This document shows, piece by piece, positions 1 through 64,000 of a stretch of DNA of 64,000 nt (position 1 is its first letter; each line of letters begins with the position of its first letter). The translations under genes were made by a program, and so were the position numbers. Under the pieces are notes generated by a model, which ran no database searches, was not told where the DNA came from, and saw only the letters and a list, made by a program, of their open reading frames with translations. The stretch covers positions 62,001 through 126,000 of the forward strand of contig NZ_CP009123.1 in the NCBI RefSeq assembly GCF_000803645.1, given 5' to 3'. The stretch is from Sphingopyxis fribergensis. Its GTDB lineage: Bacteria > Pseudomonadota > Alphaproteobacteria > Sphingomonadales > Sphingomonadaceae.

Positions 1-221
1 TGGCGATAGCGAACGAGGCCGGCTTGTATCATCGTGATCCCGCCATGCTCGAGCTGGCCGGGCTGCTCTCGCCCTATGGGCAATGGCGTGGTCCTTTCGC
101 GGCCGATCTACCGGCGATCGAGACGATCAACACGTCTCGAGTGTCCGCTACGCTTGACGGCTTGCTAGGAACGGTGAGGCGCCGGCTCGCCGGGGTAAGC
201 AACGAAGGGGCGGAGCGATGA
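1..221 (+). CDS. C-terminal end of unknown protein, copy 1 of a duplicated pair (cut by window edge)
   Basis: The reading frame (codons from position 3) is open to the window edge, so the 5' part is missing. I do not recognise the family. The visible 73 residues align with the C-terminal half of the protein at 642-1151: both carry an LLSPYGxWRxP motif at the same distance from the end, followed by an Ala-rich stretch ending in a basic tail. The stop overlaps the start of the next gene in an ATGA junction, which implies translational coupling. The following gene also has a paralogue in the second pair, so the two-gene unit has been duplicated in tandem. A TTG at 24 is only an internal codon, not a likely start. 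Confidence 0.7.
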   Translation, partial: AIANEAGLYHRDPAMLELAGLLSPYGQWRGPFAADLPAIETINTSRVSATLDGLLGTVRRRLAGVSNEGAER

Positions 222-505
222 AATGGCATCATAGTTTGTCGCGCGCCTATTGGCTCTGGATTCGCGTGAAACGCTATCCGCAATATGCTCGCCGGCTCGG
301 CGCCGATCCGCCTGTCCTGGATCAACTGGATCTGGCGATGGATCTATTGTGGCCGTTCGCGCGGCGTGTGTTTCTCATGCACCGGGTCGACGAGCTGCCA
401 TATGGGGTGATCGCGATCGCGGTCGACGTCGACGTGGCGACCGTCGAACGCTGTGTCGCTGATGCATTGTGGTCGGTCAGAATGGTCCGCCGGGAATTCG
501 AATGA
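218..505 (+). CDS. Small sigma-70 region-4-like HTH protein, copy 1
   Basis: This 95-residue protein has a Trp/Tyr-rich N-terminus (HHSLSRAYWLW) and, from about residue 45, a segment that reads like sigma region 4: LWPFARRVFLMHRV, then a Tyr-x-x-Ile-A helix, VDVDVATVE and a final ADAL helix. It has no region 2, so it cannot be a complete ECF sigma factor. It may instead be an HTH partner or a DNA-binding remnant. The start overlaps the upstream stop by four bases. The protein at 1148-1447 is a clear paralogue by eye (shared HH, YWL, YP, WP.AR, VDV.TVE and ADAL). Its function is unknown; such proteins are found in mobile regions of sphingomonads, which is my inference from context. Confidence 0.7.
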   Translation: MKWHHSLSRAYWLWIRVKRYPQYARRLGADPPVLDQLDLAMDLLWPFARRVFLMHRVDELPYGVIAIAVDVDVATVERCVADALWSVRMVRREFE

Positions 506-641
506 AGGCCCGAAACCGACGTAACTTCACCCTCATGTTACCCCTCATTTATTCGAATAACAATTTACAGGGGGTGACTTCGCCGCCCCGAACCTGATCG
601 TTCCTTTGTGCACGATTTGCGCGTAGCTTGGAGGGCGCCAA

Positions 642-1151
642 ATGGAACGGCGGACATTTGTTGGCGGATTGCCGATCGCCGCGGGTATGGTCGGCGTGAT
701 CTCTCTTTCGGCTGAACCGAGTTCGCTCGACAATGAAAAACACAAAGCTGCGCGGTGGCGGCTGCAGAATGCGAGAGCGTTTTTCCCGAAGGGAGAATTC
801 GTTCGCGCCGGCGACCTGCTCTATCAGTTGGGCATTGCATCGCAGCTCGCCCTGACGGCGTGTGTCGTGGCGGATGGTTGGACGGACGAGGATTGTCGCC
901 GCCGGATCGGACTGGACGTCGGCAAAGCTCACTTCTTTGCGAAGGCCGGCGGGCTGCAATTCGATTCCGATAGCTTCGCGCGAATTGTCCCGTTGCTGTC
1001 GCCATATGGACGATGGCGATCGCCGGCGATGGGTGGTCACATCGATGCCGGAACGATTGACGCCGGCGCGGCTAAAACCGCGGTCTCGCAGTTGCTGATA
1101 GCGGTTCGGTCGCACCTGGTTGGCGGCGAAGGCAAGGCAGCAGGTCGATGA
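642..1151 (+). CDS. Unknown protein with Tat-like N-terminus, copy 2 of the duplicated pair
   Basis: This 169-residue protein is preceded by a good ribosome-binding site (GGAGG, about 8 bases before ATG). The N-terminus MERRTFVGG followed by a hydrophobic run (LPIAAGMVGVISLS) resembles a twin-arginine signal, but a cytoplasmic partner role for the neighbouring HTH gene would argue against export. The rest contains AFFPKGEFVRAGDLLYQLG and, near residue 130, the LLSPYGRWRSP motif shared with the truncated gene at the window start. I do not recognise the family. The stop overlaps the next start (ATGA), the same coupling as in the first pair. Confidence 0.65.
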   Translation: MERRTFVGGLPIAAGMVGVISLSAEPSSLDNEKHKAARWRLQNARAFFPKGEFVRAGDLLYQLGIASQLALTACVVADGWTDEDCRRRIGLDVGKAHFFAKAGGLQFDSDSFARIVPLLSPYGRWRSPAMGGHIDAGTIDAGAAKTAVSQLLIAVRSHLVGGEGKAAGR

Positions 1152-1447
1152 TCTTGCATCACCGCATCGCGCGCAATTATTGGCTGCACGTCAGATTGAG
1201 GCACTATCCCGCGTTTGCGCAGAGTATCGGCCCAGCGCCGGACATCCGCGACCAAGTGAAGCTCGCGATCCAGCTCGTTTGGCCGCTGGCGCGATCGGTC
1301 TATCTCCTCAACGGAGTACATGATTTGAGTTATCGCCAGATTGCGACATGCGTCGGGGTAGATGTCAGCACCGTCGAATTGTGCATTGCCGACGCTCTCG
1401 TCTCGATGTGGACGATCTGCGACCAGTTTGGCGAGGCCCCTGGCTAA
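1148..1447 (+). CDS. Small sigma-70 region-4-like HTH protein, copy 2
   Basis: This 99-residue protein is a paralogue of the one at 218-505. Residues about 43-85 (VWPLARSVYLLNGV, LSYRQIA, VGVDVSTVE, IADAL) match the helix-turn-helix pattern of sigma region 4, where ECF sigmas usually have LPxxxRxVFLLxxxxGLSYxEIA. The N-terminal 40 residues have no region-2 features. It is coupled to the upstream gene by an ATGA overlap. Together with the first pair this shows a tandem duplication whose copies have diverged well beyond recent-duplicate level. Confidence 0.7.
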   Translation: MILHHRIARNYWLHVRLRHYPAFAQSIGPAPDIRDQVKLAIQLVWPLARSVYLLNGVHDLSYRQIATCVGVDVSTVELCIADALVSMWTICDQFGEAPG

Positions 1448-1569
1448 ATTCGCACCGTCATTTTCGCACCTTCCGTGCATCGGATGCCGATTCGTGGAGG
1501 GCGTAATACAAACTTGCAGGGCTTCCAAATCTGTCTTACGCATGGCCGACTTGTCATCGGGAGATGCGA

Positions 1570-2163
1570 ATGACGATTTTCAATGTCCGGCTTTCGCGCG
1601 AGGATGAAGCGGAGTTGGCCGCCGCCGCGAAAAAATCCGGTCGCAGCAAATCCGAGATCGCGCGCGACGCGATCTCGGCTCACCTGAAGAACATGGCCGA
1701 CGACGAGAGGCGATGGGAAACGCTCCAGGACGATTGGAGCGAATATGGGTCGGCTGTACAGGACGCCTATGAAGCTCTCGTTGGTGTCCAGGTTGCCAAG
1801 CTGGACACGGTACGCAAGGCATTCGAGGCTCGTCTGGTCGAGATCGGGAATATGGATTGGGAACAGTCGATCGAGCCAGTCTACGAGATTTTTCGGCGGA
1901 AGGTGATCGAGAAGTCACGCGTCGCATATGCGCCGAACCCCTACATCGGGGGCAGTGATGCCAGAGACCCGGAGGTGGTCGCAGTAATCGGTTTTGCGGC
2001 CGACGACAGACATGCACTGGTGACACCGCTTGAGCAGGCATTTTATGATTATTGCGGTTTAGCGGGCTGGGACGCCTTCAACGAAATTCCGGTGGTCTTT
2101 GAACGGGCGCGAGCGCGGCTGGAGGCGGACGATAAAAAACGAGTGCGACCGGATGCGAATTAG
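1570..2163 (+). CDS. Ribbon-helix-helix domain protein of unknown function
   Basis: The start is placed at the second ATG because a GGGAG sequence lies six bases upstream of it; the first ATG (1564) would overlap that site. The N-terminal 40 residues (MTIFNVRLSREDEAEL, then KSGRSKSEIARDAISAHL) form a typical CopG/Arc-type ribbon-helix-helix DNA-binding domain. The remaining 150 residues are acidic with several Trp and Tyr and I cannot assign them. A C-terminal extension of this size could be a partner-binding or sensor domain. The gene stands alone between the duplicated HTH pair and a two-gene unit that ends in a DUF1173-like gene. Confidence 0.65.
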   Translation: MTIFNVRLSREDEAELAAAAKKSGRSKSEIARDAISAHLKNMADDERRWETLQDDWSEYGSAVQDAYEALVGVQVAKLDTVRKAFEARLVEIGNMDWEQSIEPVYEIFRRKVIEKSRVAYAPNPYIGGSDARDPEVVAVIGFAADDRHALVTPLEQAFYDYCGLAGWDAFNEIPVVFERARARLEADDKKRVRPDAN

Positions 2164-2238
2164 GGATTCGCAGATGCGATCCAATTGATAAGATGCCGAT
2201 CTTCATATCGTGTTCGGCAGAGAAACGAGGAGAATATT

Positions 2239-2739
2239 ATGGCGCTGCAGGATCTATGGCTGGAAGGCATCGATGTCGATGCGGCGCTTTACGATATTCG
2301 CGATGACGACACGCAGGCGTGGGAAGTGCGCGCGCTTGCGGGCGCGAGCATCGGTATCGATCCGATCGCGGGACTGCGCGCTGTCATCGAGCTCAGCACC
2401 GCAATGGAACGGATCGTTCGCGGCGAAAATGACGGCAAGGCGCAACTGGCGAGCATCCTCGGCCGTGCCGGCGACGACTACCAGCGCTGCCTCTGGTATA
2501 CGGTCGCGGGCCGCGATCCGCTCGCGGTCGCGACGTCGTTCGGCGAGCTCGAGAAGTTGATGGCTGCTCGGGCGATGCTCTGGGTCGAGGCTGACGATCG
2601 AGGGCTGACACCGGCAAAGGCGGACAATCCCTATTGGACGACAAGACCAGAGGGACCGCCGGCGACTTTCAGCGATCACTTCGAGCTCGGCGAACATTGG
2701 ACGCCATTTCTGCCGTCAGAATTGCTCCCGGAGGACTGA
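2239..2739 (+). CDS. Hypothetical acidic protein upstream of DUF1173-like gene
   Basis: The start is placed at 2239, where AGGAG sits seven bases upstream, rather than at the longer in-frame start (2185), whose extra residues are basic and low in quality. The 166-residue product starts MALQDLWLEGIDVDAALYD and is mostly helical and acidic, with no motif I know. It ends two bases before the ATG of the next gene, whose GGAGG ribosome site lies inside this gene's last codons, so the two are very probably co-transcribed and functionally linked. Confidence 0.65.
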   Translation: MALQDLWLEGIDVDAALYDIRDDDTQAWEVRALAGASIGIDPIAGLRAVIELSTAMERIVRGENDGKAQLASILGRAGDDYQRCLWYTVAGRDPLAVATSFGELEKLMAARAMLWVEADDRGLTPAKADNPYWTTRPEGPPATFSDHFELGEHWTPFLPSELLPED

Positions 2740-2741
2740 CG

Positions 2742-3971
2742 ATGCAGCGCTACTATGTACTCGACCGGGAAATGGCCGCAGGCGAAGACGGGTTCGAGGC
2801 GATGGTGGCGCGAGCCTATAGGCTCAAGCAGGCGGTACGCTGCCTCTGCCGGCGCGACATCGCGCTCGATCTCTATATTGCCCATCGACATGGCGGGCAT
2901 GTGCTGTCGCGCTGGCCCGGGACGGGCCCGCGGCACGCACCGCACTGCGATCATTATGAGGCGCCCGATCATCTGACAGGGCTCGGCCAGGTGCTCGGCA
3001 GCGCTATCGTCGACGACATCGACAATGGCGTGACAACGCTCAAGTTCGGCTTCCCGCTGTCGAAGGGTCCTGCGCGCGCGGCACCGGCGTCGTTCACGAA
3101 CGACAAGCCCGATGTGAAGGCGACGGGTCAGCGGCTGTCGATGCGCGGGATGCTGCATTTCCTGTGGGATCGAGCGCAGCTCACCCACTGGCATCCGCGC
3201 ATGGCGGGCAAGCGCAACTGGTACATTGTTCGCCGGCAGCTCCTGAATGCAGCGCTCGGCTGCAAGGTGCGGGGCGACCCTCTCGCGCAGCGGCTGTTCG
3301 TGCCCGAGACATTCCGTCTTGAGGACAAGGACGCGATCGCGGGCCGTCAGGACGCGGAGCTGGCCATTGCCCGATCGGAGCCCGACCGGATCATGATCCT
3401 GATCGGCGAGATCCGTTCGATCGAGAGTGCGCGCTATGGCGAGAAGATCCTGATCAAGCATATGCCTCAGCGACCGTTCCTCATGGATGCCGATATGGCG
3501 CGCCGCTTCCATAAGCGGTTCGCGGCCGAAGAGGAGCTTTGGAGGTCCGACGATCGCGACGGCAGTTTGATCATGGCCGCGAGCTTTTCCATGGGTGCGT
3601 CAGGCCTCGCGCAGATATTCGAGATGTCGGTGATGCCGGTCACCCGTGAATGGATCCCCTATGAGCGGCTCGAAGAGAGAATGCTGGTCACGCAAGCGAT
3701 CGAAGAGAAGCGCCATTTCGTGAAAGGGATGCGGGTCAATCTCGGCCTCGAGATGCCGATCGCGAGCTTGACCCTCACCGACACCGGCGCGGAGGCAACG
3801 GCGGTCTATCTCGCACACAACCTGCCTGAGCCGCGGTATGACGAGGCACTCGAGCAGCTCATGCGGACGCAAGGCGTCGAGCATCTTACTTGGCGACCCG
3901 GTGATTGTCTGCAGATTGCGCAGAGTGGTTCGACCCCAATAAAGGTGGCGGGAACATCAACTGCCCACTGA
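2742..3971 (+). CDS. DUF1173-like protein (mobile-element associated)
   Basis: The product has 409 residues from the ATG that follows GGAGG; the in-frame upstream extension to 2634 runs through the previous gene and is rejected. Residues about 30-70 carry CLCRRDIALDLYIAHR, then RWPGTGPRHAPHCDHY. This Cys/His-rich start (CxC ... PGTGxxHxxxC) is what I recall for DUF1173, a family of unknown function found on plasmids and integrative elements of alphaproteobacteria. The Cys and His residues suggest metal binding. No catalytic motif is apparent. Assignment to DUF1173 is from memory of the N-terminal pattern and should be checked with a profile. Confidence 0.65.
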   Translation: MQRYYVLDREMAAGEDGFEAMVARAYRLKQAVRCLCRRDIALDLYIAHRHGGHVLSRWPGTGPRHAPHCDHYEAPDHLTGLGQVLGSAIVDDIDNGVTTLKFGFPLSKGPARAAPASFTNDKPDVKATGQRLSMRGMLHFLWDRAQLTHWHPRMAGKRNWYIVRRQLLNAALGCKVRGDPLAQRLFVPETFRLEDKDAIAGRQDAELAIARSEPDRIMILIGEIRSIESARYGEKILIKHMPQRPFLMDADMARRFHKRFAAEEELWRSDDRDGSLIMAASFSMGASGLAQIFEMSVMPVTREWIPYERLEERMLVTQAIEEKRHFVKGMRVNLGLEMPIASLTLTDTGAEATAVYLAHNLPEPRYDEALEQLMRTQGVEHLTWRPGDCLQIAQSGSTPIKVAGTSTAH

Positions 3972-4613
3972 GACTCCGCACCAGGGGGCTTGGATGGCGA
4001 TTGTCGATAAGATGATGGCCGCAGAATGGCTTATGCAGGCTGCGGTCGAGATGCTGAATCGAAACGATGATGTGCTTAGCGGTGCATGTCATGGCTTCAT
4101 CGGCGCTGGGCCTCCTCCGTGAGTTGGTGGCATGGCAGGGCGACGGTTATGCCCCTCGAGTGCTCAAGGATAGCCGCAAGCCGAGCTGAAGGAACTCCCA
4201 ACGGGATGTCAGAGGCCGCCGAGATAGAAGCGATCGTCGACAAGATTGTTGAAGGTACCGAGGCGCGGGGTGTGAAGTTGGCGGCTGATATCGCGATCGC
4301 AACGCCGAAGAAGGACGTCCGAGCTTGGTCCTGTCAGTAGTTTTGTGCGCGAGGTCATATAGATGGAAAAGAAAGGACTATCGAGCACTATCAGGTTGAA
4401 CCGCGAACTCCACCGCCAGGGTTCATCCATGCCGACCCAGGTCTCCTCGTCGATGCGTGCGCGCCGTCTTCACTGCAGAAAAGCTCTTGCGACCAGGAGG
4501 CCATCCACGCATGGAGTCATAGTGAGGAAAGCAGGAGATAACGTAGCGAATTTGTTATCAGTAGCTAGATTGAGCTTTCATGGTTCCCATCACAATGGCA
4601 GCGGGTCGATAAT
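3972..4613. other. Mostly non-coding 640-bp junction between accessory genes and the amino-sugar locus
   Basis: Apart from the possible 42-codon gene at 3994, I see only weak frames here. One (4206-4340, reading MSEAAEIEAIVDKIVEGTEA) has plausible composition but no ribosome site and may be a gene remnant. The base composition between 4.34 and 4.61 kb is noticeably richer in A and T than on either side. This stretch separates plasmid/ICE-like genes from the nag locus and is where an insertion boundary would be expected, but no tRNA, direct repeat or attachment site was recognised. Confidence 0.4.
3994..4122 (+). CDS. Possible 42-residue small protein
   Basis: An ATG at 3994 follows a GGGGG run six bases upstream and opens a 42-codon frame beginning MAIVDKMMAAEWLMQAAVEM, which is amphipathic and helical, ending in GFIGAGPPP. 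Composition looks protein-like but there is no homologue I can name. The frame is too short to be sure. Confidence 0.35.
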   Translation: MAIVDKMMAAEWLMQAAVEMLNRNDDVLSGACHGFIGAGPPP

Positions 4614-5495
4614 ATGGTCTTATATCTAGGCATCGACGCGGGCGGCACCGCAAGTAAAGCGAGGCTTGTCGATGCGAACGGCCTGCGATTGGGTGCGGGG
4701 AAGGCCGGCCCCGCCAATACGCGCATCGGGCTCGACGCGCTGCACAGATCCTTGCTCGACGCCTGCACCCAGGCGCTCAAGGATGGTGGTGTCGCCGACA
4801 GCGATTATGGGAGCGTCCGGGTCGGCATGGGAATTGCGGGCATCAATCGGATGGGGATGAAGCAGCAAATCCAGGCGCTCGATTTTCCCTTTGCCAATGT
4901 TCAGTTAACCAGCGACTCGATCATCGCCAATCTGGGTGCACATATGGGCGGCGATGGTGCGATCTTGATCCTCGGTACCGGAAGCGTCGGGTTGATCAAG
5001 CGCGGTGAGGACAGTTTAAGCATCGGCGGCTACGGCTTTCCCATTTCAGACGAAGGAAGCGGTGCGGCGTTGGGTCTCAGTGCAATCCGCCATGCCCTGC
5101 GCACGCTCGACGGACGGACACGGCCGACACAGCTCAGTCAGGCGGTGACCAAGCAGTTCGACCATGCTATCCCGAATGTCATCGCTTGGATGGACGATGC
5201 AGCGCCGGCCGATTATGCCGCCTTTGCCCCACTGGTGATGGAATATGCGGAGATAGGTGACGAGATTGCGCTGTCGATCGTTCGCGACGCCGCGCAGCAT
5301 ATCGAGCGCTTCATCGAGACGATATTCGCTAAGGGCGCGAGCCGTTGCGTGCTGATGGGTGGACTCGCACCGCGGATCAAGCCATGGCTGCGCGCCCGTG
5401 TCGTCGAGAAGCTGAGTGCGCCGCTTGGCGACGCGCTCGACGGCGCCCTGATTCTCGCCGGCCTGCCCATCGGGTCTTTAGCATCTGGCCGGTGA
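4614..5495 (+). CDS. nagK: N-acetylglucosamine kinase, BadF/BadG family
   Basis: This 293-residue ASKHA-fold kinase has phosphate-1 motif GIDAGGTASKARL (residues 6-18), a TSDS segment near residue 100 with the presumed catalytic Asp, phosphate-2 motif ILGTGSVG (119-126), and an adenosine-type MGGLAPRI near the C-terminus. The length and motif order fit the BadF/BadG/BcrA ATPase family that includes eukaryotic and proteobacterial GlcNAc kinases. It would phosphorylate imported or recycled GlcNAc to GlcNAc-6-P for NagA. The gene is convergent with the GntR regulator. Substrate is inferred from the surrounding nag genes; glucosamine or MurNAc are possible alternatives. Confidence 0.85.
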   Translation: MVLYLGIDAGGTASKARLVDANGLRLGAGKAGPANTRIGLDALHRSLLDACTQALKDGGVADSDYGSVRVGMGIAGINRMGMKQQIQALDFPFANVQLTSDSIIANLGAHMGGDGAILILGTGSVGLIKRGEDSLSIGGYGFPISDEGSGAALGLSAIRHALRTLDGRTRPTQLSQAVTKQFDHAIPNVIAWMDDAAPADYAAFAPLVMEYAEIGDEIALSIVRDAAQHIERFIETIFAKGASRCVLMGGLAPRIKPWLRARVVEKLSAPLGDALDGALILAGLPIGSLASGR

Positions 5496-5574
5496 TGGCG
5501 TGCCGCCATCGAGAATCAACTGCCCCGGAACCGAGCAAGATATGCGCGATGTGGTGGGCACACCTCAAACTCCG

Positions 5575-6342
5575 TCACGGCATTCCAACAGGATCGCGCC
5601 GTGACACCGACGCTGTGCTGGCAGCGATGTCAGTGACGAATTCATATCGATCGCCTCGATACGCAGACCTGGTAAATTCAACCGGCGTACCCTTCGTATC
5701 ACGGGTCAGGCGCTCAATGCGCAATATCTCCGAGCTCTGCGCAATCGAGAGCATCCCGGCTTCGGTCGGAGTGGCCAAGGCAGCCCGAATACGCTGCGTG
5801 CCGGACACAGGAAATACCCCCGAACTCTGAAGCGCTGCGTAGAGCGAGTCACCCACGGCATCCAAATCCGGGAGGAACTCCGCGGGAACGACAGCATGTT
5901 CTATCGCCAGCGGTTCGCCATTCGCAAGGCGCACACGCGCGAGCCTTGCGACCTTGGTGGCGATCGGAATCTCCAAGGCGGCCGCCTCCTCGTCGGTGGC
6001 GTTGGCGTAGCTACGCATCATCCAGACGACACTAGGATCATCACCTCTCGATCGTGCATCTTCAGAAAAGCTCGTTAGCATTGCACCCCGCGCCTCGATA
6101 CGATCGCTGACATATGTTCCCGAACCATGCCGACGAAAGAGCAAGCCCTCCTCGATGAGCTTCTGGATGCCCTTTCGGATCGTGACCCGGGACATGCCCA
6201 TTCGTTCCGAGAGTTCGCGCTCGGACGGGAGCGGCTCGCCCGGTTCCACGCCGCCGCTTTGGATGTGCTCACGAAGATTGCGCGCCAATTGAAGGTAGAG
6301 AGGCGCGTTGCTCTCCTTCAATCCGGCAAGCTTGTCTCGCAT
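5575..6342 (-). CDS. nagQ: GntR/HutC-family regulator (NagQ/NagR type)
   Basis: The product has 255 residues from the ATG at 6342, which follows an AAGGA ribosome site; a GTG 18 bases upstream is less likely. The N-terminal winged helix (PLYLQLARNLREHI, LPSERELSERMGMSRVTIRKGI, RRHGSGTYV) is followed by a UTRA ligand-binding domain (residues about 95-240, with ending AYRGDRYEFVTDI). This architecture is that of NagQ/NagR regulators that sense GlcNAc-6-P. Four TGGTATT-N4-TGGTATT direct repeats upstream of nag genes in this window are its likely operators. The effector and operator assignments are inferences from family and context. Confidence 0.85.
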   Translation of the reverse strand: MRDKLAGLKESNAPLYLQLARNLREHIQSGGVEPGEPLPSERELSERMGMSRVTIRKGIQKLIEEGLLFRRHGSGTYVSDRIEARGAMLTSFSEDARSRGDDPSVVWMMRSYANATDEEAAALEIPIATKVARLARVRLANGEPLAIEHAVVPAEFLPDLDAVGDSLYAALQSSGVFPVSGTQRIRAALATPTEAGMLSIAQSSEILRIERLTRDTKGTPVEFTRSAYRGDRYEFVTDIAASTASVSRRDPVGMP

Positions 6343-6463
6343 TATTGGTCCTTTCCGCACATATTCCGATCCGGCAAGCGGCCGAGGAACAATCGCATTT
6401 TCGCCTGTTCGTTCCCGTCAGCCTGACCGATAAAGGTCCAATAGCACCTTGAGGTTGCCGGCT

Positions 6464-7336
6464 TCAACCATTTGGCACACTATTGGTATGCACATCGATC
6501 CTTATGAAGCTGACGTCGTCCGAAATTTTCGCGCGCGGGTGGCGGCGAAGGGACCCATCGACTTGCTCGAGATTGCGAAGGTCGGAATAGCATTTCTCGA
6601 ATTCGGCGCGGTTCTCGATTGAGAGCAGATCGCTGGCCCCAAGGTGAGCGAACATATCGGCGAGGCGCAGGAAACCATCGCTTGCTAGCGCGATTGCCCA
6701 GTCGCCGGCGGGCAGTTCGGCGCGATCTGCGCGCTCGATTGCCTCCATTTGAAGACCCAGCACCCAATAGCCGCCATCGACATTCATGAAGGCTCGATTT
6801 TGGACGAGTTGTGGCCGCAATTCCTCGAAAAGTTCGGCCGCCGAAATCTCAGGTCGCTCGGCGAGGATCGATCGGGCCAACGCCTTGGTGCGGTGTTCGA
6901 AAGGGCCTATATTGCCGCCGTCTCCATGTTCGGCGAATTCTTCTCCGCCTAGGGACCGGTAGGCGATCCTGCAGTCTCCGAGTGTTGCCAGTTCAACCTT
7001 TTCGGGCAGGGCGCGGACAAAAGCTATCGCCGCGCTTGGCAGTTCATGGCGCCCCGCGGGCGGTCGCCGCGCCAGCGTCGAATAGGACGACCGGCAGTGA
7101 CGTATGACGGCCGCGAACAAATCCTCGAAAGGCATCGTCGGCTTGCTAGCCAGTAGATCGCGGAGTTCCCTATCGACCCGCTGCGCGAACCATTGTGCAT
7201 CGCTGACAGCTGAGACGAGGTTCTCCCCAATGCCTGATGCGCCATCGATAACCCAGGCCGCGAAGTCCGTATATCCGACCACATCCTCATTCGCTGCCGC
7301 TCCGGATCGAGTCTCCGCCAAACGGACGTTGAACAT
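6464..7336 (-). CDS. PP2C-like protein phosphatase
   Basis: The protein has 290 residues. PP2C motifs are visible: NEDVVG (16-21), WVIDGASGIG (28-37) with the metal-binding Asp, ATLGDCRI in the middle, LASDGFLRL near residue 222 and ISDDVSFIRI at 271-280. It is therefore a Mg/Mn-dependent Ser/Thr phosphatase of the divergent stand-alone type. The start lies 122 bases from the anmK start on the opposite strand, and a NagQ-type box sits between them, so it may be co-regulated with the amino-sugar genes. A direct role in GlcNAc metabolism is not evident; control of a kinase or transporter is possible. Confidence 0.8.
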   Translation of the reverse strand: MFNVRLAETRSGAAANEDVVGYTDFAAWVIDGASGIGENLVSAVSDAQWFAQRVDRELRDLLASKPTMPFEDLFAAVIRHCRSSYSTLARRPPAGRHELPSAAIAFVRALPEKVELATLGDCRIAYRSLGGEEFAEHGDGGNIGPFEHRTKALARSILAERPEISAAELFEELRPQLVQNRAFMNVDGGYWVLGLQMEAIERADRAELPAGDWAIALASDGFLRLADMFAHLGASDLLSIENRAEFEKCYSDLRNLEQVDGSLRRHPRAKISDDVSFIRIDVHTNSVPNG

Positions 7337-7403
7337 CTCGGCTCCATTAAATAGACGCGCGACCGGCCTTCTGCGCGCCGACCGATATCGCAGCTTGATG
7401 ATG

Positions 7404-7421
7404 TGGTATCATAGTGGTAGC
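7404..7421 (+). promoter_or_regulatory. NagQ-type box 1 (anmK / PP2C intergenic)
   Basis: The sequence TGGTATC-ATAG-TGGTAGC is two seven-base direct repeats separated by four bases. It lies 38 bases upstream of the anmK start and between two divergent genes. The architecture equals the other three boxes in the window. Confidence 0.75.
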
Positions 7422-7458
7422 AGGTGCGCAACATCGACTACGGTTAGGGGAACGAGAG

Positions 7459-8556
7459 ATGCGCATTCTTGGTTTCATGAGCGGGACATCGCTCGATGGC
7501 GTTGATGCGGCCATTTTGAGTTCCGATGGCGAAGCAATCGACGACTTCGGCCCGACGCACCTCACCTCATTCTCGACCGCAGAGCGCGCCATCGTCAAAG
7601 ACGCCACCGAACAGTTTGTGGCGACCGGTACGGCCGAACCGAGACTGTTGGCGGAGGCTGACGATATCATTGTCAGCGCGCATGTACGCTGCGCGCGCGA
7701 ACTTCTCTCCAAACCGGGGGCCGGTAAGATCGAATTGATCGGTTATCACGGCCAAACCGTCCTTCACCGGCCCGACCGCGGGTTGACGATCCAGATTGGC
7801 GACCCTGCAAGAATCGCCAATACGCTCGGCGTTGACGTTGTCGCGGACGTTCGGCAGGCCGATATGGCCGTTGGCGGAGAGGGCGCGCCTCTTGTTCCCA
7901 TCTATCACGCCGCACTGGCACGGAAGATCGGGAAGTCAGGTCCAATCGCCTTTCTCAATGTAGGCGGCGTCGCGAATTTCACGTTCATTGGCAGCGATGA
8001 ACAAATCATCGCACTCGATACCGGGCCCGGCAATGGGATGCTCGATCTCACGGTCCAGAAGCGCGGTCTTGGCCGATATGATGATGGCGGAGCGCTGGCC
8101 GCGAGCGGAGAGGTCAATCAGGCAGTGCTGAGTCATTTACTTGCGCATCCCTATTTCGAGCGTGAAGGCCCGAAGTCGTTGGATCGCTACGACTTTCCGC
8201 TCGATATCGTGGATGATCTCTCGGCCGCCGACGCAGCGGCGACGTTGGTCGCGTTTACCGCCAATTCCGTGGCGCTGGGCGCACGCCAGCTCCCCGAACA
8301 ACCGGAACTATGGATCATTTGCGGTGGCGGGCGACATAATCCCGTCATAATGGAGGCCTTGCGAGAAGTGCTTGGCGCTTGTGAAAGCGCTGACGATTTC
8401 GGGTTGCGCGGAGATTTTATCGAAGCCGAAGCCATCGGATTTATCGCGGCGCGCTCGGTTCGGGGGTTGCCGGTGACCTTCCCGAACACGACGGGCGCGC
8501 CCAGCCCCACCACGGCCGGAAAGCTCTACAAGGCTCAGACGGCGACGGTCGCCTGA
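7459..8556 (+). CDS. anmK: Anhydro-N-acetylmuramic acid kinase AnmK
   Basis: The product has 365 residues starting at ATG 7459 (MRILGFMSGTSLDGVDAAIL), preceded by a GGGGAACGAGAG ribosome site; an upstream in-frame start at 7414 is unlikely because it would cover the regulatory box. The FMSGTSLDGVD signature, GYHGQTVLHRP, GGVANFT and LDTGPGNGMLD segments are diagnostic of AnmK. It hydrolyses the 1,6-anhydro ring of anhMurNAc while phosphorylating it, giving MurNAc-6-P, the substrate of the MurQ encoded at 17.3 kb. The 3' end overlaps the convergent HAD phosphatase gene by 22 bases. Confidence 0.95.
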   Translation: MRILGFMSGTSLDGVDAAILSSDGEAIDDFGPTHLTSFSTAERAIVKDATEQFVATGTAEPRLLAEADDIIVSAHVRCARELLSKPGAGKIELIGYHGQTVLHRPDRGLTIQIGDPARIANTLGVDVVADVRQADMAVGGEGAPLVPIYHAALARKIGKSGPIAFLNVGGVANFTFIGSDEQIIALDTGPGNGMLDLTVQKRGLGRYDDGGALAASGEVNQAVLSHLLAHPYFEREGPKSLDRYDFPLDIVDDLSAADAAATLVAFTANSVALGARQLPEQPELWIICGGGRHNPVIMEALREVLGACESADDFGLRGDFIEAEAIGFIAARSVRGLPVTFPNTTGAPSPTTAGKLYKAQTATVA

Positions 8557-9275
8557 CCGGAGTCAAGGTCGAGACTCACGCGCTGTGCGATCAGTGTGGC
8601 GGGTGCAATGATCGACCGCACGGCGGCGGGGAGCATGTCGAAATGATCGATGTGCAAATCCGCGCCAAGCTGGCTGGCGCACACGTCGGAAAATCCGAAG
8701 CCGACAGCAATCGACGGCATCGCCGCGGCTCTCGCTGTCGCTACATCGACCGCCGAATCTCCAACATAGATGGCCTTGGCCCCTTTGGCCTGCGTAATTG
8801 CGGTGAGCAACGGTAGTGGATCGGGTTTTCGAACAGGCAATGTGTCGCCACCGATAATAGCGTCGAACACACCAGCCCAGCCGAGCGCTTCGACCAGATG
8901 GTTCGCAAGTCCCTCCGGCTTATTGGTGCAAATCGCGAGCCTGAAGCCCTCGATCCGCAACTCTTCGAGCGCGAGTTCCAGTCCCGGATAGGGTGCCGAA
9001 AACGTACAAATATTGTCGGCATAGTGTTCCAAGAATACGGGAATGGCTCGTGCGATCAGTTCCTCCGGCGCATCTCCGCTAAGCGTCAGTCCTGCATCCA
9101 GCAGCGCGCGCGCGCCGTGGCCGGCAAGGGGGCGCACGAGCATCGGCTCGACGGTAGGCCGGCCAAGGACTTCCAGCGAATGATTGAGCGCAGCAATGAG
9201 ATCGGGAGCCGTGTCGACAAGCGTCCCGTCAAGGTCAAATACTATTGTATCAATTTTCGGGCCCCGCATTGCCAT
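8535..9275 (-). CDS. HAD phosphatase, phosphoglycolate-phosphatase-like (Gph / MupP type)
   Basis: HAD motif I is FDLDGTLVDT, motif II is the ICTNKPEG segment, motif III is RKPDPLP and motif IV is YVGDSAVDV. The alpha-helical cap between motifs I and II is of the size seen in Gph, about 246 residues in all. The start is placed at the internal Met preceding MRGPKIDTIVFDLDG because the longer N-terminus to 9341 is not family-like. In this context it could be a housekeeping 2-phosphoglycolate phosphatase, or a MupP-like MurNAc-6-P phosphatase, since MupP belongs to the same subfamily and lies in muropeptide recycling. Sequence alone does not separate these. Confidence 0.8.
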   Translation of the reverse strand: MAMRGPKIDTIVFDLDGTLVDTAPDLIAALNHSLEVLGRPTVEPMLVRPLAGHGARALLDAGLTLSGDAPEELIARAIPVFLEHYADNICTFSAPYPGLELALEELRIEGFRLAICTNKPEGLANHLVEALGWAGVFDAIIGGDTLPVRKPDPLPLLTAITQAKGAKAIYVGDSAVDVATARAAAMPSIAVGFGFSDVCASQLGADLHIDHFDMLPAAVRSIIAPATLIAQRVSLDLDSGQATVAV

Positions 9276-9429
9276 GCTGATGCCCGGCCCCAGATCGCAA
9301 TACAAGGGCCAATTATGCGACCCGCCTTCCATTCCGGCCATTCTGGCGCGTCGAATCTATCCCGGGGCGCGACCATCGCGGCCCGCTCGATGTCGCCGCT
9401 TTTCCGTCGGATTGCGCTGCTACCAAAAT

Positions 9430-9447
9430 TGGTTACAATCTGGTATT
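9430..9447 (+). promoter_or_regulatory. NagQ-type box 2 (upstream of HAD phosphatase, next to IS3)
   Basis: TGGTTAC-AATC-TGGTATT keeps the 7+4+7 direct-repeat architecture of the other boxes. It lies about 155 bases upstream of the HAD phosphatase start and 53 bases from the left end of the IS element. It may control the phosphatase, or may be left over from the promoter of the plus-strand genes now displaced by the IS. Confidence 0.6.
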
Positions 9448-9573
9448 AGGCGCATCGGATCGACGGGCGAAAGCAGTCGAACGGCGCGACGGAACGGAGT
9501 GTCCGTCGTCAGAACATTTGGCGCAGATCGCGGCGTAGATTAGCGGAGCGCGGGCCTCGTCCTGGGGTTGATA

Positions 9574-10554
9574 TTAAGCGGCGAGCTTGCGGTGCTGCAA
9601 GCGTCGGTGTTCGATGGTCTTCCGTTTGATCCTTTCGCGCTGTTGGATGATGGCGTCAGCCCTGCCGAAGTAGGTGTCGGCGGGCGTCACATTGCCGAGG
9701 CTTTCGTGATATCGGCGGTGATTATAGTGGTCGATGAAGGCCTCGATCCGGGTCTCCAGATCGCCGGGCAGGAAGTAATTTTCCAGCAGGATTCGGTTCT
9801 TGAGGGTCTGGTGCCAGCGCTCGATCTTGCCTTGGGTCTGGGGATGCATCGGGGCGCCGCGGACATGGCTCATACCGTTGGCACCGATCCATTGGGCCAG
9901 CTCCTCGGCGATGTAGCTCGGACCATTATCGCTGAGCAGCCTGGGCTTTTGCACGACCCTGGCTGACGAACAGCCCGAGGCTTCAAGCGCCAGTTCCAGC
10001 GTGTCGGTGACGTCCCCGGCGCGCATGGTGGTGCAAAGCTTCCAGGCGATGACATAGCGGGAGAAGTCGTCGAGCACGGTCGACAGATACACCCAGCCCC
10101 AACCGATGATTTTGAAGTAGGTGAAGTCGGTCTGCCACATCTCGTTCGGCCGCGTCGTCTTGGTGTGGAACGCATCGGCTGCCTTGATCACGATGAAGGC
10201 CGGGCTGGTGATCAGGTCATGGGCTTTCAGAAGCCGGTAAACCGTCGATTCCGACACGAAGTAGCGCTTCTCGTCGGTAAAGCGCACAGCCAACTCGCGG
10301 GGCGATAGCTCGGACTCGTCCAGCGCCATCTCGACGATCTGCTGCTGGATATCGTTGCCGATGCGATTCCACACCCGGCTCGGCGCCGATGGCCGATCCT
10401 CCAGCGCCTCCGGCCCGCCTTCGAGGTAGCGGTCATACCATCGATAGAAGGTCCGGCGGGGGATGCCGAGCTGGTCCAGCGTCCGCTTGGCGGGCAGATG
10501 CGACTGCTCGACGATCCTGATGATCTCGAGCTTCTCAGATGCGGGATACCTCAT
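9574..10554 (-). CDS. IS3-family transposase OrfB (DDE integrase)
   Basis: This is a 326-residue rve-domain transposase. An N-terminal HTH_28/29-like region (LPAKRTLDQLGIPRRTFYRW) precedes the catalytic core with WQTDFTYFKI (first Asp), LLSDNGPSY (second Asp) and PQTQGKIERWHQTLKN (Glu). Its ATG overlaps the orfA stop (ATGA), so coupling rather than a long frameshift overlap seems to be used. It looks intact, so the element may be active. Confidence 0.9.
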   Translation of the reverse strand: MRYPASEKLEIIRIVEQSHLPAKRTLDQLGIPRRTFYRWYDRYLEGGPEALEDRPSAPSRVWNRIGNDIQQQIVEMALDESELSPRELAVRFTDEKRYFVSESTVYRLLKAHDLITSPAFIVIKAADAFHTKTTRPNEMWQTDFTYFKIIGWGWVYLSTVLDDFSRYVIAWKLCTTMRAGDVTDTLELALEASGCSSARVVQKPRLLSDNGPSYIAEELAQWIGANGMSHVRGAPMHPQTQGKIERWHQTLKNRILLENYFLPGDLETRIEAFIDHYNHRRYHESLGNVTPADTYFGRADAIIQQRERIKRKTIEHRRLQHRKLAA

Positions 10555-10937
10555 TCTTCGTCGCCCCCATCCGCGATCATGCTTTTTTTGAGCAGACGGT
10601 TTTCCAGCGTCAGGTCGGCCACGCATTCCTTCAGGGCACGGGCTTCGCGGCGCAGGTCGTGCACCTCGCCGGTGGTCGCAGCTCGGGCGGTATCGCCGGC
10701 CAGACGACGCTTGCCCGCTTCCATGAACTCCTTCGACCAGGTGTAATACAGGCTCTGGGCGATGCCTTCCTTGCGGCACAGCTCGGCGATGCTGTCTTCG
10801 CCGCGCAGCCCCTCCAGCACGATCCTGATTTTGTCCTCTGCAGAGAAGTGCCGGCGCGTCGCACGCCGTATGTCCTTCACCACCCGCTCAGCTGGGGCCT
10901 TCGGCGCCGATTTTTTCAAGGAGGATTTGGGCTTCAT
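10551..10937 (-). CDS. IS3-family transposase OrfA
   Basis: The 128-residue product has a central HTH (RHFSAEDKIRIVLEGLRG, then IAELCRKEGIAQSLYYTW) that would bind the IS ends, and a C-terminal leucine-zipper-like helix (RREARALKECVADLTLENRLL). This is the normal OrfA design of the family. It precedes orfB directly. The intact frame supports a functional element. Confidence 0.9.
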   Translation of the reverse strand: MKPKSSLKKSAPKAPAERVVKDIRRATRRHFSAEDKIRIVLEGLRGEDSIAELCRKEGIAQSLYYTWSKEFMEAGKRRLAGDTARAATTGEVHDLRREARALKECVADLTLENRLLKKSMIADGGDEE

Positions 10938-11022
10938 CTTCGTTCCTTCGTCACTACGACGAAGCCCAAATCCTCCTTAAATCACAACCTCAAATCTGTG
11001 CCATTGGCGCTGACGGCGGACA

Positions 11023-11247
11023 GTCACGAACCCCCAAGTTCTTCACCGTCGGCAGATCGTCGACGTGCCGCATGCCGTCGCAGGCTCGGTCCCATTTCAG
11101 GCGCCGGCTCTCAAAATGTGGGGGACGCCGACCGAAATCATTCGCGGTGCGCCTGGGCTCGGCGAGCATAGTGGCGATATCCTAAAGGAGTGGCTCGGCT
11201 ATTCCAAGGGGGACATCGACAGGCTTGTGGAGCAAGGACGGATCTGA
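11023..11247 (+). pseudogene. 3' remnant of a CaiB/BaiF-type CoA-transferase gene, truncated by the IS
   Basis: The frame runs directly from the IS end: NPQVLHRRQIVDVPHAVAG, then a GTPTEIIRGAPGLGEHSGD segment and ILKEWLGYSKGDIDRLVEQG. This is the conserved C-terminus of class III CoA-transferases (xPxxLGEHTxEVLxELG, ending in Gxx). There is no start codon or N-terminal sequence, and the missing part is not found left of the IS. It sits 13 bases ahead of the SufS-like gene, suggesting the two once formed an operon. Confidence 0.75.
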
Positions 11248-11260
11248 AGGAGGTTTCGCG

Positions 11261-12490
11261 ATGCTGCACCCCGAGCCAGTCCAGAAGGTCTGGGACCCCA
11301 ATGTGATCAGGAGCGACTTCCCATTGATCGCGGGTTTGTCGGGTATATATTTAGACAATGCGGCGTCGGCGCAAAAACCGCGCTGCGTGATGGACAGCAT
11401 GACCGATGGCGCTTTCACCCGTTATGCCAATGTCCATCGCGGAGCCCACCGGCTTAGCGGCCTCGCGACCGCGAGCTACGAAGGCGCGCGGGCCCGGCTG
11501 CAGTCCTTTTTGAACGCTCCCGGCGCAGAGCAGATTATTTTTACGAAATCTGCAACCGAGGCGATCAATCTCGTGGCGTCAGCCTTTGCCGCTATCGTTG
11601 CACCGGGGGATGAGATCGTTGTTTCCTCGCTCGACCATCACGCCAATCTGGTCCCGTGGCATTTGCTTCGGGAGCGGCACGGCATCGTCTTGCGCTGGGT
11701 CGATCCCGACGCCTTCGGCAATCTCGATCCCACCGCCTTCGCCGACGCGATCACGCCTCGCACGCGGCTCGTGGCGGTCACACACATGTCGAATGTTTTC
11801 GGGGTATTGACACCGCTCGAGGCAATTGTTCGGCTTGCCCATGAAAAGGGCGTTCCTGTGCTCGCAGATGGAACCCAGGCCGTGGTACATCACGCAATCG
11901 ACGTTTCGGCGCTCGACGTCGATTTCTATGCGCTCACCGGTCACAAGCTTTATGGGCCGACGGGTATCGGGGCTCTCTATGCCAAGCCCGGCTGGCTCGA
12001 ACGCATGCCACCGATGCTCGGCGGCGGCGAGATGGTCGCAACCTTCGGCCGCGATCACGTCGAATATGCTGCCGCGCCGCACAAGTTCGAGGCCGGGACG
12101 CCGCCAATTCTGGAAGCGATCGGACTTGTCGCCGCCCTCGACTATGTCGAGGGCGTGGGGCGTACGACTATCGCTACCCACGAGGCAGCGCTTGGTCGCC
12201 ACGCGCGGGCTCGATTCGCGGCTATTCCAAACATCACCGTCTTCGGCGATGCCGAAAAGCCCGGTCCAATTCTGACGTTCGCCTCTGCCGGCGCCCATGC
12301 GAACGATATAGCGGCGATCCTGGACGCCAAGGGTATCTGCGTCCGTGCCGGCGCGCACTGCACTCAACCGCTCCATCAAATGCTAGGCTTCAGTTCGACC
12401 TGCCGCGCATCGTTCGCCATGTACAGCACGCTGGATGAAGTCGACGCTCTTGCCGATGCAGTGGAAGAGGCGTTGGCAATCCTAAAGTGA
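11261..12490 (+). CDS. SufS-type cysteine desulfurase (class V aminotransferase)
   Basis: The product has 409 residues from an ATG preceded by GGAGG. Visible features are YLDNAASAQKP, ANVHRGAHRLS, the HHANLVPW segment, PLP lysine in ALTGHKLYGPTG, and the catalytic Cys loop RAGAHCTQPLH near residue 368, which matches group II (SufS/CsdA) enzymes. It would release sulfur from cysteine as a persulfide. No suf genes are nearby; the neighbour upstream was a CoA-transferase, so a specialised role in small-molecule or sulfur metabolism is possible. The IS insertion has probably removed its original promoter. Confidence 0.85.
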   Translation: MLHPEPVQKVWDPNVIRSDFPLIAGLSGIYLDNAASAQKPRCVMDSMTDGAFTRYANVHRGAHRLSGLATASYEGARARLQSFLNAPGAEQIIFTKSATEAINLVASAFAAIVAPGDEIVVSSLDHHANLVPWHLLRERHGIVLRWVDPDAFGNLDPTAFADAITPRTRLVAVTHMSNVFGVLTPLEAIVRLAHEKGVPVLADGTQAVVHHAIDVSALDVDFYALTGHKLYGPTGIGALYAKPGWLERMPPMLGGGEMVATFGRDHVEYAAAPHKFEAGTPPILEAIGLVAALDYVEGVGRTTIATHEAALGRHARARFAAIPNITVFGDAEKPGPILTFASAGAHANDIAAILDAKGICVRAGAHCTQPLHQMLGFSSTCRASFAMYSTLDEVDALADAVEEALAILK

Positions 12491-12514
12491 GGTCGGCCGC
12501 CTGGAGGGTGCTCG

Positions 12515-13645
12515 CTACTCGCCGCCGATCCAGGTCCGGACGATCTCAATGTCTTCGGAGAGGTGCACGATATCTGCGCGCGCGCGCGGCGCGAGGCATC
12601 CATAGGTGCCGGTCAGCCCCAGCAAAGCCGCCGGCGTCGCGCTCGCCATCTTGCAAGCGTCCGCAAGTTCGACGTGCATGTTCGAAACAGCGTTCCGAAT
12701 GGCCCGAGCCATGTCGAGGTCGGAGCCGGCCAAGGTTCCGTCAGCCGAGCGCAGTGCACCTTCGTTGCGAAAAATCTCGGTCTCGCCAAGGAAGAATGTA
12801 TCGATATCGGTGCCGACCGTCGGCATGGAGTCCGTTACGAGCATCAATTCGTCGGGACCCTTCGCGCGGAAAGCGGCCCGCAGCGCGGTCGGATGAACAT
12901 GGTGGCCATCGACTATCACGCCACAAATCAGCGGGGACGCCAATCCAGCCCCTGCGACTCCTGGCGTCCGGCTAGCTAACGGGGGCATAGCGTTGAACAA
13001 ATGGGTGATTGCCCGAAGCCCTTCGCTGATTGCGCGATCCATATCCTCGCTTGTTGCCAGCGTGTGTCCGGCAGAGACAATGACGCCCCGAGCCGTCAAT
13101 TCGGCGATCAGGCCGGTAGCGACCATTTCGGGCGCGAGGGTCACAAGTGTTTTTCCTGCACCTAGCGAGGAAAGCAGATTCACGGCCCGCTCATCCATCT
13201 TGCGGATTTTCGATGCGTCGTGAATGCCTTTCTTTTCAATGTTCAGAAAGGGGCCTTCAATATGGATTCCCAGAACGCCGGGGGTCCCGATCGCGATAGC
13301 GTCACGTACTGCGGCTATCCCGCGCTCAATCACGTCGAAATCATCACTGATGAGGGTAGGAAGCAAGGCCGTGGTCCCGAATGCCCTGTGTGCCTCGGTG
13401 ATCGCCCTAATCCCGTCGATCGTCGGGGATTCGTTGAACAATACGCCGCCACCCCCGTTCACTTGCGTATCGATAAAACCGGGAACGAGCATGCCGCCGT
13501 CCAAGCGAACTGGATCAAAGTCGGTCGGGACGCCGCTATCGGGTACGATGTCGACGATCGCCGATCGCTCGATCAGCAATGCGTGATCTGATCGCCATCC
13601 CCTTTCCGAGAGGATTCGCGCGCCGATCAAAGCCTTTCTAGTCAT
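12515..13645 (-). CDS. nagA: N-acetylglucosamine-6-phosphate deacetylase NagA
   Basis: The 376-residue amidohydrolase shows the NagA hallmarks: PGFIDTQVNGGGGVLFN, HIEGPFLN with the metal-binding Glu, SAGHT, THLFNAMPPL, DGHHVHP, LVTDSM with the catalytic Asp, and the C-terminal PARALLEL segment ATPAALLGL. It removes acetate from GlcNAc-6-P to give glucosamine-6-P for NagB. Its start overlaps the stop of the NagB-II gene by four bases, so the two are one operon in the order nagB-II, nagA. Confidence 0.95.
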   Translation of the reverse strand: MTRKALIGARILSERGWRSDHALLIERSAIVDIVPDSGVPTDFDPVRLDGGMLVPGFIDTQVNGGGGVLFNESPTIDGIRAITEAHRAFGTTALLPTLISDDFDVIERGIAAVRDAIAIGTPGVLGIHIEGPFLNIEKKGIHDASKIRKMDERAVNLLSSLGAGKTLVTLAPEMVATGLIAELTARGVIVSAGHTLATSEDMDRAISEGLRAITHLFNAMPPLASRTPGVAGAGLASPLICGVIVDGHHVHPTALRAAFRAKGPDELMLVTDSMPTVGTDIDTFFLGETEIFRNEGALRSADGTLAGSDLDMARAIRNAVSNMHVELADACKMASATPAALLGLTGTYGCLAPRARADIVHLSEDIEIVRTWIGGE

Positions 13646-14688
13646 ATTGTTTCGGTAACCTTCCTGAGCAACGGCGGCCTGTCGGGATCAAGTCCTCGTT
13701 CAATCGCAAGAGCGTTGGCAAGGCGGTAGTAGGACTGGATCATCGTGATAGGCGCGGTCACAGGATGCAGGCCTGCGACGACGGGAAGTTCGATGGCCCC
13801 ATGTCCGACTGGTCCGGCCCCAGCCACGATTGCCTCTTTTTCGAGGAACAGGCGAAGCAATGCGTCCATCCCCGCCCGGGCTTCATCGAGCGGCGGGAAG
13901 ACCAGGATAGGGAAGTTGCGATCGATCACTGCCATCGGGCCGTGCGCGACCTCTGCCGTGCTGAAAGCCTCTGCATGAATTCCGCATGTTTCCTTGAACT
14001 TCAACGCCGCTTCGAGTGCGATCCCGAATGACGGGCCGCGCCCGAGGACGAAGAGGCTGCGTGCCTGCGAGAAAGGTGCCAGAGCCTCGTCCCATGACAC
14101 GGCCCAAGCTTGGCACAACTGATCCGGCAGGGCAGCAATGACGGGGTCGAGGGCTTGTCCGCCGGCGCATTCGGATATGATCTGGGCGAAGGCCGAAAGC
14201 GTCGCAATGAAGCTTTTGGTTGCTGCGACGCTTCGCTCCGGTCCCGCGCGGAGCGGTATGACGATGTCGGCGAGAGGTACGAGCGGTGCGCTTTCGTCGT
14301 TGACCATCGCGATGACGATCGCCCCGGCCTCTCGCGCCACCTCGGCGGACGCAAGCAGATCGGGGCTCTTACCCGACTGCGACACGACGATAAACGGCTG
14401 CCCCGCCATGTGCTCCATCGGTACGCGGTATACCGAACCCATCGATGGCGGGTGTGACGATACCGTCTTGCGAAGATGTGCCTCGAACAGGAATTTCCCA
14501 TAGGCGGCAGCGTGATCCGAACTGCCGCGGGCGCAGGTGAAAATCGTGTGCGTTGCGGGGCGCAGTATCAGCTTCGCCAGTTCCTTCGCCAAGACAGCAT
14601 TGTCCGACAACTGCTTGGCCACGATCTGGCCAGCCTCGCTGGCCTCGGAAAACATCAGGGTGGAGGTGGGGTGACGGGCTGCGTTCAT
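13642..14688 (-). CDS. nagB-II: Glucosamine-6-phosphate deaminase, NagB-II (SIS-domain) type
   Basis: The 348-residue product is placed from the ATG at 14688 (MNAARHPTSTLMFSEASEAG). It has two SIS domains: TCARGSSDHAAAYGKFL and VVSQSGKSPD with GPERSVAATKSF in the first, and VLGRGPSFGIALEAALKFKETC with AEVAHGPMAVI in the second. There is no glutaminase domain, so this is the GlmS-like deaminase NagB-II rather than a synthase. It converts GlcN-6-P to fructose-6-P and ammonia. The promoter region shared with the divergent D-lactate dehydrogenase holds a NagQ-type box. Confidence 0.92.
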   Translation of the reverse strand: MNAARHPTSTLMFSEASEAGQIVAKQLSDNAVLAKELAKLILRPATHTIFTCARGSSDHAAAYGKFLFEAHLRKTVSSHPPSMGSVYRVPMEHMAGQPFIVVSQSGKSPDLLASAEVAREAGAIVIAMVNDESAPLVPLADIVIPLRAGPERSVAATKSFIATLSAFAQIISECAGGQALDPVIAALPDQLCQAWAVSWDEALAPFSQARSLFVLGRGPSFGIALEAALKFKETCGIHAEAFSTAEVAHGPMAVIDRNFPILVFPPLDEARAGMDALLRLFLEKEAIVAGAGPVGHGAIELPVVAGLHPVTAPITMIQSYYRLANALAIERGLDPDRPPLLRKVTETI

Positions 14689-14691
14689 TAT

Positions 14692-14709
14692 AATACCTGT
14701 ATAATACCA
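14692..14709 (-). promoter_or_regulatory. NagQ-type box 3 (nagB-II / D-lactate dehydrogenase divergent promoter)
   Basis: On the minus strand it reads TGGTATT-ATAC-AGGTATT, two seven-base direct repeats four bases apart. It starts only four bases upstream of the nagB-II ATG and 37 bases from the dehydrogenase ATG, so a bound repressor could block both. Confidence 0.8.
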
Positions 14710-14745
14710 GTTTACCTTGATCCGCAAGGCAGATATATTCGCGGC

Positions 14746-16116
14746 ATGACCCATCTGCGCGACATGCTTTCGAATTTCCTTGGCGACCGACTGATCACCG
14801 CTGAAACCGCGCGCGTCGCCTATACGCAAACCGAGGGTCACCATCCGGGCGAACTTCCGGCACTGGTGGCACAGCCCGTGTCGATCGAGGAGGTTCGCCA
14901 GCTAGTTCGCGCAGCTGCCGCGCAGGGCGTCCCGATCGTGGGTTATGGTGCCGGCACTTCTCTCGAGGGGAACGCGGCCGCCGTCACATCGGACACGCTC
15001 GTCGTAGATTTTTCGCGCATGAACGAGATAGTCGAGATTTCCCCGGAAGATCTACTTGTCGTGGTTCAGCCGGGCGTAACGCGCGAACAGCTCAACGAGG
15101 AGCTGCGCACCACAGGTCTCTTTTTTCCGGTCGATCCCGGGGCGAACGCAACCATCGGCGGGATGATCGCAACCCGGGCGTCCGGAACGACGACTGTACG
15201 TTACGGCAACATGCGCGACAATCTGCTTGCCCTCAAGGTCGTTACGGCAACTGGCGATCTGATCCAGACGGGGACCCGGGCCCGCAAATCGGCGGCGGGC
15301 TACGACCTTACTCATCTCTTCGCCGGATCCGAAGGCACTTTGGGCCTAATCGTGGAGGCGACCCTGCGCCTTCATGGGCAACCCGAACAGATCGTTTCCG
15401 CAAGCTGGGATTTCGCCAGCATAGAGGGTGCGGTCGATACCGTGATTCAGACCATCCAATCTGGGATCGCCATCGCGCGCATGGAGCTTCTCGACACGCG
15501 CGCGATGATCGCGTGCAACCGCCAGAGCCATCTCGGTCTCCCCGAATGTCCAACCCTCTTTCTGGAGTTCCACGGTTCCGGCGCCAGCATCTCCGAGCAA
15601 TTGGAAATCGTTCGCGTTCTGGGAGATGCCAACGGCGGCGGGACACTCAGGTCCGCGACCGCGACGGAGGAACGGAACTTGCTATGGAAGGCGCGGCACC
15701 ATCTGCTTTGGGCATCGCGGTCAATGGTTCCTGAGGCGCAAGCCTGGATCACCGACATTTGCGTCCCCATTTCGCGATTGGCCGAAGCCATTTCGCGTGC
15801 GGAAACGATGATCGAAGCATCGGGGCTGTTCGCTCCGATCCTGGGCCATGTCGGCGACGGGAATTTCCACGTCTTCTTCATTCTCCATCCCGACGACAAG
15901 CCCTCGTGGCAAAAGGCGGCGGTCATCAACGATGCCATGATCGATCACGCGCTCTCGGTTGGCGGAACCTGCACGGGTGAACATGGGATCGGCTTGGGCA
16001 AGCGCGACTCCCTGCTGCGCGAGAACGGGACGGCTTCCGTCGAGATCATGCGGCAACTCAAGCAGGCGCTCGATCCGGAGGGCATCTTCAATCCTGGCAA
16101 GATATTCGCAGCATGA
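14746..16116 (+). CDS. FAD-linked oxidase, probable D-lactate dehydrogenase
   Basis: The 456-residue product starts at ATG 14746; the frame upstream reads through the divergent nagB-II gene and is rejected. The FAD_binding_4 domain covers residues 35-215 (VPIVGYGAGTSLEGNAAA, then IGGMIATRASGTTTVRYGNM), and the FAD-oxidase C domain the rest (GHVGDGNFHVFFI with the catalytic-type His, and GTCTGEHGIGLGK). This is the D-lactate dehydrogenase/GlcD family. D-lactate is the second product of the MurQ encoded nearby, which gives a specific reason for its place here. Glycolate or 2-hydroxyglutarate are other known substrates of the family. Confidence 0.85.
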   Translation: MTHLRDMLSNFLGDRLITAETARVAYTQTEGHHPGELPALVAQPVSIEEVRQLVRAAAAQGVPIVGYGAGTSLEGNAAAVTSDTLVVDFSRMNEIVEISPEDLLVVVQPGVTREQLNEELRTTGLFFPVDPGANATIGGMIATRASGTTTVRYGNMRDNLLALKVVTATGDLIQTGTRARKSAAGYDLTHLFAGSEGTLGLIVEATLRLHGQPEQIVSASWDFASIEGAVDTVIQTIQSGIAIARMELLDTRAMIACNRQSHLGLPECPTLFLEFHGSGASISEQLEIVRVLGDANGGGTLRSATATEERNLLWKARHHLLWASRSMVPEAQAWITDICVPISRLAEAISRAETMIEASGLFAPILGHVGDGNFHVFFILHPDDKPSWQKAAVINDAMIDHALSVGGTCTGEHGIGLGKRDSLLRENGTASVEIMRQLKQALDPEGIFNPGKIFAA

Positions 16117-16168
16117 TGCCGAAAGCCGCCAGGCCCGCGACGACCACGCCGGCGTCATGCGGACCCGC

Positions 16169-17245
16169 CTACACCCGCAGCAAAAGGCCGCGGCGTTGAA
16201 GCGGTGCCAGCAGCAACCTGCAAAGAATTACCGCAAGAACGGCAAATAGCACCGACGCCCACATGGCCGACAGACCGGACGCCCGAAGCCCCGCGAGCAG
16301 GCTGTCCCAGAGCCGGTCCTCGCCGCCCGGCGGAAGGCGCAGCAGGGCGATCAGGAGCATATGGATCACATAGATGGTCAACGCCGCCTGGCCCACGGCG
16401 ACGAACTGCTTCGCCCACCCATGCGGCTGCAGCACGGGCCAGGCGGCGCGAACCGCAGCGTAACCCGACGCGCCGATCCCCGACGTCACAAGCACGAAAC
16501 TCGCGGTCCACAAATCCTTGTTGATCGGGATGACGATCGTCGTCAGCAGCCCGGTCAGCACGAGGAGGATGCCGGCGAACGCGAGGCGCCAGATGGGCCT
16601 CGGCGCGCTGGCCCAGCGCGCAAGCGCGACGCCAAGGAAACCGCTCGCCATGGAAGGCAGCGTGGACAAAATGCCCTCCGGATCCCAGCTGCCGCGCAAT
16701 ATCAATCCCGGCGGGAGTTGCCGATCGAGCCACCCGCTGATGCCCGCTCCGGGAGCGAGGCTGGCTACAGTATTTTCTGCACCGATGTTCAGCAGAACGA
16801 ATGTGTGAGTGGCGATGATCGCCAGCCCCAGTCCCAGCGGAACGATCGCGCCGCGCCCGACGGAGACGATCACCGCGCAAGCGAGATATACGATGGCTAT
16901 GCGCTGCAACACGCCTGCCCACCGCAATTGATCCCAATCGAATCCAGGCCGCAGGCACCAGTTGAGCGCGACGCCGATCGCGAAGAGCAACGCCCCGCGC
17001 CGGGCAATCGCACCCCAGGGCATCTGCCGCCGCAAACGTCCATCGAAAGCCAGCGATGCAGAGATGCCGACAATGAACAAAAATATCGGGAAGACGATAT
17101 CGGCTAGCGTCAGGCCGTGCCAGGCGGCGTGCCGGAGGATCGCTGGTGCCGCGGGCACCAGGAAATTGACCAGCAGCATCAGCATCACATCGACTCCCCG
17201 CAGGAAATCGAGCGGCAGGTCGCGGGCGGGCGCCAATCGCGTCAT
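16169..17245 (-). CDS. nagX: NagX-like membrane acyltransferase (DUF5009/HGSNAT-type)
   Basis: The 358-residue protein is nearly all membrane-spanning. It begins DLPLDFLRGVDVMLMLLVNF, the DxxRG start typical of the HGSNAT-like acyltransferase group, and continues with VFPIFLFIVGISASLAF and ILRGSWDPEGILSTLPSMAS. NagX in Shewanella, Xanthomonas and Caulobacter nag loci belongs to this family and is thought to help amino-sugar uptake across the inner membrane. It is the last gene of the minus-strand run receptor, symporter, murQ, nagX, with 59 bases after murQ. Its exact reaction is unproven. Confidence 0.85.
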   Translation of the reverse strand: MTRLAPARDLPLDFLRGVDVMLMLLVNFLVPAAPAILRHAAWHGLTLADIVFPIFLFIVGISASLAFDGRLRRQMPWGAIARRGALLFAIGVALNWCLRPGFDWDQLRWAGVLQRIAIVYLACAVIVSVGRGAIVPLGLGLAIIATHTFVLLNIGAENTVASLAPGAGISGWLDRQLPPGLILRGSWDPEGILSTLPSMASGFLGVALARWASAPRPIWRLAFAGILLVLTGLLTTIVIPINKDLWTASFVLVTSGIGASGYAAVRAAWPVLQPHGWAKQFVAVGQAALTIYVIHMLLIALLRLPPGGEDRLWDSLLAGLRASGLSAMWASVLFAVLAVILCRLLLAPLQRRGLLLRV

Positions 17246-17304
17246 GGCACCAGCCGGTCAGGATCCGCGCATGCCGTCAAATCGCTCTGCGACATCGCGC
17301 CATT

Positions 17305-18198
17305 TCATTTCTCCCCGAGCGCTGCGATGGCCTTGCCCAATATTCCGCCGTTGTCTCCGAGAAGCTTTGCCGCCCCCTCGGGGGTATTGCCTTTTGCGAT
17401 GAGGACCGCCTTGGAGATGCTGTTTTCGCCCCGTTTGAGGGCAGCCATGGCTTCTTCCTCGGAGCAACTCGTCAGCATCTGTACGATTCCGGCCGCCCGC
17501 CGCTGCAATTTCGCGTTCGAGACAATCATGTCGACCATCTGGCCCTGATAGACCTTGCCGAGCTTCAGCATGATAGTCGTCGAGATGATGTTGACGGCGG
17601 CCTTCTGGGCCGTGCCAGCCTTCATGCGCGTCGACCCGCTGATGATCTCGCTTCCGGTGCCGAGCAAGATGGGGTGCAGCGCGGCTTCGAGGATCGGCGT
17701 CGATGCATTGTTCGCGATCGCGATCGTAAGCGCCCCGCGCGCCCGCGCAACCTCGATTGCCCGCAAAGTGAACGGAGTACGCCCGCTCGCCGCCACCGCT
17801 ACCACGACATCGGCCGCGTTCACGGCGTGCTCGGCAATCTGCCTCTCGGCATCGGCAACATCGTCTTCGGCACCTTCGGCGCTCTCGATGAGTGCCGGGA
17901 GCCCGCCCGCCAGAAGATACAGCAATCGCTCTTCCGGCCAGCCGAAGGTAGGCGTCAGTTCGACACCGTCCTGAACCGCGACGCGGCCGGATGTCCCGGC
18001 GCCGACATAGATCAGGCGTCCTTGCGAAGACAAAAGCCGCTGCGCGGCCGCTGCGCACGCCGCGGCAATCGCATCCGCTTGGCTGTTCAAGGCTTCGATC
18101 GCTTCTCGTTGCCCCTCGATCATTGCGGTCACGGCGTCGATCGTCGGCCAATTGTCGATTTCGGCATAACGTGGGTCAATCGCTTCAGTACCCGGCAT
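17305..18198 (-). CDS. murQ: N-acetylmuramic acid 6-phosphate etherase MurQ
   Basis: The 297-residue SIS-domain protein has RLIYVGAGTSGRVAVQDG, ELTPTFGWP, VAVAASGRTPFTL and GSEIISGSTRMKAGTAQK, all diagnostic of MurQ. It cleaves the lactyl ether of MurNAc-6-P, giving GlcNAc-6-P and D-lactate. It thus links AnmK to NagA and feeds the D-lactate dehydrogenase. The symporter gene ends 14 bases inside the start of murQ, so they are translationally coupled. The C-terminal UBA-like helix pair (CSEEEAMAALKRGENS) is present. Confidence 0.95.
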   Translation of the reverse strand: MPGTEAIDPRYAEIDNWPTIDAVTAMIEGQREAIEALNSQADAIAAACAAAAQRLLSSQGRLIYVGAGTSGRVAVQDGVELTPTFGWPEERLLYLLAGGLPALIESAEGAEDDVADAERQIAEHAVNAADVVVAVAASGRTPFTLRAIEVARARGALTIAIANNASTPILEAALHPILLGTGSEIISGSTRMKAGTAQKAAVNIISTTIMLKLGKVYQGQMVDMIVSNAKLQRRAAGIVQMLTSCSEEEAMAALKRGENSISKAVLIAKGNTPEGAAKLLGDNGGILGKAIAALGEK

Positions 18199-19750
18199 CT
18201 GTGCTTCTCTCTTTCTTGTTCGCGTTGCCGATGAGGCAAACCAGCGTGGAAACTGTCACGCCAACGCACAAGTGCCACGGGAAAGCGATTTTCTTTAGTG
18301 CTTCGGGCAAGCCAAGCACGTCGATCGTGAACGGTTGAAACAGCATGACGACGATGAAGCCGACCGCTAGGGCCGCGATGACCGACGCCGTTGATCCGCG
18401 CTTTGAAAACACCGCTGTTATATAGACTCCTAGCAATCCTGAATAGGCGAATGCCATCACTCCTAGGACAAATTCGAGCAGGGGAATGTCGCTGTATCGC
18501 TGCCAATAGAAGCAGACGATGGACATCAGGAAGAGGAGGACGCCCAGCAAAACTGTCGCAAGCCGCCCCGCGAGGATGAAGTGACGCTCGTCGCGCGGTC
18601 TCTTGCGCTCGATGAAAGGACGGTAGAAGTCGTTGATTGCTACGGCGGCCATTGAGATCAGGCCCGAATTGATGGCGGCGGCGGCGATGACGCCAACCGT
18701 TACGAACCCACGCAACCCGGGCGGGATTTCGCTCAGGATGAAGCTCATGAAAACGGTGATTTTTTCGCCCTGGAATGTCGGCGCGATCTGTCCCGGGATG
18801 GCCGCCATCAGGTCGGGGCGTTCATAGAAGATGTAGAGCAGCGAGCCGATGAAGAGGAAGATCAGGATGACGGGGATCGATGCCAGAACGGACCAGTAGA
18901 GGGCGCGGCTGCCCTGTTTCGCCGAATCGCAGGCGAGCAGGCGCTGCGTCGTATCTTGGTCGAGACCCGAATTCGCCGCGTTGATCAGGACCATCCCCGT
19001 CACTGCCGCCAGAACCGAAAAGGGCGTGCCGAGGTCGAGCGTCCAGTCAAGGACCTGCAACTTGCTCGCTCCGGAGGGAGGATGCGCAAGCGCGGTATAG
19101 ATATCGGCGGCCGGCGCAGGAATCTTGGACAGCAGGAACAGGACGACGAAGATCGCCGCTCCGACATAAAGCACGACTTGGACCAGGTCGCTCCAGATCA
19201 CAGAATTGAGGCCGCCCATAAAAGTGAAGGCGAGGCCGAAGACCAGCAAAACAAACGAGGCGATGATGATATGCTCGGGCGCGACGTCGAGGAAGAGGAT
19301 CATCGAAACGGCGATCGCAGCAAGATAGAGGCGCGCCCCACTGGCAAACACCCGCCCGACCAGATACATGGCGCCTGCCGCTCGGCGAGCGGCCGGGCTG
19401 AACCGGGCCTCGAGCAGTTCATAGACGGTGGTGGCGCCCATCGCATAAAAGCGCGGCATCAGGATGGCGGCAACAAGCCACGCGCCGATCAGCGCGCCGA
19501 TCACGCTCGTCAGATAGGTATAATTGCCCCTGAAGCTATTGTCGGGGACCCCCAGAAATGTTGCTGTCGATTGCACGGTCGACAGAACCGACACCGCAAC
19601 CAGCCATGTTGGCGCGCGATGGCTGGCCAGAAAATAATCATCCGCATTCTGCATGTTGCGCCGCGTTGAGGCATAGCCGGCGATAGCGAGGATCAGGACA
19701 TATCCGATCAGAATCGACCAATCCAGCGAAGTAAATTGTAACGTGTGCAT
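18185..19750 (-). CDS. Sodium:solute symporter (SSS family), probable amino-sugar transporter
   Basis: The 521-residue product starts at the ATG at 19750 (MHTLQFTSLDWSILIGY), with GGGGA six bases upstream; the longer frame is rejected. It has about 13-14 hydrophobic segments and the SSS core, for example NADDYFLASHRAPTW, STVQSTATFLGVP, FTFMGGLNSVIWSDLVQ and NSGLDQDTTQRLLACD. It would import GlcNAc, MurNAc or anhydro-muropeptide sugars across the inner membrane with sodium. It lies between the TonB receptor and murQ. SSS members are also used for sialic acid and glucose, so the substrate is inferred only from context. Confidence 0.88.
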   Translation of the reverse strand: MHTLQFTSLDWSILIGYVLILAIAGYASTRRNMQNADDYFLASHRAPTWLVAVSVLSTVQSTATFLGVPDNSFRGNYTYLTSVIGALIGAWLVAAILMPRFYAMGATTVYELLEARFSPAARRAAGAMYLVGRVFASGARLYLAAIAVSMILFLDVAPEHIIIASFVLLVFGLAFTFMGGLNSVIWSDLVQVVLYVGAAIFVVLFLLSKIPAPAADIYTALAHPPSGASKLQVLDWTLDLGTPFSVLAAVTGMVLINAANSGLDQDTTQRLLACDSAKQGSRALYWSVLASIPVILIFLFIGSLLYIFYERPDLMAAIPGQIAPTFQGEKITVFMSFILSEIPPGLRGFVTVGVIAAAAINSGLISMAAVAINDFYRPFIERKRPRDERHFILAGRLATVLLGVLLFLMSIVCFYWQRYSDIPLLEFVLGVMAFAYSGLLGVYITAVFSKRGSTASVIAALAVGFIVVMLFQPFTIDVLGLPEALKKIAFPWHLCVGVTVSTLVCLIGNANKKERSTDAGY

Positions 19751-19875
19751 AATGTCCCCGGATGGCGGTGAGGCGCGGACGTCAGACCTGAGAAATCGTC
19801 TGATGCGCCGCGCCTTGGACAACTCGCCCTGGTGGAATGGAGGCTAGGTGTCTACAATGCCTCCACTCCACGCCC

Positions 19876-22611
19876 TCACCGCCTTAGGGTGACGGAGAAG
19901 CCAAAGGTGGTTCCCAGCACGTCGTAAGTATCCGGGAATGTATTGTATGCCCCGGGATTGACCGGTAGCGGCGGCTTCTTGTCAAAGAGATTGTCGATCC
20001 CGAAGGCTAGGGTCAGCCCCTCGACGGGCGGACGAACCGCCAGGTTCAGGTCGAAATAATCATAAGCAGGAATCCGACCGGTGCTACCCGCGGTCGAATC
20101 GCGAACCGATCCGATGCGTTTCCATCCGAACTGGACCGTCAACGGCTTGCTGTCCCAGGTGATCGTAGCGCGCGACCGGAAATCTGGTGCAACCAGCGTC
20201 ACAAGGTCCGATGAACAGGCAGCGCCATAGGTTCCCTTGCAATCGACGGGAGTTAGCGCGGCGTTACGCTGGATCGAATATTTGGTGACGATGCTCGCCG
20301 TATAGCCGAGGGTGAGCCGGCTCTCCGGCGGACCGAAATCGAGATCGAATCCATAACGGAAGTCGATGTCGATGCCTTGCTGCTTGATAAGCGCAAGGTT
20401 TCGATCATCGACAAAGGCATTGAGGATGTAACCGGTGGTTGGATCCCTGGTTACTGCGGCGCAGAGTGGATTGCCCGGCGTTGGATCGGTAATGTAGCAG
20501 CTCGTAAGCGCATCGACGGGTTGGATCTGGCCGACCGCGTTGCGAATATCGATCTTGTACCAGTCCACCGAAAGATTGAGACCACGCAGGAAGGTCGGGG
20601 TGAAGACGCCGCCAAGCGTGTAAGTTTTGCCCCTTTCGGCTTCGATGTTCGCGTTGCCACCGAAGAAATAGCCGCCCTGCAGATTTGCGGGGTTGTTGGA
20701 ATCATAGGCTCCCCGATATCCCTGCGCCGTACATTGCGTGATCGTCGCCGAATTGGTCGCGCCCACGCACGGATCCCCGGCATAGCGCGGAAAAAGACGT
20801 GCAACCGTACGTAGATTAGCGAAGGGAATCGAAAAGACTGGGTTAGCGAATTCGCCAATATTGGCGTCGCGAATGACGGTTTGGCGCGTGCCGCGCAGCC
20901 GTAGGTCGTCGGAGACGATCCAGTTGATGCCAAGCTTGTTCGTATCGTAGCGCCGGTCGGCGCCCACCGATTTTTCATACCAGGATCGACGATACGCGCC
21001 TTCGACGGTCAGCTTTTGGACCAGCGGTAAATCCGACAGCAAGGGGACGATTAGTTCGCCGAACAATTCGTTCACCTTGACGAAGGGCGGAACCAGCGGC
21101 GCCGATTCGGTTCCCTGGTTGAACGACGTCCCGAGGTCAGCGCCATAGACAAACCGGCCGGTTTCTCGGCGGAATTCATAGCCTGCGGTGAAGCCGATCG
21201 GTCCTGCCCATCCAGCGAAGAAGTCGCTCGTATCGCCGGCAACATAGGCGGATGCCACCTGCTGCGTGCGTTTGCGGTTGCCGAAATTGAAATCGCGCAG
21301 CACGCTGGTGAAGTCACCGCCCGGCCCGAAGATGTCGGTCGTGTTAGCTAGGCCGGCAAAGGCGGACCGCGTCCCGTCGCCCTTGACGACGATCGATTCC
21401 TTGGACTGGCCATGCTGATAATAGGCATCCCAGCTGATTGCAGGCGTGATGTTGCCACGTAGCCCGATCAGGCCCTGGATGGTTTCGCGATTGTTCTGCG
21501 CATAGGTCACACCGAGTTCGCCGAGCGAGCGCCGGACGTTGACGGTAGCGAAACCGTTGACGAAGGTCAGCCGCGCCCGCGCTTGGGGGTCGAGGAATGG
21601 ATTATTCTCGGCGATCTGGACGTTGATCCCATTGGCCCCTGTGGTCGGAGGATTCTGCCCCGACCGGCTGCCGCCGCGCGTCCGCAGGTCGGAGTACATC
21701 AGGCGGCCATAGAGCTCGACATTGTCAAACACGTCATATTTCAGAAAAGCGCTCGCGTTGATGCGCCGCAACGGCTGGACGAGCAGGAAATCGGGGGTGT
21801 AGTCGGTCGATTGCGGCGTCAGCGTGAAATTGCCCAACGCATCGTAGGAAAAGGTCCTACCGCTCGCCACGTCGGTGAAATTGCCGCCGATCGGCAACGT
21901 CGCCACGCCGCGCCGCGCAAAGGCGCGGTGCGCGGCCAGCAGTGGGTCGCGCTCGGTGTATTCGCCATAGACCACCAGATTGCCGCGGCCGCCGAGCGAC
22001 ATGCCGCCCATCACATGGCCACCGAATTGCGAAGCTCCACCCGACACCGCTCGATAATTTGCGTTCGCCTGCCACCCTTCAAACGAATCATCGATGATGA
22101 AGTTCACGACCCCTGCCACGGCGTCCGCGCCATAGACCGCTGCAGCGCCGCCGGTGAGCACATCGACGCGCTTGAGCAAGGGAGCCGGGATCGAGTTGAC
22201 ATCGACCGCATTGCGGAAGCTGAACGGAATGGCGCGCGTTCCGTTGATCAGTACGAGGGTGCGGTTCTGCCCGAGGTTACGCAGGTCCAGGGTCTGCGCG
22301 CCGAATGCGTCGCTGCCCACCGATGTCGAGTTCACGCCGCCCGCGAGCTGCGGCATCTTGACCGAGAAGTCTTCGATCGTGACCGCCCGTTGAAGCGAAA
22401 TCTGCTCACCCTCCACCGCGCTGATCGGGCTGGTGGAGGTCAGGCCGGGCGTACGGACACGCGTGCCGGTGACGATGATGTCCGTCTCCGCGCGCGCTTC
22501 GCTCGTTGTGCTATCGGTTTCTTGCGCAAACACGGCACTTGCTGACATGAGCGCAATCGCTGAAGCTATCGCCGACCCGCAACGCAGGAATCCGCCTTTT
22601 ATCCGTCCCAT
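19876..22611 (-). CDS. TonB-dependent receptor for amino-sugar or muropeptide ligand
   Basis: The product has 911 residues from the ATG at 22611, which has GGAG nine bases upstream and opens a signal peptide (CGSAIASAIALMSASAVFAQ). The plug domain includes DIIVTGTRVRTPGL, LDLRNLGQNRTLVLINGTR and VDVLTGGAAAVYGADAVAGV; the C-terminus ends in a beta strand with aromatic/Arg residues as usual. There is no STN domain, so it does not signal to a FecR. It heads the symporter, murQ, nagX run and has a NagQ-type box at its promoter, pointing to outer-membrane uptake of GlcNAc oligomers or muropeptides. Confidence 0.9.
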   Translation of the reverse strand: MGRIKGGFLRCGSAIASAIALMSASAVFAQETDSTTSEARAETDIIVTGTRVRTPGLTSTSPISAVEGEQISLQRAVTIEDFSVKMPQLAGGVNSTSVGSDAFGAQTLDLRNLGQNRTLVLINGTRAIPFSFRNAVDVNSIPAPLLKRVDVLTGGAAAVYGADAVAGVVNFIIDDSFEGWQANANYRAVSGGASQFGGHVMGGMSLGGRGNLVVYGEYTERDPLLAAHRAFARRGVATLPIGGNFTDVASGRTFSYDALGNFTLTPQSTDYTPDFLLVQPLRRINASAFLKYDVFDNVELYGRLMYSDLRTRGGSRSGQNPPTTGANGINVQIAENNPFLDPQARARLTFVNGFATVNVRRSLGELGVTYAQNNRETIQGLIGLRGNITPAISWDAYYQHGQSKESIVVKGDGTRSAFAGLANTTDIFGPGGDFTSVLRDFNFGNRKRTQQVASAYVAGDTSDFFAGWAGPIGFTAGYEFRRETGRFVYGADLGTSFNQGTESAPLVPPFVKVNELFGELIVPLLSDLPLVQKLTVEGAYRRSWYEKSVGADRRYDTNKLGINWIVSDDLRLRGTRQTVIRDANIGEFANPVFSIPFANLRTVARLFPRYAGDPCVGATNSATITQCTAQGYRGAYDSNNPANLQGGYFFGGNANIEAERGKTYTLGGVFTPTFLRGLNLSVDWYKIDIRNAVGQIQPVDALTSCYITDPTPGNPLCAAVTRDPTTGYILNAFVDDRNLALIKQQGIDIDFRYGFDLDFGPPESRLTLGYTASIVTKYSIQRNAALTPVDCKGTYGAACSSDLVTLVAPDFRSRATITWDSKPLTVQFGWKRIGSVRDSTAGSTGRIPAYDYFDLNLAVRPPVEGLTLAFGIDNLFDKKPPLPVNPGAYNTFPDTYDVLGTTFGFSVTLRR

Positions 22612-22657
22612 TTTGCTCACTCCCCTCTTCAAACCTGTCTCGACAATAACACAGTTA

Positions 22658-22675
22658 TATACCATTTCAATACCA
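22658..22675 (-). promoter_or_regulatory. NagQ-type box 4 (TonB receptor promoter)
   Basis: On the minus strand it reads TGGTATT-GAAA-TGGTATA, direct repeats with a four-base spacer, 47 bases upstream of the receptor ATG. The gap 22612-22908 holds this box and no gene that I can see. Confidence 0.8.
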
Positions 22676-22908
22676 ATATGAGCAGCTATGCTGAGCATCA
22701 ATTCCATTCGCTTGCTCATCTCGTGTGACGAGTCGAGATCCCGGCGTAGGCGTCTTATTTGGATAGGGTTTATCCCGCTCTGCATCTACGGTTCGTTGAA
22801 CGCTAACCGTAGATTTTGTGTCATAGGCAGACATGAGTGCGCGACGCCTAAACACCCTCCAATGGCCTCGCCACGCTTTAGGTCATAGGTTAGGTTCGGC
22901 AGTTGGTG

Positions 22909-23311
22909 TTAAAACTGATACCAGTCGAAGGGGAAAACGGTGAAAGGCCGATCGCCATGCGCCCTGAGCAAAGCCATCTCGCAAGCCGCGCCGATCCCGA
23001 AATTGTCCGGCTTGAGGGAAGAGGCGGCCGTGACCAGCGTGGCCCAGTCCACCGCCCATCATCCGATCCGCGAACTCTCCAGTAAAATGGGTGCCGTAGT
23101 TCTGGATCGGCGACCTGGAGTCGAGGAAACCATATCGTGCGGACAGCACGGTGATTTTCAGCATCTTGCGATCGCCCGCATGGCAACGGACCGTTTGCCA
23201 AAGCGGTCCGTCATAGCGGTCGATGGCGGGCATATAGCCGTCATCTTGCCGCTTTGTCGCGGAACAGGCGAGGATGAGCAACCGATGGGTGCGAAGTGAA
23301 GGCGCGCTCAT
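22909..23311 (-). pseudogene. Frameshifted YaaA/DUF6884-like gene
   Basis: The frame from 23311 reads well (HRLLILACSATKR, YMPAIDRYDGPLWQTV, ITVLSARYGFLD, then PIQNYGTHFTGEFADRMM). It then loses sense at a GGG run (23054-23056). Dropping one G moves to a frame that continues VDWATLVTAASSLKP, NFGIGAACEMALLRAHGD and FTVFPFDWYQF and stops at 22909. The combined product is about 134 residues. The ACS-K-R start and SARYGFLDxxxPIxxYxxxM pattern resemble small DUF6884/YaaA-like proteins of plasmids and phages. The gene follows ardC by three bases. The lesion could be a real mutation or a sequencing error. Confidence 0.7.
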
Positions 23312-23314
23312 CGA

Positions 23315-24208
23315 TCAAGCCGCTATCGGGAGGGCTGAGGCGGCATGAGCGTGGATCCAGTCCGTTGCCGCTTGTGCCGCGGCGGCCGCGCGAAAGATCG
23401 CCCGCGTGTCGTTGCCAAGCGCCGTCAACCAGCTCGAGACATAAGCAGCGTGATCCGCCCTTGGCGAATAGCCCAGACCAAGGTCGGCCATCAAGAAGCT
23501 GGCGCCGATCTCGGCAACCAGCTCTTCGCGGGCCCGGATGGTCCGATCCTTGAAATAGTCCCGAAGCGTTTCGCGGGCGAGGCGCTGCGCGCTTCCCGTC
23601 GAATGAACGATTTCATGTCCGAGCGTCGAAATGAAGCCTTCGTCGCTGTCGAAGGCTTCGCGGTCGGGCATGTAGACGCGGTCCTCATCGGGCCGAAAAT
23701 ACGCGTCCCAAGGGCCGTAGTGCACAGGGACGCCAACGCTTTCGAGGAACAGTTTCGCAGAGGCGGCTGTTTCGCCGATCGGCCGTGCGCTTGCCAGTGT
23801 CCGTTCGGGCGAGCCATCGACCTGCGATTGGTTGAAGACGACAAAGCTCCGAGCAAAGAAGCGGGCGCTGCGTTCCTCGCCATCGGAATCCGCCGACGTG
23901 GGTTCGTCACGCTCCTGCTTTTTCCACAGAATGACGTGCGTACCGGTTTCGCCGCGGCGCACCTGTGCGCCGACCTCAGTCCACTGACGGTAGGTTGCCC
24001 AGGTGCCGGATTGAAAGCCTTGAGCTTCAGCAGAGGCCCAAAGGACGAGGCGGTTGATGCCGGTATAAGCGCGTCCGACAGCACTCGTCGGCCGCATCAG
24101 CGTCCCGCCGTCATGGTGCCAGGGCATACGCCACTGGCCGGCGCCGGCGTCGATCGCAGCGGCTAGCTCGGCGGTGATGGTTTGATAGATATCGTGACGA
24201 GGTTTCAT
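23315..24208 (-). CDS. ardC: ArdC-family antirestriction protein / zincin-like metallopeptidase
   Basis: The protein has 297 residues. The N-terminal ssDNA-binding ArdC domain (DIYQTITAELAAAIDAGAG, WRMPWH, AYTGINRLVLW, GTWATYRQW, VRRGETGTHVILWKK) is followed by a zincin domain with LGHEIVHSTG (HExxH) and REELVAEIGASFL carrying the third Zn ligand. ArdC proteins protect incoming plasmid DNA during conjugation. The start overlaps the upstream gene's stop (ATGA). Its presence is a strong marker of a conjugative or integrative element. Confidence 0.92.
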   Translation of the reverse strand: MKPRHDIYQTITAELAAAIDAGAGQWRMPWHHDGGTLMRPTSAVGRAYTGINRLVLWASAEAQGFQSGTWATYRQWTEVGAQVRRGETGTHVILWKKQERDEPTSADSDGEERSARFFARSFVVFNQSQVDGSPERTLASARPIGETAASAKLFLESVGVPVHYGPWDAYFRPDEDRVYMPDREAFDSDEGFISTLGHEIVHSTGSAQRLARETLRDYFKDRTIRAREELVAEIGASFLMADLGLGYSPRADHAAYVSSWLTALGNDTRAIFRAAAAAQAATDWIHAHAASALPIAA

Positions 24209-24756
24209 GTCGCTGGTCCTTTCTGAAGCTGCGAGCGGTGCTCGCCGCCTCCTCCCCCACTTTCCTCCCTTCCCGCGCTCGCGCGGGAAATGTCGCGGGG
24301 CGACGTGACGTCTTCGGAGGTGATCACCAGCGGGGGAATCTTGAATTCGGCGGCGGCGAACCAGGCGCGCAGCGTCGAGATGTGTTCATGTGCTTTGACA
24401 GTCTCGCTGGTAGCGACGACGTTCCCATCGTTGTCCGCCGGATAATCTTCCACGGGACCGCGCCCCGTGAAAACGACACGTTCGGCGCGCCAGCCTCCCG
24501 GATAGCCGGCGCACGTCCGTGTGAACGGAAGGCCGCGATCCTCACACCATTCTTCCAGAGCGCCGAAACGCCCGCCGATCGCTTGATGGTCGAACAGGCG
24601 AAGTGGCTGGCCTTCACTTCGAAGTTCTGGCGAGAATTCCTCTCCATCCTCCTCGCGGGAAAGACCCTCACAGACGATCAGATGACAGAGCGTGATAAAG
24701 TCGTCGGCGGACACGCGGCCGCCGATGACGATCGATGCAAATGCACAATCGGGCAT
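24205..24756 (-). CDS. Hypothetical protein coupled to ardC
   Basis: The 183-residue product has a GGAG ribosome site 9 bases before the ATG. Residues 1-150 contain segments such as DFITLCHLIVCEGLSREEDG, GALEEWCEDRGLPF and EHISTLRAWFAAAEFKIPPLVI; the tail is low-complexity (a run of Gly then charged residues). I do not recognise a family. It overlaps ardC by four bases and lies downstream of the ParB-like gene in the same direction, so it belongs to the plasmid/ICE backbone. Confidence 0.65.
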   Translation of the reverse strand: MPDCAFASIVIGGRVSADDFITLCHLIVCEGLSREEDGEEFSPELRSEGQPLRLFDHQAIGGRFGALEEWCEDRGLPFTRTCAGYPGGWRAERVVFTGRGPVEDYPADNDGNVVATSETVKAHEHISTLRAWFAAAEFKIPPLVITSEDVTSPRDISRASAGREESGGGGGEHRSQLQKGPAT

Positions 24757-24859
24757 CTTGTTGACTCCAATAGAGAAATTTCAGAATGTCGACAGCGGCG
24801 CGGAGGCAGGCTTCCAACTGGAAGTCGAGACCCTTGCTTCCGCGCCGCCCAGCGATGCC

Positions 24860-26908
24860 TCAGGCTGCGTCGGCCAAAATGGCCTCGGTCTGGTCGACCT
24901 CGTTCACGGCAGGGTTGGCCTCGTCGGCTTGCTCGTCATCAGCGTCATCGATGGCAGGTTGCTCTTCGCTGCTGTCATCGTCGACCAGCGGCGCTTCCGG
25001 TTCATCCGGGGTCCCGGCAGCGCGAAACATCATGACGTCCGGGATCCAGCTCTGCGCCCGCGCCTTCACCTCAGGCGTGACGATGGCTTCGCCGGCGCAG
25101 AGTTTTGCGGCCGCAGACGATAGGGCGGCCTTCTTTTCGCTGGCGTAGCGACCCGGAAGCTCGGGATCGAGCTTGCCCAGGATCGACAGAATCTGCGGCT
25201 TGCGGATCTTGTCGAAGAAGACATCCGCGCTCGGCCGCCAGTGTTCGGCGGTATCGATTTCGAGCAGCGCGCCAAGCTCGGATTGGAAGCGGTTAGCGCG
25301 ATCGCCGCTGGCGAGGCTCGCCTGAAGGCTTTGACTGACGGCAAACGCAAGCCATGCTGCCTTGTCCGTTTCGTCGAGTTCGCGGAACGCCATGAACGCG
25401 CTGAAACTGTCGTCGGCGCCTGCCCAATCGCACGGAAGACCGGAGCGGACCGCGTCGAGGCCATCTTGTGCGGCCGTTGAATGGGCGGCGGGGACGCCGG
25501 CGGGGTCAAAGAGCTCGCCGATCGTCACCATGACGCCCGTGTCGTTGTAAGCGGCGTGGCCCGTAAATTTCCGCGCGAGGCGGAAGATGGTCAGATCGAG
25601 CGCGAGTGCGGGATCATGGGCGATGTGCAACGCCAACACGTCACGCCGTTCCTTGGCAAGCTGCTCCTCGAGCGACCGGGGAAGAGCGTCCTCCAGGGCA
25701 GCGCGGTCAGCACCGCCGCCGGTGACCTTTTGCGACTGCTTTTCGCGCTTGAGGGCCTTCGTCGAAAAGTAGCGGTGCGACGCCTTCGGGGTGCCATCGC
25801 TGGCGAGCACCACGAACTTTCCAACATGCGGTCGTTCGTCTTCCGGAATGACATAGCTGCGTTTGTCGATCTCGGTGTGCTCGGCGTCCAGCGCTTCATT
25901 CTCCGCTTCGAGACGTGAAATCACGTCCGGATCGGTTGCATCCTCCAGTTCTTCTTCGATCGACTGCAGACGCTCTTCGATCGCGATCATGCGGGCCTGG
26001 TCTTCTTCGCTCAGCTCGCCGCGCCGGATGTAATAGTCGTGCAAGCCTTCGGTCGCCGAATGGGGAACATGCTGGGCTAGGAGAACCCGAACCCATCCCA
26101 GTGTGCCGACGGCCATGGCGTCTGCAGCTTGCTCGAGCTTCCTGCGTGCGATGTCTTCGGCGATCGGGCGATCAAGCCATTGACCTTCGCCCTCGCCGGC
26201 GAAGAGGTCACGTTCGATGCGGCCACCGGCGGCGAGATACTCCTCCTCACCGACCAGTTTAGCAACCGCGCTGTTCGCCTCGATCGCGCTGTCGTTGACA
26301 TAGCGCCGGATCGTGTGCGGCTGGTCGCCTTGCCAGCTATCCTTGAAAACATTCCAGGCTGCGAGCTGGGTGTCCCGATCGGAGGTGCTGCCGTAAGCCT
26401 TGGCGACGTCGAGGGTGATTTTCCCTTCGGCAAGGGCGTCGAAGATCGGCTCTGCAAGATCGGCGAGGCGGAGGCGCCCCTGAACGTGACGAACCGTGAC
26501 GCCCATGCGCCGCGCGAGTTCTTCTTCGCTTTCGCCCTTGTCCATGGCCGCTCGATAACCGCGGCATTCATCGGCGGGAGACATGGCTTCGCGGATGATG
26601 TTCTCGGCCAAACTGATCTCTTCGGCGAGCGCGGCGGCTTCGTCATTGCACACACGCGCATCGACCATCGCATTCTTTGGCAGCTTGCCGCTCTTGATGA
26701 GCTGCGCGATCGCGCGCCAGCGTCGGCCGCCCGCATGAACGTCGAAGAACGACTTCTTGTCGGTAGCCGGGCTGACGATGACCGGTTGAAGAAGTCCATA
26801 TGCGTCGATCGAAACCGCGAGGGCATCGATACCGGCTTGGGTAAAGGTTTTGCGGGCATTGGCCGGCGAGAGGCGGAGCTTGTTGAAAGGAATCGGCTGG
26901 TTCTGCAT
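24860..26908 (-). CDS. ParB/Spo0J-like nuclease-domain protein, long plasmid type
   Basis: The protein has 682 residues. The N-terminal ParB domain (PIPFNKLRLSPANARKT, YGLLQPVIVSP, HAGGRRWRAI, AENIIREAMSPADECRGY) is followed by a KorB-like HTH (SEEELARRMGVTVRHVQGRLRL). The remaining 450 residues include a coiled coil (EERLQSIEEELEDATDPD) and an acidic tail (DDDSSEEQPAIDDADDEQ). This large form is common on sphingomonad and rhizobial plasmids and ICEs next to ardC. It may be a partition, regulatory or nuclease protein; no parA partner is present in the window. Confidence 0.85.
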   Translation of the reverse strand: MQNQPIPFNKLRLSPANARKTFTQAGIDALAVSIDAYGLLQPVIVSPATDKKSFFDVHAGGRRWRAIAQLIKSGKLPKNAMVDARVCNDEAAALAEEISLAENIIREAMSPADECRGYRAAMDKGESEEELARRMGVTVRHVQGRLRLADLAEPIFDALAEGKITLDVAKAYGSTSDRDTQLAAWNVFKDSWQGDQPHTIRRYVNDSAIEANSAVAKLVGEEEYLAAGGRIERDLFAGEGEGQWLDRPIAEDIARRKLEQAADAMAVGTLGWVRVLLAQHVPHSATEGLHDYYIRRGELSEEDQARMIAIEERLQSIEEELEDATDPDVISRLEAENEALDAEHTEIDKRSYVIPEDERPHVGKFVVLASDGTPKASHRYFSTKALKREKQSQKVTGGGADRAALEDALPRSLEEQLAKERRDVLALHIAHDPALALDLTIFRLARKFTGHAAYNDTGVMVTIGELFDPAGVPAAHSTAAQDGLDAVRSGLPCDWAGADDSFSAFMAFRELDETDKAAWLAFAVSQSLQASLASGDRANRFQSELGALLEIDTAEHWRPSADVFFDKIRKPQILSILGKLDPELPGRYASEKKAALSSAAAKLCAGEAIVTPEVKARAQSWIPDVMMFRAAGTPDEPEAPLVDDDSSEEQPAIDDADDEQADEANPAVNEVDQTEAILADAA

Positions 26909-27063
26909 GATGAATCTCCGGTGACAACCGAGACCCGGTTCATGGGCTTAACTCCCAAGGGGCCTCGCCCCCTTCCTTCCCCCTCCCCTCTCATCCTTGG
27001 CGTGCCAAAGGCGCGCCATAGTTCCGCGCAGCGCGGGTCATTGCGCGCTGGCGCTGTCCCCCT

Positions 27064-27390
27064 ATGGAAGAGTGTGTGGCTGGGAGTTTTGAATCGCTCG
27101 AAGAGATCAGGCGAAACCGCTCAAATGTCGCGGTGCGATGCGGATTCTGTGGCCATCAGGGCGTCGTGGACGGCGGAATATTGTGGCGTTGGTTTGCTCT
27201 TCACCGATGGGATAGTCGGCCGACAGACGTCATCGAGCATATGCGCTGCACTATCTGCCGGCGCCGACCGGTCGAGGTCGGGGCAACGTCGGAAGCTCCG
27301 ACGGTTGAATTTGGGCCGCGCGATGAGGCGGAATGGCAGGAAGTGGTGGCGAGGCTGCGCCATAGGCCGCCTCGCCAGCCAGATTGGTGA
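27064..27390 (+). CDS. Small zinc-ribbon protein
   Basis: The 108-residue product has two Cys pairs, CGFCG (residues 26-30) and CTICR (residues about 62-66), separated by a Trp-rich stretch (WRWFALHRW), which together look like one zinc ribbon. No ribosome site is clear. It is the only plus-strand gene in this stretch and is flanked by genes on the minus strand. The function is unknown; a nucleic-acid-binding role is a reasonable guess. Confidence 0.55.
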   Translation: MEECVAGSFESLEEIRRNRSNVAVRCGFCGHQGVVDGGILWRWFALHRWDSRPTDVIEHMRCTICRRRPVEVGATSEAPTVEFGPRDEAEWQEVVARLRHRPPRQPDW

Positions 27391-27852
27391 TCAGGCGCGC
27401 TTTGCAGCCGGTTTGGCGGCACCGCGCGCAGGTTTACGGCCGCCACCCCGTCCCTTCGTGCCGAGCCCGATTTCTTTTGCCAGCACCCGCCGCTTCTCGG
27501 CATAGCTTGGTGCGACCATCGGATAATCGGCAGGCAGGCCCCATTTTGCCCGATAGTCTTCGGGCGTCAGCCCATAATGAGTCATAAGGTGTCGGCGAAG
27601 CATTTTAAGCTTCTTTCCGTCTTCAAGACATACGATGTAGTCGGGTTTCACCGACGACCGAATTGAAACCGCCGGCACAAGCGGCTCTTCCGGCTTTTCA
27701 GCGGGATGCGATAGTCCGGAGAGTGCGGCATGCACGTTGGTGATTAGAAGGGAAAGATCTGATATTGCGACACTATTGTTCCCAACATGCGCGGCAACAA
27801 TATCTGCGGTGAGGGTGAGAAGATCACCCGTGTCCTGGGGAACATCGTTCAT
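27391..27852 (-). CDS. MucR/Ros-family zinc-finger regulator
   Basis: The 153-residue protein has AGGA about 8 bases upstream of ATG. Its central finger reads CLEDGKKLKMLRRHLMTHYG followed by TPEDYRAKWGLPADYPM, the Ros/MucR signature. The second zinc ligand of the usual CxxC is Asp here (CLED), the CDHH variant known in some Ros homologues. The basic C-terminus is rich in Lys, Arg and Ala. MucR proteins are H-NS-like silencers of AT-rich or horizontally acquired genes, so it may control transfer functions of this element. Confidence 0.88.
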   Translation of the reverse strand: MNDVPQDTGDLLTLTADIVAAHVGNNSVAISDLSLLITNVHAALSGLSHPAEKPEEPLVPAVSIRSSVKPDYIVCLEDGKKLKMLRRHLMTHYGLTPEDYRAKWGLPADYPMVAPSYAEKRRVLAKEIGLGTKGRGGGRKPARGAAKPAAKRA

Positions 27853-28113
27853 TTGACTTTTCCTGGTTAGGTTGCGACCGGTGCCCTAATCCCCACTGGC
27901 GAGCCGTCCTGCAAGCAGTTTTTGCATTATACCTGCGAGAGAGCCTGCTGGAAAGTGCCATGATTTGACACTTCAACAATTTACAGGGGTGTAAGTCTAT
28001 AATGCTATCAAATGAAGACACGTTGACATTTCAAGGACTACCGCGGACGACTCCGACAATATGCCTCTATTGTTGGCCGCCACTGCTTCCTGGACTACCT
28101 TCGGATTGCTGGT
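27853..28113. other. Non-coding gap upstream of the MucR-like gene
   Basis: About 260 bases with no convincing frame. It contains the presumed mucR promoter on the minus strand and the 3' flank of the split strawberry-notch gene. No strong hairpin was found. Confidence 0.4.
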
Positions 28114-29874
28114 TCATTTAGCAGAGAGCGCCGAGACAATGTCGGCAGCTCGTGACACCGGGATGAACATTCGGGTCTTGAACTGGATGATCTCCGTGAA
28201 ACAGCCTTGAGCCTTTAGCGTCGGCAAAGACCGGGGATCAAATCCGCTGAGCTCGAGGCGCGATTCCCCATTCACGCGTCTTCGCTGGAGCGTCAAACCG
28301 GTGTTGTTGCCGATCGCCACCGTCTTGCCTTCCCAGGCGGCCGCAACAATTTCTTCCGGTGTTAGACTGATGGCGCCAGTTATGCCGAGCTTGCCGAGCA
28401 ATGTATTCACATCGCCGCGCGGGACAATACGCCCAAGCAGCGCACGCCCGTCGGCGGTCACGAGGCGACGAACTTCAGGATCATCGCCCAGCAGATTCCA
28501 GATTGGAAGCAAGCGGCCAACCGCGAGGAAGAAGCGTTCGCGGTTCGGCTCCTGGACGAGTTCATCGCACTCGGCCTTCCAGCATATTTCGAATGTCCCG
28601 AAGTCGGCGGGCTCCCACATGCTCTCTTCGAGGTCACCGGCAGTGATGTATTGGCGATGCCCGGGCCGTGTGAGCTGCCAAGTCGCCACGGCCTCGCCCG
28701 TATCGGTAACGCGCGTCCGTGCCGGCGTCTGCAGCGCAACCTTACCCGAACGGCCGTTGCGCAAGCGCAGCGCCCGGTTGCCGAAACGATCGGCCAGTGC
28801 GGACACATCCGCCAGCGAGCGCACGTCGCGCTGCCACTCAGCCTCCACAGTGAGGAGCCGTGTCGAGGTCGAGGTGTCCGCCCCGCCGCGGAGGATTATT
28901 TCGTCGGCGATCGTCAGCTTGTCGGCGCGGATGGTTTCGACTCCGGCATCGAAGGTGCCAGCCTTTTTCGCGGTATCGATGCGAGTTTCGACAAGCCCGA
29001 GATACTCGTCAAAGATCGCATTCTGGATCGCAATCGGCAGGGCAAGAATGCGGTTAAGCCACCGCTGGATGGGCGGCAGCTTGTCGACCAGCTCACCCTC
29101 ATATTCGAGGCGCAGCCCGGTACGGTGACAGAAATCGCCGAATGTGACGCTCTTCAGCTTACCGTGATGCAAGAGTCGATACCAGGTCAGCAGCGCATCT
29201 TTGGCATAGTCGCTTTCGAGATTGTCCATCGGATCGAAGAGATTTTGCCCGCCAGTCTGGCGCTGTCCCCGGGTAAGCGCGCCGAGCGCATCGAGCCGAC
29301 GCGCGATCGTCGAGATGAAACGGCGTTCTCCGCGGCAATCGGTCGTCACCGGGCGAAAGATCGGAGGCTGTGCCTGGTTGGTCCGATTGGTTCGGCCGAG
29401 CCCTTGGACCGCGCGATCGGCGCGCCAGCCTGGTTCGAGTAGGAAGTGAACGCGGCGCTGCTGGTTTTGGTGATCGAGGCTGGCGTGATAGGATCGACCC
29501 GTTCCACCGGCGTCCGAGAAGACGAGAATGCGCTTGGCGCCGTTCATGAACGCGTCGGCATCGGCCATGCAGGCCGAAGGCGAACGCGACTGCAGTTTCT
29601 GGCTGCCGTCCGGCAGACGCACGAGGCGTTTCGTTCGTCCGGTCACCTCGGCAACCGCGTCGGTCCCAAATCGCTCGATAACGGCATCGAGGGCGGGCGC
29701 GATCGGCGGCATCGCGCCAAGCAGTTCGAGCGTGTCCTCGCGAATCCGCAACGCCTCTTGACTATGTACCGGATTCCCGTCGGCGTCGGATAGCGGGCGC
29801 GAGCGTTCATTGCCATCCTCATCGCTGACTACTTCCATGGCCCGTGTGGGAAACGCCGCCTGAAGATAGTCCAT
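28114..29874 (-). pseudogene. 3' half of the split strawberry-notch-like helicase gene
   Basis: This part encodes about 586 residues of the C-terminal helicase lobe and downstream domain: ILVFSDAGGTGRSYHASLDH, then LEPGWRADRAVQGLGRTNRT, which resembles motif VI of the strawberry-notch SF2 branch, and ESDYAKDALLTWYRLLHHG. It is in frame with the 5' half at 33601-36072 once the RIT element is removed (SPREYV joined to MDYLQ). The element's inverted repeat also supplies an ATG at 29946 with a GGAG site that opens a 610-codon frame into this half, so a separate C-terminal protein may be made. Called a pseudogene because the parent gene is interrupted. Confidence 0.85.
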
Positions 29875-29880
29875 CACGAG

Positions 29881-29962
29881 TTCTTTGCAGTCGCAGTTTA
29901 TGTCGAGCGTGGCGGCGCGAGGCGCAGGTTTCCTTCGGTTTTCCATGATTTCACTCCAGATA
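29881..29962 (+). repeat. Left terminal inverted repeat of RIT element, 82 bp
   Basis: Read on the minus strand it is identical, base for base, to 33493-33574. It carries a GGAG ribosome site and an ATG (29946) facing outward, followed by 22 in-frame codons. Confidence 0.95.
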
Positions 29963-29995
29963 TTATGAGGGTTAGAGAGAGTGTTCGGAGACGGG

Positions 29996-31000
29996 TCAGG
30001 CCCGCCTTCGAACGTCAGTGAGCATTGTGATCAAGGCGTCGGAAGGCGGCTTGAAGCGCCCCGGCTTGATCGCAGGGGCACCGTGGGCTGCGAGAATCTG
30101 CAGCTTCTCTTCGGGATCGGCGCGCAAGTAGGTCTCGGTGCTCTGGATACTGGCGTGGCCGAGCCATAATGCGACCTTGCGAATGTCCCCCGTCGCCGCG
30201 AGCGTGTGCATCGCGCAAGAATGACGAAGCACGTGGGGTGTGACGCGCTTCCCAAGGATCGACGGCTGCTTCGTCGCTGCCGTCTTGACGTGCTCGGCCA
30301 ATCGGAACGCAAATCCGTCGCGGGTCATCGGCTGCCCGTTGGCATTGAGGAATATCTCGGTGACCTCAACTTGAGGCCGGATCGCAAGCCATGCGCGCAA
30401 TGCGATCTGGGTCTCCTTCCACAGCGGCAGGACCCGTTCACGTCGCCCTTTGCCCATGATGTGCATGGTGGACAGGGAGCGGTCCGGGAAATCGCCCAGT
30501 TGCAGCGTTACGAGTTCCGACACCCTCAGTCCGCCAGCATAGGTAAGATGCAGCATCGCGCGATCACGGGTGCCGAGGCGTGTCCGGGGATCGGGTGTAT
30601 CGAGCAAAGCCTTGATCTCGGCCCGGTCGAGATAATCGATCAGCGCCTTGTCTGTCTTCTTGGTCGGGATTGCTCTGACACGGAGTGCCTGATCGAGGCA
30701 GGCTGGAATCCGGTACTCGATGTATCGGAAGAAGGATCGGATCGCGGCGAGCCTGCCATTGCGGGTCCGCACGCAGCTGCCGCGGCCGATCTCGACATGA
30801 TCGAGGAAGGCCATGATCATGTCTGTGTCGAGATCCTCAACCTCTAGATCGGTCGGTCGGCGCTTCAGCCGATCGGCAGCGAACTGGACGAGGAGGACGA
30901 AGCAGTTGGCATAGGTCTTCACCGTGTGCGGGCTGACGGCGCGTTCGCGCGGCAGATGTTCCCGCAGATATGCCGAGAGATGGGGAGCAAGCGCCGTCAT
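29996..31000 (-). CDS. ritC: Tyrosine recombinase, third gene of the RIT trio
   Basis: The product has 334 residues. An N-terminal SAM-like core-binding domain (LSAYLREHLPRERAVSPHTV, TYANCF) precedes the catalytic domain with the Arg in YAGGLRVSEL, Lys in IMGKGRRERVLPL, HVLRHSCAMHTLA (HxxR), LGHASIQSTETYL (His and the Tyr nucleophile). All R-K-H-R-H-Y residues are therefore present. Its start overlaps the stop of the second recombinase by four bases. It would cooperate with the other two in moving the element; division of labour in RIT trios is not known. Confidence 0.9.
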   Translation of the reverse strand: MTALAPHLSAYLREHLPRERAVSPHTVKTYANCFVLLVQFAADRLKRRPTDLEVEDLDTDMIMAFLDHVEIGRGSCVRTRNGRLAAIRSFFRYIEYRIPACLDQALRVRAIPTKKTDKALIDYLDRAEIKALLDTPDPRTRLGTRDRAMLHLTYAGGLRVSELVTLQLGDFPDRSLSTMHIMGKGRRERVLPLWKETQIALRAWLAIRPQVEVTEIFLNANGQPMTRDGFAFRLAEHVKTAATKQPSILGKRVTPHVLRHSCAMHTLAATGDIRKVALWLGHASIQSTETYLRADPEEKLQILAAHGAPAIKPGRFKPPSDALITMLTDVRRRA

Positions 31001-31911
31001 GCCGCTTCTCCTTGAAAAAGTTGCTCGCTTGCAGCCGCAATGTCGCGCAGCAGCACTGGCGTGGCTTCGAGATACCAGTACGTGTTGGCGATCGACGCGT
31101 GCCCCAGGTAGACACTGAGACCGGCCATGTGGTGGGCAATGGCCTCCCTGTCACGCGGGCAGGACTCAAGCGAGCGAACAGCGAACGTATGTCGCAGATC
31201 GTGGAGTCGCATGCCTGCCGTACCGGTTGCTCCACGATATCCGAGAAGCCGGGCCAACCTGACGAACACGACGTGGGCGCGCACCTTGTGCGGCGCCCGC
31301 CCCCGGATAGTGACGAACAGGTCATTACACTTGGCCGGGTGCTTCGCGCGGATCGCAATGTAGGCTTCGAGTGCTTGGCGCGTCGATGGCTGCAAGGCGA
31401 TCAGCCGCTGCTTGCCGAACTTGCCGTTGCGGACGACCAGCCCATCCTCGACCAGATCGTCGCACTGTAGGGCGAGAGCCTCGGAAATCCGGAGACCTGT
31501 CGCCGCGAGCAGGCCGAACAGGTAATGGTACGTGTATGGGCTAATCGTGCCATGGGGCGGAACGTTCAATGCCGCCGCCATGATCGCCCGCACCTGGTCC
31601 GGTTCGATGATGGTCGGAGTGGGACGTGGCCGCTTCCCCCGGCCGAAAACGCCGACAGGCGGGACTTCGTGGTCTGGGTCCTCGGCGTGAGCGAAAAGGC
31701 TGAAATTACGAGCAGCGTCGTACCTATGGCGAGCCACGTTCTGCGAGCTTGCCGTGTGGCACCAGTCGTAGATGCGCTGCACTCGGGTGTGCCGGTCACC
31801 GAAGCGTTCGGCGAAAGCGGCGTATTGGCGCAGCAGTCGTTCCTGTTCCGAGAACTTCCGCCCCAAGCCGCGATACAGCGAGACGTATCTGGCAATGTGC
31901 GTGTTCAGCAT
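30997..31911 (-). CDS. ritB: Tyrosine recombinase, second gene of the RIT trio
   Basis: The start is set at the Met of MLNTHIARYVSLYRGLGRKF because GGGAG lies seven bases upstream; the longer start at 31929 is possible. The 304-residue product has the catalytic Arg in LAATGLRISEALAL, Lys in NGKFGKQRLIAL, RLHDLRHTFAVRSL (HxxR), YLGHASIANTYWYL with His and Tyr. The segment between HxxR and GH is longer than usual (SCPRDREAIAHHMAG). It overlaps the stop of the first gene by seven bases. Confidence 0.9.
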   Translation of the reverse strand: MLNTHIARYVSLYRGLGRKFSEQERLLRQYAAFAERFGDRHTRVQRIYDWCHTASSQNVARHRYDAARNFSLFAHAEDPDHEVPPVGVFGRGKRPRPTPTIIEPDQVRAIMAAALNVPPHGTISPYTYHYLFGLLAATGLRISEALALQCDDLVEDGLVVRNGKFGKQRLIALQPSTRQALEAYIAIRAKHPAKCNDLFVTIRGRAPHKVRAHVVFVRLARLLGYRGATGTAGMRLHDLRHTFAVRSLESCPRDREAIAHHMAGLSVYLGHASIANTYWYLEATPVLLRDIAAASEQLFQGEAA

Positions 31912-33452
31912 GACGGTTCTCCCGGCCATGGCTGCGCGATCTTCATGAGCATCGGCAGGTCGACCTTGGCGTAGATGGCGGTGGTCTCGGGCGAGCTGTG
32001 GCGCAGGATCGTTCCAACGGACTCCAGCCCTGCGCCCGCGCGCAGCAAGTTGGTGGCAAGCGAATGCCGGAAAATGTGCGATCCGGTCGGCACGCCTTCG
32101 ATCCCGCCGCGCTCATGCGTGCGTGCAACGATGCCGGCGATCTCCGCCGATGAGCGGAACGAACGGAACGGGGCTTGCGCGCGCACGAACAGATGCGGAT
32201 CGGCGGTCTTGGGACGCGCCGTGGCAATGTAGTCCAGGATCGCGTCACCGACGTCCTGAGGCAATGGCAGGCGATCAGGCCGACGCGCCTTGCCCTTGAC
32301 CGTCAGGTGGCCCGAGCGCCAGTCGATATCGTCGAGGTGCATATCCCGAATATCACCGGCACGCAGGCCAAGCCGGGCGAGCAGGAGAATGATGGCCTTG
32401 TCCCGAACTTCCACCGGGCGATCAGTCGGACATGCGCCGATGATCTGCTCGATCGTTGCCGGGTTGACGTGCCGGGGCAGCGTCGAAAGACGGTAGCGTT
32501 GCACTGATGGGATCGCGTGCAACAAAGCTGGACGGCAAACACCCTGCACGACCAGGAACCGAATATAGCTCCTCATTATCGTGACGAGCAGTGATGCAGA
32601 ACCCGGCGTCTCCTTGCTTCGTTGTTGAAACGCACGCCTGAGGACGGCTGCATCCCATTGTGAAGGGTCGCCGAGCATAGGCATGAGCCGCCTGATATCG
32701 GCCCGGTAGCGCCGGATCGTCTCATCGGTCGCGCCGCGGTGTTGCTTGAGCCATGCCAGATATGCCGCCATGTGCGGGTCGTCATCCGACACCGGTTCGA
32801 CTGAAGGGATGACACCCCGGCCGCGCAAGAACTCGACGAAGTGCCGAGCGCCACGCCGCCGCCGCTTCGCGCCCGAGGCGACGAGCTTGCCCCGCTTGCG
32901 CCAGACCGGACAGCGGCAACCATGCGCCGCGTACTGGTCGAGGATCGCGTCATCGACATCGGCCCACGACTGCCGCTTGATGCGAAGCCAAGCCACAATA
33001 TGCTCGGCTTCCGACCGGTAGCCCTGTGCCACTCCAGGGGCGAGTTGCAGGCTGTCGATTGCATCGGAGTAGTCGGTGAGGTGACGGGGGAGATCGTCGA
33101 TCCCATCGTCGACTTCGATATACCCTTGATCTTCGAGGAACCGGACAAAGCGCCGGACCCGCGCAGCCTGATCAGTCTTATAGGCGGCTTGCTGAGCCGA
33201 GTATCCGTGGCACCGACAACGGTGCTTCTCGAACCGTCGGACGACTTGATCGCCGAGCGTACTGACCGGGATGGCATGCACATCCAGCCAATGCAGGAAA
33301 TGACGGATCGCTGCACTGTACAGGATCGAACAGGCCGCTTCCTCCTTGACCCACAGAGAGGAGAGGAAGGCGTTGAATAGGGCATCTGAGCTCGGCGGAT
33401 CTTCGATCCGGAGCTGTGCCGGACAAAACAGCTCTGATGATCTTGTTCTCAT
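31905..33452 (-). CDS. ritA: Tyrosine recombinase, first gene of the RIT trio (long form)
   Basis: The 515-residue protein has about 220 extra N-terminal residues before the usual core-binding and catalytic domains. The extra part holds a Cys/His cluster (FEKHRCRCHGYSAQ and YAAHGCRCPVWRKRGK) that may bind zinc. Catalytic residues are Arg in ARLGLRAGDIRDM, Lys in TVKGKARRPD, GSHIFRHSLATNLL (HxxR), LRHSSPETTAIYAKVD (His and Tyr). A GAAGGA ribosome site precedes the ATG. The arrangement long-short-short matches a RIT operon read from one promoter near the right end. Confidence 0.9.
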   Translation of the reverse strand: MRTRSSELFCPAQLRIEDPPSSDALFNAFLSSLWVKEEAACSILYSAAIRHFLHWLDVHAIPVSTLGDQVVRRFEKHRCRCHGYSAQQAAYKTDQAARVRRFVRFLEDQGYIEVDDGIDDLPRHLTDYSDAIDSLQLAPGVAQGYRSEAEHIVAWLRIKRQSWADVDDAILDQYAAHGCRCPVWRKRGKLVASGAKRRRRGARHFVEFLRGRGVIPSVEPVSDDDPHMAAYLAWLKQHRGATDETIRRYRADIRRLMPMLGDPSQWDAAVLRRAFQQRSKETPGSASLLVTIMRSYIRFLVVQGVCRPALLHAIPSVQRYRLSTLPRHVNPATIEQIIGACPTDRPVEVRDKAIILLLARLGLRAGDIRDMHLDDIDWRSGHLTVKGKARRPDRLPLPQDVGDAILDYIATARPKTADPHLFVRAQAPFRSFRSSAEIAGIVARTHERGGIEGVPTGSHIFRHSLATNLLRAGAGLESVGTILRHSSPETTAIYAKVDLPMLMKIAQPWPGEPSC

Positions 33453-33492
33453 GGTGGTTCCTTCGACTTGTTCAGGTCGAGGGAACCGTAAT

Positions 33493-33574
33493 TATCTGGA
33501 GTGAAATCATGGAAAACCGAAGGAAACCTGCGCCTCGCGCCGCCACGCTCGACATAAACTGCGACTGCAAAGAA
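33493..33574 (+). repeat. Right terminal inverted repeat of RIT element, 82 bp
   Basis: Perfect inverted copy of 29881-29962. Its outward frame starts at ATG 33509 and ends at the TAA of the adjoining palindrome, giving only a 24-codon peptide on this side. Confidence 0.95.
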
Positions 33575-33580
33575 TACATC

Positions 33581-33600
33581 TAATGTTGAGCTCAACATTA
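33581..33600. repeat. Perfect 20-bp palindrome at the right end of the RIT element
   Basis: TAATGTTGAGCTCAACATTA is a perfect palindrome and touches the right insertion point. It supplies the TAA that ends the 5' half of the split gene. No copy is seen at the left end, so the two ends of the element are not equivalent. Confidence 0.9.
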
Positions 33601-36072
33601 CACGTACTCTCGGGGCGACAGGTCGAGCGCCAGCTCCGCCCGATCAGCGGCATCGAGATCGGCGAGGCGGCGCGAGAGCAGGGCTTCGCTTGTCGTCACG
33701 AGCTGGATGACGGCGCTTTGGTCTGATTGCAGAGCGACATCGATCGCGGGTAGCAGGCTTGGCAATTTCATCGCGAGAAGGAGCGCGGAAAAGAAACGCT
33801 GTTTCGCACTTTCGAAACGCGATCTCGCGGCCGACAAGGCTTGTCCGTTGAGCGTGGAGCCGGTCAGCCTATCAACGACACCGGCTGCGGCAAGTGCATC
33901 CTCCATATTTCGATGAATGATCGCCCAAGCGTCGGCATAGGTGTCGAAATCCTTGATCTGCGCGGGCGTAAGCTCGTGCTCGAGGATATCATATTCGACG
34001 CCGGCGTATGAAAGCGCGCGCGCGGTATAGACCCCCATTGCTTTCAGTTCGCGCGCGACAAGCTCCATTGCGGCGACGCCGCCGTCACGAATACGCGCGG
34101 TGAATGCTTCCCGGTCGACAAAGGCTGTGCCTTCGCCCCAGAGGCCAAGCCGGGTCGCATAGGCCAGATTGTTGACATCGGACGCGCCGGTAGCGGAAGC
34201 ATAGATGACACGTGCGCGGGGTAAGCGGTTCTGAAGTTCAACGCCCGCAATGCCCTGCTGGGATCCCGATGTCGCGCCGAACCGCCCTTCTCCTCCGGCA
34301 ACCCCGCCCATGGCGTGCGCTTCGTCGAACAGGAGCAAACCGTCGAACTCGCCGCCGAGCCAATTCAGGATCTGATCAAGGCGGCGATCGCCACCGGCTT
34401 CGCTCCGCAAGGTGGCGTAGGATGCGAACAAGATGGAATCGCCGATCTCGATCCCCGCGCCCGCGCGGACACGGCCCAAGGGTTGAATATCGAGCGGCGT
34501 TCCACCGAGCGCCTGCCAGTCGCGACGGGCATCTTCGATCAAGGCGCTGCTATCGCTCAACCAGATATGGCGCCTTTTACCGCGCAGCCATTGATCCATG
34601 ATGATTCCGGCGATCTGACGCCCCTTTCCTGCTCCGGTTCCGTCACCAAGGAAGAAGCCTTGGCGGTAACTTTGGCCTTCGGGATGGGGAACGAGAGCAA
34701 GGCCCTTCTCCGGCAGGCGATATCGGCCCGGGAGGTCGATTTCCGTCGCGGCGAGAGCATGGACGATCGTCTCGAGCTGGGCCGTGCTCAAAATCTTGTC
34801 GTCGAGCACCCGCTTGGGAAGCTGCGGTCGATAGTTCGGCGCCGGCAGCGCGACGGCCGCCATCGCGGCGGACTCGACCAGCGGGCTCGGATGGTCCGAA
34901 GGATTATCGAATTCGAGACGCTGGCTGCGCCATGGAACGTAGAGCGCAGTATCGTCGTGGGCTGCGGCAATGGGATCGCGAACCCGATAGTTGACGGTCG
35001 CGAACTCGAAGCTCGGAAGTGGTCGCGCGGCCCGCGGGAAGGACTTGGCTGGAACTGCTCGGAATGCGCCGAATAGCGACACAGGTCTTGTCGATCCGCA
35101 CGGCGTAGGTGGTACGGGAGCTGGCGGAATGTTCGAGCGAGGCGGGATTTCGCGAATGGCTTCAAGAAGGCTGCGCACAGATGCCCTGTTGACTGTCGAT
35201 GGCGGACGTCTGTTCGCGGGTCCTTTGTCGGCGACGATAATCCGCACGGCGACGGCTGTCCCCTTCCCTGCAAAGCCCTTGTCGAGCCGGAGCATCAACT
35301 GGATGTTCGCGCCCGAAGTTGCGCGATCGAACAGCGAGCCGTGTTTTCCGCCGGGCTTGAAGCTGTCCGGCATGATGGCGACGATACGGCCGCCGGGCTG
35401 AAGTGCAGCAAGCGCCGCGGCGAAGTGGCGGTGAGCGGCGAACGGGTCCACGGCGCCGGCGGCGTTGCGGGCGAACGGCGGATTCATGATCACGACGGTC
35501 GGCGTATCCGATACGTGCTGATTGATCTGCGCCGCGTTAAATGACGTGACGCTGCTTTCGGGAAAAAGGTGCCGGAGCAACCCTGCGCGGACCGAGTCGA
35601 GCTCATTGATATGGAGAGCTTTGGCGCGCTCCGCCCACATGGCGAGCATTCCCACCCCGGCGCTGGGTTCAAGGACGATATCGTCGCCACCGATCACGGC
35701 GAGGTGCGACACGAGCCATGCGAGCGCCAATGGAGTGGAAAAATGCTGGGCCGAGATTTGCTCCTCGCTTCGGACCGTTTGCGTGGGGAGCCGCTTCTCG
35801 AATTCCTCAAGCGCCTCGACGATCCGGGTTGGCGTGTCGGGAAGCATCAACGAGCGGAGCGCGAGTACCGATCCGACCTCAATCGCGACGAAGCTATCGC
35901 GCTGCGTCCAGGTTCCGTCGGCCGCGGTGATGCCATATGCCGCGGTCATTGCCTTCGTCGCCAGGCTTCTCGGGAGCGGCGCATTATTATCCTGAAGCGA
36001 CTGTGCAATCTGGCACGCTGCAGCGTATTGGCGCGCTGCCGCAGCAGGCGCCTGGTCGGTCTCGATGATCAT
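33601..36072 (-). pseudogene. 5' half of the split strawberry-notch-like methylase/helicase gene
   Basis: The 824 encoded residues begin after a GGAG site. Residues 100-290 form an N6-adenine methyltransferase-like domain (FSTPLALAWLVSHLAVI, LEPSAGVGMLAMWAERA, VVIMNPPFARNAAG). The first SF2 helicase lobe follows (FLGDGTGAGKGRQIAGIIMD Walker A, LLLFDEAHAMGG DEAH box, IYASATGASDVNNLAYATRL). The frame stops at a TAA (33598-33600) inside the inserted RIT element, between the two helicase lobes. Such giant methylase-helicases are conserved on plasmids and ICEs near ardC and parB and are thought to act in DNA protection or transfer. Confidence 0.88.
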
Positions 36073-36085
36073 GGAAGGGTCTCCT

Positions 36086-36112
36086 CTTTCGGGCCAATCT
36101 TGGCCCCGAAAG
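36086..36112 (-). promoter_or_regulatory. Long hairpin in the leader of the strawberry-notch gene
   Basis: Arms CTTTCGGGGCCAA and TTGGCCCGAAAG pair over 12 positions with one unpaired G and a two-base loop. It ends about 14 bases before the start codon, next to the GGAG site, so it could limit translation. A purine-rich AGGGGAGGGG run lies directly upstream. Confidence 0.45.
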
Positions 36113-36165
36113 CCCCTCCCCTTCTCTCACTCCCTTACGACGGGCATTGCAGCCTCAGTGTGGCG

Positions 36166-37200
36166 TCAGTCATCCGTGGGCGTGCCAAAGTAGGCAAGGA
36201 GACGCCACGCGAGGTCAGGGTTCAGTTCGACAAACTGTCGACGCCCGTCGGTATCGTCGGCTGTTTTGTGAATGAGGCCGTCATCGCACATTCGCTGAAC
36301 AAGGCGGAGAGCCGTGCTCAGCGGCAATGGGGATGAAACGCATAGATCGCCTGTGGAGATCTTTTTCTCTTCGCAATGCTGAATGAAGAGATCGATCAGC
36401 ATGTCCCAAGCCGGCTCCCCCAAATATCTCTTTGATCCAACAATATGCCTGCGGAGCAACCGGCGACGTGCCGTACGCCGTGCATTCGACAGCGCCAGGT
36501 CACGATCGGGAAATCCGGTCGAACGACCAGAATCCCGGAGAAGATGATTTTTGACCATTTCCCGGAGGCCGCGACCATGTGGCCGCTGTCCGATCAGAGC
36601 GTGGCCCGATCGGCTGACGACGATGTGTTCGGTGAGCTCGATTCCCAAGTTGCTGGCGAGAGCCGCGAGTCTTTCCGTAGACGAGATATCCGCTTCGCTT
36701 GGGGTCGGATCACCACTGGGATGATTGTGCACAAGCACAATCGATGCCGCATCGAGCTCCAATGCTCGTTTGAATATGATGCGTGGATAGAGGATGAGCT
36801 GGGCCAGGCTGCCCTGCTGCAGCTGCTCGTCCGTTATGAGACGGCAGGCTCCGTCGAGGAACAGAACCCGAAGTACTTCTTCGGGAAGGCTCCCCATCGA
36901 GGTCTTGAGATAGGCAATGAGTTTCGGATCAGTCGGCGTGATAGTCCGGCCCATAAGGCTGGAGCGTAGTGCTTCGACACTGGCGGCGCGTGCCGCGAAT
37001 ATGAGGGCCGCAACGCTGTCTCGGCCTCCCAGGGTTCGCCGGAGAGCCTCGGGCTTCTGTGTCAGGACGCGGTCGAGGCTGCGGAATTCGCAGAGCAGCC
37101 GGTCAGCTATCTGAAGACTCTCGGAAGGTGCGACTGCAGCGATGAGGGCTGCCAGGACTGATCGCTGCCGCTCCTCCGCAACCGGGTCTGATGCCTCCAG
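36166..37200 (-). CDS. radC: RadC-type JAB-domain protein with C-terminal winged helix
   Basis: The JAB/MPN domain has MGRTITPTDPKLIAYL, EVLRVLFLDGACRLI and the metal site VLVHNHPSGDPTPSEADIS, followed by LTEHIVVSRSGHALIG. After it comes a region unusual for RadC: about 110 residues ending in a MarR-like winged helix (SSPLPLSTALRLVQRMCDDG, TDGRRQFVELNPDLAW). The reading frame is open to 37599, but upstream of about 37200 it overlaps a clear membrane-protein gene in another frame, so the true start (probably a non-ATG codon near 37200) is uncertain. RadC-like genes are common in ICEs; their biochemical role is unproven. Confidence 0.75.
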   Translation of the reverse strand: MEASDPVAEERQRSVLAALIAAVAPSESLQIADRLLCEFRSLDRVLTQKPEALRRTLGGRDSVAALIFAARAASVEALRSSLMGRTITPTDPKLIAYLKTSMGSLPEEVLRVLFLDGACRLITDEQLQQGSLAQLILYPRIIFKRALELDAASIVLVHNHPSGDPTPSEADISSTERLAALASNLGIELTEHIVVSRSGHALIGQRPHGRGLREMVKNHLLRDSGRSTGFPDRDLALSNARRTARRRLLRRHIVGSKRYLGEPAWDMLIDLFIQHCEEKKISTGDLCVSSPLPLSTALRLVQRMCDDGLIHKTADDTDGRRQFVELNPDLAWRLLAYFGTPTDD

Positions 37201-37583
37201 GTTGCGGCGGCGAGGAGCGGCGGCAGAAGCCAGGAGGCAGCAACCTGCATCGTCAAATAGGCAATCGGATGCATCCCCACGTCCGCCAGCCGGCTGAAGT
37301 GCGCCAGAAGTGGCAAAGTCTGCAGGACAGCTGCCACCATCGGCCAGAAGCGATGTGCTGTCATCGCCAACATGAAGGTCAAAAGTGCCGCAATCAGGTC
37401 GAGAGCCAGATGGGCGGTATCGACGCTCGCGAACTGCGCAGGGATCAGAAGATGAACCAGCTGGTCGACGACGAGCATGCCCAGGAGGATTGTCGCCATC
37501 ATCCGTTCGGGGCCCCCTCCCTTCCATAGCGCGTAGGCCGAAGCCATCAGCAGCAAGATCAAGAATATGACTATCCGCAACAT
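37107..37583 (-). CDS. Small polytopic membrane protein overlapping radC
   Basis: The 158-residue product has about five hydrophobic segments (IVIFLILLLMASAYALW, MMATILLGMLVVDQLVHLLI, LALDLIAALLTFMLAMTA, MVAAVLQTLPLLAHF, MQVAASWLLPPLLAAATW) and a basic C-terminus. The N-terminal hydrophobic composition and GGGGAAGA site leave little doubt that it is coding. Its 3' end overlaps the start region of the radC-like gene by roughly 90 bases in another frame. The family and function are unknown. Confidence 0.75.
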   Translation of the reverse strand: MLRIVIFLILLLMASAYALWKGGGPERMMATILLGMLVVDQLVHLLIPAQFASVDTAHLALDLIAALLTFMLAMTAHRFWPMVAAVLQTLPLLAHFSRLADVGMHPIAYLTMQVAASWLLPPLLAAATWRHQTRLRRSGSDQSWQPSSLQSHLPRVFR

Positions 37584-37621
37584 TCTTCCCCGAAATCATG
37601 CTGATGGCTCCCAGTCAAGTT

Positions 37622-37951
37622 TCAGGCGACGAGGGCAAGCTGCGCGCCGGTTGCTTTGGCCTGATTTGGGCATCGGTGCACATCGAGACCCGCGGTCTCC
37701 TGCGCGATGTCCGCGAGCTCGCCATGGACACGCAAGACGTCACCGCTTACCTCGACCAGCGAAAGCTGAGCCTTTGCGAGACGCATGATCGATGCCTGGC
37801 CAGTCTTGGGCGCCACGCCAACGCGCTGCCGGGCAGTGACGACGCTCGTCATAAGGGTCGAGACGGCGATGAGGGCGCTGTCGAGGCTTGCTTCGGCAAG
37901 GGGAACGTCCTGCTGAAGTCGCAGGGTCATTGCATTGAGATTCTCAGGCAT
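37622..37951 (-). CDS. Hypothetical helical protein (109 residues)
   Basis: A GGAG site six bases before the ATG supports the start (MPENLNAMTLRLQQDVPLAE). The sequence is helical with a regular Leu/Val pattern (LAKAQLSLVEVSGDVLRVHG) and no Trp. I do not recognise it. It lies between the HTH-TM gene and the membrane-protein gene on the same strand and is probably in one transcription unit with them. Confidence 0.6.
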   Translation of the reverse strand: MPENLNAMTLRLQQDVPLAEASLDSALIAVSTLMTSVVTARQRVGVAPKTGQASIMRLAKAQLSLVEVSGDVLRVHGELADIAQETAGLDVHRCPNQAKATGAQLALVA

Positions 37952-38013
37952 AACTTCTCCTTCCCCGGAAGCGAAGGACTTCCGAGCATTTGTTGGCGTT
38001 GCTTTTCAAAAGT

Positions 38014-38709
38014 TCAGCCGGAGACGAGCCGGGTCAGAGTCTCGGAAATTCCCAGACTTGCATGAACGACAAGCAGCAAAGCGACCAGCATTGTCATCAT
38101 GAGCGCGAGGCGCGCCAAACCTTTATGATCCCGTCTCCAGATGAGCCCGAGCGGATCAGAAAGCCCTTCCACCGGTCCATCCGTGCTCCGAGCGGCGACT
38201 GCCATGTCGGTCAGGTGGATTACGGTCGAGGGGTCTCCCTCCGCGAAGTCAGATGGCACGATTTCCGCGCTGTCTGGAATGTGCATTGGATCATATGTGA
38301 TCCGATCATACTTTTTCTTGAGGCGCGCATATTCGACTGCTGCCTGATCGCGTGTATCGACACCAAGGATGGATCGAGCCTTTGTAAGGCGCTGGTCGAC
38401 CGTCGGCTTCGCCAGGCCGATCATGCGCGCGATCTCCTTCGAAGTTTTTCGTTCGAGCAGCGGGTCGAGGCAGGCGCGGTGCTTGCTCGTCAACCGCGAC
38501 CAGCGCTCGAAGTCGGCCTCATCGCTCACGACAGCACCCGGCACCCTGGCGAGCCGGACATCCCGCGACGGTCCCTCTCGCGCCACGGCACAGCGTTGCC
38601 GCCCCACCGGAATGGGACGGACCATTAGCGCGCAACATCGCTCGCTCCCCTCGATCGACACTCGATCGTTATGGTCCGAAACATCGCGCGAGGCGGTTGA
38701 TCCGGACAT
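38014..38709 (-). CDS. Membrane-anchored LuxR-type HTH regulator
   Basis: The start is placed at 38709 (MSGSTASRDVSDHNDR); the longer frame to 38751 is also possible. A GerE-like HTH is centred on residues about 75-125 (LTSKHRACLDPLLERKTSKE, IARMIGLAKPTVDQRLTKAR). The C-terminus carries a single membrane segment (LALMMTMLVALLLVVHASLG). There is no receiver or autoinducer domain. A DNA-binding N-terminus tethered to the inner membrane suggests it reads membrane state or a membrane partner. It is the first gene of the minus-strand group leading to radC. Confidence 0.75.
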   Translation of the reverse strand: MSGSTASRDVSDHNDRVSIEGSERCCALMVRPIPVGRQRCAVAREGPSRDVRLARVPGAVVSDEADFERWSRLTSKHRACLDPLLERKTSKEIARMIGLAKPTVDQRLTKARSILGVDTRDQAAVEYARLKKKYDRITYDPMHIPDSAEIVPSDFAEGDPSTVIHLTDMAVAARSTDGPVEGLSDPLGLIWRRDHKGLARLALMMTMLVALLLVVHASLGISETLTRLVSG

Positions 38710-38819
38710 CTCTACATCTCTGTTAATAGGGCAAGAAGGCCATATCCGCAAACCGGCGGTCGGGGCTTAATGGTGCCAATTTGGAAGTTTAAGACATGAT
38801 TGGCCAGATATGGACTATT

Positions 38820-38845
38820 TTAGCTTGCCTACAGGCTGCGGCTAA
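38820..38845. promoter_or_regulatory. Nested inverted repeat upstream of vapBC
   Basis: Outer arms TTAGC and GCTAA enclose inner arms GCCT and AGGC separated by two bases. It lies 44 bases before the vapB ATG, where an autoregulatory VapBC operator would be expected. The assignment is inference. Confidence 0.4.
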
Positions 38846-38888
38846 GCGACAATGTTGGCATCCTTGAACATCGTCTAGGGGTTTCGTC

Positions 38889-39137
38889 ATGAGCGTTCAC
38901 AAGGCTCGTATCGTGTCGGGCGGCAGGCTTCAGATTCCGGCGGACGTGCGTAAGGCGCTCGGGATCGCCGATGGGGACGATGTGCGCCTCGAGGTTGTCG
39001 ACGGAGAGTTGCGCGTCCGATCATTCCAGACAGCGCTTGGCCGTGTGCGAGCTCTTGTCCGCCACCATGTCCCGGCCAGCGCTTCGCTGGCCGACGAATT
39101 GATCGCGGATCGCCGGTCGGAGGCGGCGCGTGACTGA
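38889..39137 (+). CDS. vapB: AbrB/MazE-type antitoxin of a VapBC pair
   Basis: The 82-residue protein has an N-terminal swapped-hairpin AbrB domain (ARIVSGGRLQIPADVRKALG, then GDDVRLEVVDGELRVRS) and a C-terminal tail that would wrap around the toxin. It overlaps the toxin gene by eight bases, the usual arrangement. It would neutralise the PIN toxin and repress the promoter. Confidence 0.9.
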   Translation: MSVHKARIVSGGRLQIPADVRKALGIADGDDVRLEVVDGELRVRSFQTALGRVRALVRHHVPASASLADELIADRRSEAARD

Positions 39138-39513
39138 TTATGTGCTTGATGCCTCCGCCGTTCTCGCCGTGATTCAGGAAGAGCCTGGAGCGGAGCGGAT
39201 CGAAGCGCATCTAGACACCGGCTGCATCAGCGCGGTGAATCTGGCCGAAGTTGTGGGCAAGCTGCAAGATCGGGGGCTTGGCGACAACGAAATCGATGAA
39301 CTGATTGCCTTGCTCGACCTCGACACACGCATTTTGGACAAGGATGGTGCGGTGTTCATGGGCAAGCTGCGGCAATCCACGAAGGTCGCCGGCCTTTCGC
39401 TTGGCGACCGGGCTTGCCTTGCACTCGCACACTCCCTCGGGGCGACGGCTATCACCATGGACCGGGCGTGGAAGGATCTCGAAATCGGCGTCGCCATCGA
39501 AGTTGCCCGGTGA
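39130..39513 (+). CDS. vapC: PIN-domain toxin VapC
   Basis: The 127-residue PIN ribonuclease has the four acidic positions: Asp7 in YVLDASAVLAV, Glu41 in SAVNLAEVVGKL, Asp94 in LSLGDRACLALA, and Asp112 in ITMDRAW. It is translated from a start inside the antitoxin gene. VapC toxins cleave tRNA or rRNA when the antitoxin is lost. The pair could stabilise the surrounding accessory region. Confidence 0.92.
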   Translation: MTDYVLDASAVLAVIQEEPGAERIEAHLDTGCISAVNLAEVVGKLQDRGLGDNEIDELIALLDLDTRILDKDGAVFMGKLRQSTKVAGLSLGDRACLALAHSLGATAITMDRAWKDLEIGVAIEVAR

Positions 39514-39550
39514 TGAGACTGCAGCACACCTATAACGCACACGGAACCGC

Positions 39551-40474
39551 ATGATGCGTACCGAGATCGACTTCCTGCCGCATCGCAAGCAGCGCGAGCT
39601 GGATATTATCGTCGAGATATTGTTTCAGGGCTTGCGCGCCGCGACGGAGAATGCCGTTGGCGCGCGCCGCAACGGCAGGATTCTCAAGGTCATCCTGTTC
39701 GGCTCCTATGCCCGCGGCGATTGGGTCGAGGCGCCGCAGGACGCCAACCAGTATCGCTCGGACTATGACATCCTCGTCATCGTCAACCAGAATGAGCTCG
39801 CAGACCGCGCGACCTATTGGGAGGATGCCGAGCGCCGAATCAGCGACGCCTATCTGCTCGAGAAGGTGATCAAGACGCCGGCGAATTTCATCGTCCATTC
39901 GCTTCAGGAAGTGAATGACGCGCTCGCCCATGGCCGCGTCTTCTTCATGGAGATCGTGAAGGATGGCGTCATCCTCTACCAGTCGGACGACAAGGAGCTT
40001 GGCAAGCCAAAGCCGAAGACGCCCGAGATGGCCCTGCAGGCAGCGCAGGACTATTTCGAGGAATACATGGGCGATGCGACACGATTTTTCGATCTTTACC
40101 GGACAGCGGTCGAGAAAGAATACAATAAGGAAGCGGCCTTCCTCCTCCATCAGGTCGTCGAAAACCTCTATCAGGGCCTGCTATTGGTCCTCAAATTCTA
40201 CACGCCCTACGACCACAATATCCTGTTCCTGCGGGAAATGGCCGAACAGCTGGATCGCCATCTGTACGATGCCTGGCCCCGCGGCACCCGCGCGGAGCGC
40301 GCGATGTACCAGAAGCTCAAGGACGCCTATCGGAAGGCGCGCTATTCGCGTCACTACAAGATTTCGCGCGAGGAGCTGGACTGGCTGTCGGGTCGCGTTG
40401 AGACCCTCGGTCAGCGCGTTCATGAGATCTGCTCGGCACGGATCGCCGCGCTGGAGGCCGAAGCGAAGGCATAG
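39551..40474 (+). CDS. MNT-HEPN fusion protein (nucleotidyltransferase plus HEPN)
   Basis: The 307-residue product has an N-terminal minimal nucleotidyltransferase (ILFGSYARGDWVEAP with the GSxxRGD-type loop, YRSDYDILVIV with the DxD pair) and a C-terminal HEPN domain (AAFLLHQVVENLYQGLLLVL, and RKARYSRHYKISREEL with an R-x4-6-H type motif). Usually MNT and HEPN are separate genes of a toxin-antitoxin pair, the MNT modifying HEPN by adenylylation; here both are in one chain. It lies 38 bases after vapC. Role in defence or stress is inferred. Confidence 0.8.
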   Translation: MMRTEIDFLPHRKQRELDIIVEILFQGLRAATENAVGARRNGRILKVILFGSYARGDWVEAPQDANQYRSDYDILVIVNQNELADRATYWEDAERRISDAYLLEKVIKTPANFIVHSLQEVNDALAHGRVFFMEIVKDGVILYQSDDKELGKPKPKTPEMALQAAQDYFEEYMGDATRFFDLYRTAVEKEYNKEAAFLLHQVVENLYQGLLLVLKFYTPYDHNILFLREMAEQLDRHLYDAWPRGTRAERAMYQKLKDAYRKARYSRHYKISREELDWLSGRVETLGQRVHEICSARIAALEAEAKA

Positions 40475-40731
40475 GGTCAGCGCCGTGCCCCGCCAGCCGA
40501 TCGTTGCCGGAACGGACGAGACCCGGAACGGGGCTCGGTCGAAGCGAAGCGGAGATAGAGCGGCGATCCCGAAGGGAGGCGCCCCTCCCCAGCCAACATC
40601 GCTGCTCCGCGTGAGAATTGTCGAGAACGCAGACATCTGCCGAAATGCTCCACAACTTGGCGTTGTCTGCTCGGCATGTTGGCGCTAGCCTAGCCAAGAT
40701 TTCTGCCTAGCGGAGAAAAGGGGACCGGTCC
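40475..40731. other. Gap with a GGGAGG-CGCC-CCTCCC hairpin
   Basis: About 250 bases without a gene between the MNT-HEPN and NUDIX genes. A GC-rich hairpin, GGGAGGCGCCCCTCCC near 40576-40591, could end transcription from upstream. Confidence 0.4.
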
Positions 40732-41355
40732 TTGGAACCACAATGGCTCACCTACGGGAAACGGCTTCAGAGCATCGCTTCGACGGGGCTTCACTTCACG
40801 CGTGATCGGTTCGACCGGGAACGATATGAAGAGATCGCCACGATCGCCAACGAAATGCTGTCCGCTCTCGGTGATGTCCCGATCGAACGCATCTCAGACC
40901 TCATACCGGATTTTGCGCGTGGATATGCGACGCCCAAGGTGGACGTGCGTGGGGCGCTCGTCGAGGAGAACATGATACTTCTCGTGCGCGAGGAGTGCGA
41001 TGGATTGTGGACGCTCCCGGGCGGCTTTGCCGACGTTGGTCTCTCCCCTGCTCGCAATATCGAGAAGGAGATGAGAGAAGAGGCAGGGTTGAAGGTTTCA
41101 GCCCGGCGCCTCTTCGGCGTTCGACACAAAGCCAGTTCAGGCTATCCCGCCGACGTCCGCGACTTTTACAAAATGTTTTTCCTCTGCGACCGGACTGATA
41201 ACGCGCTTCCCGAACCGGGTCTCGAAACCATCGAGGCGCGTTTCTTCGGGATCGACGATTTGCCGCCCTTGTCGAGAGGGCGGACGATCGAGGCCGACAT
41301 TCACGCCGCCTTTGCCTATGCCACCGATACGACAAAGCCTGCATTCTTCGACTAA
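40732..41355 (+). CDS. NUDIX hydrolase with degenerate Nudix box
   Basis: The 207-residue product uses a TTG start preceded by AAAAGGGG. An N-terminal helical domain (WLTYGKRLQSIASTGLHFTR, YEEIATIANEML) of the kind fused to ADP-ribose-type NUDIX enzymes precedes the Nudix fold. The box reads GFADVGLSPARNIEKEMREE then AGL: the core Glu-Glu is kept, but the first Glu is Leu and the Arg is Lys relative to Gx5Ex7REUxEExGU. Activity on a nucleoside diphosphate derivative is likely but may be altered. Confidence 0.85.
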   Translation: MEPQWLTYGKRLQSIASTGLHFTRDRFDRERYEEIATIANEMLSALGDVPIERISDLIPDFARGYATPKVDVRGALVEENMILLVREECDGLWTLPGGFADVGLSPARNIEKEMREEAGLKVSARRLFGVRHKASSGYPADVRDFYKMFFLCDRTDNALPEPGLETIEARFFGIDDLPPLSRGRTIEADIHAAFAYATDTTKPAFFD

Positions 41356-41373
41356 GGTTGGCTCGATAGCAAT

Positions 41374-41985
41374 ATGACTGATCAAATCGCCCGGATTCGC
41401 ATCACGCTCGAAGACATGAAGCCAGCCATCTGGCGCCGTGTCGAGCTGCCCGTGACCAACAGCCTAAAGACGCTGCATCTTGCGATCCAAGCCTGCATGC
41501 TCTTCGAGAACTACCATCTGTTTCGGTTCGAGATTGGCGATGCCGCCTATGGCATCCGCTTCGACGATGATGATGCTTTCATGATCCGCACCCGCGACGC
41601 CGCCAATATGCGTATCGGCAAGCTCGTCGAGTGCGGCGTCACCAGCTTCACCTACACTTATGACTTCGGGGATAATTGGCGCCATCGTGTGGAGATCGAA
41701 GAGGTGACGTCAGCAATTCCCGCGACGGACTATCCGCGGTTCGTCGATGGTGAACGGCGAGCCCCGCCCGAAGATGTCGGCGGCACGCCGGGGTTTGAAG
41801 AATTTCTTAAGGCTATGGCGAAGCCGCGCCATCCTGAGCGCGCGTCCATGGTCCAATGGTATGGCGCCATATTCGATCCCGCCGATACTAGCCCCGACGA
41901 GGTCAACGCACGGATGGCGATCCTCGCCAAGCGCCGGGCACTAGGAAGAGCAGCCTACGCCGACGCCAAATCTCGCGACAGTTAA
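41374..41985 (+). CDS. Plasmid pRiA4b ORF-3 family protein
   Basis: The 203-residue protein starts MTDQIARIRITLEDMKPAIW and continues RRVELPVTNSLKTLHLAIQA, FENYHLFRFEIG, and FTYTYDFGDNWRHRVEIEEV, which together are the signature of the pRiA4b ORF-3 family. The family is widespread on plasmids and near defence and toxin genes; its function is unknown. It follows the NUDIX gene by 18 bases. A truncated second copy lies 62 bases downstream. Confidence 0.88.
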   Translation: MTDQIARIRITLEDMKPAIWRRVELPVTNSLKTLHLAIQACMLFENYHLFRFEIGDAAYGIRFDDDDAFMIRTRDAANMRIGKLVECGVTSFTYTYDFGDNWRHRVEIEEVTSAIPATDYPRFVDGERRAPPEDVGGTPGFEEFLKAMAKPRHPERASMVQWYGAIFDPADTSPDEVNARMAILAKRRALGRAAYADAKSRDS

Positions 41986-42047
41986 TCGATCGCCGCTTCC
42001 TGATCACGCTTACCGTTGGTCCTTTCAGCTAAGGATCCCGACGCTAT

Positions 42048-42146
42048 ATGACCGATGAGATCGTCCCGATTTGCATCACGATAGAAGACAGGAAACCCGC
42101 CATCTGGCGCAGTGTCGAAATTCCCGTCGGCAACAGCCTCAAGTGA
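42048..42146 (+). pseudogene. N-terminal remnant of a second pRiA4b ORF-3-like gene
   Basis: ATG 42048 opens a 32-codon frame MTDEIVPICITIEDRKPAIW then RSVEIPVGNSLK and stops. It matches residues 1-32 of the gene at 41374 at most positions. The homology ends just where the 3' end of the opposite-strand STAND gene begins (its stop is at 42139-42141). The remainder of the copy is not seen on the other side of the island. Confidence 0.75.
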
Positions 42147-45100
42147 CCACGGCCTTCCGGAGCTCGTGGAGCGCTTCATTCACGGACAATGCTGCTGAAG
42201 CCGATACAGCATGCTTGGCTTCTTCCAGCACTGCTACAACACGCGGCCAACCTGTAGCCGTACTGGTGACTGCGCGTTGGATTGCGGGAACCGTCAAGCG
42301 CGGTGTCACAAGCTGGGCCGGGCTGTCGCAGCGGTCCAGCCATGCCTCGGTTACAAGGGACGAAAAGGGCTGCGCGCAGAACTCTCCAAGCTTCGCCTGA
42401 CTGAGATATCGCGCTGCGACGGCATGACAGACCAACTGCTGCTCCGGGCTGATCGGGCGTTGGACAGGTGCCATCAAGGCTGCCAGCAGATGGCCATTCC
42501 AATTGATGTTGCCGCCCATAATGCGGCGTGATGCATCCTCAGATCCGTCGATCATCCGTCCAAGATCGTCCACCATTGCAAGGACGTCGCTCAGCTGCTC
42601 CTTTTCGGCGGCCGCTCGCCAGATATCGATCGGGATGGCGTTCGCCCGTCCCGCCGCGATCATCGCAACGATGCGGGCGAGGAGCCGGTACTTGACGAGC
42701 TCCTGCCACCGCGGCTCGACTACGATTGAAGCCGACGAGAATCTCTGACCCGCCGTGTCACGGCCTGCATCCCTCTCAGCAACCGCAAAACCCAGAGCGC
42801 GAACTTCGCGGATCGCATCATCAGCCCCGCTAGTGACATCGAGTGTGCGGACGGCGAGCTTCGTCAAAAGATCACCCTGTGTGCTCTGGGCAAGGAGATC
42901 AGGCGATTCACGAAGCCTTCGCGCCAGCCTCTCGGCGATTTGCGGATATTCGGGAAGCTGGACGTCAAGATCGGCCATGACCAGGGCCACCACGTCAAGC
43001 GGCGCCGGCTGCTGATCTCCCCAAAGCAGCTCTTCAAGGCTGCTCGTCGAACCGAAAAGCCTCTCGAGCGGCATCTGCGGATCCCCGACCAGCCCCTTCA
43101 ACCCGAGCGAGAAACCGATGGATTTAATCGCCTGGGAGCCGACCTGCCGGACGGAGAGCAGCGGCTCCGGCGGTGTCTCCTGACCATCGTCGACAAGCAG
43201 GTCGATCGCCTCGCCCAGTCGGTTGACGGCCTCTCTCGTTCTGGACGAGAGATGCAATGCGATCGCCAGATCGAACCGAAATCCGACGTGCCGTACGAGT
43301 GGTTCGTCTTCGGAGAGGCTTGCGACGGCTTCGGTGAGACGGCGAGCGGCGAGCGGCCAGTCCTTCACCTTGCTGGCGGCCATTGCGGCTTCGCGCAGTG
43401 CGTCGGTCTTCCAGGATAGGCCCAGCGGGAAGGTCGGAAGCGCTTCCTCATAGAGTGGCAGAGCCTGGGCGGCTTCCCCCCTTCGCCACAAGACCTTCGC
43501 CTTGGCTGTCAGCACCCGTGCGGGTCGAGCGACATCGGTGATCATAGCATCGGCAAGCGCCAGAGCCGCCTCGGGCTGCTTGAGGTTTTCGTCGATCACG
43601 CGGATCAGGAGCGGTGCGGCTGCCGCACCGAGCTGCGTGATCGACAGCTCATCGGCGAGGGCTATCGCGCGCTTGAGTTCGCGTTCGAGTTCCGGCCAGC
43701 GAGGATCGGGACGCGACGCTTCGCCGAGCCATATCCGATCGAGGGCAAGAGCGGCGGCCTCACTATCGGCGGCGTAGCCACCGAGCGCGGTGACACGGTC
43801 GGCCTCGTCCAGCCTTTCCATCAAATCCAGCAGCTTGGCGAAGTCTTCGACATCGGAGATCGCAGGAGCGAGCGTCATGGGCACGAAGGCCGAGAGATCG
43901 GGGAAATGCAGGTCGTCGGCATCCAGGTCGGCTGGCGGCACCGCCTTGCGGAGAACCTCCGTCGTCCGTGCACCGGCCTTCACAAGCCTGAGCGAGAGAC
44001 GAAGGAGCTCCTCGAGCGAAGCATTTCCCGGCCGCTGCAGGACCTGCCAAAGGAATACGACCTCGAACAGCCCCGGCCCCGGGACGGCGGACTTGTCCGC
44101 AGCGTCAAATTCTTCGAGAGCCTGCGCCACGATGTCAGATGCGCGGGCGTGATCGCCCATCTCGATTGCAATCCGAACCTGCAGGATGCGGAACGCAGCT
44201 GTGTCTACCGGGTCGGAAAAAGGCAGCGTGGCACCATCAAGACCCATGTAGATCAGCATCGAGGCAGTCTGAGCGACCTGCTCCCATACTTCGGGCGATG
44301 CCTGAAGGAGGCCGGGCAAGATCGAGATAAGGGCGGCGGCACTGCCGCCCAGCATCGCATGGGTCGCGATCTCGAAAATGTCAGTGGCGAGCAACGTGCC
44401 GCCCCCCAGAAAGGAGTTTGCAATTTCCCGGTGCATGCCGGTGGCCCACTCCTGTCCGCGCGTGTCGACGCCCAGATTGCGGAGCAAGGGTGACGCCCGG
44501 AGATTGTCACTCTCCAGGCGCTCGAGCCAAGGCCCGGTGAGCCGGTCGATAACATCTCCAGGTTCAAGGATGGATGGCCGTATCTGCGCGATCGTCATCA
44601 GCCTCTCCCGCGACGCCCTTCCGAGAAGAAGGCTAGTCCGGGCCAGGAGTTCGCGGTCGTCTGCCGGCCGCGCGGCGACCAGCCGACGTGCTTCGGATCG
44701 GACATCGAGTACACCCTCCGACACAACCAGCAGTTCAGATATGTCAGGCTTGGGAAACCCGTCGTCGGTGAGGGCCGAGACGCGGGCGTCCACAAGCTGA
44801 GGATGTCCGCTCGTGGAGGCGTGGATAAGCTTCGCCCATGTCTCGACGTGAGCGGTCGGACAGCCGCAGGCGGCCAGATAGCCGACTATATCCTCGATCT
44901 CGAACGCGGGAGCCGCGAAAACATGATCTGGTCCAAGGGTGAGCTGAGTTGCTAGTCGGGTTGGCAGGCGGTCAGAGAATGTCACCAGCAGCTTGCCAGC
45001 GAGACGGTCCTGAACAGCACGCAGCCGGCCGAGTGCGCCTTCAAGCGAGCGGGCGTCGCCGTCGGCGGGCAGGTCGTCCAAGACGACGTCATATGCGCGG

Positions 45101-46197
45101 CCTGTCTCGGCAAGCCGGGCGGCGAGAGCATCGATACGCGAGGTTGCGGCGGGTGTCGGTGTGTCGCGCAGGTCCAGCCATGCGCACTGGTCAGGGTTCC
45201 CGATTACCGCGAGCGCGAGGGCGGTCTTGCCCATGCCGGTACCGCCATGAATGAGGACGGTTCCTGTATCGAGCGCTTCACGAATGGAAGCCTCGAACTC
45301 GGGACGTGCGTGCCGTCCGGCTATTGCTCTTGGGGGCGGCGAGAAGGCCTCGGGGGCCACCGCCACGGCAGTGGTGCCGGCATGAGCGCCAGTGACAACC
45401 CCGAGAAGCGCTAGCAGCTGACTGTTCGGAACAGCAGTCGTGCCCGCCTGGTCGAATATCCTGAGAAGATCGCCGCGCCTGAGCATGCGGCCGCCCTTGG
45501 TCGTTGCAACGCGCCACGCCTCGGTGTGCAGCGCGTCGAGCGCCTTGACCGCATCGGCGGAACCGACGCCGCGCGTCTCGCCCAACTCGACGAGCTTGGC
45601 GGTGATACTATCATAGAGGTCGGTCGATGTGGGCCAGCCGGCGACCCACTGCATCGGCAGGACGATGCGAGTGATGAATTCTTCCGTCGACGCGTTGGTG
45701 AGCCACAGCCTGAAGGGTTCGCTGAGCGTTTCATTGCTCATCAGAAAGGCTTTTATTCCCGCCGCCATTTCGAGCGATTTGGGGTCGGTTGGAGCCAACT
45801 GGATACGTTGCCACGCTTCGAGCCCGGGAGTATCGAACCCGAATGGCTGGTTCTTCTCGCGTCCTATTCCGGACGTCGTGAGGAACCTGAACTGGATCGC
45901 AACGCCGTGGTTTCGTCCGAGATGGTCCCAGAAATTTCCGATGGCTTCGAGGACGCTTCCCGACCGCAACGTGACGTTACCGGAACCCGAGGTATCCTTG
46001 ATTTGCTCAACTGTGGCGGCACCAGTCTCCTCAATGACATCAAGATCTTCGGCGCCTTCCAGAACAAGGACCGCTCCCTCCTGGAGATCAATCCACGCCT
46101 CGATGCTGCGCAGTATTTGGTACGAATAGCCACGTAATGAATCGACGGCCTCACGCGCGGCGGAACTTTTGAGGGGGGCAGGAACAGATGCGGTCAT
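42139..46197 (-). CDS. Nuclease-STAND NTPase-repeat protein, probable antiphage defence
   Basis: The 1352-residue product begins at ATG 46197 (a TTG nine bases upstream is possible). Residues 15-115 look like a DUF4297/Cap4-type PD-(D/E)xK nuclease: SLRGYSYQILRSIEAWIDL, VLVLEGAEDLDVIEE, ATVEQIKDTSGSGN. A P-loop NTPase follows (VLIHGGTGMGKTALALAV Walker A, YDVVLDDLPAD Walker B, LLVTFSDR sensor). The C-terminal 800 residues are helical repeats of TPR type (ALLIRVIDENLKQPEAALAL, KAKVLWRRGEAAQALPLYEE). This is the effector-STAND-sensor layout of Avs-type bacterial immune proteins. No partner is required by that model; the divergent methyltransferase may or may not be linked. Confidence 0.8.
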   Translation of the reverse strand: MTASVPAPLKSSAAREAVDSLRGYSYQILRSIEAWIDLQEGAVLVLEGAEDLDVIEETGAATVEQIKDTSGSGNVTLRSGSVLEAIGNFWDHLGRNHGVAIQFRFLTTSGIGREKNQPFGFDTPGLEAWQRIQLAPTDPKSLEMAAGIKAFLMSNETLSEPFRLWLTNASTEEFITRIVLPMQWVAGWPTSTDLYDSITAKLVELGETRGVGSADAVKALDALHTEAWRVATTKGGRMLRRGDLLRIFDQAGTTAVPNSQLLALLGVVTGAHAGTTAVAVAPEAFSPPPRAIAGRHARPEFEASIREALDTGTVLIHGGTGMGKTALALAVIGNPDQCAWLDLRDTPTPAATSRIDALAARLAETGRAYDVVLDDLPADGDARSLEGALGRLRAVQDRLAGKLLVTFSDRLPTRLATQLTLGPDHVFAAPAFEIEDIVGYLAACGCPTAHVETWAKLIHASTSGHPQLVDARVSALTDDGFPKPDISELLVVSEGVLDVRSEARRLVAARPADDRELLARTSLLLGRASRERLMTIAQIRPSILEPGDVIDRLTGPWLERLESDNLRASPLLRNLGVDTRGQEWATGMHREIANSFLGGGTLLATDIFEIATHAMLGGSAAALISILPGLLQASPEVWEQVAQTASMLIYMGLDGATLPFSDPVDTAAFRILQVRIAIEMGDHARASDIVAQALEEFDAADKSAVPGPGLFEVVFLWQVLQRPGNASLEELLRLSLRLVKAGARTTEVLRKAVPPADLDADDLHFPDLSAFVPMTLAPAISDVEDFAKLLDLMERLDEADRVTALGGYAADSEAAALALDRIWLGEASRPDPRWPELERELKRAIALADELSITQLGAAAAPLLIRVIDENLKQPEAALALADAMITDVARPARVLTAKAKVLWRRGEAAQALPLYEEALPTFPLGLSWKTDALREAAMAASKVKDWPLAARRLTEAVASLSEDEPLVRHVGFRFDLAIALHLSSRTREAVNRLGEAIDLLVDDGQETPPEPLLSVRQVGSQAIKSIGFSLGLKGLVGDPQMPLERLFGSTSSLEELLWGDQQPAPLDVVALVMADLDVQLPEYPQIAERLARRLRESPDLLAQSTQGDLLTKLAVRTLDVTSGADDAIREVRALGFAVAERDAGRDTAGQRFSSASIVVEPRWQELVKYRLLARIVAMIAAGRANAIPIDIWRAAAEKEQLSDVLAMVDDLGRMIDGSEDASRRIMGGNINWNGHLLAALMAPVQRPISPEQQLVCHAVAARYLSQAKLGEFCAQPFSSLVTEAWLDRCDSPAQLVTPRLTVPAIQRAVTSTATGWPRVVAVLEEAKHAVSASAALSVNEALHELRKAVVT

Positions 46198-46333
46198 CGA
46201 AAGCAACTCGGGTGGGATTGTCGACCAGCGGAGTCGTTTGATCGGGCGCCAGTGTCAACCATCGTCTGCGCTATTTCAGCACTACTGAAAATCCAAGATT
46301 GCCCCAATTCTGGTCTGAATTTATGCTGGCACG

Positions 46334-47251
46334 ATGAACCCCGAACACCATCTTGGGCCCGACGACCCCTGTGGATGCGGCAACGGCAGACGATATCGCG
46401 ATTGTCACCAACGCATCGTCGATGCGCCCGAGGGGGAAATGCTCGCAATCGCCCGAACTGTCTACGCCGAGGAATGGGCCGGCAATGCATCTGCCTACCA
46501 GGAGCAGGGGCTCTACGGCATGCTCGCCGAGCATTTAGCCCAGGCGGGCGATGTGCGAGCATTGCTCGATGTCGGCTGTGGCCGCGGGCATGGCCTCGCA
46601 GCCCTGCGCAGCGCCTTCCCTGCGGCGGCCCATCTGATTGGGGTTGACGAGAATCCCGAGTGTCTGGAGGCAGCCGCAAGCTTGCTCGCGATTAAGGCGC
46701 CGCGTTCGAACATCCGGCGGGGGCGCGACGAGATTGTGACAGGCGGTCGATACGTATCGACCTATCGTGGTACCGTGCAAATCGGATCGAACGGCATCAC
46801 GCTGATTCAATCGGATGTCGTCGTTCAAGACCCAGAGGTTGAGCGAGTTCTCGACACGTTGGGACCGTTGGATGCGCTGACCCTATGGTTCAGCGGCGTG
46901 CACAAGGCACGGAGCGCGACAGAGATCGTGCGACACTTCAAGATCAAGAGTGACGCTGAGCACCGTACCTTGATTGAGAACAGAGCGCTCGCCATCGCAG
47001 GCGAACGATTGCGGCCCGGTGGCGCCCTTCATCTCGTGGTTCGGGCTTGTGCGATCGACATCGATCAGGTCGCTCATGCCATGCGCCTCGACTATTCCGA
47101 CTGGCTGGAAGACAAGCCGTTCCGTGTCGAATCGATCGGATCAATCCCATATGAGGAGCCCGCTGATGGTATTGTTGTTCGTTCCACGGACAGCGGGGTG
47201 AGCGCGATGCCGAACTACGCCATTTCGATTTTGATCAGGCGGGAAGGCTAA
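46334..47251 (+). CDS. SEC-C zinc finger fused to a class I SAM methyltransferase
   Basis: The 305-residue protein starts with a SEC-C motif (PDDPCGCGNGRRYRDCHQ, residues 9-26: CxC, then C and H ligands), then a Rossmann methyltransferase (VRALLDVGCGRGHGLAALR motif I, HLIGVDENPECLEAAASL with the acidic ribose-binding Asp, LDALTLWFSGVHKA in the motif IV position). The substrate is unknown. SEC-C modules bring proteins to the ribosome/SecB region or nucleic acids. It is divergent from the STAND gene with 136 bases between starts, and may be independent. Confidence 0.8.
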   Translation: MNPEHHLGPDDPCGCGNGRRYRDCHQRIVDAPEGEMLAIARTVYAEEWAGNASAYQEQGLYGMLAEHLAQAGDVRALLDVGCGRGHGLAALRSAFPAAAHLIGVDENPECLEAAASLLAIKAPRSNIRRGRDEIVTGGRYVSTYRGTVQIGSNGITLIQSDVVVQDPEVERVLDTLGPLDALTLWFSGVHKARSATEIVRHFKIKSDAEHRTLIENRALAIAGERLRPGGALHLVVRACAIDIDQVAHAMRLDYSDWLEDKPFRVESIGSIPYEEPADGIVVRSTDSGVSAMPNYAISILIRREG

Positions 47252-47410
47252 GGACCATCCGACATTTGGATCGCCGATATCATCGGGGCTTCCGCCATGT
47301 CATCCGCGGTGACAAACTCAGCTTCGATGACAGAAACTGCCGTATCTCGTGCACTCCGGGCAGCTCAGTTAGGCCCGATCTCCCTGGCGGGACGGCAATG
47401 ACGAAAAGCG

Positions 47411-47611
47411 TTATGATGCAAGACTATACTGCGTATCCGGCAGAATGGTTGCGCCCAAGTCGATCAACTGGAGGCGTGCACTCTCAGATAGATCGCCAAC
47501 CGACAGGACGCGTCGCGCTGTTAGCGCCACAAAGACCTGCGTATCGGCACGGGCGATTTTCTCAGCCTTGCGAAAGCTGACCAATGAAGGCGCTTTGATC
47601 TTATAACGCAT
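47411..47611 (-). CDS. Stand-alone I9-prodomain-like mini-protein (probable protease inhibitor)
   Basis: The 66-residue product has a CGGAG site six bases before ATG. It aligns along its length with the N-terminal prodomain of the subtilisin-like protease encoded just upstream: MRYKIKAP with RRYKLRFP, VFVALTARRVLSVGD with VAVALPERRVISLDV, and LGATILPDTQYSLA with YGAEIVEDYRYSLE. Prodomains of S8 proteases are tight inhibitors, and free I9-type inhibitors are known in fungi and bacteria. It lies 65 bases after the protease stop in the same direction, so it would be made with it. Confidence 0.7.
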   Translation of the reverse strand: MRYKIKAPSLVSFRKAEKIARADTQVFVALTARRVLSVGDLSESARLQLIDLGATILPDTQYSLAS

Positions 47612-47676
47612 GACAGTCTCCGCCCACCATCGTAGCGGCGAATTTTGAGCGTAAGGTTAACGCATCCATTGGGGCC

Positions 47677-48936
47677 TTATATCCGATTGACCGCCGCCTC
47701 GCAATCAAGACGTCCGGCGCCTTGAGAATGACCGTGATGGCCCAAACTCACAGACGATTTGCGAATGACATCAAACAGTTGGTCTCGGCTGAGCGGCGGC
47801 TCATCCTCCGCGTGGCGCTTCGACTGCAGCAAAGCGATCAAACCTGCGGCTTGGGGACAACAACCACTGGTACCCCATCCGTCCTTCAACACGGAAACAT
47901 TGCTGCCATAGACAACGCGCCCGAAGGGGGGCGTGATCCCAACAAGATCGGGTTTGGGTGACGTAAGGGGCTGTCCCGGAAACTGGCCAGGCCCGCGGCT
48001 CGAATAATACCACATAGATCCGTCTGGCTTGGCCGCACCCACCGTCAATAGATCCGAACGGCCCTTGTGGAGCCAGATCGAGTTCGGCTCGTGGCCATCC
48101 GGAGTTCCTCCTGCCAAATGGTGATAATTGCCTGCGCTGAAGCAGACGATAACACCTGCGGCGATCGCATCATCGAGCGCCGGGATGAAGTCGCTGTCGG
48201 CGGGGACGGGTGGCGGGCTCCCGCTCTGAACACCAAAGCTGTTGCTCGCGATGACAGTGGCACCTTCACGAGCGAGCGAAGTCAGCTCATCATAAATGGC
48301 CGCGAGTTCGGTATCGTAGAAGTGCGTGCGACACGACATAATCATCGCATCGGGCGCGACCCCGTCGAACTCACCGCCCTGACTGCGGGTACCGGCCGCG
48401 ATAGCCGCGCACATGCTTCCATGCCCTTGCCAGTCGGTCCAGGGGTCTTCACCATTGGCTGCCCAAGAGCGCGGATGCCGCTTGTAATGAGGAAATTCGG
48501 GACGCAGACCATCGATACCGGTGTCGACGATCGCTATGACCACACCCTCTCCACGAGAGTGGCTCCACGCTTGCGGGGCCCCAATCGCTTCGATGACGTC
48601 ATCGAGCGATTGCTGCGCTTCGCCTTCGGGAGCGAAGGCCAACGGATTATAGAAATCCAGTTGTTCGAGCGAGTAACGATAGTCTTCGACAATCTCGGCA
48701 CCATAGTGCTGACGAGCGGCCTCAAAGCTCTCCGCCATAAATGAGACTTGCGCGGCAGGCACATCAAGACTGATAACGCGGCGCTCGGGCAGGGCGACGG
48801 CAACGGCGCCCCCAACCGCCTCGATCGCAAGCGATGCCTCAAGCGCTTCGCGCGTGGGGAAGCGCAATTTGTACCGACGGGTTTCCGTGCGACGCTCATC
48901 GAGCAACTCTTGCCCTAGCACTGCTTCACTCGGCAA
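47677..48936 (-). CDS. Subtilisin-like (S8) serine protease without signal peptide
   Basis: The start is taken as TTG 48936, five bases after GGGAGG and overlapping the upstream gene by 11 bases; the open frame further upstream is an artefact. Residues 20-95 are an I9-like prodomain. The catalytic domain has Asp in VVIAIVDTGIDGL, His in DWQGHGSMCAAIAAG, the oxyanion Asn in CFSAGNYHH, and Ser in GWGTSGCCPQAAGLIAL (the usual GTSxAxP reads GTSGCCP). No export signal is visible, so the enzyme should act in the cytoplasm unless carried by its neighbour. The three-gene context is described in the findings. Confidence 0.88.
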   Translation of the reverse strand: MPSEAVLGQELLDERRTETRRYKLRFPTREALEASLAIEAVGGAVAVALPERRVISLDVPAAQVSFMAESFEAARQHYGAEIVEDYRYSLEQLDFYNPLAFAPEGEAQQSLDDVIEAIGAPQAWSHSRGEGVVIAIVDTGIDGLRPEFPHYKRHPRSWAANGEDPWTDWQGHGSMCAAIAAGTRSQGGEFDGVAPDAMIMSCRTHFYDTELAAIYDELTSLAREGATVIASNSFGVQSGSPPPVPADSDFIPALDDAIAAGVIVCFSAGNYHHLAGGTPDGHEPNSIWLHKGRSDLLTVGAAKPDGSMWYYSSRGPGQFPGQPLTSPKPDLVGITPPFGRVVYGSNVSVLKDGWGTSGCCPQAAGLIALLQSKRHAEDEPPLSRDQLFDVIRKSSVSLGHHGHSQGAGRLDCEAAVNRI

Positions 48937-50104
48937 CTTGTCCTCCCTTCGGTTCGGCGGGATCAGTGGGCTCTGTGGGCTCGCAGAATGCCTCCAGACC
49001 TTTGAGTTTCTGGACTTTCCGGAAATCGGTAAGCGTAGTACCGCAAATATATACGCCGCTCTTTTCGATTGCTCCGGTTGCCGGGTCGTCCAGGGTGAAG
49101 CTGGCAACCACACCTCCCGAGACAGCGATCGCCTTTGCCCCCAGAGCCGTCCAGAGGTTTCTGCGCGTGAGCAAGCTCCCGCCTTGGCTGTCGAGATGGA
49201 CGCGCAAGACGCGAGTGTCTGCGCCGAGAAATTCTGCTTGAGCAATAGCGGCGGCAAGACGAACCGTTCCACCCTCCCCGGGCTTCGTCCAGCTCTGATA
49301 AAAGTCGTCGAACCGCTTGATGGCGCCTTCCAGGCGTGCCTTACTGTCGGCCGAGGGAGGAGGCGCCGCCGTGAGCTTCGCCTGCGCTGTGCCACGTGCC
49401 AGGTCGAGGCGATTTAATTGGCACAGGACGCTGTTATTCTTGCTGACGGCAGGGTTAATCCGATACTTTGGTATTACCAATCCAGGCTCGATGGCGGCAA
49501 TGGCCCGCGCGAGAAGTTGAGCATCGAGCTCGGTCTTTATGCCCCGTAGTTCGGTGTCGGTTCGCAGCATACCGGCGACGCCTGTTATGAGCGTACTAAC
49601 GCCCGCACCGACAATTTCGACTCCGATGGTTCCGTCTGTGCATGACGCAAGATCGCCGACGGCTAAGGCGCTTTTCAATTGCGCTTCCACGCCCATTGCT
49701 TCGGCCCGGAAGGTCAGCAACGCGGATAGGTCGAACTGGTCGCTGCCAGCGATGAGGATTGTTTTCGCAGGCGGCTTCGCCTTCTTTACGATTTCTTCTG
49801 CGGCTTTGCGGATAGCGCTTGTCGTCAGCATCGCGGCTTCCGCTTTGCCTGCCCCATCTCCGAGGGTCACTTTTCCTTCTGCTGGCGACTGCGGCAAAAA
49901 CGAAAAGCGAGCCTTCTCGAGGGCAATCTCGGCCTCGATTTCAGCCTTTCGTGCGTCGGCTGCCGCTTTGCGAGCCTCTGATCGCGCCTTTTCCGTTTCG
50001 GCGACCTCCTGCGCGCTATTTTCATTGGCCGATTGAGCACTGCTCTGGCTCGGACAAGAGGCGGCAGCGATCAGGAGTGATGAAATCACAAGGTGTCTTC
50101 TCAT
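48926..50104 (-). CDS. Exported coiled-coil protein, first gene of the S8 protease operon
   Basis: The 392-residue product begins with a signal peptide MRRHLVISSLLIAAASCPSQ that may be lipoprotein-type (AASC), then a coiled coil rich in Ala, Glu, Arg and Lys (residues 30-70, for example ARSEARKAAADARKAEIEAE). The body is alpha/beta with DQFDLSALLTFRAEAMGVE and STLITGVAGMLRTDTELRGI. The C-terminus has Cys residues (VYICGTTLTDF, EAFCEPTEPTD). I do not recognise the family. It overlaps the protease gene by 11 bases. Confidence 0.75.
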   Translation of the reverse strand: MRRHLVISSLLIAAASCPSQSSAQSANENSAQEVAETEKARSEARKAAADARKAEIEAEIALEKARFSFLPQSPAEGKVTLGDGAGKAEAAMLTTSAIRKAAEEIVKKAKPPAKTILIAGSDQFDLSALLTFRAEAMGVEAQLKSALAVGDLASCTDGTIGVEIVGAGVSTLITGVAGMLRTDTELRGIKTELDAQLLARAIAAIEPGLVIPKYRINPAVSKNNSVLCQLNRLDLARGTAQAKLTAAPPPSADSKARLEGAIKRFDDFYQSWTKPGEGGTVRLAAAIAQAEFLGADTRVLRVHLDSQGGSLLTRRNLWTALGAKAIAVSGGVVASFTLDDPATGAIEKSGVYICGTTLTDFRKVQKLKGLEAFCEPTEPTDPAEPKGGQVAE

Positions 50105-50576
50105 GCCCGTTCCCCCTCAGGCCTTCAGAATCGGTAACAGGCTGCAGTAAACTCCCTTAAACCTCAAGTCTGCGGGACATAAATATTATCCCCACATTGA
50201 CATGTATCATCTCATTACGAGATAATTGAACTTATTATCAGGTTCATAAGGCGAGCGTATTCCGTTTGCATCTGCGTATCTTTTTGAATGCGACTCGGGG
50301 TCGCGGCATTATCCTTTGCTCAGAATCCACATGTCGGCAGTGCTGGTCGCAATCAACCAAGGCCTTGAAGCATCACGCCGATCTATTATGATTATGGCTG
50401 TGGGGTGGACAGAGCCGGCAATCGCTCCATAGGATTATCCTGCCGGGTATCACTACGCTCGTTGTTCGCGTCGAGCGGTCGCGGTCGAAATCATCGAGGC
50501 GACGCACCTTGCATCAGTTTGGCACCGGCTATCCCGGGCGCCCGACATCTGTCGGCCCGAGAGGCCAAGTGCATTC
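50105..50576. other. Intergenic region upstream of the lasso signalling genes
   Basis: About 470 bases with no convincing gene. It is relatively AT-rich between 50.17 and 50.30 kb and includes the inverted repeat GATAAT-TGAACTT-ATTATC at 50221-50239. It must contain the promoters for the coiled-coil/protease operon on the minus strand and probably the ECF sigma gene on the plus strand. Confidence 0.45.
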
Positions 50577-51155
50577 ATGCCACCGAACCGCGATTTCCGC
50601 AGCCCGACGGGCGGGCTGAATGCAGAAGACTCGTCCATCGCCGAAGGCAAATCCGCGATCGAGGAAGACATTGAGTCCCTGTTCCGGAAGGAAGCCCCGC
50701 GCCTCACCCGGTATTTCCGCGCGCGGCTTCGCGATGGCGACGACCCAGGCGATTTCGTCCAGGAGTCCTTCGTTCGTCTTGTGGGCTCGTTGGCGCAGCG
50801 GGCGATGCCGACACCCGGTGCCTACCTGCAACGCATCGCCCGCAATTTGCTTTACGACCGCGGCAAGCGCGCGGAGGTGCGACTGGCATCGTTTCATGTG
50901 CCGATCGGCGAAGGATGCGAGCCGGCTGTCTCGCCCGATCAGCATCACGGTATCGAAGCTGAGGACGTGATGCGCGCTTATCGCCGCGCCTTGGCCGAGC
51001 TGCCCGATCGCACGCGAGAAGTATTTCTGCTTCACCGTGTTGAAGAGCTTGCCTACAGAGAGATTGGGGAAAAGCTCGGGATTTCGATTCCCACGGTGCA
51101 ATATCATGTCGCACGCGCTCTCGCCCACATTGACGCGGCCCTGGAGCGGGAATGA
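50577..51155 (+). CDS. FecI-type ECF sigma factor of the lasso cluster
   Basis: The 192-residue ECF sigma has region 2 (EDIESLFRKEAPRLTRYFRA, DDPGDFVQESFVRLVGS, PGAYLQRIARNLLYDRGKRA) and region 4 (LPDRTREVFLLHRVEELAYR, EIGEKLGISIPTVQYHVARA). The first 25 residues are a variable extension. It overlaps the fecR-like gene by four bases. In the usual model the TonB receptor with bound ligand signals through FecR, releasing this sigma factor to transcribe the receptor operon. Here the ligand would be the lasso peptide. Confidence 0.92.
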   Translation: MPPNRDFRSPTGGLNAEDSSIAEGKSAIEEDIESLFRKEAPRLTRYFRARLRDGDDPGDFVQESFVRLVGSLAQRAMPTPGAYLQRIARNLLYDRGKRAEVRLASFHVPIGEGCEPAVSPDQHHGIEAEDVMRAYRRALAELPDRTREVFLLHRVEELAYREIGEKLGISIPTVQYHVARALAHIDAALERE

Positions 51156-52225
51156 ACGAAGATAATGATACGCCAAAGCGGCCCGGTAATCTGAGGGACG
51201 AGGCCGCTGAATGGTTTGCGATCATGCGCGGCCCGGATGCCGATGCGCGCCGCGAAGAGTTCGAAGCATGGCTCGCACGAGGTGCCCTGCATCGAACAGC
51301 CTATAACAAGATCGCGGAGACGTTCAGTATCGGGAAGGGGCTGAAGGAGGATGCGCCGGACGACGCTGACTCTGCCGCGCCGAGTCCTACCAGTCAGAAG
51401 CCCGGAAAACTGAAAATGGCCGGGCTTGCACTGGGCCTCGTCGGCGCGGCGGCGGCGCTCTATCTCGGCGTGGTTTCGCCCGGCAAGCTCAAGAAGGACG
51501 GTCCCGAGATCGCCAATAGCAGTACCACCGGTGGGACCTCGAGCCAGCTGCAGAGCAAGCTCGGTGAGATCCGGGAAGTGCAGTTGCCGGACGGATCGCA
51601 CGTGACGCTCGATACCGATAGCCTTGTGCTGACCAAATTTGACCGGGACCTGCGTGATGTTCGGTTGGTACGCGGTCGTGCCCGGTTCAATGTAGAGAAG
51701 GACAATCGGCCGTTCGTCGTGGCAGCGGGAAATGGGACCATAACCGCGCTGGGAACAAGCTTCGACGTTGGCCTGGCTCGCGACGAGCGGGTCACGGTCC
51801 AACTCTTCGAAGGCTCGGTCGACGTCCGAGTTCGAAGAGATCTGTCTGCGGCCGAAACGCCAGTCCGGCTTGCCCCTGGTCAGCAGCTGATTTTCCGGGC
51901 CGAGAAAGCGGCGGCCCCGATTCAGGTGACCAATGCGCCCGTTACCGATCGGCGTTGGCCCGAAGGGGTCAGGGAGTATGACGGCGTGCGGCTCGGCGAT
52001 GTCCTCGGGGAAGCGAACCGCTACGCGACCGGGCCTATTTTGGTGGCGGCCGCAGACGTCAGCGACAGAAAAGTTTCAGGCACGTACCGCATTCGAGATG
52101 TCGAGCGGCTAGCCGAGAATCTCGCCGATATGCTTCGCTTGGCTCTCATTCGCGGAAACAATCAGCTGCTTCTCGTCAAGACGTGCCCATCACCGCGGAA
52201 GGAAAACTGCACGCCGCCCTCATAA
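51152..52225 (+). CDS. FecR-type anti-sigma/sensor protein
   Basis: The 357-residue product has an N-terminal DUF4880 domain (RDEAAEWFAIMRGPDADARR, EEFEAWLARGALHRTAYNKI), one membrane segment (LKMAGLALGLVGAAAALYLG, residues about 88-107) and a periplasmic FecR domain (REVQLPDGSHVTLDTDSLVL, GRARFNVEKDNRPFVVAAGN, VTVQLFEGSVDVRV), ending in a DUF4974/STN-like part. It would hold the sigma factor at the membrane and read the receptor's STN domain. Confidence 0.92.
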   Translation: MNEDNDTPKRPGNLRDEAAEWFAIMRGPDADARREEFEAWLARGALHRTAYNKIAETFSIGKGLKEDAPDDADSAAPSPTSQKPGKLKMAGLALGLVGAAAALYLGVVSPGKLKKDGPEIANSSTTGGTSSQLQSKLGEIREVQLPDGSHVTLDTDSLVLTKFDRDLRDVRLVRGRARFNVEKDNRPFVVAAGNGTITALGTSFDVGLARDERVTVQLFEGSVDVRVRRDLSAAETPVRLAPGQQLIFRAEKAAAPIQVTNAPVTDRRWPEGVREYDGVRLGDVLGEANRYATGPILVAAADVSDRKVSGTYRIRDVERLAENLADMLRLALIRGNNQLLLVKTCPSPRKENCTPPS

Positions 52226-52291
52226 TTCGAGAGACCGACTCGTCGCTTCCCCAACACCGGCGCGCTCGCCGGGGACAGGGAGGCGAAATTC

Positions 52292-54886
52292 ATGTCAGTA
52301 AGGGGCCAAATCTTTACGTCCGCGATTGCGATCAGTGCGGCGCTGGTTTGCACACCCGCGGCCGCGCAGTCTGAGCAGCGCCGCGGTTATCAACTCGAAG
52401 CCCAGGATTTGGGTTCTGCATTGCGCGCGGTCGGGCGAACGTCGAACAGCGAGATATTCTTCGAGACGGAGATCGTAGACGGAAAGCGAGCGCCAGCCCT
52501 GAAAGGGCAATACACGCCCCGCGAGGCCGTAGAAGCTCTGATCCAAGGGACGAACCTCGTCATCCTCGAACGGCGAGGGGCGATCATTATCCGTGAGCGA
52601 TTTCCCGCGTCGCAAGCGGCAGTGAACGATAGCAGCGGTCAAAGCGAGATTATCGTTACCGGATCGCGCATTCGCGGGGGCCCTGCGACGTCCCCCATCA
52701 CGAGCATCTCTCGACGAGATGCGGAGCGGGCGGGTCAAACCGACCTCGGTCAAGTGATCCGCGATCTCCCGCAGAACTTCTCGGGCGGTCAGAATCCCAC
52801 GATCGCGCCGACGGGCCAAGGCAGTTTTTCGAACGTCTCCGGTTCTTCGACTCTCAATCTGCGAGGTCTGGGCCCAGATGCGTCGCTGACGCTTTTGAAC
52901 GGTCATCGCGTCGCATTCGATGCCATCAGTCAAGGCATCGATATCTCGGCAATACCGCTGGCGGCGATTGAGCGCGTTGATGTGATAACCGACGGCGCAT
53001 CGGCACTCTATGGCTCGGACGCGGTAGCCGGCGTCGCCAATATTATTCTCAGGCGCAGCTTTGACCGGTTGTTCACTTCCGCGCGGATCGGCGCCGCGAC
53101 AGAGGGTGGAGCCTTTGCGCAGCAATATAGCGCTGTAGGAGGTCCTTCGTGGAACGGTGGTAGCGTTATGCTCGCCGGCGACTTCTCCCGAACTGGCGAA
53201 ATCAAAGGACGACAGCGATCCTATACCAGCAACCTTCTTCCCGACTCCACTGTCTTGCCCGGTCAAAAGCAATTGAGCATCGTCCTCGCAGGCAGGCAGG
53301 AAATCTCCGATAGAAGTGTCTTCGAGATTGACGGCCACTTTACGCATCGCACGACGGCGCGCTGTATTTCGCCGACCAGTGCCGCCGTTTCGATAAGCTG
53401 CTACCGGCAAGGGAGTGTTGTCGCCTCGGGCGTCGACAGTTGGTCTGTGTCCCCGGCATTCCGCTTTTCACTGCCCTCGGGTTGGAATCTGAATATCCTA
53501 GGAACTTACAGCCAGAGCAACAACACGATCTCGAATCTCACATATGCCGGCGGCCTCGAGACAATGCGCGTTTTGCCCAATTATGATAATAGCTTGAGGT
53601 CGGGCGAAGCTGGCGCAGAGGGGCCAATTTTTGGTTTGCCCGGCGGCGACGCAAGATTGGCCATCGGGGCGGGTTATCGCTCCAATCGTCTTCGCGTCGA
53701 TTCTCGCCGAATTGTTGGTGGCGTTGAGGCGCCGATCGATGTTTTTCGTGAATCGCGCGAAGTCTTGTTCGGCTACGGCGAAGTGTCGTTGCCGCTGATT
53801 TCAGAGACAAATGCGGTCGCCTTCGCAAGCAAACTGCAGGTGAATGGCGCAATCCGCATCGAGGATCATAGGGGAATCGACCGTGTTACGACGCCGAAGC
53901 TGGGGCTGATTTACGCGCCCATCAACGGGTTAGAACTCAAAGCAAATTGGGGCAGATCGTTCAAGGTTCCGACGCTCTTCCAGACGGGCCAAACGACGAA
54001 TGCACAGTTGGTGCCGGGGTTCATTTTCAACCCCGCGCCCGCAAACGCCAATCCCGTGCTCTTGGTATTTGGCGGCAATGGGAACCTTCAGCCGGAACGT
54101 GCGACCACATTAAGTCTGTCATCGTCGATCGAGCCCGCGGGCCTCCCCGGGCTGAGGATCGACTTGGGATACTTCAGAATTCGATATAAAAATCGCGTCG
54201 CGGAGCCGATTTCTCCGGTGACAAGTGCATTGCTCCAGGTGTTTGGCGACTTTGTAGCGCTCAATCCATCGGCGACAGACGTGCTCTCGAGCGTCGACGG
54301 CCTTACCGGCACATTCGCAAATTTTACAGGCGCCCCCTTCGATCCCGGCGCGGTCGCAGCGATCGTCAACGATCAGCTCCAGAATATATCTCTGCAATCG
54401 GCCGAAGGTTTCGACGGATCAGTGAGTTTTCTCCATGATCTTGGAGACGACAGGACGTTGTCATTCAAGGGCGCGCTGAGCTACCTCGATAGCTCTCGGC
54501 GGATAACGACCGCTCTTCCGTCCATGCCGCAAGCGGGCTTGATATTTCAGCCGCCACACTGGCGCGGAAGAATGAGTGCGAGCTGGGAGGAAGCCAATTT
54601 CGTTCTGAGTGCGTCCGGATCATTTGTTGGCGGCACCAAAGACAATCGATTCCAGCCGAGTGCGAGAGTGCAATCCTTTGTGACTTTCGACACTGTCGCG
54701 ACGTTCCGAAGCGCGAGGGCGAGCGGCCCACTGTCGGGCACGAATTTGACCATCGCTATTCAAAATTTGTTCAATGAGAAGCCCAGCCTCATTCGAACGG
54801 TCGATCCGGCGGCATTCCGATATGACTCGATCAATCATTCGCCATTTGGGAGGGTAATAAGCCTGACGTTGTCGAAGGCTTGGTGA
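52292..54886 (+). CDS. TonB-dependent receptor with STN domain, probable lasso peptide receptor
   Basis: The 864-residue receptor has a signal peptide (FTSAIAISAALVCTPAAAQ), then an STN domain (residues 30-105: YQLEAQDLGSALRAVGRTSN, APALKGQYTPREAVEALIQG) that signals to FecR. The plug follows (SEIIVTGSRIRGGPATSPI, STLNLRGLGPDASLTLLNGH, IERVDVITDGASALYGSDAV), then the barrel with the terminal strand GRVISLTLSKAW. The isopeptidase gene starts one base after its stop, which ties uptake to lasso opening. Confidence 0.92.
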   Translation: MSVRGQIFTSAIAISAALVCTPAAAQSEQRRGYQLEAQDLGSALRAVGRTSNSEIFFETEIVDGKRAPALKGQYTPREAVEALIQGTNLVILERRGAIIIRERFPASQAAVNDSSGQSEIIVTGSRIRGGPATSPITSISRRDAERAGQTDLGQVIRDLPQNFSGGQNPTIAPTGQGSFSNVSGSSTLNLRGLGPDASLTLLNGHRVAFDAISQGIDISAIPLAAIERVDVITDGASALYGSDAVAGVANIILRRSFDRLFTSARIGAATEGGAFAQQYSAVGGPSWNGGSVMLAGDFSRTGEIKGRQRSYTSNLLPDSTVLPGQKQLSIVLAGRQEISDRSVFEIDGHFTHRTTARCISPTSAAVSISCYRQGSVVASGVDSWSVSPAFRFSLPSGWNLNILGTYSQSNNTISNLTYAGGLETMRVLPNYDNSLRSGEAGAEGPIFGLPGGDARLAIGAGYRSNRLRVDSRRIVGGVEAPIDVFRESREVLFGYGEVSLPLISETNAVAFASKLQVNGAIRIEDHRGIDRVTTPKLGLIYAPINGLELKANWGRSFKVPTLFQTGQTTNAQLVPGFIFNPAPANANPVLLVFGGNGNLQPERATTLSLSSSIEPAGLPGLRIDLGYFRIRYKNRVAEPISPVTSALLQVFGDFVALNPSATDVLSSVDGLTGTFANFTGAPFDPGAVAAIVNDQLQNISLQSAEGFDGSVSFLHDLGDDRTLSFKGALSYLDSSRRITTALPSMPQAGLIFQPPHWRGRMSASWEEANFVLSASGSFVGGTKDNRFQPSARVQSFVTFDTVATFRSARASGPLSGTNLTIAIQNLFNEKPSLIRTVDPAAFRYDSINHSPFGRVISLTLSKAW

Positions 54887-54887
54887 C

Positions 54888-57002
54888 GTGTCGTTCCCAA
54901 AGCGCTTCGCCGCGACATTGATGGCCGGGGCAGCGGGCGTCCTCCCACATTCCGCGCTCGCCGCCGATGTCTGCGCGAGATTGGCGCCACCAGCACAGAA
55001 GGAGATTCGTAGCGGTCTCGTCACGCCCGAGCTGCTTGCGCAGCTACGTGATATTGGGCCGGCGACGTTGCCAGACCGCCGCCGAAAGCTGTTCACCATA
55101 TCGCCTGACGGAAAATGGGTGGCGTTTTTCCTCCATCGAGGATTTCCAAACGAAAATGTGTACTGTGCCGGACTGGCTATTCTTTCGCTCGAGAGGCCGG
55201 CAAATGTTCGGATCCTCGATTTTAGCCGCGAACTCATCCGTGACGAACCGCCCAGATATGGTTGGGCGACGTTTCCGATTGGAACTGCCGCGCCAGTTAC
55301 GCCCCGTTGGGAACCGGCGGGGCGCTGGATCGCATATCTGAAACGCGAGCATGGTTTGACTCAGGTGTGGCGTGTCGATGTCGGCACGGGGGCTGCCAGT
55401 CAGGTCACGAATTCTCTCGTGAATGTCGATGACTTCCGGATTACTGAGGACGGACGAACGGTTGTTTATTCGTCCCGCCCAAAATTGCCCGAAAAATCAG
55501 CTGAGATTGATCGGGAAGGATTGAGGGGCTGGCGGTTCGATGCGCGGGCGTTTCCGGTGCGTGGTGCGAGGCCTCAGACGCCCGACGCGGATCGCTTCTT
55601 GACGAGTGTAGATCTTGAAGAGGGGCGGGAACGAGAGGCGCGTGCCGATGAGGCCAATCTGTTTGACATAGCTCGAGGTCTTCCGGGAAACACCACGGCG
55701 TATTCGAGAGCTGCTGGCGGCTCGGAAGCATGGGCGGAAACCATCGACACTCCACTCTTCCCTCCCCTCTATCGCTTGACGGCCAAACGTAACGAAAAGT
55801 CAGAACAGTGCCATTTCAGGGCCTGCGAATTCGATTGGTCCACTTCAGTCTGGTGGAATGACGATGGAACCAGGATTAGATTCACCCGCCGCGAAGGTTG
55901 GGCCAACAGCCTCACCGCCATTTACGAATGGATTCCGGGTCGAGGTGAACCAAAACGCGTTCTCCTCACCAGCAACGCGTTGATCGAATGTCAGCCGATC
56001 GCAGATGACCTGCTCTGCCTGCAGGAGCGGTCGCAACGACCGCGCCATTTCGTGAGACTTCAGCTCGCTGCCGGCCAAATCAAAGAGATATTTGATCCGA
56101 ACCCGGAGTTTTCGAACCTTTCGCTCGGGCGCGTAGAGCGCTTGAATTGGCTCAACGCTAAGAATGTGCCCTTTTATGGGGATCTTGTTTATCCCGTCGG
56201 GTACGAGCCTGGCCGCCGCTACCCGATGGTGATCGTTCAATATCGGACCAAGGGATTTCTTCGCGGGGGTATCGGGGACGAGGTGCCGATCCAAACGCTT
56301 GCCGGAAGAGGCTACTTCATTCTCAGCGTCGACAATCTGACATATGAAGATATCGTCGGGAGAAAACAATCAATCGAGCAACTCGTAGCAGCCTTCAACG
56401 ACGATTTCAGAGGTAGACGGAGTATTTTATCGGCGATCGAAATCGCCACCCGGCGACTGATCGACAAGGGTCTCGTCGATCCGCAGCGTATCGGAATCTC
56501 CGGACTGAGCGATGGATGCACCACAGTTCAGTTTGCCGCGGTAAATAGCCAGCTTTTTTCAGCTGGGTCAGTCTCAGGCTGTGGATGGGAGCCCTTCCAA
56601 GACGCGATCTTGGGGCCAATGATCGCGCAGAACTATCACGAAAGCGGGTGGCCTCGCCTCGCGGACGCGAACCCCGGGTTCTGGTCGAAGATCTCAATCA
56701 CCCTTGATCCCCGACGCGTGAGATTTCCGTTCCTTTTTCAGGCTTCGGACAATGAATATCTAGCGATGGTCGGTAGCCACACGGCGTTAGTTCAAGCAGG
56801 GATCCCCAGCGATCTCTATATTTTTCCGGACGAAGATCACATCAAATGGCAACCCGCGCACCGGTTGGCAGTCTATAGGCGCAATCTCGATTGGTTTGAT
56901 TTCTGGCTAAAGGGCTTGGTGCCGAGCGATCCAGCACGGAAAGCAGAAGCCGAGCGGTGGTCGGAAATGAAGGCATCGTGGAAGAGACCGATTCCAAAGT
57001 AG
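54888..57002 (+). CDS. Lasso peptide isopeptidase (AtxE2-like, prolyl-oligopeptidase fold)
   Basis: The 704-residue product starts with GTG one base after the receptor stop and has a signal peptide (FAATLMAGAAGVLPHSALAA). A beta-propeller part (ISPDGKWVAFFLHRG, WEPAGRWIAYLKREHG) precedes the alpha/beta hydrolase with Ser541 in GISGLSDGCTT, Asp621 in QASDNEYLAM and His651 in DEDHIKWQPAHR. The spacing matches what I remember of AtxE2 (Ser527, Asp610, His638). It would cut the isopeptide bond of the imported lasso peptide in the periplasm. It ends seven bases from the convergent cyclase gene. Confidence 0.9.
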   Translation: MSFPKRFAATLMAGAAGVLPHSALAADVCARLAPPAQKEIRSGLVTPELLAQLRDIGPATLPDRRRKLFTISPDGKWVAFFLHRGFPNENVYCAGLAILSLERPANVRILDFSRELIRDEPPRYGWATFPIGTAAPVTPRWEPAGRWIAYLKREHGLTQVWRVDVGTGAASQVTNSLVNVDDFRITEDGRTVVYSSRPKLPEKSAEIDREGLRGWRFDARAFPVRGARPQTPDADRFLTSVDLEEGREREARADEANLFDIARGLPGNTTAYSRAAGGSEAWAETIDTPLFPPLYRLTAKRNEKSEQCHFRACEFDWSTSVWWNDDGTRIRFTRREGWANSLTAIYEWIPGRGEPKRVLLTSNALIECQPIADDLLCLQERSQRPRHFVRLQLAAGQIKEIFDPNPEFSNLSLGRVERLNWLNAKNVPFYGDLVYPVGYEPGRRYPMVIVQYRTKGFLRGGIGDEVPIQTLAGRGYFILSVDNLTYEDIVGRKQSIEQLVAAFNDDFRGRRSILSAIEIATRRLIDKGLVDPQRIGISGLSDGCTTVQFAAVNSQLFSAGSVSGCGWEPFQDAILGPMIAQNYHESGWPRLADANPGFWSKISITLDPRRVRFPFLFQASDNEYLAMVGSHTALVQAGIPSDLYIFPDEDHIKWQPAHRLAVYRRNLDWFDFWLKGLVPSDPARKAEAERWSEMKASWKRPIPK

Positions 57003-57009
57003 ATTACGA

Positions 57010-58755
57010 TTATGCACGCGACCAATGTGCGGACCAGGCCTCTGCATCCAGAAGGGCCATGATCCGCGGGCAGTCATTCAGCCCATTCCCGCCGCTCGAT
57101 CGACGAAGCGGCTCGATTGCGGAGCGATCGATTATCCCGTGCCCTGCCAGGCGCCCATCGCATAGTCGATCGATTATTTGCGATCGATGCCGATCGATGA
57201 ACTGTGCAATGAAGCCGTCGGGGCTTCCCTTGCCCGCCCTTTCGACTACCTCGCGCGGCAGCACGGATGCAAAAGCACGACGGGCGACCGAACGATCGAC
57301 GCCGCCCTCACAGGATTCCCACGACGGAATGCTTAGGCACAGTTCAACGACCGGCTGAGACAGGAGAGGCGAGATCATTGGCATCGCGAGCTGTTTATCT
57401 CGATGCTCGACGTGGTTCATCGCCTGAAGAATCATCGCAACGTGACCGAGCTTTCCGAGCGGGGCGTCCCGTGGTGGACTTAGCCAGGGGTGCTCGACCG
57501 CTCGGCCTCGCTCGCTTGCGACAACATCCGGGTGCAAATAGTCAGATACGGCGCTCCAGCGCATTTTCTTGGAACGCGAAAACAAAAGCCGGACGGTCTC
57601 GATCAATGCCTCACCGACGCCGGCTCCCGTGATCTGGCATATATCGCGCAGCGTGTTCATAACGCCGGGCGAAAACCCTTCTTTACGGAATCGGTCCGCT
57701 AAGGGTCGCGCGGAATGCGTAAGGTAGAACACATTGTCCCCGCCGGCTCCAACAAAGAAGGCGTCGGCATTTTGTGTAGATGCGGCCTCACGGATTGCAT
57801 GATTGTAGGCTTGTTCATGTGATTTGCCGCACGGGAATGGGATCCCTTCGGCAACAGACCTGTCCAGGTCGATGAGCCGGTCAATATAGGGCATCTCAAT
57901 GAGCTCAGCCCCAAGGGCAGCACTAACCGCACGAGCATACTCCGTCTCGTTTCCGGTCGTGTCAGCGGTCGTCAAGGTCGTGCAAACAAAATCGGAGCCC
58001 GCGCCCGCGAGACAGGCAGCGACTATTGACGAGTCCAATCCACCTGACAGCCCCACCAACGGCCGATTAAAGGATGACCGCCAAGCGGAAAACGTCGATC
58101 CGAGCACGCCGAAAAGGCAATCGGAACTTGGTCCGGATGCGCCGATCGGCTCTATATGGTTCCAAGGATTCCACAGCGGCGTTGCCACCACTCTTGACCC
58201 GACGATCGAGAGTGCGTTTCCTGGGAGCAGCTGCATTATTCCTTCAACCGCTGTATGCTCTGAAGGAAGCTGGTGATGATAGAGGAAACGACTGACAGAC
58301 TTCCAGTTGACCGAGCGGCCAACGACGCCCCAATCAACTAGAATTTCCGCGTCGGACGAAAATGCAATGACGCAGTCAGTCTGACTCCAGTAGCAAGGGA
58401 GGCCCCCAGAGGGTTCGCGCACAACGTTGATGGCATTCTGGTTGATGGCGATGGCGACGAAGTTGCCCCAAAACTCGTCGACGAGGCGGCGTCCGCCGCT
58501 CTCCATCACCGCCAATTCATCGTCATAGGACAAGGCTTTCAGTTGTTGTCCCGGCCCGCGATCGCAAAACAGCTTGCCGATGACAAATCCACGGCCGTTT
58601 GCGACGGTGATGATGTCGTCAGGATCGTTCGTGAAAAGAAAGACGTTCCCTTCCTGGTGTCTCAGTGAAAGATCGGAACGCGAGCAAAATTCGTTGACGT
58701 CGTGATCGGACGGATGATTTCCGACGCATACAAGAAGGAGGTAAGAAAGGCGCAT
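57010..58755 (-). CDS. Lasso peptide cyclase (C protein, asparagine-synthetase-like)
   Basis: The 581-residue protein has a degenerate N-terminal glutaminase-like domain lacking the N-terminal Cys (MRLSYLLLVCVGNHPSDHDV) and an ATP-pyrophosphatase domain with LVGLSGGLDSSIVAACLAGA (SGGLDSS motif, near residue 225), CTTLTTADTTGNETEYARAV, and FFVGAGGDNVFYL. It adenylates the Asp8 side chain and joins it to the core's N-terminal Gly. Its ATG shares one base with the stop of the B gene (TAATG). It would be translated with it. Confidence 0.93.
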   Translation of the reverse strand: MRLSYLLLVCVGNHPSDHDVNEFCSRSDLSLRHQEGNVFLFTNDPDDIITVANGRGFVIGKLFCDRGPGQQLKALSYDDELAVMESGGRRLVDEFWGNFVAIAINQNAINVVREPSGGLPCYWSQTDCVIAFSSDAEILVDWGVVGRSVNWKSVSRFLYHHQLPSEHTAVEGIMQLLPGNALSIVGSRVVATPLWNPWNHIEPIGASGPSSDCLFGVLGSTFSAWRSSFNRPLVGLSGGLDSSIVAACLAGAGSDFVCTTLTTADTTGNETEYARAVSAALGAELIEMPYIDRLIDLDRSVAEGIPFPCGKSHEQAYNHAIREAASTQNADAFFVGAGGDNVFYLTHSARPLADRFRKEGFSPGVMNTLRDICQITGAGVGEALIETVRLLFSRSKKMRWSAVSDYLHPDVVASERGRAVEHPWLSPPRDAPLGKLGHVAMILQAMNHVEHRDKQLAMPMISPLLSQPVVELCLSIPSWESCEGGVDRSVARRAFASVLPREVVERAGKGSPDGFIAQFIDRHRSQIIDRLCDGRLAGHGIIDRSAIEPLRRSSGGNGLNDCPRIMALLDAEAWSAHWSRA

Positions 58756-59408
58756 TATGCCACCAGAATGGGCATAAACATCCGGACCCTATCAGGCTTT
58801 TCGTTGAGGACTGTGGCCCCGCGCTGCACCCAGCAATGCGCTGCAAACGGATCGGTCTGCACGCCCACGACGATCTCGGCCTGTAGTCCACGATTGCGAC
58901 ATGTGGCGACGAGCGCCAAGGAACGCTCCAGACATCGATCATGGCTTCCTACCAGTAGATCAGTAAATTCGAACGCCCGCAGGATGGTCGCGAGCGACGC
59001 TTCGGTGCGTGGTTGCTCAGTCTCAATCACGTTCTTCTTGAGCCTTGCGACGATGCGTTGAAGAGGCCAACGCCTTAGTCGCCTCTTCCAGAGAAGCCGC
59101 GCCACCAATGCTCGGATGGTTTCGATAGGCGATAAGGTGGCGCCACCGTCGTGCGTCGACGTCGGCAATATTGTCGCTACCGGTTTTGGTATGACCGCGT
59201 TTTCGACGACCGCGAGAATCCCGCGCTGCGCCAATTTCGTCAGCTGATGGCTGTCGGCCTCCGACGGATTCTGCTCGGTGATCCAGCGATGAAATGCGTC
59301 GTGATTGCAGTCGGCAAGCGCAATGTAGCGCCCCGAGTGCAGATCGAGAATGATTGTACGGCTTTCTGCAGAACAGAAGCTGAGCCCATCGCGAAGTGCG
59401 TAATTCAT
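58755..59408 (-). CDS. Lasso peptide B protein (RRE plus transglutaminase-like leader peptidase)
   Basis: The 217-residue product combines an N-terminal PqqD-like recognition element (YALRDGLSFCSAESRTIILD, SGRYIALADCNHDAFHRWI) with a C-terminal cysteine protease domain (HDRCLERSLALVATCRNRG with the catalytic Cys, DPFAAHCWVQRGATVLNE with the His). This fused B arrangement is the proteobacterial one. It binds the leader and removes it at the TK-G junction of the precursor. The preceding gap holds a stable hairpin. Confidence 0.92.
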   Translation of the reverse strand: MNYALRDGLSFCSAESRTIILDLHSGRYIALADCNHDAFHRWITEQNPSEADSHQLTKLAQRGILAVVENAVIPKPVATILPTSTHDGGATLSPIETIRALVARLLWKRRLRRWPLQRIVARLKKNVIETEQPRTEASLATILRAFEFTDLLVGSHDRCLERSLALVATCRNRGLQAEIVVGVQTDPFAAHCWVQRGATVLNEKPDRVRMFMPILVA

Positions 59409-59426
59409 AAGTCAGAGTGGCCTGTA

Positions 59427-59457
59427 GGCGCGCGAACCTGAGTAAGATTCACGCGCC
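59427..59457 (-). promoter_or_regulatory. Hairpin between precursor and B genes
   Basis: On the minus strand GGCGCGTGAA pairs with TTCGCGCGCC over ten positions, one being a G-T pair, with an 11-base loop. It lies 19 bases before the B start and 8 bases past the precursor stop. As in other lasso clusters it probably protects or partly terminates the message so that more precursor than enzyme is made. Confidence 0.65.
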
Positions 59458-59464
59458 CAACGGC

Positions 59465-59593
59465 TCAATCGTCCGAAAGACCGGCGCGGGGAAGCTGTCC
59501 GCCGACGCCGTCGGTCAGAATCTCGCCGACACCTTTGGTTTCCTCGGTGACGGCGCCGAGATCGATGAGATCGTCATTCTGTTCGTGGTTCAT
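59465..59593 (-). CDS. Lasso peptide precursor, 42 residues
   Basis: ATG follows GGAGA by seven bases. The leader is MNHEQNDDLIDLGAVTEETK (20 residues), ending in the required Thr at position -2. The core begins with Gly1 and has Asp8 as ring acceptor: ring GVGEILTD, tail GVGGQLPRAGLSDD, 22 residues in all. The YxxP-type leader motif is absent, but DLGAVTEETK resembles leaders of caulonodin/astexin-type precursors. The core's Asp8 ring and DD end resemble syanodin I as I recall it. The gene order is GntR, precursor, B, C. By hand calculation the lariat's monoisotopic mass is about 2107.05 Da. Confidence 0.9.
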   Translation of the reverse strand: MNHEQNDDLIDLGAVTEETKGVGEILTDGVGGQLPRAGLSDD

Positions 59594-59619
59594 GAGATTC
59601 TCTCCATTCGCTTTCGATC

Positions 59620-59634
59620 GCTGCGGAACGCAGC
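59620..59634. promoter_or_regulatory. Short palindrome upstream of the lasso precursor
   Basis: GCTGCG-GAA-CGCAGC is a six-base-pair inverted repeat with a three-base spacer, 27 bases before the precursor ATG. It could be a regulator-binding site or a leader hairpin; no test is possible from sequence. Confidence 0.35.
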
Positions 59635-59762
59635 ATTGCGAATGTTAGTGAGGCTCTCCCTGATCAGCGACGCGATAAGGCCCCGGATATGGGAGCGCTT
59701 TGGGTGATCCGCTCGGACAAAGTCGAACTGCTCGCAGGAGTGGTTTCATTATCATTGCAGAA

Positions 59763-60416
59763 TCAATATGAAAGATCGTCGCAGTGAGGACTCCCCACGG
59801 CCGCGGCAATTTCAATTACGCGTCGCAGACGCCGGCGATGATAGGCCCAAATCGACCGGACGAGGTCTGGCCATCGACCTTCTACGGTCAAGGCCTGCAC
59901 CGCCCTAAGCTCGTCCGCCACGCCATTGAGAACCGCGGGCTCCCTCAACCTCGCGACGCTGAGTCGCTCACCAGCAGACGCGACCGCGCAGGCAAGTTCA
60001 CCGCTTGGAGATACTGCCGCAATTGCTGAAAACAGGCGAGCCGTCGCAGCCGCAAGGCTGGCCGGCGTTGTCAGCTCCGGAAGAGGATCGATGGCCATCT
60101 GCACGGCTGACTTGGCATCGATGCGTTTCGGATTCAGGGCACTGCGAACGAGCTGGCCATGCCAAAAGTACAGGTCTCGCAGTTCGGCGACACCGACATT
60201 TGGTATTTCGTAGCCGCCTCCGGCGTGCAGTGAGAGCAGGCGTTCGCCAACAAGCTGGGAAGCTGCATTCCGGATCGGCGTTACGCTCGTACCATAGTCA
60301 TCGGCCAGCGATCGCTCGATCAGCGTGGTGCGCGGCGCGAAGCGGCCACGAAGGATATCGTCCTTCAGGAGCGCGTATACGCGAGACGATGTAGCGGGGC
60401 TGGAAAGCATCATGGC
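59763..60416 (-). CDS. GntR-family regulator of the lasso cluster (FadR-like)
   Basis: The start is placed at 60416, before MLSSPATSSRVYALLKDDIL; an ATG at 60494 would add 26 residues with no family features. The winged helix reads RVYALLKDDILRGRFAPRTT, LIERSLADDYGTSVTPIRNA, GGYEIPNVGVAELRDLYFW. The all-helical C-terminal domain is shorter than typical FCD and lacks the usual His cluster, so ligand binding is uncertain. It precedes the precursor on the same strand by 169 bases. Such GntR genes commonly border sphingomonad lasso clusters, I believe. Confidence 0.8.
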   Translation of the reverse strand, partial: AMMLSSPATSSRVYALLKDDILRGRFAPRTTLIERSLADDYGTSVTPIRNAASQLVGERLLSLHAGGGYEIPNVGVAELRDLYFWHGQLVRSALNPKRIDAKSAVQMAIDPLPELTTPASLAAATARLFSAIAAVSPSGELACAVASAGERLSVARLREPAVLNGVADELRAVQALTVEGRWPDLVRSIWAYHRRRLRRVIEIAAAVGSPHCDDLSY

Positions 60417-60627
60417 GGAAGCCCAATCCTGCCGCGACGACCGGCTGAGTACCGGATGCGATCGCAAATGGTGGTGGGTTGGACAGGCATCCAATCAGTT
60501 TCGCGATTCTTCTCATGGTACGTTCACTGCTCGCACCAAATAAATCAGAGAAAACCGCGAGGTCAAAAGAAACAGTCCTCAATTCTGGAGCAATATTCTC
60601 CGTTGAACTGCACTCTTCAACCAATTT

Positions 60628-61143
60628 CTATTCGGGCATTTCCTTGGCCTGCGCGACCGCCTCGTCCAGTCGGGCCAGCGCGAGCCCTATCTGCAATTGC
60701 ACTTGCGCGACATCTATATGCAGTTGCTCGGCGATTGCTTCATATGGCAGCCCGTCCAGCGCGTGGGTGAGAAATATCTGGCGCATCTCCTCCGGCATAT
60801 CAGCTACCGCAGCTTCGAAGCTTCGGCGACCCGGCGTGTCTGCTCGGGCGGGAAAAACAGTCGAAATTTTCACCCAGGCGCGAACCCAGCTAGTGCCGTC
60901 CGGGTTGACCTCGATTACCCGCTCATCCTGATCAATTCGGAGGAACGATGTCGTGGCCCATCGTTCGCGAGCTTCCCGGATTGCTGGATGCGCCGGTGCC
61001 GTCAGACGTTTTAGTTCCTCTGCCACGCGTGCGGCGAGTTCTCGCCTTCGAGCCCGGCGCTGGAATCCCATCTCGACGAGTTCGCCGTTCTCCAGAGAAT
61101 GGAGGAGTTGCTGGAGAAGCTCGATTATTTGGCGGGTGGTCAT
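60628..61143 (-). CDS. Sigma-70 region-4-like HTH protein
   Basis: The 171-residue protein has a GAAGGG site eight bases before the ATG. Its last 60 residues match region 4 (MPEEMRQIFLTHALDGLPYE, AIAEQLHIDVAQVQLQIGLA). The first 110 are a basic helical part (FQRRARRRELAARVAEELKR) with no region 2. It resembles the two small HTH proteins at the window start in kind, though not closely. It may be a regulator borne by the accessory region. Confidence 0.65.
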   Translation of the reverse strand: MTTRQIIELLQQLLHSLENGELVEMGFQRRARRRELAARVAEELKRLTAPAHPAIREARERWATTSFLRIDQDERVIEVNPDGTSWVRAWVKISTVFPARADTPGRRSFEAAVADMPEEMRQIFLTHALDGLPYEAIAEQLHIDVAQVQLQIGLALARLDEAVAQAKEMPE

Positions 61144-61356
61144 GATGTATGCCCTTCGTGACGGCCGACCGTTCGCAAAGCGGTACGGGTCGACATGGAA
61201 TATGGTGCGCGGTCAGGGAACGCTGGGCTCGAACTCCCTAGGCATTCCTCTGATCTGCCTTTCGCTTCCCTCTCCCCTCCTTCGCGTCCATATGGACGCT
61301 GAAATCCTTGGGGCCTGTCTCATCCGGTGATGCAGGCAGGGTGCGTTGGGGTCTGC

Positions 61357-61782
61357 ATGACTGACAAATTTTCGCTCGATCGCTTTGTGGAGGTTCAAAT
61401 TCTCACCTATGCGCCTGCGCTCGCCGAATTACGGCGAGGGGAGAAGCGGACGCATTGGATGTGGTGGATATTTCCTCAGCTTGCGAAGCTAGGCCGCAGC
61501 TCGACAGCGCAGCAATTTGCGATTCACTCGGTGAAGGAAGCTCAGGCCTATCTGGACCATCCGATTCTAGGGCCACGTTATCTGGAATGCGTGACGGCTC
61601 TGCAGGACCTCAACACCAGCGATGCCAATGCAGTCTTCGGAGAGGTTGACGCCAAGAAGCTTCGCTCATCGCTCACCCTGTTCGAGCTAGCCTATCCACA
61701 TCCGCTATTCGCCGCAGCTCTTGATCGTTGGTTTGGCGGTGTGCGAGACACGAGAACGTTGGAGTTGCTCGGTAAAGCATGA
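61357..61782 (+). CDS. DUF1810 family protein
   Basis: The 141-residue product starts at ATG 61357 (MTDKFSLDRFVEVQILTYAP). The features LAELRRGEKRTHWMWWIFPQ, LDHPILGPRYLECVTALQDL and FGEVDAKKLRSSLTLFELAY are typical of DUF1810, a small family sometimes linked to calpastatin-like annotation without functional proof. Its stop overlaps the next start (ATGA). Confidence 0.85.
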   Translation: MTDKFSLDRFVEVQILTYAPALAELRRGEKRTHWMWWIFPQLAKLGRSSTAQQFAIHSVKEAQAYLDHPILGPRYLECVTALQDLNTSDANAVFGEVDAKKLRSSLTLFELAYPHPLFAAALDRWFGGVRDTRTLELLGKA

Positions 61783-62900
61783 CGAGGCCAAAGCACAGAA
61801 CACCTCAGCCGGGTGATCCCATGTTCACCCTCACTGAGTTGGAGGGGCCGGAGGGCGGCGACCCCCGAACGTTAAGCTTCGCCAACGCCCAAGTCCAACC
61901 TCTGGATTTTGCGACTCTGCAATGTGCGAAGATTCATAGACCAGTGACCATTCCGCTCGTTTGGCGCGGCGGCACGCTGATCGATACGACGATCGAGGGA
62001 CGTACGCCCGGCGAAACCGTCGACGCATCGGCAATTCTTGAAAGCAAGTTCACTTCCAAGGCGATCGGCCTCGTAAAGGGGGGCTGGCTCCCATCGGCCT
62101 TCGCGGTGATGTATCAGAAGACCATGATCCTGGTGGACCGCAATGTCGTCAGCCAGATCACCAGCCGCTTTGAAAACGGCAAGCGGCGCGGCGAGCAGGA
62201 ACCCGATTTTATCGACCTGTTCGCAGACCAGCCCATCCGCATCAATCCGCTCCTTTTCGTTCTCGAAGGCAATCGCCGTACGATTCCGACGCCGGACGAG
62301 GCGGCGGCGCAACTCGCGGAGGTCGAGATGAAGCTGCGCGCTGCTCTTCCCGAAGCGGAACTCGCCATCGGCCCCGACAGTCTAAAGGGCGCACTCGGAC
62401 TCATCGAAGATTCAAGGGCATCTCTGGATTGCAAGCAGCGCTTTCTGCGCCATATCGCTCCCCGGATGACTTCGCCGGTAGCGCAGCGCGACGTCGAGAC
62501 GCGGTGGAAGCAGATCATCGAGGCCGCCGACCTCCATTCGGTGCCGCGACAGTCGCTGGTCGTGCTGGCCGCTCTCAGCGCAGTCGCGGTGCCCAACTGT
62601 AAGAGCCCCGCCAAGCGGCTGCTCAAGTTCCGAAACGGGTATTCCGAAGCTGACGCCTACAATGCGCTCGCCGACCTGCGGGCCATCGAGCTTTTCATCG
62701 GATGCCACTGTCTGTTTCCGGAAGAGCCGATGCAGCTCTGTACCGGCGACAAGGATATGGCTTTGCTCTGGAGCGGTCTTCAGGCTTCGAACTTTCGGCG
62801 AAGCGGGACAGGTTTCAGCTACGACATGGCCCCAGTAGAGGGACTGTTTCCTCAAAGCCTCGGGCTTTCGTGGAAAGCTTATCTGGAAGAGGGGAAGTGA
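61779..62900 (+). CDS. Unknown protein with PIN-like features
   Basis: The 373-residue product has an N-terminal region (residues 60-105) of unknown fold followed by MILVDRNVVSQITSRF and, near the C-terminus, ADLRAIELFIGCHCL and LCTGDKDMALLWSGL. The spaced Asp residues in VDRN, ALADLRA and TGDKDMA are arranged as in PIN nucleases, which suggests a diverged PIN domain, but I am not sure. It is coupled to the DUF1810 gene upstream and to the membrane-protein gene downstream (TGATG junction). Confidence 0.6.
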   Translation: MTRPKHRTPQPGDPMFTLTELEGPEGGDPRTLSFANAQVQPLDFATLQCAKIHRPVTIPLVWRGGTLIDTTIEGRTPGETVDASAILESKFTSKAIGLVKGGWLPSAFAVMYQKTMILVDRNVVSQITSRFENGKRRGEQEPDFIDLFADQPIRINPLLFVLEGNRRTIPTPDEAAAQLAEVEMKLRAALPEAELAIGPDSLKGALGLIEDSRASLDCKQRFLRHIAPRMTSPVAQRDVETRWKQIIEAADLHSVPRQSLVVLAALSAVAVPNCKSPAKRLLKFRNGYSEADAYNALADLRAIELFIGCHCLFPEEPMQLCTGDKDMALLWSGLQASNFRRSGTGFSYDMAPVEGLFPQSLGLSWKAYLEEGK

Positions 62901-63397
62901 TGTTCTGCCCATTGGCGATCGAATGGGGAAATGCCGCCGATTGGGCTTCGGCTATTGCGAGTTTCTGCGCCGTCGTCGCGGCGCTGTGGATCGCGTTCGG
63001 TCAGGAACGAAACGCCCGCAAACTCGGGCAGATCGCCAAGAACGAGGAGCACGCACGCACGGCGCATCTTATCGGGGAAGTCATAAGACTGACCGCCGAG
63101 ATCGAGGCGTTCGCGAACGCGGGCGCGATGTTCGCGGAGATGGGTGGAGGCCGGGATGGAGGATTGGTTTCCCATAGTCAGGACATAGAAGGTGCTCGTG
63201 CGCAGTTGTCGGCGCTTCAGCATTATCCTCAATCCGACCCGCGTATCTTCGGCGAGATCGGTCGCATCATCCGAGAAAGTGCTCTTCCTTCCGATTTCTT
63301 GGCCAGCAGCATTTCCTTTCAAGGGATCGTCTGCCGCGGTCTAGCCGAAAGGCTGGCGCCCCGCCGCGCGATCCTTGCGCAGCTGCTTTCATCATAA
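62900..63397 (+). CDS. Small protein with one N-terminal membrane segment
   Basis: The start is the ATG at 62900, sharing one base with the upstream stop; the open frame further upstream is a shadow. The 165-residue product has one membrane segment (ADWASAIASFCAVVAALWIA, residues 13-32) followed by a helical cytoplasmic part (FGQERNARKLGQIAKNEEHA). The form resembles small membrane effectors in two-gene systems. The family is unknown. Confidence 0.65.
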   Translation: MFCPLAIEWGNAADWASAIASFCAVVAALWIAFGQERNARKLGQIAKNEEHARTAHLIGEVIRLTAEIEAFANAGAMFAEMGGGRDGGLVSHSQDIEGARAQLSALQHYPQSDPRIFGEIGRIIRESALPSDFLASSISFQGIVCRGLAERLAPRRAILAQLLSS

Positions 63398-63432
63398 TCG
63401 TGAGGCGTTGACCGTTCCCGACGCCCACCGTC

Positions 63433-64000
63433 TCAATGAAAATTACGGCTTTTGACGAGTTCGGGGGCTGGCACCTGCGCCCTCCCCTTCCCCGATCGAG
63501 GATCGGGCCCGCCGCCACTCATTGCGCCATCGGCACGCCCCATGGCCAAGCGGAACGACACGTCGCGCTGAGTGAGCGTATCGAGCACGTCCGAAAGGTT
63601 CAAGAGCTTCTTCACGATCACGTGGACGACCTCGCCTTCGCGCTGGATCTGGCCATAAATGCCGAGCAGACGCGCCCCCATGACGATACGTCGATTTTCC
63701 TCGAACATGCGAGGCCAGACGATCAGATTGGCGATGCCCGTCTCGTCCTCGATGGTGATGAACATGACGCCCTTCGCCGATCCAGGCCGCTGGCGGACGA
63801 GGATGAGCCCGGCGAGCCAGACATAGCGGCCATCGCGAATCCCATCGAGCGTGCTGCAGGGAACCATCTTGCGGGCGGCAAGCTCGCTTCGCAGAAATGC
63901 CACCGGATGCTGCCGCAGGGTCAGGCCGACATGGCCATAATCCTCGACGACCTCCCTGCCCTCCTGCATCGGCGTGAGCAGCACCGGCTGCTCGACGATT
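63433..64000 (-). CDS. dnaE2: 3' end of error-prone DNA polymerase DnaE2 (cut by window edge)
   Basis: The last ~190 residues of the gene are present and the frame runs off the window. Features are EVVEDYGHVGLTLRQHPVAF, the OB-fold strand WLAGLILVRQRPGSAKGVMF, ITIEDETGIANLIVWPRMFE, and GARLLGIYGQIQREGEVVHV, all characteristic of the C-terminus of DnaE2. DnaE2 acts with ImuA and ImuB in damage-induced mutagenesis; those genes would lie outside the window. It is convergent with the preceding operon. Confidence 0.93.
   Translation of the reverse strand, partial: IVEQPVLLTPMQEGREVVEDYGHVGLTLRQHPVAFLRSELAARKMVPCSTLDGIRDGRYVWLAGLILVRQRPGSAKGVMFITIEDETGIANLIVWPRMFEENRRIVMGARLLGIYGQIQREGEVVHVIVKKLLNLSDVLDTLTQRDVSFRLAMGRADGAMSGGGPDPRSGKGRAQVPAPELVKSRNFH

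Follow-up and report, generated by a model that had tools for sequence, protein, structure and literature searches.

Lasso peptide clusters of the isopeptidase type are described, in the available text of PMC9266682, as having a near-constant architecture in which GntR-A-B-C faces isopeptidase-TonB-FecR-sigma. The benenodin-1, astexin-2 and -3, subterisin and sphingopyxin clusters treated there share their gene order and their Pfam and NCBIfam precursor families with the cluster studied here, found in a window of 64,000 nucleotides (the whole stretch of DNA analysed) from Sphingopyxis fribergensis. Because this architecture has been published as near-constant, the window cluster belongs to a known type. 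It differs from those benenodin-type clusters in its own core sequence, of which no published report was found in the literature searched (mostly papers outside subscription), in its plasmid-like contig, and in the cassette boundaries that can be made out within A and within the gene of the receptor. An earlier note on this DNA had likened the core to syanodin I; the nearest published core found here is that of sphingocin (spgABC/E, Sphingomonas BPH; available text of PMC11006600), GPGFINNDGVGGKLPFAGLSDD, 22 residues long, with 16/22 residues as in the window core, including G1, D8 and the tail GVGG.LP.AGLSDD. The sphingocin cluster, like that of the window, contains B, C, isopeptidase and TonB genes and is without an ABC transporter. 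According to the same text, an insertion mutant of its B gene lost growth on phenanthrene, and the peptide was not isolated; this phenotype belongs to the sphingocin system. The cluster in our sample that carries the exact sphingocin core (G200, L105) has B, C, isopeptidase, receptor and head all unlike those of the window.

The precursor gene A (59465..59593, minus strand) translates to 42 residues, MNHEQNDDLIDLGAVTEETKGVGEILTDGVGGQLPRAGLSDD, comprising a 20-residue leader, MNHEQNDDLIDLGAVTEETK (59534-59593), and a 22-residue core, GVGEILTDGVGGQLPRAGLSDD (59468-59533). The protein scores 60.7 bits against Pfam PF24178 (Subterisin), where the cut-off is 27, and 43.2 bits against NCBIfam NF033522 (benenodin), where it is 33. 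It shows the Thr at -2 (T-K before G), Gly1, and Asp8 within the allowed Asp/Glu 7-9. The same 42 residues, annotated on NZ_CP102385.1, recur on plasmid pDB-1 of Sphingopyxis sp. DBS4, where 7 of 129 nucleotides differ, all of them synonymous, so that A is under strong constraint. The earlier note had read the leader end, Gly1, the Asp8 acceptor and an 8-residue ring in the same way, and its m/z of 1054.53 (2+) for the lasso agrees with the [M+2H]2+ of 1054.5345 computed here. It had also held A to be easily missed by gene callers, which does not apply to the DBS4 copy, annotated as WP_148309302.1, 'benenodin family lasso peptide'. Within 900 bases on the upstream side of B, this is the only open reading frame of the window that fits the lasso pattern.

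The B protein (58755..59408, minus; NF033537 at 79.5 bits, cut-off 33; PF13471) would by its family bind the leader and act as leader peptidase. Its Cys159 and His191 are kept in 46/46 aligned B proteins, and the third active-site position is Glu in the window (among the 46: Asp 33, Glu 8, Gly 4, Gln 1). The C protein (57010..58755, minus) is an asparagine-synthetase-like macrolactam cyclase, assigned by PF00733 and motif counts, with an LSGGLDSS motif. The isopeptidase (54888..57002, plus; NF033523 at 742 bits, cut-off 400) has Ser541, Glu623 and His651 at the triad positions, assigned from the Ser/Glu/His triad of AtxE2. It is homologous to AtxE2 (PDB 5txc, 5txe) over residues 12-698 (E 2e-121) with the catalytic Ser aligned, one AtxE2 chain having Ala at the position aligned to the window Ser. 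The cognate peptides of AtxE2 are astexin-2 and -3 (available text of PMC9266682), whereas the substrate of the window enzyme is predicted. On the plus strand there follow, going outward, a TonB-dependent receptor (52292..54886; STN at residues 55-101, plug at 133-248, then barrel; PF07660, PF07715, PF00593), a FecR anti-sigma factor (51152..52225; PF04773, PF16220) and a FecI-like ECF sigma factor (50577..51155; PF04542, PF08281). Upstream of A lie a GntR regulator (59763..60494, minus; PF00392), whose frame opens with TTG, an ATG near 60413 being also possible, and a protein with sigma-70 region 4 alone (60628..61143, minus; PF08281), which adjoins GntR also in G232 (89%) and G217 (94%).

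With GntR before A, and TonB, FecR and sigma beyond the isopeptidase, the order is that expected of the family, and profile matches place each gene where the earlier note had put it. No ABC transporter D gene, which would mark the MccJ25-kind transporter-type antimicrobial class, was present among the ten proteins scanned (50577 to 61782). What marks the isopeptidase (benenodin/subterisin) class is present: the precursor, a Cys/His B with an Asn-synthetase-kind C, and an AtxE2-family isopeptidase. Gene content, together with the active-site motifs of B, C and the isopeptidase, thus supports the proposal of a complete isopeptidase-type lasso peptide system, and production of the peptide is predicted.

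The genome measures 5.2 Mb, and the window lies in its second contig (208,588 bases); the cluster sits on a plasmid of a soil bacterium. A contig of Sphingopyxis sp. LC363 (G218) matches the final 18 kb of the window at 99.994% identity, and the cluster aligns to pDB-1 of DBS4 in one alignment of 88.7% over 11.4 kb. Given this match, with its identical precursor protein, and the match to LC363, the cluster is, as judged by alignment, a plasmid-type cluster of Sphingopyxis.

Comparison with G217 divides the cluster into two constant ends and an exchangeable cassette. The left end (50364..52647) holds sigma, FecR and the STN head of the receptor; the right end (59534..61143) holds the leader, promoter region, GntR and the region-4 protein, and is 91% identical in nucleotides to G217, which has another core and another B; the cassette between them (52647..59533) holds the receptor plug and barrel, isopeptidase, C, B and core. 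Nucleotide identity to G217, whose contigs end inside C, is 96% over 45939-53175 and 91% over 59532-61794; in 60-base bins on the cassette side of the breaks it is 43-70% at the left (from 53220) and 47-67% at the right. The right break coincides with the junction of leader and core, identity being 97% in the bin at 59540 and 52% in that at 59480, and the G217 precursor joins a leader identical in 19/20 positions, MNHEQNDGLIDLGAVTEETK, to a different core, GPGPQGFDTLGPQQLRGGISDE. The maker cluster of G232 is similar to the window at its ends (sigma 96, FecR 96, GntR 90, region-4 protein 89%; leader 19/20) and far less so in its middle (receptor 67, isopeptidase 57, C 48, B 41%). Left breaks are spread from about receptor residue 119 into the plug. 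The single DBS4 alignment served as a flat control.

We then correlated pairwise identities, which are not independent of one another, across 36 maker clusters, and in a second run across the 27/36 with GntR next to A (351 pairs), far GntR genes being removed; near-identical rows were taken out before correlations and trees. Both runs gave two blocks, ends and middle. In the 27 clusters, r was 0.65-0.79 within GntR, sigma, FecR and STN, 0.57-0.80 within barrel, isopeptidase, C and B, and 0.35-0.49 between the blocks. Between GntR and sigma, which lie some 9 kb from each other at the two ends, r was 0.79, and their partial r given B was 0.74 (0/999 permutations as high); for GntR and the adjoining B gene r was 0.43, falling to 0.11 with sigma fixed (42/999), and a partial r of 0.17 remained between GntR and barrel (7/999). 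With the closest pairs removed, values were 0.31 for GntR-FecR, 0.41 for GntR-STN, 0.64 for GntR-sigma and 0.18-0.25 for the middle genes. Core similarity (21 clusters, 210 pairs, two-precursor clusters excluded) followed isopeptidase (0.59), C (0.58), barrel (0.48) and B (0.45), with 0.09 for GntR and 0.15 for sigma, and leader correlations were weak (sigma and GntR 0.40, isopeptidase 0.36, B 0.33). The precursor pattern matched in 31/46 loci with B; a laxer search gave four more complete precursors and pieces in five loci, none of which was added to the correlations.

Reader and eraser genes also occur by themselves. We propose the term receiver-only for loci with an intact receptor and isopeptidase and no A, B or C, and the loci tested were of this composition. 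In addition to the window cluster, the S. fribergensis genome has three maker clusters, L008, L009 and L010, each with a TonB gene and an isopeptidase-like gene; the latter exceeds the family cut-off in L008 and L009 and falls short of it in L010. A sigma, FecR, STN-TonB and isopeptidase set at C1:4572457 was considered as a fifth maker cluster and rejected, A, B and C all being absent; tblastn gave no B or C fragment there, and no precursor motif was found. The nearest maker row to this orphan is that of Sphingobium sp. RAC03 (barrel 82%, isopeptidase 73%), whose core, GPGFDNSDGIGGQQLVPGLSDD, is identical in Sphingobium sp. YR768 and S. limneticum; the homologous RAC03 precursor is missing from the PLSDB table, which is incomplete by design.

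Our survey covered 199 family genomes and 80 genus genomes, four being common to both. By hand count of the rows listed, 6/36 over-cut-off isopeptidases of the family sample had no B match within 20 kb on their contig, and 8/88 isopeptidases of the genus sample had none within 10 kb; three of these eight loci (L090, L093 and L094, the first and last with a C gene) lie at contig ends and were left out of the receiver-only count. No maker remnant was seen in G000, G105, G155, G154 (whose receptor is split between two frames), G268 (with two loci, in a genome where no B was found) and one locus of G232/G269, and a C gene without B was present in G153 and G189. A further receiver-only locus, L147, comes from a metagenome assembly. 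The receiver-only unit of G232 (Sphingopyxis sp. GW247-27LB) and G269, 100% identical between both over 19 kb, closely resembles the corresponding genes of the window (isopeptidase 94.7%, barrel 96.1%; 95.8% of nucleotides over 52647-56935), and the B of these two genomes closest to that of the window is only 41% identical. A literature search by title and abstract opening, mostly of papers outside subscription, found no prior report of receiver-only loci or cassette exchange, and the available parts of PMC9266682, PMC13352647 and PMC7549694 hold nothing on either.

When receiver-only status is mapped onto the isopeptidase tree, 7 changes are required with 61 rows and 6 with 51 rows, each time forced by supported branches, and receiver-only loci as one isopeptidase clade were rejected (AU p 5e-10; L010 and L061 also left out of the 51-row tree). 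On the sigma and FecR trees, both of which gave long-branch warnings, receiver-only loci except the recently decayed L061 stand apart from makers, with 2 changes each (0/500 shuffles as low). A clear head swap is seen in two receiver-only receptors: L088 compared with the window (STN head 24%, barrel 96%) and L024 compared with RAC03 (25% and 82%), the two heads being 60% identical to each other. The heads of the other four (22-36%, near maker-pair values at that distance) say little because their closest barrels are only 43-58% identical. A 'special receiver head' was entertained and rejected: when 12 FecRs not adjoining a family lasso isopeptidase, chosen by likeness to one receiver-only FecR, were added to the FecR tree, the seven receiver-only FecRs were intermixed with these general FecRs, so we speak instead of a general head. 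A branch with an SH-aLRT of only 92 set apart the 44 maker-side FecRs, L061 and L065 included (0/500 shuffles as low); six isopeptidase loci without FecR, makers among them, stood outside the FecR tree and the correlations. We infer that a dedicated head is needed where a maker must be controlled.

The best explanation as a whole, in which we have good confidence, is a plasmid-borne benenodin/subterisin-type system with a swappable maker and reader/eraser between control ends. Starting from the observed gene content, homology, active-site residues, mosaic breakpoints and maker-less loci, we propose a working model in which production, export, uptake, signalling, cutting in vivo and any benefit are putative. 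B would remove the 20-residue leader, C would join Gly1 to Asp8 to form the ring, and the lasso of 22 residues would then leave the cell. The TonB receptor, recognising the peptide by barrel and plug, would re-import it across the outer membrane, and the STN head would signal to FecR, which would free the sigma factor; the isopeptidase, periplasmic judging by its N-terminus, would open the ring, and GntR before A may act as a second control. Three modules would be distinguished by their evolution: control at both ends (GntR, promoter and leader; sigma, FecR and STN), a maker made up of core, B and C, and a reader/eraser made up of barrel and isopeptidase. The latter two would be replaced as one cassette between constant ends, probably because they must fit each other, and leader and control probably stay constant because they are generic; such a change may be one way in which the family gains new peptides. 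Since reader/erasers also stand alone under general-type FecI/FecR heads, some bacteria may import and cut a peptide made by others.

The peptide could alternatively be a carrier of a nutrient or metal, a siderophore-like public good, with receiver-only strains as cheaters. The FecI/FecR/STN-TonB logic, the receiver-only loci, the co-variation of core and barrel, and the acidic C-terminus, found in 33/34 cores and in 4/4 further cores, would all fit. We know of no metal binding in this lasso family, however; a free acidic tail chelates weakly, and signal reading accounts for the same facts, which leaves the carrier a possible but doubtful explanation.

Loss presents a different account, in which receiver-only loci are inactive leftovers of full clusters whose A, B and C disappeared by drift. 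Decay does explain part of the maker-less pattern, since L061 (receptor in two frames), L068 (no B, C shortened) and L065 (C but no B) are plainly decaying, and an erosion series runs from G032 (C in two pieces, B kept) through G153 (B gone, C short) to G189 (C without B); G154, with its receptor in two frames, has a full sister, G096. Yet L024, L064, L079, L088/L089, L091, L092 and L147 show no B or C of their own (tblastn, 46 B and 54 C queries; the C at the L089 edge belongs to a neighbouring maker cluster) and nevertheless keep Ser-Glu-His intact, as six receptors tested keep STN-plug-barrel. Between the window and L088, of the G232/G269 type, omega is 0.12 in the barrel and 0.28 in the isopeptidase; since values are averaged over both lineages, the evidence is weaker for the latter. 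Receiver-only FecRs, moreover, differ in kind from maker FecRs, so that loss alone is insufficient, and we consider this account unlikely.

Least attractive among functional accounts is a bacteriocin, with isopeptidase and receptor making the producer immune by taking the peptide up and destroying it, and receiver-only loci giving immunity to target strains. Lasso peptides such as MccJ25 do enter cells via TonB receptors, and resistance would agree with receiver-only loci whose active-site residues are intact. But importing a toxin through a dedicated receptor would be an odd defence, the proteins scanned include no ABC transporter, and known isopeptidase-type lassos except astexin-1 are without antimicrobial activity in the available text of PMC9266682; we regard this account as improbable. 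That the true precursor or cleavage site is a different one, as the longer in-frame start of the DBS4 copy might suggest, is very improbable given the single fitting frame upstream of B and a leader/core split equal to that published for sphingocin (available text of PMC11006600).

We therefore lean, with some reserve, towards reading isopeptidase-type lassos as shared specific ligands, whose maker and reader/eraser would be exchanged as one cassette between constant ends, with breaks at the leader/core junction and at STN/plug. The reader/eraser would also stand alone under general nutrient-type FecI/FecR in non-makers, including a strain equipped for the peptide of the window, and the window's own strain would be equipped for a Sphingobium peptide. 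A 42-codon gene can thus swap its core yet keep its leader and control; the cassette structure suggests, from sequence alone, which receptor reads which peptide; and receiver-only strains offer a natural experiment on the function of isopeptidase-type lasso peptides.

A parallel is offered by siderophore receptor piracy and the lock-and-key pairing of pyoverdines, in which maker and receptor co-vary and receptor-only strains exist. The lasso systems share with it this maker-receptor co-variation and the strains that hold a receptor alone. They differ in having a ribosomal lasso ligand and a dedicated cutting enzyme, whereas a metal role belongs to the siderophore case.

Window positions 45945-64000 (18,056 bases) are 99.994% identical to a contig of Sphingopyxis sp. 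LC363, a strain classed as another species, and this near-identity probably reflects a recent plasmid transfer. Within this stretch, a protein with region 4 as its only sigma-70 region (60628-61143, minus strand) adjoins the GntR gene and shares 89% identity with its counterpart beside GntR in Sphingopyxis sp. GW247-27LB and 94% with that in G217, a genome with similar cluster ends and a different core and B gene.

The predicted lasso cores end almost uniformly in an acidic residue. Among the 34 precursors fitting our search pattern, which did not include an acidic C-terminus as a criterion, the last residue is Asp or Glu in 33 (27 Asp, 6 Glu and a single Ala), and a laxer search added four complete precursors, all ending in Asp. 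The free acidic C-terminus of the core may be a feature recognized by the receptor or the isopeptidase.

Contig C1 of the window's own genome carries three further lasso maker clusters (L008, L009 and L010) with TonB and isopeptidase-like genes, one of them containing two precursors, as well as two B-type genes (C1:4690669 and C1:4315871) with no nearby isopeptidase above the cut-off.

At six isopeptidase loci (L067, L068, L069, L073, L074 and L101) FecR was not found, and the sigma gene immediately precedes the TonB receptor. L067 and L068, sister loci in genomes G032 and G153, seem to be losing the maker: C is split into two pieces at one, and at the other C is shortened and B is absent. The isopeptidase and receptor reading frames are open in both.

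In GW247-27LB, a maker cluster on G232:C4 has as its neighbor L133, a divergent unit of isopeptidase and TonB genes that is equipped with separate sigma and FecR genes. L133 is a possible additional receiver-only unit and does not appear among the loci at the family threshold applied. In G268, TonB-isopeptidase-like units stand in tandem on C1 (L092/L138), and the second peptidase, with a GQSFG motif, is distant from the AtxE2 family.
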